Assembly (NCBI GenBank): GCA_021163005.1
Contig: JAGGXP010000024.1
Span: 1 to 41,549, forward strand
DNA length: 41,549 nt
Direction of reading: 5' to 3'
DNA from: Candidatus Aenigmatarchaeota archaeon
GTDB taxonomy: Archaea; Aenigmatarchaeota; Aenigmatarchaeia; QMZP01; JAFGSV01
Shown here: in pieces, positions 1 to 41,549 of the stretch
Numbering within the stretch: position 1 is the first letter of the stretch
How the letters are laid out: each line of letters opens with the position of its first letter
Position numbers and translations under genes: made by a program
The notes under the pieces: generated by a model
The model's input: only the letters and a program-made list of their open reading frames with translations
Told to the model about the DNA's origin: nothing
Database searches by the model: none

Positions 1-3
1 ACC

Positions 4-1749
4 ATGATAAAGAAGGGCTGGAACCTCAAGCGATATGGTCTCGATTTTGTTGCCAAGGAGCTCATAGGAGAGGAGAAGAATGATGTAAAAAAGTCCGAAA
101 TAGGGAAGTTCTGGCACGGCACGCAGGAGCAGTTTGAAACGCTGGCAGAGTACTGCAGGCAGGACAGTGTTCTTGCGCTTGACCTGCTTCTCAAGCTTGA
201 CCTGCTGGACAAGTACAGCGCTCTTTCAAAGATATCAGGTTCCCTTCTCAATGACATACTTGAAGGCGGCGAAAGTCAGAGAATAGAAAACTACTTCCTA
301 AGGGAGTTCAACAAGGAGGGGTACATAATACCCACGAAGAACGGCAGGCAGGCAGAGAACGGGAATGGTGAAAACGCTAAGGACTTCAAGGGAGGATTTG
401 TGATAGAACCAGAGAAGGGTATGCATTCCATGGTTCTCGTGCTTGATTTCAAGTCCATGTATCCGTCTCTTATACGAACATATAATATATGTCCCACAAC
501 GCTTATGGTTTCGGATGAAGACGTCCCGCACATAACGACGCCCACCGGCGCCAGGTTCGTCACAAAGGATGTAAGGCATGGTATAATACCAAGGATTCTT
601 GAGAATCTTATGAACGAGAGGGCCAAAGTGAAGAAGCTTCTGAAGGATGCGGATGCAAAAGACAGGAAAATGCTCGACATGAAGCAGTTCGCAATAAAGA
701 TAATGGCCAATGCTTTTTACGGCTATTTTGGTTATACAAGGGCAAAGATATACAATGTGGCTATAGCAAGTTCTGTAACTGCATTCGGAAGGGAAACCAT
801 ACATCAGACAGCCAAGGCCATGAAAGATGATTTTGGCTATGAGGTCGTTTACGGGGACACCGATTCCGTTATGATAAAGGTCCCCACAGAAGATGCGGAC
901 GAGGCTGAGAAAATAGGCAGGAGAGTTGCCGCAGAAATGACCAGACGTCTTCCCGGCGTCATGGAGCTTGAGTTCGAGAAGATATTCAAACGTTTCCTCC
1001 CGCTGACAAAAAAGCGCTACATGGGGCTTTTGCTGTACAGGGACAAGGACGGCACGTGGAAGGACGACATCGTGATGAAGGGTATAGAGACTGTGAGAAG
1101 GGACTGGTGCGAGCTTACAGGCGAAACCATGAAATCCATAATAGAGATACTCCTCAAAAAGAATGATACCAAAGAGGCAGTCGATTATTTCAAAAAGGTT
1201 GTTGAGAGTCTTCTGAAAGGCAGGATTGACATCGAGAAGCTTGTCATAACCAAGACTATAACGAAGAGACCTGAAGCTTATGTTGGTGTCCAGCCGCACG
1301 TCGAGGTAATAAAGAAGATGAAGCAGCGCAATTCAATGGATGTGCCTGGTGTGGGAGACAGGATAGGATATGTGATAGTCAAAGGCATGGGTATGCTCTC
1401 AAAGCGCGCTGAAGACCCTGCCCATGTCAGGGAAAACGGGCTTTCGGTTGATTCGCGCTATTACATAGACAACCAGCTGCTGCCCCCGCTTGAAAGAATA
1501 TTCAGTGCAATAGGCATAAGCAGGGAAGAGCTTATGGGCATGGGCAAGCAAATGAAGCTGTTTGATGCGCTGAACAACGGGAAAGTGCAGGAGAAAACAC
1601 CAGTGAATGCTGCTGATGTTACCGGTTTTGTGTGTGATGTATGCAACAGGGGTTATGTGGTTGCTCCGCTGACCGGAAAATGTGAATGTGGTGGCAGGTT
1701 GTTGTTCTCGGCAGGGGACAAGCGCTCTGAAATTGCTGCTACACAATAA
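4..1749 (+). CDS. polB: Family B DNA polymerase, C-terminal part (5' end lies outside the window)
   Basis: Exo III-like YCRQD, DFKSMYPSLI (motif A), KQFAIKIMANAFYGYFGY (motif B), YGDTDS (motif C); C-terminal CxxC...CxC zinc-binding segment (CDVCNRGYVVAPLTGKCECGG). Confidence 0.95.
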   Translation: MIKKGWNLKRYGLDFVAKELIGEEKNDVKKSEIGKFWHGTQEQFETLAEYCRQDSVLALDLLLKLDLLDKYSALSKISGSLLNDILEGGESQRIENYFLREFNKEGYIIPTKNGRQAENGNGENAKDFKGGFVIEPEKGMHSMVLVLDFKSMYPSLIRTYNICPTTLMVSDEDVPHITTPTGARFVTKDVRHGIIPRILENLMNERAKVKKLLKDADAKDRKMLDMKQFAIKIMANAFYGYFGYTRAKIYNVAIASSVTAFGRETIHQTAKAMKDDFGYEVVYGDTDSVMIKVPTEDADEAEKIGRRVAAEMTRRLPGVMELEFEKIFKRFLPLTKKRYMGLLLYRDKDGTWKDDIVMKGIETVRRDWCELTGETMKSIIEILLKKNDTKEAVDYFKKVVESLLKGRIDIEKLVITKTITKRPEAYVGVQPHVEVIKKMKQRNSMDVPGVGDRIGYVIVKGMGMLSKRAEDPAHVRENGLSVDSRYYIDNQLLPPLERIFSAIGISREELMGMGKQMKLFDALNNGKVQEKTPVNAADVTGFVCDVCNRGYVVAPLTGKCECGGRLLFSAGDKRSEIAATQ

Positions 1750-1829
1750 TTCACAAATACACATAAGCGCAATGTTTCTGTTTTAGGATGTTCTTGTTTT
1801 TCTTCATGATTTGTCTGCCATGGACGTGA

Positions 1830-1852
1830 ATTTCCACATGAAATAAGGGGGT
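1830..1852 (+). promoter_or_regulatory. ORB-like origin element (dyad plus G-string), copy 1
   Basis: ATTTCCACATGAAATAAGGGGGT; resembles archaeal origin recognition boxes (TTCCAnnnGAAAc...GGGGG). 22/23 identical to the copy at 1930-1952. Confidence 0.65.
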
Positions 1853-1929
1853 CATTCTGAATGTGGTGTGTTTTTTCTTCATATTACATTCATATAGCTC
1901 CTTGATATCGTTTTTGTTAAATTTTGTAC

Positions 1930-1952
1930 ATTTCCACAGGAAATAAGGGGGT
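1930..1952 (+). promoter_or_regulatory. ORB-like origin element (dyad plus G-string), copy 2
   Basis: ATTTCCACAGGAAATAAGGGGGT, exactly 100 bp downstream of copy 1 and in the same orientation. Confidence 0.65.
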
Positions 1953-2013
1953 AACATCGTCATATGAAGTTTTTGCACTTCTGCGCATAAAGCCCAAAAT
2001 TGACTTTAACCGC

Positions 2014-3234
2014 TCAAATGAACAGCGTGTTTAATGTGAAAGAAGTCAATCCAGAAAAGTATATGATTGTCGGAAGCATGAGAAAACCCATTAGATACAT
2101 TCTTCTCACTCCAAGAAGCCCGCACGAGACGCCAAGAACTGTGCACAGAGCTGCTATCACGATGCCGTTAAGTCCCGATATAATGACAATTATGATTATG
2201 AGTGCCGACAATACAGCTGTATTTACAGCTTTGTAGCTGATTTTCGGGAAAATTCCGACCATGCCTCTGGAGAGTTTCAATGTGATTAACGATGCCATGA
2301 AGCATGAAAAAAGAGATGTGAATATTATGAAGTAAACGTCAGCCGCGGCCGGAATGCCCATGCTTTCATATATTGCGAGGGCTGCCCCTGATCGCGTTTT
2401 CATGAGCGTGTGAAGTGATATGAATGTTAATGTGACTGCTGCTGTGTTGATACCTCCAAGTGAAATCATGAAGTCTTTTTCCCTTCCCCTGAGCAAGGTG
2501 TTTGAGAGCACGCCTGCCTGGGAGGGCCCCACACCCGGCAGTATGCCGACGAGCATGCCCGCCAGCCAGCCCGTGAATCCTCCCTTGATGAATCTTATGT
2601 CCTTGTTGCCTCTGATTTTCTGCTTCGGGAATATGTTTGCTGTGCTCATGCTCGTTATTATGACAGGCAGGCCGAACAGGCCGGTCAATGCGGGAAACAT
2701 CGCTTGCTGCGAAGAGAATGAGGAAAGCAGGAGAATCCCTGAAATGCCTGAAACTATAAAAAAGAACAGCCCATAGTGCCTTTTCCTGTCCGGCAGCAGA
2801 AGTGCCAGCAGGACAGCTGCAAGAAGGATGTGTATGTATGATTTCACATAACTGTAAAGCATGGGCAGAAACCACATAAGAAATGGGGACGAAATGGCTG
2901 TAAGTGTTGTGACTGTAACTGCTCCTGCTACTGTGAGCACAACTGCCTCGTGTCCGAGGCCTTTCAGGAGAAACCTGTGGCCCGGAAGCACGGAAAGAGA
3001 TGTCCCGTCTTCTGGTGCCCCGAGAAATATGCTTGGTATGAAACTCGTTATGCTGTTGGTAACTGCCAGTGAAACCACAAAAGATATAAGCGCGTAGGCG
3101 CCTGTGCCTGAAAGTGTTATCAGGAAAGGCATCAGCATAACAAAAAGCGTATTCGGGTGTATGCCTGGTATAAGGCCTGTCAGCACGCCGAGGGCTATGC
3201 CGGCAGACAGAAAAAACAGGATTTCCAGAAACAT
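2014..3234 (-). CDS. TctA/DUF112-like archaeal membrane permease
   Basis: Multi-TM protein with GLIPGIHPNT and duplicated GILPGVGPSQAG motifs. Likely start is MFLEILFF at 3234, overlapping the upstream stop (TGATG); the ORF extension to 3354 is probably not translated. Confidence 0.75.
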   Translation of the reverse strand: MFLEILFFLSAGIALGVLTGLIPGIHPNTLFVMLMPFLITLSGTGAYALISFVVSLAVTNSITSFIPSIFLGAPEDGTSLSVLPGHRFLLKGLGHEAVVLTVAGAVTVTTLTAISSPFLMWFLPMLYSYVKSYIHILLAAVLLALLLPDRKRHYGLFFFIVSGISGILLLSSFSSQQAMFPALTGLFGLPVIITSMSTANIFPKQKIRGNKDIRFIKGGFTGWLAGMLVGILPGVGPSQAGVLSNTLLRGREKDFMISLGGINTAAVTLTFISLHTLMKTRSGAALAIYESMGIPAAADVYFIIFTSLFSCFMASLITLKLSRGMVGIFPKISYKAVNTAVLSALIIIIVIISGLNGIVIAALCTVLGVSCGLLGVRRMYLMGFLMLPTIIYFSGLTSFTLNTLFI

Positions 3235-4157
3235 CAGCTCATTTCCACCTTCCTTGTCTTCAGGTTTATGAGCGCGTTGTGTCCTTTTGGCATGGAGATG
3301 ATGCTGACGCCTTTGTAATTCTCCACCCATGGCGGGTTCCGGCTTATGAACCATATGATATCCGGTATTGTCTCAAACACCATTGCACTGTTTGGTATCG
3401 CGGTTTCCTTTCTTACTATATGCCTTCTTTTGAGCATTTTTACTGCGTCTTCCTTTTCCACAGGATTATCGGTTTTGTACACAAATATGACAGCTTTTCC
3501 TGTTCCGTTTTCAAGGAATAACCACGCGGGATTTGTTATCATCCGCTCCTGCCCCTGCTCTATCAGACTGTCTTCTGTTATGACTACATCAGCGTTTTGC
3601 TCGTGGCTGCCTCTCTCATATGTAAGCAGCACCTTTCCTGTCATTGTGTTTATCTCCCTGTCAAGAGGTATATCCGGGTATGATATCTCCTCTCCCACAA
3701 GGATGCCGTTCCTCATCCAGCCGGAAACAGCGATGACATCATGTATGTCCGGGCGGGTTGTGCTCCTGACGTGCAGGATGCCTGTGGTGTCCTGAATGAC
3801 AAAGCCTCCTTCCGCGGTTTCGGAAACCATTCCTATTACAGTTATTTTTGCGTTTGTTCTTCCTATGTTGTTTATAGAGACAGCGCTCGTCTTCCTTAAC
3901 AGCATCCTGCGCACGGCTTCATAGCGCTGTACATTTATGTTCACAACATCATCTACTGTGATCTCCCTGGAAAGTTTTACTCCCTTTATTCGGCATGTTA
4001 TCCTTTTCTTTGCCGCTCCCGCGGGTGCTGACTGTGCTATTGCGTCTGTCTCGCCGTCAATGGCTGTCATGCCTTGTTTTTCTATTTTTTCAAGAGTTTC
4101 TGGTGTGACTATTATGCCTTTCCTGAGAAGTTCCCTCACTATTTCTTCCTTGTTCAT
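3234..4157 (-). CDS. DNA polymerase D small subunit (DP1)-like protein, shortened, with degenerate phosphatase domain
   Basis: N-terminal EIVRELLRKGIIVTPETLEKIE, OB-like segment AKITVIGMVSE...GFVIQDTTGILHV, GILVGEEISYPDIPL, MLKRRHI..., ETIPDII...ENYKGVSII, INLKTRKVE match the DP1 order. Lies directly downstream of cdc6. Probable start MNKEEIV at 4157. Confidence 0.75.
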   Translation of the reverse strand: MNKEEIVRELLRKGIIVTPETLEKIEKQGMTAIDGETDAIAQSAPAGAAKKRITCRIKGVKLSREITVDDVVNINVQRYEAVRRMLLRKTSAVSINNIGRTNAKITVIGMVSETAEGGFVIQDTTGILHVRSTTRPDIHDVIAVSGWMRNGILVGEEISYPDIPLDREINTMTGKVLLTYERGSHEQNADVVITEDSLIEQGQERMITNPAWLFLENGTGKAVIFVYKTDNPVEKEDAVKMLKRRHIVRKETAIPNSAMVFETIPDIIWFISRNPPWVENYKGVSIISMPKGHNALINLKTRKVEMS

Positions 4158-4164
4158 GCAACCA

Positions 4165-5403
4165 CTATACATTCAGAAAGGATTCCGGGAATTCATAAGC
4201 CAGCGTCCGCGTCATTATCTTTATCAGGTCGGGGTTCAGTTGAAGGTTTATTTTTCTCGTCCTTCCGTATCTTCCTTTTGAAACAATAGAGGCGTTTATG
4301 ACGCCTAGCATGTCCAGTTCTGATATCAGGTCAGAGACACGCCGTTGTGTAAGAGCCTTCAGGCCGTATTGGTTTGTAAGTTTTTCGTACAGCATGTAAA
4401 CATCGCCCGTCTGCATTGCTTTCTGGCTCTTTCCGTAAAGTTTTATCATCGACAGCAGCACTATTTTTGAGTGTTTTGGCTGTGACTTGACCACCTCAAC
4501 CACCCTGTCCTTGTCTATTTTGGCCTGTGCCTTGTTTATGTAGCTCTCGTTTACTGTTGTCTTGCCCTCCCTTTCACAGAGTTCGGCTGCCACCCTCAGA
4601 AGATCAAGCGCCTTCCTTGCGTCGCCATTCTCCTGGGCAGCAAGGGCAGCGCACTTCCTTATGGCGCCGTATTCCACTGTGTTTTCATTGAACGCCATTG
4701 ACACGCGCGCCTCAAGTATGTCCTTTATTTCCTGTGCATTGTAAGGAGGAAACACCATTTCCTCTTCTGAAAGCGATGATCTTATCCTCGGGTCCAGCTG
4801 GTCTATGAATCCCACCTTATTAGAAATGCCTATTATTGTTATTTTTGAGCCGCTTGAGTTTATGTCCTGGTTTATCCTCGTGATTGTGTATAGTATTTCG
4901 TTTCCCACTTTTCCCAACAGTGCGTCTATTTCATCAAAAACGAAGATGACGCTGCCGCCGTAATTCTCTATATGCTTGGTGAGTTTTTGGTAAAGTGTGT
5001 TGGTTGGCAGGCCTGTAAATGGAACGTTCTCCCCGAAAAACGATATTATATTCGTGAGCATGCGGTATTCGGTGTCTGATATTTTTTTCATCTTACAGTT
5101 GATATATATTATCTTAACCTTCCTGCCGCTTTCCTTTGCTGCTTCCTCAAGGGACGATGTCACCTTGCGTATGCACAGGCTTTTTCCTGTTCCTGTTTTA
5201 CCGTATATGAAAATATTCGATGGTTTTTCGTTTCTCAAGACAGGGGCTATTACATGAGCGAGCTCCTCTATCTGCTTCTCCCTGTGCGGTATGTTGTCAG
5301 GTGTAAAATCAGATGAAAGAGCGTTCTTGTCTTTAAACAAACCAACTTTGTTGGTGTAGGAACGGAATATGTCATTAAGTGATGATTGTGACATGGTTAT
5401 CAA
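4165..5403 (-). CDS. cdc6: Orc1/Cdc6 replication initiator (AAA+ ATPase with winged helix)
   Basis: Walker A IYGKTGTGKS, Walker B VIFVFDEIDAL, GISNK sensor region, RIRSSL, C-terminal winged-helix segment (QRRVSDLISELDMLGVI). Confidence 0.95.
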   Translation of the reverse strand: MITMSQSSLNDIFRSYTNKVGLFKDKNALSSDFTPDNIPHREKQIEELAHVIAPVLRNEKPSNIFIYGKTGTGKSLCIRKVTSSLEEAAKESGRKVKIIYINCKMKKISDTEYRMLTNIISFFGENVPFTGLPTNTLYQKLTKHIENYGGSVIFVFDEIDALLGKVGNEILYTITRINQDINSSGSKITIIGISNKVGFIDQLDPRIRSSLSEEEMVFPPYNAQEIKDILEARVSMAFNENTVEYGAIRKCAALAAQENGDARKALDLLRVAAELCEREGKTTVNESYINKAQAKIDKDRVVEVVKSQPKHSKIVLLSMIKLYGKSQKAMQTGDVYMLYEKLTNQYGLKALTQRRVSDLISELDMLGVINASIVSKGRYGRTRKINLQLNPDLIKIMTRTLAYEFPESFLNV

Positions 5404-5442
5404 CTGGAATTATTATTTCATGATATACTTTAAAAAGGTTTA

Positions 5443-5624
5443 TTTCCACTGGAGAATTTTCGCGTGTTTTCTTATGTTTTTCATATATCCTAACACAGAC
5501 CCTCTGGTTTCCTGTGGAATTTGTTTATATCATAAAACGACAACAATAATAGTTATAACTCTGTTATAGTATAATACAATAACAACAAAACATAAAACAA
5601 AACAGGAAAAATTCCATCAGAAAC
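5443..5624. promoter_or_regulatory. Candidate replication origin: ORB-like dyads and AT-rich unwinding region
   Basis: TTTCCACTGGAGA (5443-5455, +), GGTTTCCTGTGGAAT (5506-5520, a reverse-oriented TTCCACAGGAAAC), TTCCATCAGAAAC (5612-5624, +) around a very AT-rich tract at about 5521-5610, immediately upstream of cdc6. Confidence 0.6.
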
Positions 5625-5692
5625 ATAGGTGTGTGTCTTAGCTTATAACATATTTATCTTTAAAACAACAAATAACACTATCCGGTGATGGT

Positions 5693-6373
5693 ATGCGTAT
5701 ATTGGTAATAGCAGACATTCACAGCAGATTTGACATGTTGCAGAAAATAATGGATGAAGTCAGTGATGAGAATTATGACATAATTGTGTCACAGGGAGAC
5801 TTCACTGACATGTTCACGACCACGACAAATTTTACACAAATGGAAATAGCAGATGTCATAGTGCAGAAGCTTATGATACCCAATAAGCCGCTTTTCTGTG
5901 TTCCCGGAAACCACGATCCGTATGAACTGCTTGACATATTTGACGATTACGGCATCAATCTTCATCAGAAAAAGACAGACACGAACGGCTTTACCATGAT
6001 AGGCTGGGGTGGTGCCGACACACCGTTCCGCACAAACTTTGAGCCCACTGAAGAGGAAACAATGGATGTGCTCAAGGGTCTTCTTGTCGGCGTTGGGGGG
6101 GAATGGATACTTGTTACGCATGCGCCGCCAAAGGGCACCAAGCTTGATATAGTTGACAAAAAAAAGCACGTCGGCTCAGAATCCATACGGAAAATAATAG
6201 AGAAAAAACAACCCCTTTTGGCTCTCTGCGCTCATATACACGAAAACAACGGTACTGACAAAATAGGCAAAACAACAATCTTTTATCCCGGGCCTGCATA
6301 CAGCGGCTATTATGGATTCGTGGATATAGAGAACAACATGGTCATATGCAAAACACACAGAATACGCAACTAA
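5693..6373 (+). CDS. Calcineurin-like metallophosphoesterase
   Basis: MRILVIADIHS (DxH), SQGDFTD, VPGNHDP, VTHAPP, CAHIHE motifs. Confidence 0.9.
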   Translation: MRILVIADIHSRFDMLQKIMDEVSDENYDIIVSQGDFTDMFTTTTNFTQMEIADVIVQKLMIPNKPLFCVPGNHDPYELLDIFDDYGINLHQKKTDTNGFTMIGWGGADTPFRTNFEPTEEETMDVLKGLLVGVGGEWILVTHAPPKGTKLDIVDKKKHVGSESIRKIIEKKQPLLALCAHIHENNGTDKIGKTTIFYPGPAYSGYYGFVDIENNMVICKTHRIRN

Positions 6374-7101
6374 ATGCTGTGCGCCCTTTCCATGAAGTCT
6401 TCCACATTCGTGTTTTCGCACACAGAAAGAGGAATTTCCTCCACCACTGCTATGTTCTTGGCGACATCGCTCACGCCTGCTTCCGGAAGATTGTGCAGCA
6501 CCATGAGCGCAGGTCTGAGATTGGCAACCTTTATGGCTATCATAGGTCCCTTGCCTGTTGTTATGTTTGTAAAGACAAGAGCCCGCTGCGTAGTCACACC
6601 ATAAAGCTTTCTGAGCTCTGAAAACGACAGTTCTGTAATAGCTTTGACCGAATCGATTAGTGTGTATCCGTAAACCTTTGCATTCTTGTTAAGCACAGGT
6701 GTTATGAGCCTTGCACCGACCTTCCTGCAGAATTCCTCGACCCCCACACCATCTTCGAATTCCCTTATGTCAAGTATGGCAGATGACACACTTTTCTCGT
6801 CATCCACTGTGAGGAATTCCTTAAGTACCTCGCCACCATGCTGTATGTCTATCTTCATCAGCGCCTGAACATACTTTCTGAGAAATATTATGCCCGGCGA
6901 CTTCCTCCTGCCAGATTCATAGTCTGAAATTACAGATGATGTGACACCAAGCATTCTCGCCAGCTCTTTCTGGGATGTTCTGAATAATGAACGCCACTTT
7001 TTTATGGCCCTGCTGGGATCTTCAGCCATAGCTATCTCGCCTATTATGGTCTTTGCGAGATGCTCTTTCCTGAGATCAAATTCTTCCCCGTGTTTGTTCA
7101 T
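6370..7101 (-). CDS. HTH (XRE-type) archaeal transcriptional regulator
   Basis: N-terminal helix-turn-helix RTSQKELARMLGVTSSVISDYESGRRKSPG; similar in architecture to COG1709-type archaeal regulators. Confidence 0.85.
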   Translation of the reverse strand: MNKHGEEFDLRKEHLAKTIIGEIAMAEDPSRAIKKWRSLFRTSQKELARMLGVTSSVISDYESGRRKSPGIIFLRKYVQALMKIDIQHGGEVLKEFLTVDDEKSVSSAILDIREFEDGVGVEEFCRKVGARLITPVLNKNAKVYGYTLIDSVKAITELSFSELRKLYGVTTQRALVFTNITTGKGPMIAIKVANLRPALMVLHNLPEAGVSDVAKNIAVVEEIPLSVCENTNVEDFMERAHSI

Positions 7102-7143
7102 AGTTCGTTAATTGACTGTCAGATTTAAATAAATCGCCGATAA

Positions 7144-9087
7144 TCACAAAAAGAGCGGAATGAATACAATAGCCACAATTGACATGAGCTTTATCAGTAT
7201 GTTGAGAGACGGGCCGGATGTGTCTTTGAACGGATCACCCACTGTATCACCCACAACTGCAGACGCATGTGCAGCGGAACCCTTTCCGCCAAGGTTGCCT
7301 TCTTCTATGAACTTCTTCGCGTTATCCCATGCCCCGCCGGAATTGGCCATCATGAGGGAAAGGAGAAAACCTGTTATTATGGCTCCGGCCAGAAGACCGC
7401 CAAGCGCCTGCGTGCCAAGCAGCAGACCGACTGCTATGGGAGTAAGCACAGCAAGAAGACCGGGCTTAATCATTTCCCTGAGTGCCGCATTTGTGGATAT
7501 CTCTATGGGTCTGTTGTAATCAGGCTCAACCCTGCCCTCGAGCACACCCTTCCTTTTGAACTGCTTCCTGACTTCCATGACCATCTTTACAGCCGTGCTC
7601 CCGACGGCATTCATTGTGAATGCAGAAAACACAAACGGAAGAAGCCCGCCGATGAACATGCCTGATATGACCAGCGGATTCATGATGTCTATGCTGCTTA
7701 GACCCACGACAGCGCTGTAAACAGAAAACAGTGCAAGTGTCGTAAGCGCAGCCGAACCTATCGCAAATCCCTTGTTTATGGCAGCTGTGGTATTGCCAAC
7801 AGCATCAAGTGCCTCAGCTCTCTCCCTCACCTTTTTTCCTGCCTTTGACATCTCCGCTATGCCCGCTGCGTTGTCAGCAATCGGGCCGTAGGAATCAGTT
7901 GCCAGTATCATGCCTAATATGGACAGCATGCCGACAGCCGCCATGGATATGCCGTAAAGTCCCAGAAATGAATATGATGCTATCATGGCCGCGCAGACAG
8001 CAAGCACGGGAATTATAGTCGATATCATGCCAACAGAAAGCCCTGTTATGACTGTTGTAGCTGCGCCTGTTTCTGACGCTTCTGCTATGGACCTTACCGG
8101 TGACCCCTCTCTTGATGTATAATACTCTGCGCTGAGACCTATGACAACCCCGCCTACAAGGCCGGCAACTATGCAGTAGAGAATACCCATACTAAGACCG
8201 AGATAAGACACAATTACATAAGACAGCAGAACAAGCATGCCGGATGAAACAAACACACCGTTGTTGAGTATGCCTTCTATCTTTCCCCTGCCGACAAACA
8301 CAAACAGTATTCCCGCCAGGGAAGCGAATATGCCGGCTGCGGCAACCAGCAGCGGCAGTTGCACATAAACCGTGCTTATGAGAACAGCGATAGCCATGGC
8401 AGCTATTATGGAGTCGACATAGCTTTCAAAGAGGTCAGCCCCCATGCCGGCTATGTCGCCCACATTGTCGCCCACGTTGTCAGCTATTACAGCGGGATTT
8501 CTTGGGTCATCCTCCGGTATGCGCTGTTCGACCTTTCCGACCATGTCGGCACCGACATCAGCTGCCTTGGTGTATATGCCGCCGCCGACCCTGCTGAAGA
8601 GCGCTACAGAGCTCGCGCCGAACCCGAAGCTGAACAAAAGGCCGGTGTCATTAAAGACAAGATAGAGCAGCGTTACCCCGAGAAGCCCTATTGCAACAAC
8701 AAGAAGACCCATAACAGAGCCTGCTGAAAATGCTGTCCGCAGACCCTTTTCAACACTTTCTGTGCAGGCGTTTGTTGTTTTTGCATTCGTTGACGTTGCA
8801 GTTCGCATGCCTATGTTTCCTGCAAGCATGGAGCATAAAGCGCCGGCAATGAAAAAGCCAGCTGAAAGCGGCTGTATGAATATATACAGTATCACAGCAA
8901 GCGCCATCACAAAGAGCATGAGCGACTTATACTGCGCATTCAGGTATGTAAGCGCCCCGGTGTGTATCATGTCAGAGAATTTCTTCATCTCATCTGAACC
9001 GAAACCCTGTTTTTTTGCGTGCCTCGCAAAAAACACGGCAGATGCCAGTGCCGCTGCAACAGCAAGCATGACCCAGTAAAAATACAT
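7144..9087 (-). CDS. hppA: Membrane-bound ion-translocating pyrophosphatase, probably K+-dependent
   Basis: GGGIYTKAADVGADMVGKVEQRIPEDDPRNPAVIADNVGDNVGDIAGMGADLFESY; DSYGPIADNAAGIAEM; GNTTAAINKGFAIGSAALT; VGDPFKDTSGPSLNILIKL. Confidence 0.95.
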   Translation of the reverse strand: MYFYWVMLAVAAALASAVFFARHAKKQGFGSDEMKKFSDMIHTGALTYLNAQYKSLMLFVMALAVILYIFIQPLSAGFFIAGALCSMLAGNIGMRTATSTNAKTTNACTESVEKGLRTAFSAGSVMGLLVVAIGLLGVTLLYLVFNDTGLLFSFGFGASSVALFSRVGGGIYTKAADVGADMVGKVEQRIPEDDPRNPAVIADNVGDNVGDIAGMGADLFESYVDSIIAAMAIAVLISTVYVQLPLLVAAAGIFASLAGILFVFVGRGKIEGILNNGVFVSSGMLVLLSYVIVSYLGLSMGILYCIVAGLVGGVVIGLSAEYYTSREGSPVRSIAEASETGAATTVITGLSVGMISTIIPVLAVCAAMIASYSFLGLYGISMAAVGMLSILGMILATDSYGPIADNAAGIAEMSKAGKKVRERAEALDAVGNTTAAINKGFAIGSAALTTLALFSVYSAVVGLSSIDIMNPLVISGMFIGGLLPFVFSAFTMNAVGSTAVKMVMEVRKQFKRKGVLEGRVEPDYNRPIEISTNAALREMIKPGLLAVLTPIAVGLLLGTQALGGLLAGAIITGFLLSLMMANSGGAWDNAKKFIEEGNLGGKGSAAHASAVVGDTVGDPFKDTSGPSLNILIKLMSIVAIVFIPLFL

Positions 9088-9119
9088 ATTAATTAATAGA
9101 CAGGACCACTAAAAAACAT

Positions 9120-9587
9120 TCACCACAAAAACAGGCTAATCCTGGCGATTTTATTGGCCGGTGAGAGACCGTACCTGTTTATCACGGCTTTGCCTTCACC
9201 TTCAGGCGGCGTCCTTCCACAGTTTATGTACGTCGTAGTGCCGTCAGAAACAGTAAGGTTCATATGAATGTAGGATATATATGGGCTTTCCTCCCGGAGA
9301 CTGAGATTGTCGAGCAGGCCGATATAGTCGGTCGTGCACATGGACTGAAAATCCTGCATTTTGACCGTGTCAAGCTTCGGCCACTCGCTGAATATGCCGT
9401 TCCCCGTGCTGCCCGCAAGCATCTCTGTAACGCGTACGGCATTCTCTTCCAGCCTGTCGGAGCTGTACCTGACATGCCTGCTGTTGAAGTCGCCTGAAAC
9501 GAACGCTATTGTGTAAAATATCACAGCAAACACTATGAGCGACGCTATTACAAATTCAAAGACAATCTGCCCTTTTTTATATCTCAT
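9120..9587 (-). CDS. Type IV pilin-like / pilus-associated membrane protein
   Basis: MRYKKGQIVFEFVIASLIVFAVIFYTIAFV: KGQ-x3-E prepilin-like N-terminus followed by a TM; overlaps the end of the TadC-like gene. Confidence 0.65.
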   Translation of the reverse strand: MRYKKGQIVFEFVIASLIVFAVIFYTIAFVSGDFNSRHVRYSSDRLEENAVRVTEMLAGSTGNGIFSEWPKLDTVKMQDFQSMCTTDYIGLLDNLSLREESPYISYIHMNLTVSDGTTTYINCGRTPPEGEGKAVINRYGLSPANKIARISLFLW

Positions 9588-10528
9588 ACAGGGAATACAC
9601 CAATCTTGGAGAGAAGTATGAATATGAATATGGCAATGGACACCATTATCATTGAATGCTTCGCTCCGGCAACAGCAGAGTTTTCGCCAAGCTGGCCCGC
9701 TATCAGCCCCGAGCACAGACCCTGTATGACAAGCACGTAAAAGAACAGCGATATGTAATAACACCCGACGCCGTACGGGTCCACGTCAAGCATGGAGCAG
9801 GTGCCATCAAAAAGCCCGCAGGGAAAGGGTATCGCGAGGTCTGAACACGGATTGGAGAATGTCGATGAAAAAGATGCGATTGCATCGGTTTCCGATCCAC
9901 CGAGTGATACTGTTGTCATCATTGGGACGAAGATGTATATTATCACTATGACTATACCAAGGAACATGAAGAATATGCCGTATGTTACCATGACATGCTG
10001 GCTGGTCACGTTGCGTCTTTCCTCCTCGGCTTCCCTAAGCATATTCATGTTCACCGCTGCAGAGTCAAGGGTTGCCACGACATTGCCGCCGGACTTGTAG
10101 ACCTCCTTTATGATGTTTAGAACCTCTGTTATACTTGTGGATTCTTTCACCTTTTCCCCGAATATGTCTAGAACACGGAGGAAGGGAACGCCCCATGAAA
10201 GCTTGTTGGACATCTTCTTTATCTCGTCAGTGAGTTTGCCGTAATTCGTCTTGGAAGCCATTTTTATGGAATTCTCAAGCGTCATTCCGGAGCGCTTTGA
10301 ATCAGCCAAATCCCTTATGAAATTTGGGAACTGCCTTTCTATACCCTTGAGCCACGCGTATTTGGAATACCTGTATGCAAAATACGGAACAACCGCTATG
10401 AACATGGCTATTATTATTGTGTTTCCGACAACAGAAGCGTCGCCGACCAGAAAGGCAACAGCCGCGACTATGGAGACAGCTATAACAACAGGCAGGAGGA
10501 GAACCCTTTCCTTTAAACCAATTTTCAT
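9584..10528 (-). CDS. TadC/FlaJ-like type II/IV secretion F-domain membrane protein
   Basis: IERQFPNFIRDLADSKRSGMTLENSI..., multiple TMs; adjacent to the pilus ATPase. Confidence 0.85.
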   Translation of the reverse strand: MKIGLKERVLLLPVVIAVSIVAAVAFLVGDASVVGNTIIIAMFIAVVPYFAYRYSKYAWLKGIERQFPNFIRDLADSKRSGMTLENSIKMASKTNYGKLTDEIKKMSNKLSWGVPFLRVLDIFGEKVKESTSITEVLNIIKEVYKSGGNVVATLDSAAVNMNMLREAEEERRNVTSQHVMVTYGIFFMFLGIVIVIIYIFVPMMTTVSLGGSETDAIASFSSTFSNPCSDLAIPFPCGLFDGTCSMLDVDPYGVGCYYISLFFYVLVIQGLCSGLIAGQLGENSAVAGAKHSMIMVSIAIFIFILLSKIGVFPV

Positions 10529-10537
10529 ACAAACACC

Positions 10538-11395
10538 TCAACTGAGCGGCGACAGCCCCTTAAGCAGTATTATGAATCCCACAGACGTGAGCGGAACAAA
10601 GAAAAACACGAGGAATGTCTGCACCAGCAGTATGCTGCCGCCTACAAGCGGCGACATCACAGATGAAAGCACGATGAAGAACAGCGTGCCGACGATTATC
10701 AGCGTTATGTATATCTCTGTGTAGAAGTTTATCTGGTTTGAATACGATTCGAGCATGCGCCTGTACTGCTGCATGCTGTCCCTCGTCTTGTCCGAAAGAT
10801 ATTTGTAAAGGTCACCGCCTGTGGTTATGGTGGATACCATTCCCCACAGAAGCTCCGACCACGCGAGTGACGGCGTCCTGTTGGCAACCTTTACCATTGC
10901 AGAGGAAATGTCAGTCCCGAACATCTTGACGTCCCTGTAAATCCTCCTGGAATCATCACCTATCACACCCTTTCTTAGTGAAAGTATGTTGAATATTTCC
11001 ACGGGATGGCTGCCCGAGCTTGCTGATGCAGACATGGATGCGACCGCAAACGGCAGGTCCCTTTCTATCTGCGTCTGCAGGCTCTTGGACCTTATTGACG
11101 GGTAATAGTAAAACATTATGAAGGCCGCGCCTGACATGAGAAACGATATTATTATTGAAAAGGTATATGAGAAGAGCGCGCCGCCTGTAACTACAGTTAC
11201 CACGAAGGAGCCTGCGACCATTGATACCATGAACACTACAAGCACAGAAAAAAGTGCCAGTGAAAGGTATTCCTTGAGTGTATAACTGGACATGGAACTT
11301 TTGAGCTTCACATCAAGCGGATCGAAAGAATCAAGGTAAGGCGTCAGTATAGAGCCAAATAGACTTACAGACCATTCCTTGAGCATTTGTATCAC
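10538..11395 (-). CDS. TadB/TadC-like type II/IV secretion F-domain membrane protein
   Basis: IERDLPFAVASMSASASSGSHPVEIFNIL...; overlaps the ATPase gene by 4 nt. Confidence 0.85.
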   Translation of the reverse strand: MIQMLKEWSVSLFGSILTPYLDSFDPLDVKLKSSMSSYTLKEYLSLALFSVLVVFMVSMVAGSFVVTVVTGGALFSYTFSIIISFLMSGAAFIMFYYYPSIRSKSLQTQIERDLPFAVASMSASASSGSHPVEIFNILSLRKGVIGDDSRRIYRDVKMFGTDISSAMVKVANRTPSLAWSELLWGMVSTITTGGDLYKYLSDKTRDSMQQYRRMLESYSNQINFYTEIYITLIIVGTLFFIVLSSVMSPLVGGSILLVQTFLVFFFVPLTSVGFIILLKGLSPLS

Positions 11396-13218
11396 TCAGA
11401 CCCTTCAATTACCGTCAGCACCCTCTCAGGGTTTATGTAGTATTCGCTTACTATTCTTCCAACTTCCCTGTAATCATAAACATTGTTGTTCTGCATCCAC
11501 TCTATGACCTTCTTCCTTCTGAGTATCTCCGCCTGTATGGTCTCTTCTGTAATGCCGTTCAGGCGTGCGACATCCTCAAGCACCTTTGACTTGTCCGTGG
11601 GAACGAACCTGTCCTTGACAGCTGTCCATTCGAATATCTTTGCGCTTACAGGACGGTCATTCTTGATGCCTGTTATCTCCAGAAGCTCGCTTACCCTCCT
11701 TGATGTGCTGCCTTTTATCTTGACCCTCTGGAGGAAAACAATTATGTCTATGTTTTCTATGAGCGCGGGAGGCAGTGAGATAGGCGGCGTCACGAGCCTG
11801 TCTATGAGTTGCGTCAGTGAGGCGGCGTGTATAGTTGCCAGTGATGGATGGCCTGTTGCCATCTGCTGGAACAGCACAAACGCCTCCTTGCCCCTCACCT
11901 CTCCTACTACAAGGTAATCAGGCCGCTGCCTCAGACTTGACTTCAGCAGGTCAAAAAGGGTAACCTCACCAATCTTGCCCTTGACTGAAAGCGGAGACCT
12001 GGCAACTTCAGGCACCCAGTGTATGTGCGGCAGCCTGAGCTCAGGTGTGTCCTCTATTGAAAGTATCTTGAGGTTTGGTCGTATGAACAGCGAAAGCGCG
12101 TTGAGAAGCGATGTCTTTCCTGTTGCAGTCCCGCCTGATATCAGTATGGACTTGCCGTTCTCTATGGCCATCCACAGGTATGCCAGCATGAGGCTGTCAA
12201 GTGTTCCGTAATGAAGCATGTGTGTTGGTGTGAGAGGATACGCCGTGAATTTCCTTATCGTGAAATTCGAGCCTCGTCTGGCTATGTCGGTTCCCATGGT
12301 ACACTGCACCCTGCTGCCGTCAGGAAGCGCTGCATCAAGGAGAGGATCCGCTATTGATATCGATTTGCCGGATTTCTGGGCAAGCTTGAGTATGAAGCTG
12401 TCAAGATCAGCGGTTGTTTCAAACCTAAGATTTGTCTTCAGCGGTCCCAACTTCGGGTCCCTGTGATAGATGTATATGGGTATCTTGACGCCGTCACAGG
12501 AAATGTCCTCTATTTCAGGGTCCTGCATAAGAGGCTCAATCACACCAAGCCCGAATATCTCCTTTTCTATGTGATACTGGAGAGCCGGGAATTTCGCAGG
12601 ATCCGCTTCCGGAAAAGTCGCAAGAGAAGATTTTATCTCTTTCTGAAGGAGCTCCTTTGCCTTTATTTCACCGATTTTTGAAAAGTCAACATCGAGCCGC
12701 TCTTCTATGTCCCTCTGTATCTTTTCAGCCAGCTCCAAATCACCTTTGGACAGTTTGGGTTCTATGACGTTGTAGACAGGGGCGCCTGCCTTTTCATCCC
12801 ATTTTATATGGGCATATGCCAGCACCTGCTCTCCCGGCTTCGGTTTTGACGGTATAAGAGGGTATTTGATGTTTATGGTGTGAAGTTCCTCCACATTTCC
12901 GGGCATTGGTATTTTCGACAGTGATATGTGCTCTGAGGTAGGTATCTCTATGCCTTTCTTGACCTTTTCTTGCTCAAGAAGCCCGCGCTGCTCCTTCTCC
13001 TTCTGCGTAAGCTCTATGTTAAGCTTCTGGGTGACAGGAAACGGCAGATATCCCTGCCCTTCTCCCGGTGATGGCACATAACCAGGCGAAGCCGTTGTTC
13101 TTCCTGCCTTTTTACCATGAAGACGCTTGTAACCCTTTATAAGGCGCTTCCCTATGTTCCTTGCTCTGGGTTTGACTGGTACTGCCTTTTTCTTTATCCT
13201 CGGAAGCTTAAGTTTCAT
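11392..13218 (-). CDS. Type II/IV secretion / archaeal pilus assembly ATPase
   Basis: ILISGGTATGKTSLLNAL (Walker A), RPDYLVVGEVRGKEAFVLFQQMATGHPSLATIHA (Walker B, His box). Confidence 0.95.
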   Translation of the reverse strand: MKLKLPRIKKKAVPVKPRARNIGKRLIKGYKRLHGKKAGRTTASPGYVPSPGEGQGYLPFPVTQKLNIELTQKEKEQRGLLEQEKVKKGIEIPTSEHISLSKIPMPGNVEELHTINIKYPLIPSKPKPGEQVLAYAHIKWDEKAGAPVYNVIEPKLSKGDLELAEKIQRDIEERLDVDFSKIGEIKAKELLQKEIKSSLATFPEADPAKFPALQYHIEKEIFGLGVIEPLMQDPEIEDISCDGVKIPIYIYHRDPKLGPLKTNLRFETTADLDSFILKLAQKSGKSISIADPLLDAALPDGSRVQCTMGTDIARRGSNFTIRKFTAYPLTPTHMLHYGTLDSLMLAYLWMAIENGKSILISGGTATGKTSLLNALSLFIRPNLKILSIEDTPELRLPHIHWVPEVARSPLSVKGKIGEVTLFDLLKSSLRQRPDYLVVGEVRGKEAFVLFQQMATGHPSLATIHAASLTQLIDRLVTPPISLPPALIENIDIIVFLQRVKIKGSTSRRVSELLEITGIKNDRPVSAKIFEWTAVKDRFVPTDKSKVLEDVARLNGITEETIQAEILRRKKVIEWMQNNNVYDYREVGRIVSEYYINPERVLTVIEGSE

Positions 13219-13252
13219 AAAAACTCCACTGTGCCGTCTATCGGTTTTGGCA

Positions 13253-13678
13253 CTAACCTAATATAATATTGGACCCCCTTTTATAAATTATGATTTCCCC
13301 CCGGCTGCTTGATACACTCCCTGAAAAACCATAAGTATCTGCGCCTTCACCACCCATAAAGGCAGTGCTTGATGACGCTGATATACCGCTGTCATACGTC
13401 CTGACTGTTATCGCCGTGTTGTTGAGGGACACTTCATACCCTTCACCGTTTATGGTTTTTGGTATTGAAATCTTCGCGCTGCTGTTGATGCCATCAACCC
13501 TCATCATCTCTATGACAGACGCATAGACGATGTCCTTAACGGCTTTTATGTGATCGACAGACGCAACGCTGCTGAAATGCGTCTGGTATACATTAAAGAC
13601 CGCAAACGCCATTACGAATATGGCGACTGATATGCCGAAAAGAAGAACCTGCTCAAAAACAGCATTCTGGCCTTTCAT
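13253..13678 (-). CDS. Pilin-like single-TM protein
   Basis: MKGQNAVFEQVLLFGISVAIFVMAFAVFNVY: short basic leader plus hydrophobic helix; within the pilus operon. Confidence 0.6.
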   Translation of the reverse strand: MKGQNAVFEQVLLFGISVAIFVMAFAVFNVYQTHFSSVASVDHIKAVKDIVYASVIEMMRVDGINSSAKISIPKTINGEGYEVSLNNTAITVRTYDSGISASSSTAFMGGEGADTYGFSGSVSSSRGEIIIYKRGSNIILG

Positions 13679-13709
13679 ATGAATATATTCTCAGAATGTG
13701 TTATAATGT

Positions 13710-14333
13710 TTATGCGAGCGTCACGTTGACAAGCGTTTCCGTTATCTGTCTTTCACCGTCCGTCTTGTAATTGTAGCCTTCAAATCTGACAATGACCCTT
13801 GAAGGCGCGCTGTTGCCCGCAAGGTTCCCGCCGTCACTGAGCCTTATGATATACCCTCTTGGAGGGTTTTCCGCATTGAGCTGCCTGTACGTCATGTTAA
13901 CAGCCAGCAAGAACTGGTTGTTTTCAACAGGCTCACCTGTGAGGTATATACGCCTGGGTGAATCGCCGTAATCGCCGACAGGGCTGTCGTCGTACGTCTC
14001 AACAGGAATCGCAGTAGAGCCTTCACCCATTTCCATGAGCTGCTGTGATGACACGAAGCGGAAGAGGACGCCGTTATTCAGTTCGTCGACCTTGAATGAC
14101 GCTCCCGGTATGGCCGGTATTTTCAGTGACTTCTCACCACCGTTCCTTGAAACCTCTGTTATCTGCCTGTCCAGATCCAGAATGAAGCTTTTGGCTGTAT
14201 TTACGTCAGTTATGGTACTCCGCTTCTCTATGAGGGGCTTCCCCCAGAAGTATGCAGCACCTGCAAGGGCAAGCACTATACCTGCTATGAGAACCATCGA
14301 TATCGCCTGTACCTGCGCTTTGCGGTCGGCCAT
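13710..14333 (-). CDS. Pilin-like single-TM protein
   Basis: MADRKAQVQAISMVLIAGIVLALAGAAYFWG: RKAQ leader plus hydrophobic helix; within the pilus operon. Confidence 0.6.
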   Translation of the reverse strand: MADRKAQVQAISMVLIAGIVLALAGAAYFWGKPLIEKRSTITDVNTAKSFILDLDRQITEVSRNGGEKSLKIPAIPGASFKVDELNNGVLFRFVSSQQLMEMGEGSTAIPVETYDDSPVGDYGDSPRRIYLTGEPVENNQFLLAVNMTYRQLNAENPPRGYIIRLSDGGNLAGNSAPSRVIVRFEGYNYKTDGERQITETLVNVTLA

Positions 14334-14391
14334 AATTATATCTGTCCCTGACATCTATAAATACAATTGGAAGAATAAAGTAAAAAATAAT

Positions 14392-14814
14392 TTAACAGTT
14401 TATTATTGCCACCTGCGCCCTCGCCGTGCCGCCGACAACCCTAAGCTTGCAACTTGGGCTGCATGTAAATCCTGAAGTGGTGCCGTTTTTCCATGTGGCA
14501 TAAGAGTTTACAGGTATTTTACTTGGATTGGTTGATCCGTCAGCTGCTGTCCACGAACCGTCCCCCGAAATGTCAGCTCCGCTACTTGTGTCTATTATGC
14601 TTATGTCACTGACGTCTATATCGAGCGTTCCGGTGTTGGCTATTAATAAATTGGCAGTTGAGCCGCCTGTGCAGAAATAATCCCTCAGCTCAACGCTCTG
14701 CCCTGTCAGTCCGCTCATGTACGTGTTCAGGTATGTCCACGCAGCGCCTGCAAGAGCCACTGTTATAAGCAGCAGCACTATTATCGCAATGATAGGCGTT
14801 ATACCTTTTCTCAT
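14392..14814 (-). CDS. Archaeal type IV pilin, copy A
   Basis: MRKGITPIIAIIVLLLITVALAGAAWTYL: archaeal pilin leader; ends VVGGTARAQVAIINC. Confidence 0.85.
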   Translation of the reverse strand: MRKGITPIIAIIVLLLITVALAGAAWTYLNTYMSGLTGQSVELRDYFCTGGSTANLLIANTGTLDIDVSDISIIDTSSGADISGDGSWTAADGSTNPSKIPVNSYATWKNGTTSGFTCSPSCKLRVVGGTARAQVAIINC

Positions 14815-14837
14815 AGTTTACCTCCATTTTTGACTAA

Positions 14838-15254
14838 TCAGCAAAGCACCCTGGCAATCTGGGCCCTCGCCGTGCCGCCGACAATCCTGAATATGCATGA
14901 ATCACTACTTGTGCATGCACCCAAAGGCGATGTCCACTTGCCAAGTTTTCCGGCTTCTATGGTGTTATCAACAAGTGCCGTTCCGTCAGCTGCTGTCCAC
15001 GTCCCGCTTACCGGCTGACCGCTGCTCATATTGATTATTGATATATCAGAAGTGTCAATATCAAGCGTCCCGGTGTTGGCTATCAATATCACGGCTCTGT
15101 CGTCGTTCACGCAGAAATAATCCCTTACCTCAACGCTCTGCCCTGTCAGTCCGCTCATGTACGTGTTCAGGTATGTCCACGCAGCGCCTGCAAGAGCCAC
15201 TGTTATAAGCAGCAGCACTATTATCGCAATGATAGGCGTTATACCTTTCCTCAT
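14838..15254 (-). CDS. Archaeal type IV pilin, copy B (tandem paralogue)
   Basis: Same N-terminus as copy A; ends IVGGTARAQIARVLC. Confidence 0.85.
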   Translation of the reverse strand: MRKGITPIIAIIVLLLITVALAGAAWTYLNTYMSGLTGQSVEVRDYFCVNDDRAVILIANTGTLDIDTSDISIINMSSGQPVSGTWTAADGTALVDNTIEAGKLGKWTSPLGACTSSDSCIFRIVGGTARAQIARVLC

Positions 15255-15263
15255 AAACATCAC

Positions 15264-15725
15264 CTACTGTTGTCTCCTTGCTCCGTACATGCTGCTGAAG
15301 CCAAGATAAAGCCTCTTTAGCCGCTTGTCTATTGTGTCAAGAGATGTAAGCATGGTCTGGTTGGCCTCGAATGATTTTTTGTTCTGTTCAACAAGCTCCG
15401 AAAGCCTGTCGACAACAGGCTTGAATGCTTCCGGACCGGCACCCGCTTCCTCTTCAGATGCTGCCTTGAGGAGCTCCATGAATTCTCCCATGGTGTCCAC
15501 GAGCTTGTCGATTTTTCCAGGAATCTTTGTAAGCTCGTCCCTGAGTTCAGTATTGGCCTTCACGACATCATCTATTATCCTCTGGTTGCTCTTTATCAAC
15601 TCTATGACCTGCTCCATGAGCTTCTGGACCTGGGAACTCGAAGTCGTGTCTTCCATCTTTTCGAGGCGCTTTTCAAGCCTCCGGATAGGAGAAGTGGGAA
15701 TTACTTCATAGTCTTCGTCGTTCAT
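15264..15725 (-). CDS. Coiled-coil cytoplasmic protein linked to the pilus operon
   Basis: Heptad-rich, no TM: QKLMEQVIELIKSNQRIIDDVVKANTELRDELTKIPGKIDKLVDTMGEFMELL. Confidence 0.6.
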   Translation of the reverse strand: MNDEDYEVIPTSPIRRLEKRLEKMEDTTSSSQVQKLMEQVIELIKSNQRIIDDVVKANTELRDELTKIPGKIDKLVDTMGEFMELLKAASEEEAGAGPEAFKPVVDRLSELVEQNKKSFEANQTMLTSLDTIDKRLKRLYLGFSSMYGARRQQ

Positions 15726-15782
15726 GTATATTAATTGGCATAATTCCCATATAAATATTTAACAAAAATGAAAGGCATGAAT

Positions 15783-17435
15783 CTACATCATGCCTGGTGG
15801 CATTCCACCCGGAGGCATTCCGCCTCCAGGCTGGCCGCCGGCATCGGAACTGCCGCCGCCTGATGCTATTATGTCGTCTATTCTGAGTATCATTTCGGCG
15901 GCTTCTGTTGCCGATTTTACTGCCTGAAGCTTTATTTTCAGCGGCTCGATGACACCTTCCCTGTACATGTCAAGGACCTTGCCTGTGAATACATTGAGGC
16001 CGCTTTTTGTCTTTCCTTTGTCGTGCTCTGACCTGAGAAGTGCCAGTTTGTCTATTGGATCGAGACCGGCATTCTCCGCGAGAACCCTCGGAATGACCTC
16101 TATTGCGTCTGCGAATGACTGAACGGCCAGCTGCTCCCTGCCGCTGAAAGTATCCGCATACTTTCTGAGTGCTTTCGACACCTCTATCTCAGAACCGCCC
16201 CCGCCAGGAACACACTTTCCGAGTTCAATGGATGCAGCGACATCCTTTATGGCGTCTTCGAGAGCCCTTTCCACTTCGTCGACAACATGCTCTGTCCCGC
16301 CTCTGATGAGCACTGTTACAGCCTTGGGGTCCTTGCACTTCTCGACGAATATCATCTTGTCTGTCCCGACCTTCCTTTCTTCCACGATTCCGGCAAAGCC
16401 GATGTCAGATGCATCCAGCTCGTCTGTATTGCTTACAATCTTGGCTCCTGTGGCCATGGCAAGCTTCTCCATGTCAGACTTCTTGACCCTTCTTGCCGCG
16501 AGTATGCCTTTTTTTGCAAGGAAGTGCTGTGCCACGTCGTCTATGCCTTTCTGGCAGAGAAGCACGTTGGCTCCTGAACTGACAACCTTTCCGACCATGT
16601 TTCTCAGCATCTTTTCCTCTTCCTCAAGGAATGCCTGCATCTTCTCGGGCGAATCTATGCTTATCTTGGCATCGCCTTCGAGCTCTTTCACCTCAATTGC
16701 CTCGTCGATGAGGGCTATCTTGGCGTTCTTGACAATCCTTGGCATCGCTGTGTGAACTACCTCCTTGTCTATTAATATACCGTCTATAAGCCTCGTGTCC
16801 GATATGGAGCCGCCGTGCTTCTTCTCGAACTTGATGTTGTCCGTGTCTATTGACACTTTGTTTCCCTGTATATCAGCAACCTTCTTTACAGACTGGACGC
16901 ATATCTTTGAGAGGTATTCCGATGCCCTTTCCGCAGATTTGCCTGTCATGGCTGTATTGGCAATCTGTTCCAGAATCTTTTCATCGTCCAGCGAGACGGA
17001 TATTCCATACTTTTCAAGAACACTGAGTGCCTTTTCCTTCGCAAGCTTGAACCCCTTTGTTATCATTATCGGGTGTATGTCCTGCTCGAGGAGCTCTCCT
17101 GCCTTTTTCAGCAATTCTCCCGCAAGAACAACCGCCGTCGTTGTGCCGTCGCCAACCGCCTCGTTCTGCGCCTTCGCCACCTCGACCATCATCTTTGCGG
17201 ATGGATGCTCTATCTGCATCTCCTCGAGAATTGTGACACCATCGTTTGTTATTGTTATATCACCAAGGGAATCCACAAGCATTTTGTCCATGCCCTTCGG
17301 ACCGAGTGTGGTCTTTACGGTTTCAGCAACAACCTTTGCTGCTGCTATGCTGTTTGCCTGGGCGTCCTTGCCCTTTGACCGTGACGTGCCTTCAGGCATA
17401 ATCAATATCGGCTGCACATTCTGAAGATTTGACAT
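15783..17435 (-). CDS. ths: Thermosome (group II chaperonin) subunit
   Basis: [47 protein letters not shown]-terminal GGM-rich tail. Confidence 0.97.
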
Positions 17436-17688
17436 AAAATCACCTCACTTTATAATTTAATCATATGAGCCAATGCTCGTAAGAGTAATAACCGAAACTG
17501 CTTTATAAGCTTTTCCCCAAAACACGCGCAACATCTTTAAAAACGTCAAACAATTAAATACAATACAAAGTAATGCACGGGAACACCCAAAAGCCGTCTG
17601 CATGCACATAATGGCTAAAGCAGAATCGGACAGAAACACACACCGACGACATGCACGGGATACACAAAGTCGTCTTTAAGCACTAAAC

Positions 17689-17746
17689 GGGCCCGTAGCT
17701 CAGAACCCTTTTGCCCAAGTAAACGGACAAAAGCGTTCGCGGAAAG
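17689..17746 (+). pseudogene. Truncated tRNA-like copy (5' 15 nt identical to the downstream tRNA)
   Basis: GGGCCCGTAGCTCAG at 17689-17703, identical to 17951-17965, then AACCCTTTT...ACAAAAGCGTTCGCGGAAAG resembling the T-loop insertion of the downstream tRNA; no D-arm 3' strand or anticodon arm recognised. Confidence 0.5.
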
Positions 17747-17950
17747 TACGCTGACGCAACCAAGACCTTTGACCGGGTTTTGGATGGCAACCTTTTGGAG
17801 AAGGCGGAAGCACCAGGAACAAATTCCCTTGCGTCCACTCACGTGGAAGCCTCTAAAAGGCTGCAAGCGTTCACGGAAAAGATGAGTACGGGCTTCATTG
17901 CGTTTGCCGTCTGCATGCACAGAAGGCTAAAGCAGTCCATATACAATAAC

Positions 17951-18099
17951 GGGCCCGTAGCTCAGCTTGGCTAGAGCGCCAGTCTTATAAGGCAGCCATG
18001 GGTTTGCCATGGGCGTAAAAGCTGAAGGTCGAGGGTTCAAACCCTTTTCCGCTTCGCGCAAAAGCGTTTACGGAAAAAGTGAATATCCCTCCGGGCCCA
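17951..18099 (+). tRNA. tRNA-Ile (anticodon UAU) candidate, with an anticodon-loop intron and an insertion/intron in the T loop
   Basis: Acceptor GGGCCCG (17951-17957) pairs with CGGGCCC (18092-18098), discriminator A; D-arm GCTC...GAGC; anticodon loop CTTATAA; variable AGGTC; T arm GAGGG-TTCAAA...CCCTC interrupted by a hairpin-forming insert of about 43 nt. Confidence 0.7.
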
Positions 18100-18130
18100 T
18101 TCATTTTAATTCTCAGGCCAAACATAAGCT

Positions 18131-19390
18131 ATGAAAATATTCGCTGACCTGCACATACACGGTCCCTATTCAAGAGCGACCAGCAAAAACACCACTATAG
18201 AAACCCTTGAAAAGCACGCCCGCATCAAGGGGATTAACCTTCTTGGAACAGGCGATTTCACACACCCGAAATGGCTTTCCCAACTGAAGAACAGCCTTGA
18301 AGAAGACGGCAGCGGCATACTGAAAACAGATACAGGATTCCGCTTCATGCTGACTACAGAAGTGTCGAACATATACAGCCAGGGCGGCAGGCTGAGGAAG
18401 GTGCATAATGTCATACATGCGCCTGATTTCGAGACAGCCGACCAGATAAACGAGTTCCTTGGCAGGCGCGGGAAGCTGGACTCAGACGGAAGACCTGTAT
18501 TCGGCGGCATGTCATGCGCAGAGCTTGTGGAGGGACTGGTGTCCATAACACCAAGAATTGCAGTAGTTCCCGCGCACATATGGACACCGTGGTTCGGCAT
18601 ACTGGGCTCAAAATCAGGCTTCGACAGCATTGAGGAATGTTTTCAGGACCAGACCAGGCACATATTCGCGCTGGAGACTGGCCTTTCAAGCGACCCTCCC
18701 ATGAACTGGCGCCTCTCCTCGCTGGACAAATACGCGCTTGTCTCTAATTCAGACGCCCATTCATACTGGCCATGGCGCATAGGCAGGGAGGCGAATGTGT
18801 TCGAGCTGGACAGAATCACATACGACGCCATCATGGAGACAATAAAAAAGAAAGACTCAAAGCACTTCCTTTATACAATAGAAGTGGACCCATCTTACGG
18901 CAAATACCATCTTGACGGCCACAGGGAATGCGGGGTGCGCCTGACGCCGGCGGAATCGCGCAGACACAATAACATATGCCCGGTATGCAGGAAGCCCCTT
19001 ACAATCGGTGTCCTTAACAGGGTGGAAGAACTGGCGGACAGACCCGACGGGTTCAGGCCGGAAGATGCTGTTCCCTTCAAAAGCCTGCTCCCGCTCACGG
19101 AGATACTCTCAACTGTTACAGGCATAAAGCAGTTGCAGTCCAAGAAAATATGGTCTGTTTACAACAGGCTGGTCTCGCATTTCGGCAGCGAGCTGAATGT
19201 GCTGCTTGATGCGCCCGAAAATGAAATAGAGGACATTTCAGGCAAAGAGACAGCCAAGACCGTCCTCTCAATAAGGAACGGGATGATTGATGTGGAGCCG
19301 GGATACGACGGCGTGTACGGCAGGCTTTCTGAGGGAAATGTAAAGATGAAGAAAACGCCGCAAAAGCGGATTGAAAACTTCATTTATTGA
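18131..19390 (+). CDS. PHP-domain protein of the endonuclease Q (EndoQ)/COG1379 type
   Basis: FADLHIHGPYSRATS, GTGDFTHPKW, TTEVSNIY, VVPAHIWTPWFGILGSKSGF, SNSDAHSYWPWRIGREAN; Cys residues C-x20-C...CPVCRKPL. Confidence 0.85.
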   Translation: MKIFADLHIHGPYSRATSKNTTIETLEKHARIKGINLLGTGDFTHPKWLSQLKNSLEEDGSGILKTDTGFRFMLTTEVSNIYSQGGRLRKVHNVIHAPDFETADQINEFLGRRGKLDSDGRPVFGGMSCAELVEGLVSITPRIAVVPAHIWTPWFGILGSKSGFDSIEECFQDQTRHIFALETGLSSDPPMNWRLSSLDKYALVSNSDAHSYWPWRIGREANVFELDRITYDAIMETIKKKDSKHFLYTIEVDPSYGKYHLDGHRECGVRLTPAESRRHNNICPVCRKPLTIGVLNRVEELADRPDGFRPEDAVPFKSLLPLTEILSTVTGIKQLQSKKIWSVYNRLVSHFGSELNVLLDAPENEIEDISGKETAKTVLSIRNGMIDVEPGYDGVYGRLSEGNVKMKKTPQKRIENFIY

Positions 19391-20289
19391 GGCCACAGCG
19401 ACTTCCTTTTCCCTATGACCTCTATCTGTGTGCTGGCGGTTGTAGTGTAGTCATAGGTCGCTGATGCCACTATCCTTGCCTGTGTGAGGGTTTCGACATT
19501 GTTCGCGCTCATTTCACAGGTAATGGACTGCGACCTGCCCCTCCACAGATAAAGTGGCCTATTGAGGTCGCATTCACCGCTCTGGAGCAGGTTAAGCCCA
19601 CTGCCGGCCTCCACATTCAGCTCTACTGTGCTGCCTTCAACAATTCCTCCGCCGACATTGGTGACCGTTATGGTTACAGGGAAGGATATGCTGTTGGTGC
19701 CTGTCATGAGCCTTACAGGACCCTTGACCTTTATGTCTATATCCACAGGCGAAGCAGACTTGCTGACGAGCTCAGACGGCAGGGCACTGCCGGAATTCTG
19801 TATGTCAAGAAGCTCCTTTGTCGGAACGAGCGTTACTGACTTGGATGTCAGGCTCCTTGCACCCTTTACTGTGACCACTGCACGCGGCTCATATGGAATA
19901 TGAAGGCCTTCAGAACCCTCGTTTTCTATGTCAGGTGCTGTGCATTTCCATGTAAATGTGGCCTCCTCACCTTCTGTACCGACTTCGCTGTCAGGTGCTA
20001 TGAGATTGCTGAAATCACGCACCTGGTTTGTGCTGCATTGGCCTCTCCATTCACTGAGGTCTATCTTCACAGTGCCTGTCGCAGCAAATGAGCCCGTGTT
20101 CTTTATCTTCAGCATGAATGTGGTCTCTTCGCCTGAATATATGCTGCTGAGCTCAGGCTCGAATGAGATTATCCTTACACCGTTTCCTGCAGGGGCTGAA
20201 TTGTTTGGGAATATATCAGTTCCTGTGCACCCTGAAACAAGCACTATAAGCACCAGTGTCAAAAGAAGAGAGATTGTTCCCCGCTGCAT
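19384..20289 (-). CDS. Secreted lipoprotein with CARDB-like beta-sandwich modules, paralogue 1
   Basis: Lipobox LVSGC; TTFMLKIKNTGSFAATGTVKIDL; C-terminal TYDYTTTASTQIEVIGKRK. Confidence 0.75.
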   Translation of the reverse strand: MQRGTISLLLTLVLIVLVSGCTGTDIFPNNSAPAGNGVRIISFEPELSSIYSGEETTFMLKIKNTGSFAATGTVKIDLSEWRGQCSTNQVRDFSNLIAPDSEVGTEGEEATFTWKCTAPDIENEGSEGLHIPYEPRAVVTVKGARSLTSKSVTLVPTKELLDIQNSGSALPSELVSKSASPVDIDIKVKGPVRLMTGTNSISFPVTITVTNVGGGIVEGSTVELNVEAGSGLNLLQSGECDLNRPLYLWRGRSQSITCEMSANNVETLTQARIVASATYDYTTTASTQIEVIGKRKSLWPQ

Positions 20290-20344
20290 ATTATCTATTT
20301 AGCCGTAATGCTTATTAACGTTTAACAATCAATGGCACCGGGAA

Positions 20345-21310
20345 TCAGAAACCCCATTCCCGGGTACCTGTAACAGTAATTGGTATGGTTGCGTCCTGGT
20401 AATAGATGTATTTCAGGACAACCTTAAGCTCCCTGCTTTCCCTGTATTCAGGCGGGTTTACAACCTTAAGCTCGCATGTCACCTTTGTCTGCTTGCCGTC
20501 CCACATGTTTATAGCCATCGGCGAAACGGGACGCGTTAGACCTGCCGGAAGTATGTTCGTGTCGAAAGCCATCCATTCGGTCTGCGATGCCCTCGGGCAG
20601 TCACCCCTGAATACCGTTCCTGGGGGATTGATTACCTCTATGCCTATCGGGTAGTTCTCTCCGGCTATCAGGCCGCCGCCTGTGTTGGTTATTGTTATCT
20701 CGACAGGGAAGTAAGACTGTTCCCAGTCGTCCTTTGTCCTCACAAATTCACCGGTCTGCACGTTGACTGACAGCGGACCCGCGCTTACTATGGCAGGTTC
20801 CGACGGAAGCGACTCGCCGTTCTGGACAGCCCTTCTGAGTTCCTCTGATGTCAGGAAGGTTATCGGCTTTATCACACGTGTTTCATAAGAGTAGAAGACC
20901 CTGACCATTGGATTGTATGTCCTCTGTTCTCCCCTCTGGAGTTCAGGTGCCCTGAGCCTCCAGTCAAGCGTTCCTATCTGCCCCTCTGTCCCGGCATCCT
21001 CGTCAGCAGGAAGAAGCTCACCTATCATCTGGTCGGTGTTGAACACGTTCCAGTCCTGCGGGTATATGTTTATGAGCTGCGCAGCAGCTGTGGCAATTGC
21101 ATCCCCGGTATTCTGCACTTCGAGGTGAAGGGCGAATTCGTCATCTGACTGCACGTTCTTCAGGCTGGAATCGAATGTCCTGATGACAACACCGTTGCCT
21201 GAGACGCCTGAATCGCCCCCGAGACTGAGGTTTGTGCATCCTGATGCCAGTAGAACAACCATTGGCAGAATTAGCAGGATTGCTAAATTTTTTGTATTTA
21301 CGGCATCCAT
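20345..21310 (-). CDS. Secreted lipoprotein with CARDB-like beta-sandwich modules, paralogue 2
   Basis: Lipobox LASGC; FALHLEVQNTGDAIATAAAQLINI; C-terminal KYIYYQDATIPITVTGTREW. Confidence 0.75.
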   Translation of the reverse strand: MDAVNTKNLAILLILPMVVLLASGCTNLSLGGDSGVSGNGVVIRTFDSSLKNVQSDDEFALHLEVQNTGDAIATAAAQLINIYPQDWNVFNTDQMIGELLPADEDAGTEGQIGTLDWRLRAPELQRGEQRTYNPMVRVFYSYETRVIKPITFLTSEELRRAVQNGESLPSEPAIVSAGPLSVNVQTGEFVRTKDDWEQSYFPVEITITNTGGGLIAGENYPIGIEVINPPGTVFRGDCPRASQTEWMAFDTNILPAGLTRPVSPMAINMWDGKQTKVTCELKVVNPPEYRESRELKVVLKYIYYQDATIPITVTGTREWGF

Positions 21311-21374
21311 TGTAATCCTTTATTAGTTGGGCAGACAACTTTATAAATATTCTTGCTCGTGGTTTTTTCAGCAT

Positions 21375-22457
21375 TCATCCAGTAATCTTTGGATTGACAG
21401 TGAGAAGCACGTTCTTTGTTATGGCGTAATCGTACTTGACATCAACCCTCATGTGGCGTGTAGTGGTCCTTTCTACCTGCCCCTTGAGCTTAGAAAGATC
21501 TATCTTGCAGTAGTACGGCGACGTCTCCTTGCCGACGAAGCGTATTAATCTTTCATCCCAGTCGCTCTTGCCGGCAGACGAGCCGCTGCCATCTTCAGCG
21601 AATACGCATGTTGTGTTTTCATCCTGAGTCGGCTCCACAGGAACGAGATCGCTGTCAGCGCCTATACCGCTCACTACAATGTCCCTTCCAAGAATGCCTG
21701 TGACTTCCCTGTTGTTGACACGCGCAACTGTCGCAAGCTGGCCCGAGCCCATATTCTTCAGCTGTAACTTGAGCACGGTCCGTGCATTTGGAACACCTGT
21801 ATTTGTATATTTGCTGCCGGGCATTATGTCAAAGACCGGTACCGGCTGCTTGTCCTCAACTGTCAGGTAGGGCTTTATCGGTCCCTGCCCAAGAGCTATG
21901 TACGATTCAACAGGCTTGTAGGTCCTCTCTATCATCTCCCTCTGCATCTCTTCGAGGCTTATGAGTGATATGGTTGTGAGCGAAGTTGTTTCGTAAGGGT
22001 ATCTCACGAGAACCTTCAGCCCGTCAGACGGGCACACAGTCCTTACCTTTACGGCTTCAGCCCTGTTCTGGCAGACTGACCATATCACAGGCACTATTTC
22101 ACCCGGAAGCATCTCACCTATGCTGCAGCTGGTCTCGCCCTGCCGCTCCGTTCCTGGCTGGTTCCCGCAGGTAAGAACCTTCGGCTCAAAGAGCCCCTTG
22201 CAGTAATCATAAAGGTCCACAGTTACCGGGCCGACCTTCTTGTCGCCCTTGTTTTCTATGTAGGCTAATATCTTGGCTGTTCCGCCTGCGTCTATCTCGT
22301 TCGGCACTGCCTCGAGGCTCTTTATTATGACGATATCATGCTCATACTGCACAACATTGGGCCCTCCGAGTCCGGGTATGTCAATGTTGAGTATGGGGAC
22401 TGTGCAGCCGGAACTCAATGCAACGAGAACAAGCACAACGGGGAGAAACTTCTTCAT
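21375..22457 (-). CDS. Secreted lipoprotein with CARDB-like beta-sandwich modules, paralogue 3
   Basis: Lipobox LSSGC; AKILAYIENKGDKKVGPVTVDLYDYC; C-terminal KYDYAITKNVLLTVNP. Confidence 0.75.
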   Translation of the reverse strand: MKKFLPVVLVLVALSSGCTVPILNIDIPGLGGPNVVQYEHDIVIIKSLEAVPNEIDAGGTAKILAYIENKGDKKVGPVTVDLYDYCKGLFEPKVLTCGNQPGTERQGETSCSIGEMLPGEIVPVIWSVCQNRAEAVKVRTVCPSDGLKVLVRYPYETTSLTTISLISLEEMQREMIERTYKPVESYIALGQGPIKPYLTVEDKQPVPVFDIMPGSKYTNTGVPNARTVLKLQLKNMGSGQLATVARVNNREVTGILGRDIVVSGIGADSDLVPVEPTQDENTTCVFAEDGSGSSAGKSDWDERLIRFVGKETSPYYCKIDLSKLKGQVERTTTRHMRVDVKYDYAITKNVLLTVNPKITG

Positions 22458-22508
22458 AGTTAATAATGTCCTTGCAACAAATATAAATTTGCCATCGCTG
22501 TATTTGAT

Positions 22509-23477
22509 ATGGATTTTGTCTATGATTATTTTCTGGTTCCGCTGATGCGCAACGGATGGTTCAACCCAGTCAACAGCATTGTATACGGTCTCATACTGAT
22601 AGCCGGCATCTGGGCTGTTTTTAACCTCCTGAAGAGAACAAAGGTACCGGTTGATTACGGTCTGTATATATCGTTCATTCCCTTCATAGCGTTTGCCGGG
22701 GTGACGCGCGTGCTGAGGGATTACATATACTTCGGCATTTCAGGGACCAGTGAATTCTTCTCAACCTTCGGCGTTTACATGTCAACAATGCAGAAAGCAG
22801 GCTATGACTACGTGTATGCCTCAACTGGCAACAACTTCCTGGCATCAGTGGATTCTTTTGTAATCGCCTGGTTCCCGACACCCGGCTCCTACTTCATAAC
22901 AGCGGGGCTGGCGCTCGTGTCGTTTTTCATAGCTCTGCTGGTCAGAAGGCAGACAGGATTCAGGTGCTGGAAAACCATGTTCCTCGTGGGTATGTTACTT
23001 TTCACCATAAACGCTTCGCTGCTGCCTGTTAATACAATGACGCCGGCCATTTACATAGGCGCTGTTACAGCTGGCTGGACTGTGTTATTTTTCGGCCTGC
23101 CGAAACTCATACCAAAAACCAGGCAATTCCCGGAAAGGGCGGGCAAGCTCATAACAGGGTTCCTGACGCCCATAAACTCCGCAGTGCTTTCCGCGCACCT
23201 CTTCGATGCCACGGCAACGTTCTTCGCCATTTCAATGTTCACGACAATCGGCGGCTACGGATACATGGAGCAGCATTTCCTTTCGAGGTGGATGATGCCC
23301 TACATGGGACCGGGCGTGATGTTCCTGCTGAAATTCATAGTGGTGGTGCCGGTCCTTTACTACATAGACAGGTATACGGATGACAAAGAGCTTTCCCGCT
23401 TTCTGAAGCTCGTCGTTTTCGTGCTGGGCGCCGCGCCTGCCGCAAGGAACTTCATACGGTTAATGGTTGGTGTTTAA
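22509..23477 (+). CDS. DUF63 family archaeal membrane protein
   Basis: GWFNPVNSIVYGLIL, RVLRDYIYFGIS, PGSYFITAG, SAHLFDATATFFAI, KFIVVVPVLYYIDRY; multi-TM. Confidence 0.85.
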   Translation: MDFVYDYFLVPLMRNGWFNPVNSIVYGLILIAGIWAVFNLLKRTKVPVDYGLYISFIPFIAFAGVTRVLRDYIYFGISGTSEFFSTFGVYMSTMQKAGYDYVYASTGNNFLASVDSFVIAWFPTPGSYFITAGLALVSFFIALLVRRQTGFRCWKTMFLVGMLLFTINASLLPVNTMTPAIYIGAVTAGWTVLFFGLPKLIPKTRQFPERAGKLITGFLTPINSAVLSAHLFDATATFFAISMFTTIGGYGYMEQHFLSRWMMPYMGPGVMFLLKFIVVVPVLYYIDRYTDDKELSRFLKLVVFVLGAAPAARNFIRLMVGV

Positions 23478-26400
23478 GAGCTCTGGTCGCTGTCTTCGAG
23501 TGCCGGAACATTGGTGCACACGTCATCGAATGCGAACAGCGTGTCTTTGCTGTCCCATTTCCTGAACCTGAAGTCCGCGTGTGCCCTCACATAGAAAGTC
23601 TTTGAGGGAACATACCTGCCTGTGTCATCCCTTAGTGTATCAAGAGAGGTCGCCGTGCAGTAGATTGCTCTGCCTTTATTCTCCTCGAGCTGCTCCCCTG
23701 TCCATACGAGTACCTTGTTTTGCTGGACATCTCCATGGCCGAGTGCCGGCGGAACACCCTTGGGCACCGGGGTGCATGTAAGCCTGTCTGCTATTTCCTT
23801 TGGCAGTTCCAGTGTCATGCTGCCTTCTTTGGGCTGCCCGTTCTCATCCTGCCATACCCACAATATATCAGAATTGGGACCTTCTTCTGATGTTGCATTC
23901 AGCCCGACATAGAAAGGCCTGCCCCCGCCTGCCACTATGGGCTGTTCGAAAGAGCCTATGGACAATTTTACCGGCGACGTGCTTATATGCGAGGGAACCT
24001 TCGTAGTCATGAAGGTGTTCTTGGCTGTCCGTTCCTTCCATTCCTGCTCACTTATAAGCTCCACAGGCATCCATGAATCCACGCTGTAGTCGTATTCCAC
24101 AGTGGCGTTGATGCTGATGTATTCGTTTCTGAGTGTGAGCCTTGACAGCTTTGATTGTAAATCGTTTATAGACCTGCAGTCATAGGCATTTATGCTGAAG
24201 AAGAGCGGGACAGCAGAGCTTGGTGCCATGCTCCTAAACTCTTCCACGAAGCCGGGATCATTGGAATCCACAAAGCCGGAATAGTACTGCGGCCTAAGCG
24301 GAAGCACAGGAGCGAGTTCATCAGGCAGCTCCAACGACACGATGACATTTTCAGCATTCACCGGCCCGACATTTTTCACAGTGAGTGTGGCCATAGCATC
24401 TGTGCCTGGATATATCGCAGGTATGACCACGTTTTCCAGCTCAACGCCGTATGCGCCAGTAAGTCCGGTGGGGTTCTCTTCATACGTCCCCTCCATTATG
24501 TTCTTCGCGTATCCGACGGGATTCGTGAGCAGCATGAAGGTGTTGCTGAATGTCCCCCCGAGAGCTGAGAATCCCTGCGTTATCGGCTCCATGAAGCTTG
24601 ACATAGTATTATGAACCGTCGGCCACCATGCACCGAAGAACCCCTGCCCGACTATCTGTTCGCCTGGTCCTGCGCTGAAGAATATGAATACCAGAAGGAG
24701 CATTATGACACCCGTGTGGGGCCGCGTGCTGGCAGGCGACACTAGCCCGCCTATGAGCGCCACGACCCAGAACGGGAAGAATATATTTCCGGCAATTGTG
24801 CCAAGGTCTATGTTAAGCCCTGAGCCGCCCATCACGGCGACAAGGCCCCATATCATCAGGCCAACGAAGATTATCTTGTCTATGTTTTCATAGGTAGCAG
24901 TCGCCCCGCTCAGTCCTCTTCCTATGGCCATGGCAAGGTTCTTTTTTTCTGTCGGCAGAGGGAACACGAAAAAGAACGCAAGGCAGAGCGACGCAAGTTC
25001 CCACGACTGGAAAATGCCTCGGAAAACAACGAATGCGAGTATGACGGCGACGACCGGCCTCAGCATGCCTTCCATGAACTTCTGGGGCTCCTGCGGGCTG
25101 TACTCTCCCGGAAGACTGAAATATGCCGCAAAGAAGAATATGAGCAGCATCAGGCCCCTGAAAGGAAGCTGAGTGCTGAAGAACCCCCATCCCATGAAAA
25201 TGAGAATACCGAGCTTAAGGATACTTTTCGTAAATGCTAATGCTGACGAGTATTTGTTCTGTTGATTGGCAAAAAGGCTTCCGCCTCCTAACAATTCAAA
25301 ATCAGAGTGCATTTCAATAGGTTTCGGCTCCGGTATGACATTTCTTACTGCCCAAAGAGTTGCAGCGACAAGAAACTGCCAGCCGAACGCAAAGCCGGCG
25401 ACAAGACCAATGAGCACTAGGACTGCATTGAATCCTATCTTGGAACTGTATTCCGAAATTCTCGTTACATAGCCTATTGATTTGCCGTGCAATGTATTGT
25501 AGGATTTTTCTGTGTATGCATCCTCTGAATGTTTTTCGGCAACTTTCTTCTTTATTGACTCAAAATTTTTGGCGTCAACCCCCATGCGTTCTGCGTCTTC
25601 CTTGCTGAATCCGTAACTGCTTTCAACAGTCTGCGCGGCATTCTGATATTTCTGCATATATTCCTTTCTTTTCAGTGGATTTGTACTGTCAAGTTTTCGA
25701 TCAATGAGACCGAGCGCCTGATAGTTTATATCGGTTGTACCAAACGAAAGAATGTTTTTCTTCATGCGTTCTATTTCCTGCTTGACCCCATTTTTTTCGT
25801 ATTTGTTCTTTGCAGCTGACAGTCTGTCGTTCTCCAGCTGTCCCAGTCTTTCAAGAAGCCTTTTTTTCCTGAGTTCAACCCATTGATTGTAATCAGCTTC
25901 ATTGAGATCTATGTACCATGGCTGTAGTGCATTATGCCCCCTGCAGTTAGGATTTGTGCACTCTATTCTGTGCACCTTGATGCCGTTTATATCAAAATGC
26001 TTAACCTCTAACGGGCTTTTACAGACAGGACACGATTCTGTAACCATATCCACGGAAGTGTGTGGAAGAATGGGAACAAGATGACCACGTGCGTCTATGA
26101 TAAAGGCGTTGCCGCAGCTGCTGCAGTGGTATGTATCTGTGTTGGGTACCTTTTCCAGAGGGAAGTTGCCTTTGTACAGTTTTGAGCATATGGGACACAC
26201 AAAGTCTTTGGGTTTGGGTGTGCTCCCTTTTATTGGCTTTTTTTCAGGGTCAGGGGCCTGCTTTTCTGTCTTCTTTCGGAAAACACTTAATCTGTCCCTC
26301 CATCCTTTTCTCAGATTTCCAAGGGATTTTGTGTAAATGTTACCTTTCAGCGCCAGATGACTACCCGCAAGCGCCTCACCAAAGGAAAAACCGGAAGAGC

Positions 26401-26830
26401 CGAGAGATTCTTTTACATTTTCAAATCTGTCATCCTTCATTTTCTCAAAAAAACCAGGATTTTCCAGCATCATCTTCACAAGGGCGTATGTTTTCCGCTG
26501 CTTTTCACGTGCTTCCTTGTCACCCTGCTTTGCCTTTTTGCTCAGTTCATTCCATTCGTCCCTTGGAATTATGGCATCCCTTGCCGCCTGAACGGCCTTT
26601 ATGTCTCTGTGAACTGCCTCACTCCCGCCATCCTCATTATAATGAACCTTTCCCCCGCCAACTGCGTATTTTGGATATGTGTTTCTTGCCAGCTCTGCCC
26701 ATCGCGTCAAGTCTTCCAGTGTTGCCGGCCGCTGAATCACATTAAAATTGATGATACAATCCGGGTTGTTGCATTTATACAACCCCCCTGTTTCTTCAAG
26801 AGGTTTTCCGCAGTAAGGACAATTAACCAA
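23474..26830 (-). CDS. 1118-aa membrane protein: three N-terminal zinc ribbons, TM core, C-terminal CARDB-like ectodomain
   Basis: CPYCGKPL...CNNPDC; CPICSKLY...CSSCG; CPVCKSPL...CTNPNC; many hydrophobic helices; ATLTVKNVGPVNAENVIVSLELP ectodomain resembling the adjacent lipoproteins. Confidence 0.8.
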   Translation of the reverse strand: MVNCPYCGKPLEETGGLYKCNNPDCIINFNVIQRPATLEDLTRWAELARNTYPKYAVGGGKVHYNEDGGSEAVHRDIKAVQAARDAIIPRDEWNELSKKAKQGDKEAREKQRKTYALVKMMLENPGFFEKMKDDRFENVKESLGSSGFSFGEALAGSHLALKGNIYTKSLGNLRKGWRDRLSVFRKKTEKQAPDPEKKPIKGSTPKPKDFVCPICSKLYKGNFPLEKVPNTDTYHCSSCGNAFIIDARGHLVPILPHTSVDMVTESCPVCKSPLEVKHFDINGIKVHRIECTNPNCRGHNALQPWYIDLNEADYNQWVELRKKRLLERLGQLENDRLSAAKNKYEKNGVKQEIERMKKNILSFGTTDINYQALGLIDRKLDSTNPLKRKEYMQKYQNAAQTVESSYGFSKEDAERMGVDAKNFESIKKKVAEKHSEDAYTEKSYNTLHGKSIGYVTRISEYSSKIGFNAVLVLIGLVAGFAFGWQFLVAATLWAVRNVIPEPKPIEMHSDFELLGGGSLFANQQNKYSSALAFTKSILKLGILIFMGWGFFSTQLPFRGLMLLIFFFAAYFSLPGEYSPQEPQKFMEGMLRPVVAVILAFVVFRGIFQSWELASLCLAFFFVFPLPTEKKNLAMAIGRGLSGATATYENIDKIIFVGLMIWGLVAVMGGSGLNIDLGTIAGNIFFPFWVVALIGGLVSPASTRPHTGVIMLLLVFIFFSAGPGEQIVGQGFFGAWWPTVHNTMSSFMEPITQGFSALGGTFSNTFMLLTNPVGYAKNIMEGTYEENPTGLTGAYGVELENVVIPAIYPGTDAMATLTVKNVGPVNAENVIVSLELPDELAPVLPLRPQYYSGFVDSNDPGFVEEFRSMAPSSAVPLFFSINAYDCRSINDLQSKLSRLTLRNEYISINATVEYDYSVDSWMPVELISEQEWKERTAKNTFMTTKVPSHISTSPVKLSIGSFEQPIVAGGGRPFYVGLNATSEEGPNSDILWVWQDENGQPKEGSMTLELPKEIADRLTCTPVPKGVPPALGHGDVQQNKVLVWTGEQLEENKGRAIYCTATSLDTLRDDTGRYVPSKTFYVRAHADFRFRKWDSKDTLFAFDDVCTNVPALEDSDQSS

Positions 26831-26885
26831 AACACCACACCCAATAATAGATTAGGCAGCAAGGTATATATTTTTAAGAACCACG

Positions 26886-27923
26886 CTATGCAACTGACTC
26901 GGCCTTTTCTTTCATCTTTTTACTGATGCGCCTGAGTATCTTCAGCTCGTCTTCACGCGCCTTTTTTTCAATGCGCTTTTCTATTTCCCTTTCGTTGCCG
27001 GCAGCCTTTTGCTCTATCCGTTTGAGTATCTTCTCGTCCGCAGAATTAAACTGTCCCTCTTCGTGCATTTTCACAATTCTTCCTTCTCCTGCTTTATGTA
27101 ATTTGGCAAGATTGACATCTTTCATGCCAAAGATTAACTTAAAGGCAATCCGCCTAACTTTACGGTTTTTTATATAGAATTTGTCCAGCTGAACACGATA
27201 GTCTATCCCCAATTTCCTAAGAACTACACCATGCCACATGCCGTTTTTTATGGCTTCACGTATACTTGATTCTGCCATAAGAGAATCTGAAGCGGAAGTC
27301 AAGCCGGATTCACTATATTCAGGCCCCTTTGCCACAGTCACATCAGGCAGAGGCAGGCCGTGTTGTAATATGTATTTATTTACAGCCATAAGGTGATTGC
27401 CTGTCATATAATCTTCCTCCAGCGCTTTTGCGTAATCCCCAAAAAAATCCAACATTCTCTTCAGCAGTTCTTTCCCAGACCATTTAGATTTTGGTATCCT
27501 TATACTCTCGAAACGGGACTGCTCTTCAGGTATCAAATCACTGCCACTTCTTATTTTATTTGCGAGCTTCGTGTCTATAACGGATGCCACATATGGGTCT
27601 CCGAGAAGGTCAGTAGGAATCATTCTCGTTCTTATGTGAAAATCCTGAATAATACCGTCTTTCAGAAGGGCAGTTATATGAAAATGTGCCTCAGGATGCT
27701 GTTTTTTAGATTCAAGGTCAATGATGCTAAAAACGAATTCATTTCTGCTTCTGACAATCACTAAAAATTCTATATACCTTCCGTTATCAACCTCAATCCA
27801 TTTTCTCTGCGCAGGAATGCCAGATTTTATGTCTTCCCATTCTTTTCGCGTTATGTCATTCAGCAAATCCTTTAAAGTGCGGAATATAACTTTCACCTTT
27901 TGAATGCCTTTTAAAATGTGCAA
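26886..27923 (-). CDS. Hypothetical protein with charged repetitive C-terminus
   Basis: Continuous 345-aa ORF in the same operon orientation; C-terminal KILKRIEQKA...IEKRIEKKA...KILRRISKKM. No family recognised. Confidence 0.65.
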   Translation of the reverse strand: MHILKGIQKVKVIFRTLKDLLNDITRKEWEDIKSGIPAQRKWIEVDNGRYIEFLVIVRSRNEFVFSIIDLESKKQHPEAHFHITALLKDGIIQDFHIRTRMIPTDLLGDPYVASVIDTKLANKIRSGSDLIPEEQSRFESIRIPKSKWSGKELLKRMLDFFGDYAKALEEDYMTGNHLMAVNKYILQHGLPLPDVTVAKGPEYSESGLTSASDSLMAESSIREAIKNGMWHGVVLRKLGIDYRVQLDKFYIKNRKVRRIAFKLIFGMKDVNLAKLHKAGEGRIVKMHEEGQFNSADEKILKRIEQKAAGNEREIEKRIEKKAREDELKILRRISKKMKEKAESVA

Positions 27924-27926
27924 GAA

Positions 27927-29048
27927 TCACGACATCTCAATACTAGCCTCTGTGACCTCAAAAGCGCCTTTGCTGCCTATCTCAATCCAGTTGCTTCCGG
28001 GCTCGAAGTAATCCGTATTCAGCGTTATCTGGTTCCATCCTGCCTTGGCATTCGCACTGCCTGCGTCCCTGTCGTTGATGCGGATGTTTATGATTCCGGG
28101 CTTGTCAATGTTGTCTATGTAAAGCTTCAGGACAGCGCCCCTGGCTTTCACTGCTGAAAGCTGGGAATCATCGAGGTCAACCCTCTCCCTGAGCGCCTTC
28201 TGCGCCATTGAGACATGTGTGTTGAGTACGACATCATCAAGCCTGAACGAGCCGTTGTATGCCTTGAATACAAGCCTGTTGTTTCCCGGGACTATTTCCG
28301 CTTCCTTGAGGTCGGTGTCCTTGAATGCCAGCACGCCGTCCCTTTCAGGAATGTCCCTGAATATCTCCTCTCCGTTGACCTCTATGCCGAGCTTGCCTCT
28401 CCTTGACGCCGTGTACCATGTAAGCTCGAATGTGTCGAGTGTCTCCAGCTCGTCCTGCGAAACCACGAAGTCGAGGAACTTTGCCGGTCCGTATTTGGCA
28501 ACGAGCCTGAAGTCCTTCAGCTTGTATACAGTCGCCGCCCAGAACATCAGACCCGGACCGTATGTTTTCACTTCCAGTGTATTCTGCTTCTTTATCTTTG
28601 ACACCGGTATCTCCACTGTGTGTTCCCCGTCGTACGCCTTTTCGCTGTATATCTCCGCGCCGTTCCACAATATGACGAGGTTGTTCAGCTTGTTTGACTC
28701 GGCAACAGTGAATGTTATTTCCCCGCCTTTCAGCCAGTCGACAACGAAATCGGGCACGGTTATGTCGAATGTCTCGCTCTCGCCTCCGAAAAGCCCTGCT
28801 GTTATCTCCATTGCAGGCGCCTTTTTCAGCTCGTAGTCTGTGGGCACGCCGACGCTGAACGACCCGAAGTCCTGCGAGCGGGACACATAATTCTGCGTGA
28901 AGCCCACGCTGCCTGCGGACGTGAAGCTGTGGATGAGCCTTTCGCTCTCCGGGACGCCCTCGGGATAGTAGGGGAAGTAAACAGAAGCCAGCATCAGGAC
29001 GCCGAGAATGACGAACACGGCCACCAGCGCAACAAGGAAGTCATCCAT
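27927..29048 (-). CDS. Membrane-anchored beta-rich surface protein
   Basis: N-terminal TM (FLVALVAVFVILGVLMLASVYF), then repeated beta-rich segments with I(L/E)VNGEEIF, LVILWNGAEIY, INIRINDRDAG motifs. Confidence 0.65.
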   Translation of the reverse strand: MDDFLVALVAVFVILGVLMLASVYFPYYPEGVPESERLIHSFTSAGSVGFTQNYVSRSQDFGSFSVGVPTDYELKKAPAMEITAGLFGGESETFDITVPDFVVDWLKGGEITFTVAESNKLNNLVILWNGAEIYSEKAYDGEHTVEIPVSKIKKQNTLEVKTYGPGLMFWAATVYKLKDFRLVAKYGPAKFLDFVVSQDELETLDTFELTWYTASRRGKLGIEVNGEEIFRDIPERDGVLAFKDTDLKEAEIVPGNNRLVFKAYNGSFRLDDVVLNTHVSMAQKALRERVDLDDSQLSAVKARGAVLKLYIDNIDKPGIINIRINDRDAGSANAKAGWNQITLNTDYFEPGSNWIEIGSKGAFEVTEASIEMS

Positions 29049-29098
29049 ATTAAATATTAGTCAGGCAAAGGTATAAAAATGGCGCTTCGGTGGTTTTT

Positions 29099-30094
29099 AT
29101 GAAGATTGTCAAAAAGGACCTTAAGCACGGCACAATTGCACTGAAGCTGCAGAATGCGGACGATTTGTGGCATCTGCAGCATATCCTGCATAAAGGAAGC
29201 CTTCTCAAGACGAGGACCATGAGAAAGGTGGCTGTCAGGTCAGGCGGGGAGTTCAGGATGAGCGAGAAGAAGCCCATGGTCCTGACAATAGAGGTCGAGA
29301 AGACATCATTTGATGACACCACCGGCACCCTTAAGGTATCCGGAAAGATAGCCGAAGGGCCTGCCGAAACCAGGCTGAGCTCATACCACACCATGCGCAT
29401 AGAGCCGGGCGCTGTTGTCACTGTGAGAAAGCCGCACTGGGCTTCTTCAGACATGAAGCGCATAAGGGACTCAGAGACCCGCCAGCCGAAGGTGCTCGTG
29501 TGCGTCATGGACAGGGACGAGGCCGACGTCGCGCTCGTCAGCGGCTCCGGAATAACTGCAATAGGCAGGATCGAGTCGCACGACCCCGAGAACAAGGAAC
29601 CCTACAGGAAGGAGCTTCTGGATTTCCTCAGGGAGCAGACAGGATACGATGCGCTCGTGGTCGCCGGCCCGGGTTTCGAGGCAGCCAACTTTGCCAAATT
29701 CGCGCGGGAAAACAGCAAACTTGCCCCAGTCGTCGAGTCATGCTCCAATACAGGTGTAACAGGCATAAACGAAGTCATGAAAAAGTCCGGTGAACGGGTC
29801 ATCAGGGACAGCCGCATAGGGCAGGAAAGCGAGCTCGTCGAAAGGCTCATGGCAGGCATAAAGTCGGACGGCCTGGTGACTTACGGACCGTCGCATGTAA
29901 GGAAGGCCGTTGAAGCAGGCGCTGCCGAAACGCTCCTCGTTTCGAGGGAAAAGACAAGCGAATTCGAGGATTTGATAGGCGCTGCCGAAAAGATGGGAAG
30001 CAGGATAGTCTTCATATCCGCTGACCACACGCCCGGAGAGCAGTTCCTGCATCTTGGGGGCATAGCTGCCTTCCTGAGGTTCCGCGCAGAATAA
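29099..30094 (+). CDS. pelA: Pelota (Dom34 homologue), mRNA surveillance/ribosome rescue
   Basis: MKIVKKDLKHGTIALKLQNADDLWHLQHIL...; central LVCVMDRDEADVALVSGSGI; C-terminal eRF1-like domain 3. Confidence 0.92.
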   Translation: MKIVKKDLKHGTIALKLQNADDLWHLQHILHKGSLLKTRTMRKVAVRSGGEFRMSEKKPMVLTIEVEKTSFDDTTGTLKVSGKIAEGPAETRLSSYHTMRIEPGAVVTVRKPHWASSDMKRIRDSETRQPKVLVCVMDRDEADVALVSGSGITAIGRIESHDPENKEPYRKELLDFLREQTGYDALVVAGPGFEAANFAKFARENSKLAPVVESCSNTGVTGINEVMKKSGERVIRDSRIGQESELVERLMAGIKSDGLVTYGPSHVRKAVEAGAAETLLVSREKTSEFEDLIGAAEKMGSRIVFISADHTPGEQFLHLGGIAAFLRFRAE

Positions 30095-30095
30095 G

Positions 30096-31445
30096 TCACT
30101 TTACGCCGAGGTCTTCCCACGTGGGACCCTGCTCTGATGATGTCTGCTGGTATTTCCTGTAGAATATGAACCCGCCTATGGCGATTGCGGCCACTATGAC
30201 TGCCGCGATGATGTAAACCCACAGACCCGGACCGGGCGGAGGCTCGTCGAAAACAATATCGCTGTTGTCTATGACATTTCCAGTAAGGCTTTCAAGTTCT
30301 TCCCAGTCCTCAAGCGATGCGCCCCCGTTTTCGTTGTATTTCTTTATGAAATCATCCTGCCCGAGCTTGTCGGCATCGGCAACCATTTCATCGACAGTGA
30401 GCCATGACTTCGCGGACCTCTTGGTCCCGTCCTTTCCCTGCGCCACGGCCGTTATCTTGTAGCTGGCCTTTGCGTTTTCAGACGGCCTGACGTTGAACGG
30501 TATGCTTTTGCTCTGCCCTTTCTCTATGAACACAGTGTACGGCGAGAAGTCTGTGTCGAGCCCCTCGTCTGCAGTGACCATCACAGTCACTTCCTGTCCT
30601 TCTCCGTAGTTCTGCACCCTTGCAACGAACTGCGTGCTCTGCTGTCCTGTGATGCTCTTGGTTTTCGGCGAGAGCCATATGAAGAAGCCTGCCTTAGGAG
30701 TCGCCGATGCGTCTGCGACATGCAGTATTCCGTCCACTGTTCTGGAACAGTCATCTATGCTGCATCCTTCTGCATTCACAGACACGCTGAACGGATAGTC
30801 GCCTGCAGCAGACGGGGCATTCACTTCCACCTGAATCTCCTGCTGTCCGCCGCCGAGCTGGGCATAGGTCTCGCTCGCCCTCATCTGGACATCGCCGGAA
30901 GCCTTTGCTATGCTGACAGTCATATCAGTGCTTGAATCAAGAATAAGATTAAAGACAGCTGATTCGCCGGGCCTTGCGTACATCTCCGGCTGGGTGAAAG
31001 AAGCGCTGAAAAGGTCTGTATGCCCGCCCATGACATCGCAGGGGCTTCCTGTTGCAGCGCCTTCGGTTATGTCCACGTCGCTGTACTGCGCCACGCAGAC
31101 GCCGTAATCATAGCTTATATTACCCCTCGGCGTGCTGACGGTTATGTGTATGTTGCCTTCATCACCAAGAGCCCTGCTGACTGCGCTGAAGCACACGGGA
31201 ACGGAAACGATGTTGTCAGGCCCGGCGACGAAGCTCGTGAAGTGGTTGTCAATCCACGGATTTCCTTCGGCTTCGCCCGGGTCGCTCGCCTGAAGCGTGT
31301 ATTCCCCTCCTCCGTCCTGCCCGAAGAGTATGCTCGTGCACACCTCCTTGGCGGGCTGTATGGAGTAGTAGGTTGCTGCCTGGGTGTCATGCACCAGCCC
31401 TAAAAATGCAAGCACCAGAAGCACTGTAATGGTAACATATTTCAT
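30096..31445 (-). CDS. Secreted/membrane-anchored beta-sandwich surface protein, paralogue A'
   Basis: Signal peptide, C-terminal TM (GLWVYIIAAVIVAAIAIGGFIFYRKY). Shares GEYTL...DPG...NPWIDNHFTSFVAGPDN...VPVCFS, SYDYGVCV, APSAAGDYPFSVSVN with 40175-41506. Confidence 0.8.
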   Translation of the reverse strand: MKYVTITVLLVLAFLGLVHDTQAATYYSIQPAKEVCTSILFGQDGGGEYTLQASDPGEAEGNPWIDNHFTSFVAGPDNIVSVPVCFSAVSRALGDEGNIHITVSTPRGNISYDYGVCVAQYSDVDITEGAATGSPCDVMGGHTDLFSASFTQPEMYARPGESAVFNLILDSSTDMTVSIAKASGDVQMRASETYAQLGGGQQEIQVEVNAPSAAGDYPFSVSVNAEGCSIDDCSRTVDGILHVADASATPKAGFFIWLSPKTKSITGQQSTQFVARVQNYGEGQEVTVMVTADEGLDTDFSPYTVFIEKGQSKSIPFNVRPSENAKASYKITAVAQGKDGTKRSAKSWLTVDEMVADADKLGQDDFIKKYNENGGASLEDWEELESLTGNVIDNSDIVFDEPPPGPGLWVYIIAAVIVAAIAIGGFIFYRKYQQTSSEQGPTWEDLGVK

Positions 31446-31448
31446 GAA

Positions 31449-34400
31449 TTACGACACCCCTGAAAGATAATAATCATCGCAATCAGCTTTCGTTGTTATT
31501 GTGTCAATGGGTCCTATGTCAACGCCCTCTGGTATATCCTTTACGCAGATGTGCCCGTTGAGGTCATCCTGGTGACCGGGCACGTATTTGCACCCACTGT
31601 CAACGCAGGCATAACAATCATTGTCGATGCTATTGCACTCTGTCTCCTGCTCTGATTGCTCCTCCTCAGTCGCCGTCTGATGCCCTATATTCACGGCTAC
31701 CTGCCCTCCTGTGTCAAACCTGTAGCGGGCTATGGGGTATGAATCGCCGCTGAGATATGAATTTACAGATATTGTACCGGTCACTCGGGCATTACTATCG
31801 CAGCCAGGGACATAGCAGGTACCCGGAAGCTGCTGCGGAATGTCGCCGTTGGTGCTGTCACATGTCAGCCCCCTGAGTGCCCTGTCAAAATAGCAGTTTA
31901 TGGAACCGTGGTTATTCCTTATTTTGAAGTCTCTTGAAATGGTGCTTCCTGGGCCTGCAGTTCCGTCATCTTTAATATAACGGTACTGATATGTTACCCT
32001 TATGTAGCCGTAACTCCTGCCGTAAGCCCCTGTGTAAAATCTGTTGTATGTGGTCCTCCCGGCAAAGTAATTCCGATAAAGATAGTGACTTTGCGGGTAA
32101 TGCGGGTCATAAACCCGGTACATCCCCATGTTGGGCATGCCGTATACGGGGAGCGTGTAATCTATCCTGAACTGGGGATTATTCGGCCCTATTATGCAAT
32201 CGTTGCTGTTCATATAATTGCTGTTGTCGCATTTTGGGTCGACCTTCAGAGCGGACGTCAGCCCACCTCCAGATGTCGTTTCCTGCATTTCCTGCTGTGC
32301 CATCCGCTGGTAATTGTACACCGAAAGGTCGTATGAGAGTCTGTCGATTGTCTGCGTCAACTGGGCCTGGCACTGCTGCATCTGCTTGTAGTAGCGCGTC
32401 GTCCTCATGCCGAGGTCATATGCATTCTGGCTGCTTGTCGTGCGCTGGGTCATCGCCAGCTGGGCGCTCGCCATGCATGCCTGGTAGCTCTGCATCCCGC
32501 TCTGCATGTTTATTAGAATCTGGAGCAGCCCGGCGACTGCCGCTATGGTGTCGCAGGTCTTTGCCATAGTTTGTGCGGCCTTGGGGTTTTTGATAGCCAG
32601 CGCGCATACCAGGGTCCCCCCGCCAACTGCTCCCCAGAAATACGGGTCGCATTTCATGACAGTCATCTCGCCGAGCATGAAAAGCCCTCCCGCTATTATG
32701 CCGCTCGTTTTTGACTGCTTCATGGAGAATCCCTTCATCTCATTGGACATCTGGGTGAACATGTTCATCGGGATGCCGCCGAATATGCCGCCTCCGGGCA
32801 TCATCATCGCGGGGTTGTAATTCCTCGGGTAGCGGGCGGCATAAGGCACACCAGCACCGGTGTCCCATATCTGCATGCCGGTCACAGGTGCCGCTGTAAC
32901 ACCGCCGCTCACAGACTCTTTATAAAATGGCACCAAATCACAACCATTAGCATCGATTTTGAATCTTCTGTATCTTTCATCAACACCCACATAATTGTTG
33001 TATTCATTCTGATTGTAATCAACACACGTACTTTGTTCAGCATCGAACATACAAATCTGAGGATGAGGTGAATGCGATACACATGACTCGCAGTCATTGT
33101 CCCATGAACTACAGGTAGTTCCAGCGCAATCATATTTGTCAGTAATACCAATTTCCCAAGAAGACTTCTCTACACAGTTCCCGTATACTGATTGCCAAGC
33201 ACATGTTTGACCATACTGATTAATAGCGCCGGCACAACTAGGGCATGATTCATATCCACTACAATCACACTTACTTGCATCGGTAATGAAATTATCTGAT
33301 TGGGACAACGACTTACAACTACCAACCCGCCCGTCCCATGCACACCCAGCATTTACACACTGAGGACATGACTTATAAGTACCACATAATGAACTCGGGC
33401 TTGCCGCAGGACTTCCGCCGCCGGAGGCGTCGGATACTATAGAATCACCTTTGACATTTGCAACCACTTTCATATTTTGCTGTTTATTGTCAGATGTTCC
33501 ACTTACCTTATTATCATCGTTTCTTCCACTGCTTGACTGTACCGGTTGAGTAGTTTGCTGTTTATTGTCAGATGTTCCACTTGGCTCATTTTTTGCCGTC
33601 TTCTGCGTAGTTGAGCCTTCTAACTGTTCCAAAATATCCATTTTGCTGGTGCCAGTATTTTCCAGTACAGTTCCCTTTGTTATTTCATCAAGCCTGTTTT
33701 TCCAAAATTCATTAATTTTAGACTTCTCGAATTCATAATCTTCCTTTGTGATGTCACCACTCTTAAGCTTTTTGTCCAGTTCTGCAAGTTGGCTGTCCCA
33801 TTCACTGTTGGCATGCATAAAACTGTTTTTCTGGTCTGTCGTCAGTCCTTTCGGCATTTCAGGAGAACCGTTGCTAACCTTGCCCGACATCAGGCTGCAG
33901 GCGACGCAGAGCCCCATTACACTCGCTATCAGGCACATCAGGGTGTTCGCTTTCTTCATGCTTTTCTGGACCTTCTTCAGCCCGCTTTCGTAATCAAGAA
34001 GCCCGTCGTTCTTCACGGCGGTTATGGTTGTGCCTATTCTCTGGCTGCTTGACGCAGTGACGCTCTTTGTTCCTCCCTGGGGTGTCACTGACTGAATGTT
34101 CAGTGTTATGTTGGTTATGGTTGTCTGAATTGTTTTTGACGACTCGCTAAGTGCTTCGACGACAAGCGAGTTGTCCATGTTCGGCATCAGCGACAGCGTC
34201 CAGCCGTCCGCTGTCTGCTCGGTGTTCATTATGTGGTATGTGTGCAGCTTGTCATTGTTAATGAAGCCCCCTCTCGGCGGGAGCGGCACCTCGCTCCACA
34301 CAAATGTCCCGTCTGTTGCCACAGCGCCTGCCGGCATGTGGTTGACCTTCACGTCGACCTTAACCGGCTCGTCAAGGGTGCAGCTGTAGTCCAGTATGAC

Positions 34401-37400
34401 CGGTCCCCACTTGTTCATGAAGAAGTTTTTAGTATAATCTTCCCCGCTGTCGAACACGTCCCCAAGGTTTCCGGGTGACAGTGTGCATTTTGTATTTATG
34501 TGGCCGGGACTAACCCTAAGGGTCACAAGTTCTGGGTTTATGCATCTCGTGTCACCAACCCCCTGTCCGGGGGCTGCGCATATCTTGCCGGAGTCCGTGC
34601 ACGGGCAGTCCTCGCAGCAGTTGTCGGATGTTTCACCGAGGTTGCTGTTGCACTCCCCGTTTCCGCACAATGGCAGGCCGCTTTTACCGACTGTCACAGA
34701 AAAATCATGACTTATTTCTGTTTTGTGCCTCCTTCCGCTGTAATCCATGTAATATATCTTGGCCTCAAGCCCGAAGTTTGCTGTCTCACCGTCCCCTATG
34801 GTGCACGCAGGGAAGTTTCTTATGGGCATTGTGCACTTGTAAGTGCCTGTCGGAGAGCCGTCAATGTCATCAACCTCCTGCTCGCACGTGAAGTACGGCG
34901 TGCTGAATGTCTGGCCATTGTAAGTCATGTACCACTTTATGAACTGGGTGTTGTGGGGAAGGTTTTGCATGGTGACATCAAATGTGAGCTCGCTTCCATC
35001 GTCGTTGCTTGATGTCGCCTGGCAGTTGAGCGCGTTAGATGTGACTGTCACCTTCATTCCGATAGTATTCTCGTCAACACATTCATTGCTCGCTGTGCAG
35101 ACATTGCCCTCGCCCGCGCATCCGCAGTCAGCGCAGCAGTTTTCGGTGTTCTCACCTATGTCGGCGTTGCAGGCGCCGTCTATGACGCACTGCCTGCCCC
35201 TTGCCGGGTCTATTGTGAATGACACGGTCTTTGTTATGTCCTTTGTCTGCCTGTTTCCTGCCTTGTCGAACCATGCTATGCTGGTTTCATAATCAACTTT
35301 GTAGTCCTTTGCCTCCCAGCAGAACGGGTTGAACTGCGAGACAGGCATCGAGCATTCCCATGAGTAGACGCTGTAGCTGGTTGAGTTGACGAGCGGGCTG
35401 CATGTTCCGTAGAGCTCCCCGCCGACGCGCCTGTCGTCTATGAAAACATCACCAAACTCGAGGCCGTTGGATTCCGGGGAGTACGGCATGTGGTTGGCCG
35501 TGGCCGTGAACTTTACCTGCTTCCTTCCAATGCTGTCAGCGGACTCTGCGCTGCAGTCAACTGTCTGCGGGTCTGTCTTCACAATAAGGTCCAGTTCATC
35601 CTTGCTGATGCAGCTTGCATCAACAGTGCATACCTCGCCGTCAGGGCAGCCCATGTCCTGGCAGCACGTTTGCTGGGTCTCTCCGAGTTCCGGGTTTGGT
35701 TCGCCATTGCCGCACATGGGAAGGCCGCTCACGTATTCAAGGTTGAAGTCATCCGAGATGTTCTTGCCTTCATATATCGGGTAATATGCAGAAAGCCCGC
35801 CTCCAAGCACGTTGAGCACGAGGTCCATGTTCGCCGGAGGCTCATCAGGGCAGGCGGGGAAAAGCGAAACAGGCATTGTGCATTCCACATCTCCTGTATG
35901 GTGGCCTGTGTCGTCAGTGAGAGCCGTGCACGAGAATCCTGGTATGTTCTGCGCTGTGTACGTCTTTCCGTCATAAAGGAGCTTCCAGTTTATCAGCCTG
36001 AACGGCTCAATCGCGCTTTCGGGAACGTTCTGCACGTGGGATCTGAATGTGAAGTCGCCCTTCTGCGTGTTTGACGGCGAGCAGTCTATGTTGTTCTTTG
36101 ACGGAAGGTCCTCCGGATTGATTGTAAGAGAAATCTGGGACTCATCAATACATCCCGATGCAGTGCATATGCCGTTCGCCTCGCATCCGCAGTCCCAGCA
36201 GCAGTAATCCGGCGTCTCGCCCATTCCGGCATCGCATGACCCGTCCTTGTTGCAGGACCTCAGCCTGGCCTTGGTAACCTCGACATCGAGGTCTGTCGTC
36301 AGTTCAGCGTACTTTACTTCGTTGGCATCCTTTGCCGTTCTGTCATCAAAATATGATATAACCACACTGAAGTTGAGGTTCTTCGTGCCTGTGTCAAAGC
36401 ATCCCTGAAAGCTGTTCGGACCCGAAATCGGGAACCTGCACAGGTAGGCGTCACTCTGCTGCTGGCAGTCAGAGAGCGTGTACCTCCCGTTCTCGAACAT
36501 GTATGTCACGCTCTTGAATTCATCAACAAAAGCGGGTCCCTTGACAAGAGTGAACTTTACTTCAACATCAGAACCGGTCTGCGTGCAGTCAAGTGTGGAT
36601 GGAAGCATGACGGCTGTTATGCCCATGCCGCTTTCCTTGCAGGAACCTCTGACAGAGCAATAACCTGTGTTGCATCCCGTGTCCTGGCAGCACGTTTCCT
36701 GCGTCTCTATGGGACTTTCTATGTGGCCGTTGCCGCACAGGTGGCATACATTGTCCGTGCATACCTGAAGCTGTCCGGTGTATGTGTCAGCAGGGCAGTC
36801 GTTGCAGTCAGTGCAGCAGTTGGTGTAGTCCTCTCCGGGCTCGCATTCATTGTTTCCGCAGGTCGGTGCAGTGCAGACCCCGGCCGCTACATTGCCAGTC
36901 TCGCAATATTCCCCAGACGGGCACCCGCAGTCAAGGCAGCAGTTTTCAGGCGTCTCGCCCGGCTCGCATCCATTCTCGCCGCATTCGGCTTTTGTGCACC
37001 TCTGCATGGTCTGGTCATAATAATATCCTGTGCCGTAGGCGTCAGCACATGTCTTTCCCGGCGTGTTCCAGCAGTCGCCGGGACAGGTGCTCGAATCCTC
37101 CGCGGCCTCGCATATCTGGTTGCCGCACTGCGGCGTGACGCATTGTCCGTACGGCACGTTCATGTCGGTGTTGCAGTACAAACCTTCGGGGCATCCGGCA
37201 TCTATGCAGCAGTTTGTGCTGTTCTCCACAGCGTCAGGCGTCCCGTCGCCGCACACATGGCACTGGCCGGAAGGATAAGCCTCAGTTGCATCGCAAGTCT
37301 GTCCATCTGACGGGCACCCGCAGTCAAGGCAGCAGTTTTCAGAATTTTCACCCACCTCGCAGCCGTTCTCGCCGCAGACAGGAAGCTGGTTGGCGAAGAA

Positions 37401-38213
37401 CGTTATGGGGTTTGCCGTACTGCCCTTTGCCAGGGCTATGAGATAATCCTTTACAGTTGTCTTTACCATATTCCCCGGCGGCTTGTACCTTCCGAATGAA
37501 AGCGAATCTATTTCTGTGGCATCGGAAACCAGTTCGTATATCTGGCTTACCGGACCTTCCACAGGGCCGAAAACAGTCTTTTCAACCCAGTTTGCAGGTA
37601 TCATGTCGTGCGTTTCTATGAAATCCTTTATCCATGCAGGCTCTATGCCGGGCTTGGCGTATATGTCAAGATTGGAGACATCGTGGCTGGTGTGCTTGAA
37701 ATCCTTTATGCCTCTCCTCTCGACCTCATCCCAAAATCCCACCCAGCTGTCAATGCCGTCGTGGCTGAATTTTACAAGCGTAAGGAAATGGGCTGTCGTG
37801 TCCCTTGAAACATCAGACCAGTAGAATGTGCCCTTGTCGCCGGAAAGGAAGCTGTCGGCTTCAACAGGCTCGTAGTCCACGCAGTCCAGAGGCGAGCTGT
37901 CTTTGCACCTGAAAAGGTATATCTTGCTCACCGGGTAAAGTGGATCACGGCCTATAACCTCAATCTTGACCTGCACATTGTTCCAGCGCGAGTCAGCCGG
38001 ATCATGCACTATATCGAATGTTTTTGATACTTTGTCGCTGTAATCAAGGGAAGCACTGACCTTTTCACCTGTCGGCGTGGCTGTGTTGCCGCTGGCTATC
38101 TGCCTGTATATGGAAAGTTCCACAGCCGATGCGGTACTTATGCTCAGTATGAGATAGACGCTGAACACAGTGGCAGCCTTGAGAGCAAATTCTGTCAGCC
38201 TGTCCATGAGCAA
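31449..38213 (-). CDS. Giant 2254-aa modular Cys-rich surface protein with internal hydrophobic segments and PSI-like domains
   Basis: Signal peptide; about ten CGNxxCExGExxxNCCxDCGCP-type modules; internal TM-like segments; CxxYxSCPxCxxxxCAW PSI-like repeats; tail CNSIDNDCYACVDSGCKY. Confidence 0.85.
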   Translation of the reverse strand: MLMDRLTEFALKAATVFSVYLILSISTASAVELSIYRQIASGNTATPTGEKVSASLDYSDKVSKTFDIVHDPADSRWNNVQVKIEVIGRDPLYPVSKIYLFRCKDSSPLDCVDYEPVEADSFLSGDKGTFYWSDVSRDTTAHFLTLVKFSHDGIDSWVGFWDEVERRGIKDFKHTSHDVSNLDIYAKPGIEPAWIKDFIETHDMIPANWVEKTVFGPVEGPVSQIYELVSDATEIDSLSFGRYKPPGNMVKTTVKDYLIALAKGSTANPITFFANQLPVCGENGCEVGENSENCCLDCGCPSDGQTCDATEAYPSGQCHVCGDGTPDAVENSTNCCIDAGCPEGLYCNTDMNVPYGQCVTPQCGNQICEAAEDSSTCPGDCWNTPGKTCADAYGTGYYYDQTMQRCTKAECGENGCEPGETPENCCLDCGCPSGEYCETGNVAAGVCTAPTCGNNECEPGEDYTNCCTDCNDCPADTYTGQLQVCTDNVCHLCGNGHIESPIETQETCCQDTGCNTGYCSVRGSCKESGMGITAVMLPSTLDCTQTGSDVEVKFTLVKGPAFVDEFKSVTYMFENGRYTLSDCQQQSDAYLCRFPISGPNSFQGCFDTGTKNLNFSVVISYFDDRTAKDANEVKYAELTTDLDVEVTKARLRSCNKDGSCDAGMGETPDYCCWDCGCEANGICTASGCIDESQISLTINPEDLPSKNNIDCSPSNTQKGDFTFRSHVQNVPESAIEPFRLINWKLLYDGKTYTAQNIPGFSCTALTDDTGHHTGDVECTMPVSLFPACPDEPPANMDLVLNVLGGGLSAYYPIYEGKNISDDFNLEYVSGLPMCGNGEPNPELGETQQTCCQDMGCPDGEVCTVDASCISKDELDLIVKTDPQTVDCSAESADSIGRKQVKFTATANHMPYSPESNGLEFGDVFIDDRRVGGELYGTCSPLVNSTSYSVYSWECSMPVSQFNPFCWEAKDYKVDYETSIAWFDKAGNRQTKDITKTVSFTIDPARGRQCVIDGACNADIGENTENCCADCGCAGEGNVCTASNECVDENTIGMKVTVTSNALNCQATSSNDDGSELTFDVTMQNLPHNTQFIKWYMTYNGQTFSTPYFTCEQEVDDIDGSPTGTYKCTMPIRNFPACTIGDGETANFGLEAKIYYMDYSGRRHKTEISHDFSVTVGKSGLPLCGNGECNSNLGETSDNCCEDCPCTDSGKICAAPGQGVGDTRCINPELVTLRVSPGHINTKCTLSPGNLGDVFDSGEDYTKNFFMNKWGPVILDYSCTLDEPVKVDVKVNHMPAGAVATDGTFVWSEVPLPPRGGFINNDKLHTYHIMNTEQTADGWTLSLMPNMDNSLVVEALSESSKTIQTTITNITLNIQSVTPQGGTKSVTASSSQRIGTTITAVKNDGLLDYESGLKKVQKSMKKANTLMCLIASVMGLCVACSLMSGKVSNGSPEMPKGLTTDQKNSFMHANSEWDSQLAELDKKLKSGDITKEDYEFEKSKINEFWKNRLDEITKGTVLENTGTSKMDILEQLEGSTTQKTAKNEPSGTSDNKQQTTQPVQSSSGRNDDNKVSGTSDNKQQNMKVVANVKGDSIVSDASGGGSPAASPSSLCGTYKSCPQCVNAGCAWDGRVGSCKSLSQSDNFITDASKCDCSGYESCPSCAGAINQYGQTCAWQSVYGNCVEKSSWEIGITDKYDCAGTTCSSWDNDCESCVSHSPHPQICMFDAEQSTCVDYNQNEYNNYVGVDERYRRFKIDANGCDLVPFYKESVSGGVTAAPVTGMQIWDTGAGVPYAARYPRNYNPAMMMPGGGIFGGIPMNMFTQMSNEMKGFSMKQSKTSGIIAGGLFMLGEMTVMKCDPYFWGAVGGGTLVCALAIKNPKAAQTMAKTCDTIAAVAGLLQILINMQSGMQSYQACMASAQLAMTQRTTSSQNAYDLGMRTTRYYKQMQQCQAQLTQTIDRLSYDLSVYNYQRMAQQEMQETTSGGGLTSALKVDPKCDNSNYMNSNDCIIGPNNPQFRIDYTLPVYGMPNMGMYRVYDPHYPQSHYLYRNYFAGRTTYNRFYTGAYGRSYGYIRVTYQYRYIKDDGTAGPGSTISRDFKIRNNHGSINCYFDRALRGLTCDSTNGDIPQQLPGTCYVPGCDSNARVTGTISVNSYLSGDSYPIARYRFDTGGQVAVNIGHQTATEEEQSEQETECNSIDNDCYACVDSGCKYVPGHQDDLNGHICVKDIPEGVDIGPIDTITTKADCDDYYLSGVS
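33476..33582 (-). repeat. Pair of 29-bp perfect direct repeats, 78-bp period, in frame within the giant ORF
   Basis: TTTGCTGTTTATTGTCAGATGTTCCACTT at 33476-33504 and 33554-33582; encodes SGTSDNKQQ twice. Confidence 0.9.
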
Positions 38214-40132
38214 CCTCCGGTATATGATATTTGACCGTTAGAAATAAGAGATAAACCGTTGCAGTTGTCATAAAGGCTCTTTAGGTTTTCGACATCAGCA
38301 TCTTCAATTCCGCTCAATGATGGTATGTAGACGTAAACATCCTCAGTGTCCGGTGCAGGCGTAAAGATGCCGTTCATAATTCCCAGCACCTCTTCCTCTG
38401 TGTTGAGGCCGGCAGTCACGTTGTATTCATACATCGGAAGCCTGTATATAAACTTACTCGGCTCTGTTGCGGAAAACTGCGTAATGCCGCTTGTGTCAAA
38501 CGGATCGAAGTCTGTTCTCTCCATGTACATCGAGACCTTTTCTCCACTTACGGGAACAGGCGCCTCTGCTGTATACCCGCCAGCAGTCTTTGTCACAGGA
38601 ACCTTGTAGAAGTGGAACGTGTAGCTCTTGCTTTTCGGTATGCTGAATGTGTGGCCGGCAAGTTCTGAGTAGGAAACGGCCTCAGTATAAACATTGTCAT
38701 CGACCTCAACCGTCAGCGAGCCGAGTGCAGTCTTCGGCACCTTTCCTGAGACAAACCCGTCGTTGGCCGTGTTCCCAAGCGGGCAGCCGTCGAATGACAC
38801 CTTGGCACCCTTTACTATGCTCCCGTCAGTATATTTGACCATTATGCTGGCATCTTCCGTTGCCCCTGTCCTGCACCTGTCGTTGTACTGAAGAGACTCA
38901 AGCGTCTGTGGTGCAGGCGGAATCGCGGAAGAGGCAGTACATCCATGACCGACCTGGTTGTTTTCCATAAATACCATTACGGCGAAGTTGAACGGCATCT
39001 TCATGTCATCGTCCCATATGCTCACGACCACGGGATACTTGACGTTGTATGATGCCTGGTACTGGGCTATGGTAAACCCGTTAAGGTACTGGTTTACCGA
39101 ACCGGATGCACGTTTTATCTCAAGCGTTTCGGGTGCCGAGAACTCGGTCCTGTCAAGCCCGTCGTCATCGCCGTAGTAGAACATGACATTGAGGTCATTG
39201 TACGGGTCACTCGCGACATTTTCAGGCGCGTTTTCGCCGCACGCCCTCTGTCCCTCGGGAAGCGATGAATAGTCTATTATAGTCGGTATGAAGCCGAATT
39301 CCATTGAGGTGCCGTCCCAGCCGCTGTAGCGCATGTTGACAAGCCTGCCTTCAGTGTCCGTGGGTATCTGGTAGCCAACTTTCGTGGTTGCGACGGAGTT
39401 TCTTGCGTGCAGTTCCATGCAGTCCCTCAACTGTGTCCATGAGAATGTGTACTGCCTATGGGCGTTGCCCATGCCGAAGGGTATCCAGCAGGGACGCGAG
39501 GATTCCGAAGACTGTGAAAGGGAGCTTATGAGGTTGTTGTCAAGCATCCTGCAGTCCGCCTCCATTATGGCGAAATTCTCGGCGAAGTCTGCTATCCTTC
39601 CCAGCCCGGTGGCGAAATCAATCCTGTACGGCTGCGGAACCTGCGAGCCCTCGAATGTCGTGGGGATGCTCGCCGCCACAACGACCTTGTTGTCATAGAG
39701 TTTTGTCGTCACCTGCATGGCATCCTTGTTGAATGTGGCTGTCCTGCCTCCTATGCTCTGTGTGTCCGGAAGGTTTTCCTCAAGGTATTTCTTCACGCCG
39801 TCGGCAAGGTTCGCTTTTATGTCAGGAATGGCGAACGTGTCGCACATCTGCCAGAACGCTACATTACCGAAGGTGTCAGTGCTGGTGTATCCAAGATACA
39901 TCGAAGAGCCGTCAAGATAGCCGCCGTTCTTGTAAATCTCTGAAACTGTTTCGGAAACGCCCTGCCTCATGACGTCCTTCACGAATGACGCCACGGACTG
40001 CTGTTCCTGCGTCAGGGCGACATTCTCCACAGAAGGCGGGGAAAGAGACGAGTAGCTGTAAAGACCTATCGCCACAGCTATGACCAGCAACCCGAGAATC
40101 AATGCAATTTCTGCCTGAGCCTTCCTTGGCAT
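38195..40132 (-). CDS. Pilin-like N-terminus fused to a large ectodomain (about 645 aa)
   Basis: MPRKAQAEIALILGLLVIAVAIGLYSY: prepilin-like leader with Glu at +5-type position plus hydrophobic helix; long extracytoplasmic beta-rich body. Confidence 0.75.
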   Translation of the reverse strand: MPRKAQAEIALILGLLVIAVAIGLYSYSSLSPPSVENVALTQEQQSVASFVKDVMRQGVSETVSEIYKNGGYLDGSSMYLGYTSTDTFGNVAFWQMCDTFAIPDIKANLADGVKKYLEENLPDTQSIGGRTATFNKDAMQVTTKLYDNKVVVAASIPTTFEGSQVPQPYRIDFATGLGRIADFAENFAIMEADCRMLDNNLISSLSQSSESSRPCWIPFGMGNAHRQYTFSWTQLRDCMELHARNSVATTKVGYQIPTDTEGRLVNMRYSGWDGTSMEFGFIPTIIDYSSLPEGQRACGENAPENVASDPYNDLNVMFYYGDDDGLDRTEFSAPETLEIKRASGSVNQYLNGFTIAQYQASYNVKYPVVVSIWDDDMKMPFNFAVMVFMENNQVGHGCTASSAIPPAPQTLESLQYNDRCRTGATEDASIMVKYTDGSIVKGAKVSFDGCPLGNTANDGFVSGKVPKTALGSLTVEVDDNVYTEAVSYSELAGHTFSIPKSKSYTFHFYKVPVTKTAGGYTAEAPVPVSGEKVSMYMERTDFDPFDTSGITQFSATEPSKFIYRLPMYEYNVTAGLNTEEEVLGIMNGIFTPAPDTEDVYVYIPSLSGIEDADVENLKSLYDNCNGLSLISNGQISYTGGCSWTG

Positions 40133-40174
40133 GATAACCATTATATTATATTTTACATAGTTATCTCTTATAAA

Positions 40175-41506
40175 TCACATATAAGGCTGATATTCATCAC
40201 TGCCCACGTCTTGTGTTACCTTGCTTTTTTTGTAAATGTAAAAAGCACCGGCACCTGCGATAATTCCGGCAGCCGCAATTGCTATGAGCCATGTGGGGAG
40301 AGCAATGCCGCTTTCCGGCATGTCATTAAACTGCCCAGTGTTGTCGATTATCTTGCTGTTGATGTCCTGCCAGTCGTCAAGTGTGGCGTCGCTTTCGTAT
40401 TTCTCCCAAAAATCCGCGGCACTCTGATTTGACAGCGTGCCGTTCTCTGCTGCCCTGCCGGCATCGGACACTGCCTCGTCCACTGTGAGCATGGCTGTCT
40501 CGCTCTTGGACTTCCCGCTTTCATCCTGCACGGTTACCCTCAATGTGAACAGCCTTTTCGTTGTATCAGCAGGAATGACCACGACACCGATAACCCTTTT
40601 CGTGCCGCCTGCTATGGTTATGTCCATGCTGTCCATGTCGCTGTCCAGCCCGTCGCCCTTATCAAGCGCGACCGAGAACACACCAGTCTCTTCAAAGTTT
40701 TCTATTGTCAGGTAGTATGTAGCGGAGCGAATGCCGATTATGTTCCTGTTCTTTGGGGCAAGATTTATGTCAAACCCTGTCCTCTCCTCATTGACATGGA
40801 GAGTCCCTTCCACGCGCTTTGTGCATGAAGGGCTGTCGCAGCCGTTCACACTCCCTGTTATGGCAAACGGGTAGTCGCCCGGCTCTGAAGGTGCATCCAT
40901 ATCTATGTGCACCATTTCTTCCCCAGGCAGCCGGACTGTTGTCATTTCTATGTTCATTGACGGTCCGTTCTCCTTCTCAAGTGAAACGCTTATGTCCATG
41001 TCAGATGAAATTACCAGGTCAGTGGCTGCAGTGCCACCCGCCTTTGCATAAAGCTCCTTTTGGAGCATGTCCATTGTGAATATGTCCGTGTGCTGCTCGG
41101 TGGCTGCGCATGGATTGCTGCTGCTCATGATGATTTCGGCGTCTTCAAACTCGCTGACGCATATGCCGTAGTCGAAGCTCAGGTTCTGCTCCGGTGTTTC
41201 AAGTCTCAGCCTCAGGATGCCCTCATCCCCTTTCTTTCTGTTCTCCGTGCTGAAGCAGATCGGCACAGTGACGGGGTTGGCCGGGCCCGCTATGAAGCTC
41301 GCCCTGTGTATGTCTACCCACGGGTTGTCGGGATAGCCGGGGTCATCTATGTCAAGCGTGTATTCCCCCCTGCCGAGGTCGCCGAATGTTATGGTATCGC
41401 ATAATGTTTTGCCGGCGCCCAGCGCAATGTACACGTTCTGCTGGGCCGATGCAGCAGGCACAGTGGAAAGCGCCAGAAAAGCAAGCATCAGAATAAACCT
41501 TTTCAT
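40175..41506 (-). CDS. Secreted/membrane-anchored beta-sandwich surface protein, paralogue A
   Basis: Signal peptide, C-terminal TM (WLIAIAAAGIIAGAGAFYIYKK). GEYTLDIDDPGYPDNPWVDIHRASFIAGPANPVTVPICFS parallels 30096-31445. Confidence 0.8.
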   Translation of the reverse strand: MKRFILMLAFLALSTVPAASAQQNVYIALGAGKTLCDTITFGDLGRGEYTLDIDDPGYPDNPWVDIHRASFIAGPANPVTVPICFSTENRKKGDEGILRLRLETPEQNLSFDYGICVSEFEDAEIIMSSSNPCAATEQHTDIFTMDMLQKELYAKAGGTAATDLVISSDMDISVSLEKENGPSMNIEMTTVRLPGEEMVHIDMDAPSEPGDYPFAITGSVNGCDSPSCTKRVEGTLHVNEERTGFDINLAPKNRNIIGIRSATYYLTIENFEETGVFSVALDKGDGLDSDMDSMDITIAGGTKRVIGVVVIPADTTKRLFTLRVTVQDESGKSKSETAMLTVDEAVSDAGRAAENGTLSNQSAADFWEKYESDATLDDWQDINSKIIDNTGQFNDMPESGIALPTWLIAIAAAGIIAGAGAFYIYKKSKVTQDVGSDEYQPYM

Positions 41507-41549
41507 GTCATCAATCACCTATCGGCTTGTAGAGGTAGGGGCTCATGTC

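Follow-up and report, generated by a model that had tools for sequence, protein, structure and literature searches.

A tandemly duplicated surface gene set, probably exported and in part prepilin-like, in one order of Candidatus Aenigmatarchaeota

Introduction

Four large, close-packed genes at the edge of an archaeal contig raise the question of what kind of surface structure they encode, and whether they form a unit of their own. The organism is a Candidatus Aenigmatarchaeota archaeon, a member of DPANN. Contact with a host cell is expected of DPANN archaea, and how they recognize and hold a host is poorly understood. The window, that is, the whole stretch of DNA analyzed (41,549 bp), is a complete contig (C29) of a 945 kb genome assembly with a completeness of 91%, and the gene set is therefore truncated at position 41549.

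Results

Gene order and tandem duplication

An ORF check confirmed A', PIL, GIANT and A as real open reading frames on the minus strand of the window. These genes, their parts and the candidate assembly machine are as follows.

41519-41549, no strand: end of the contig, which cuts off the operon.
40175-41518, minus strand: A', 447 aa from a GTG start (an alternative ATG at 41506 is the end taken by the earlier reader); assigned, by its tree clade and the gene order at loci L035/L036 and L037/L038, as the last gene of an upstream module 2; PIL2 and GIANT2 of that module are absent from the contig.
38195-40141, minus strand: PIL1, 648 aa, with a class III leader, an N-terminal helix and a large ectodomain of helices and beta-sandwiches.
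40043-40123, minus strand: predicted prepilin cleavage site of PIL, KA/Q (residues 8/9), and N-terminal helix (residues 7-33), from the motif test and the AlphaFold helix.
38642-38869, minus strand: putative transthyretin/carboxypeptidase-regulatory-like beta domain of PIL (residues ~425-500), from the sequence pattern in alignment A1 and the strands of the model.
31449-38213, minus strand: GIANT1, 2254 aa, with a Sec signal, an N-terminal domain and Cys modules alternating with beta-rich regions.
37344-38132, minus strand: N-terminal domain of GIANT (residues ~28-290), the order-wide signature of the family, from alignments A5 and A7 and the profile search.
33888-33944, minus strand: predicted transmembrane segment of GIANT (residues 1424-1442), after the ectodomain, from a hydropathy scan.
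30096-31445, minus strand: A, 449 aa, which closes module 1, with a signal peptide, an Ig-like domain and a C-terminal transmembrane segment.
30159-30215, minus strand: C-terminal transmembrane segment of A (residues 411-429), followed by a short tail, from the sequence and the family alignment.
9584-15263, minus strand: candidate assembly machine, an archaeal type IV pilus locus with two T2SSF proteins, a T2SSE ATPase and pilins with KG/ITPII leaders.

The spacing is tight, with a gap of 33 bp between A' and PIL, an overlap of 19 bp between PIL and GIANT, and a gap of 3 bp between GIANT and A. Two claims of an earlier note on this DNA are borne out here: the four minus-strand genes are close-packed, and the outer two are paralogues (A and A' share 34% identity over 417 positions in BLASTP, E 1e-85). 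Its further claim, that these paralogues bracket a four-gene operon, does not agree with the relatives. The order along transcription in genome G001 is NreA, the five small genes S1-S5, PIL2, GIANT2, A', PIL1, GIANT1 and A, and G004 shows the same order. In relatives, S1-S5 are small membrane or pilin-like genes upstream of PIL2, and the arrangement is one of tandem PIL-GIANT-A triads that follow them. Compared with these genomes, the window is read as a complete module 1 (PIL1-GIANT1-A) together with the tail of module 2 (A'). Since A' belongs to the upstream copy, the apparent A-pilin-giant-A' symmetry is an edge effect. A bracketing role for A and A' was rejected, as A' ends another module.

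In the same genome, the S genes and the 5' part of PIL2 sit at the end of another contig (G000:C7:1-3400), and GIANT2 was not found in a search of the assembly's contigs. A gap of a few kb would lie between C29 and C7. In the PIL tree, one clade (100/99) holds the PIL1 copies of four genomes and a separate one (98/98) the PIL2 copies of five, the C7 fragment included. The A/A' tree splits likewise, into clade A (100/100) and clade A' (95/97). These parallel splits support an old duplication. Two tandem triads are also present in G006 and G007, which belong to two further families, and the triad copies pair between those two genomes in the tree. In G015, two nearby PIL-GIANT pairs occur without A (L047:1869-14017), and the same genome carries a separate PIL-GIANT-A module (L048).

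On its other side, A is met by a convergent gene (29090-30094, plus strand) for an eRF1/Pelota-type protein (eRF1_1, E 6e-28; eRF1_3, E 5e-19), and the operon thus ends against a housekeeping gene. From there to the pilus locus, positions 23474-29048 (minus strand) encode three more consecutive proteins of 1118, 345 and 373 aa that have no Pfam family.

Prepilin leaders and the pilus motor

PIL starts with MVIMPRKA and continues, after the cleavage point, with QAEIALILGLLVIAV, which is a class III (prepilin) leader. The prepilin motif was detected in 21 of the 29 PIL rows, in S1 (9/13), S4 (8/14) and S5 (11/14), and in only 3 of 355 control ORFs, in line with the pilin-like leader noticed previously on PIL. 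Several of the PIL, S1, S4 and S5 failures come from mis-set starts or from the lack of K/R before G/A. By a predicted prepilin site with a hydrophobic helix after it, these four proteins are classed as subunits of the type IV filament (pilin) superfamily. S2 and S3 show an N-terminal hydrophobic segment only, and the class III motif was found in 1 of 11 S2 rows and 0 of 15 S3 rows. A search for the bacterial minor pilin families (PilHIJK/GspHIJK) returned only sub-threshold matches to the N-terminal helix (Pilin_N, E 0.18; Class_IIIsignal, E 0.087) and does not place the proteins in them.

In the AlphaFold model of PIL (pLDDT 75), the helix of residues 7-33 leads into a head of some 600 residues made of helices and beta-sandwich domains, in which residues ~425-500 have a weak profile match to a SusC homologue (E 0.35). 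Foldseek searches of the PDB and viral libraries with this model gave generic beta-sandwich (Ig/FnIII) matches of low TM-score, and these were therefore not used to name a function. The S-layer protein SlaB of Sulfolobus is among them (E 1.4e-5, also with a low TM-score).

The pilus locus at 9-15 kb is recognized by its family matches (T2SSE, E 6e-30; T2SSF, E 1e-14 and 1e-10). Within it, two tandem pilin genes (14392-15263, minus strand) share a common start, KG followed after the cleavage point by ITPIIAIIVLLLITVALAG, and are 66% identical. The prepilin peptidase of this genome lies on a different contig, G000:C25 (27.6 bits; cut-off 26.5), and Peptidase A24 was found in 31 of the 35 genomes of the order, this one included. 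Peptidase, extension ATPase and platform, by which a type IV filament system is recognized, are thus all in the genome, but nearly every genome of the phylum has ATPase and peptidase, so that this test is not specific. The pilus locus itself, with its motor, platform and major pilins, occurs in 145 of 146 genomes, and its presence alone therefore marks no specific partner of PIL-GIANT-A. Since the motor is universal and no motor gene lies inside the cluster, the link between the two is indirect. The earlier proposal that PIL is processed by the peptidase of the 9-15 kb system can be kept in part: the leader and the peptidase in the genome support prepilin-type processing, but the peptidase is encoded outside that locus.

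The exported proteins GIANT and A

The 2254-aa giant is Cys-rich, as had been described: its 130 Cys make up 5.8% of the residues, compared with a median of 0.97% in the ORFs of the window. Its Sec-type signal ends in a conserved SA in the family alignments (A5 and A7). The model of the N-terminal part was too poor for a structure search (pLDDT 54). The Cys modules are of the CGxG..E..CCxDxGC type and stand between beta-rich stretches, with nine CCxD sites in the window protein. In nearly all of the complete relatives that were scanned, the ectodomain is likewise followed by a hydrophobic segment similar to the predicted transmembrane one. Residues 1-1462 form a conserved core, with about 55% identity to G001. 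Beyond 1462 most of the protein is an extension particular to the lineage and bearing PSI-like Cys segments; within it, residues ~1835-2065 are a stretch common to G001 and, more weakly, G004. The length of 2254 aa is thus not a trait of the family, whose members measure 706-2913 aa and differ greatly in their C-terminal parts. A family scan up to E 1 detected no PilC/PilY1 domain in GIANT, which is not assigned to the PilY1/PilC proteins. Elsewhere in the genome, on a contig of 41914 bp (G000:C39, L034), a 4753-aa open frame contains one GIANT-like Cys module near 29599-29691 (45% over 31 residues), and may be a second, larger surface giant.

A and A' each carry a signal at the N-terminus and a hydrophobic stretch at the C-terminus. 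A carries a conserved N-terminal DPG/NPWxD domain and, at residues ~263-340, an Ig-like domain suggested by sub-threshold matches. The hydrophobic C-terminus is kept across the family alignment except in the masked L045 row. In genome G002 (CP070804.1), the A' homologue (L040:6428-8104, minus strand) runs into a partial AICARFT/IMPCHase domain (Pfam, E 1.6e-55) without a C-terminal transmembrane segment, which is a fusion, a deletion or an assembly artefact.

Distribution and conservation

Co-occurrence was counted in 146 genomes of the phylum with a completeness of at least 70%, of which 35 belong to the order and 111 do not. Profile A1 found PIL in 34 of the 35 and in 3 of the 111 (G119, G121 and G152). 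Within the order, profile searches also recovered S3 (33/35), the N-terminal domain of GIANT (32/35) and A (32/35, 28 strongly and four weakly). Among the 111 other genomes, GIANT was found in G152, and GIANT, S3 and A otherwise gave weak or partial matches only.

The genes are also kept together. A GIANT start lies no more than 1.2 kb downstream of PIL, on the same strand, at 47 of 63 PIL places; conversely, 47 of 52 GIANT starts have PIL just upstream on the same strand. In 16 genomes, S3 is at most 3 kb upstream of PIL. Where this is not so, the S genes form a group away from PIL with the order S1-(S2)-S3-S4-S5 kept, S2 not always being found. For A, 33 strong cases were counted: in 18 it comes after GIANT, and in the others it is apart, many of these being in family f4 or at contig breaks. 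The earlier note had proposed a dedicated surface gene set, and had made this depend on a gene order shared with relatives. The order is conserved, and the proposal stands. A scan of named genomes, made with two patterns characteristic of the family to which the window belongs, reached only close relatives: JAUXKD010000012.1, JAFGSV010000015.1, CP070804.1 and JAFGFG010000002.1 (Candidatus Aenigmatarchaeota MAGs), and JANQNF010000012.1.

Between the window's genome and G001, the identities of A (58%), PIL1 (55%), GIANT1 (55%) and A' (46%) are below those of NreA (73%) and the pilus ATPase (77%). This faster divergence would fit surface exposure. A divergent PIL subfamily was also observed: the proteins of G119 (L078:3824-5716, minus strand), which is outside the order, and of G033 (L085, G033:C42:201-2072), which is inside it, are 40% identical, and the gene in G119 adjoins one for 1275 aa. 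This suggests either transfer or a wider family. The outlying PIL of G119 may resemble pilin-like proteins of Woesearchaeota.

Discussion

The gene set, its order and co-occurrence, the prepilin leaders, the signal peptides and the duplication can be read from the genomes, and on them we build a model that we regard as having an even chance of being right: an adhesion or contact apparatus, related to type IV filaments, that is specific to one lineage, an order of Aenigmatarchaeota. S1, S4, S5 and the very large PIL would be cut by the prepilin peptidase of the genome. The type IV pilus motor (ATPase and TadC-type platform), presumably that of the 9-15 kb locus, would then assemble them into a minor-pilin complex. 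GIANT, exported by Sec, would be an adhesive ectodomain displayed or docked by PIL, and the Ig-domain protein A, through its C-terminal membrane anchor, may tether or guide the complex in the envelope. Tandem duplication of PIL-GIANT-A in the window's own family would have given two divergent heads, modules 1 and 2. We infer the physical assembly, the use of this motor and the adhesion, as well as contact with a host cell, which the lifestyle of DPANN archaea leads one to expect. Since GIANT and A have membrane anchors, they fit poorly with release at a filament tip, which calls for caution in placing the complex there. A more specific version is possible, with the balance against it. It takes the locus for a contact machine specific to DPANN and derived from a type IV filament, in which order-specific minor pilins and giant Cys-rich heads, the latter in two co-maintained paralogous versions, bind host archaea.

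Alternatively, the system may build or space the cell envelope and form no filament. GIANT would then be a membrane-anchored, S-layer-like or long-stalked wall protein, A a second anchored protein and PIL a membrane assembly platform. This accords with the transmembrane segments of GIANT and A, with a near-universal presence in the order, as for structural proteins, with the SlaB match of PIL, and with the S-layer-like proteins bearing a C-terminal transmembrane segment that are often found at archaeal pilus loci (PMC4858521). However, all archaea need an envelope, yet within the phylum the genes are limited to one order; a set of prepilins does not usually accompany S-layer proteins; and the variable length and C-terminal parts of GIANT are unlike a lattice protein. 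PIL, GIANT and A matched no curated S-layer family in Pfam or NCBIfam. We consider an envelope scaffold rather unlikely.

A device of the pseudopilus type is improbable; in it, much as in type II secretion, GIANT or other proteins would be released by a short piston built from S1-S5 and PIL. The count of subunits, five small pilin-like or membrane proteins and a single large one, is like that of the GspG-K set, and GIANT and A have Sec-type signals, but archaea with a single membrane need no export piston, no conserved cargo was found beyond GIANT and A, and GIANT appears anchored. A fusion-like function, which the earlier note had thought possible, would have these surface proteins cause cell-cell fusion or membrane merging, and is highly improbable: its sole point is that fusogens also combine large Cys-rich ectodomains with membrane anchors, and neither Pfam, scanned to E 1, nor the PDB yielded a match to fusexin/HAP2 or another fusogen family.

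An apparatus related to type IV filaments may be set beside several known systems. PIL, GIANT, A and A' reach no curated Pfam or NCBIfam cut-off and have no convincing sequence match in PHROGs or the PDB, so that, as the earlier note had said, no described system is recognized in them; a description of the gene set was likewise not found in the open-access literature. In bacteria, the minor pilins and PilY1 or PilC (fimU-pilVWXE-pilY1; PilHIJK-PilC) form a complex that primes and caps the filament (PMC7541494, PMC10191384). The likeness to type IVa minor pilins lies in several small prepilins beside a very large, exported, modular, adhesin-like protein. In contrast to these systems, no sequence homology was found, PIL is itself very large, the motor genes are elsewhere, GIANT has a transmembrane segment and Cys modules in place of a PilC/PilY1 domain, and A has no counterpart. 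The Kil (Tad) tips of Myxococcus, KilL-KilM-KilN, consist of large modular pilin-like proteins with extra domains, in four paralogous sets on one pilus (PMC12075869). PIL-GIANT-A resembles them in having such proteins in several paralogous sets, whereas Kil is bacterial, uses three pilins for each tip and lacks a giant Cys-rich partner, and homology was not seen. By analogy, the best reading is a logic like that of the FimU-PilVWXE-PilY1 or Kil tip complexes, which would operate here without detectable homology.

Among archaea, type IV pilus loci are known that encode large adhesin-like proteins and S-layer-like ones (Makarova et al. 2016, PMC4858521). These loci are similar in joining pilin-like proteins to large proteins with a signal peptide and to Cys-containing proteins with a C-terminal anchor; they differ in having their own ATPase and TadC, and the PIL-GIANT-A families match none of the models searched. 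The dark-matter islands of DPANN genomes hold diverse pilins (Makarova et al. 2019, PMC6393860, Fig. 2A), and, as far as the text and legend of that figure describe them, they likewise contain uncharacterized proteins read as divergent pilins. The kind of system is already known from archaeal pilus loci and DPANN pilin islands; the families and their combination appear to be new. PIL-GIANT-A is a concrete candidate gene set for the recognition and holding of hosts: nearly all genomes of the order have it, the rest of the phylum lacks it almost entirely, its surface proteins evolve fast, and its heads come as two paralogues. Named proteins are now at hand for localization, binding and structural work. 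The plan of minor pilins with a giant adhesin, known from bacterial pili, may thereby extend to archaea in an apparently independent form.
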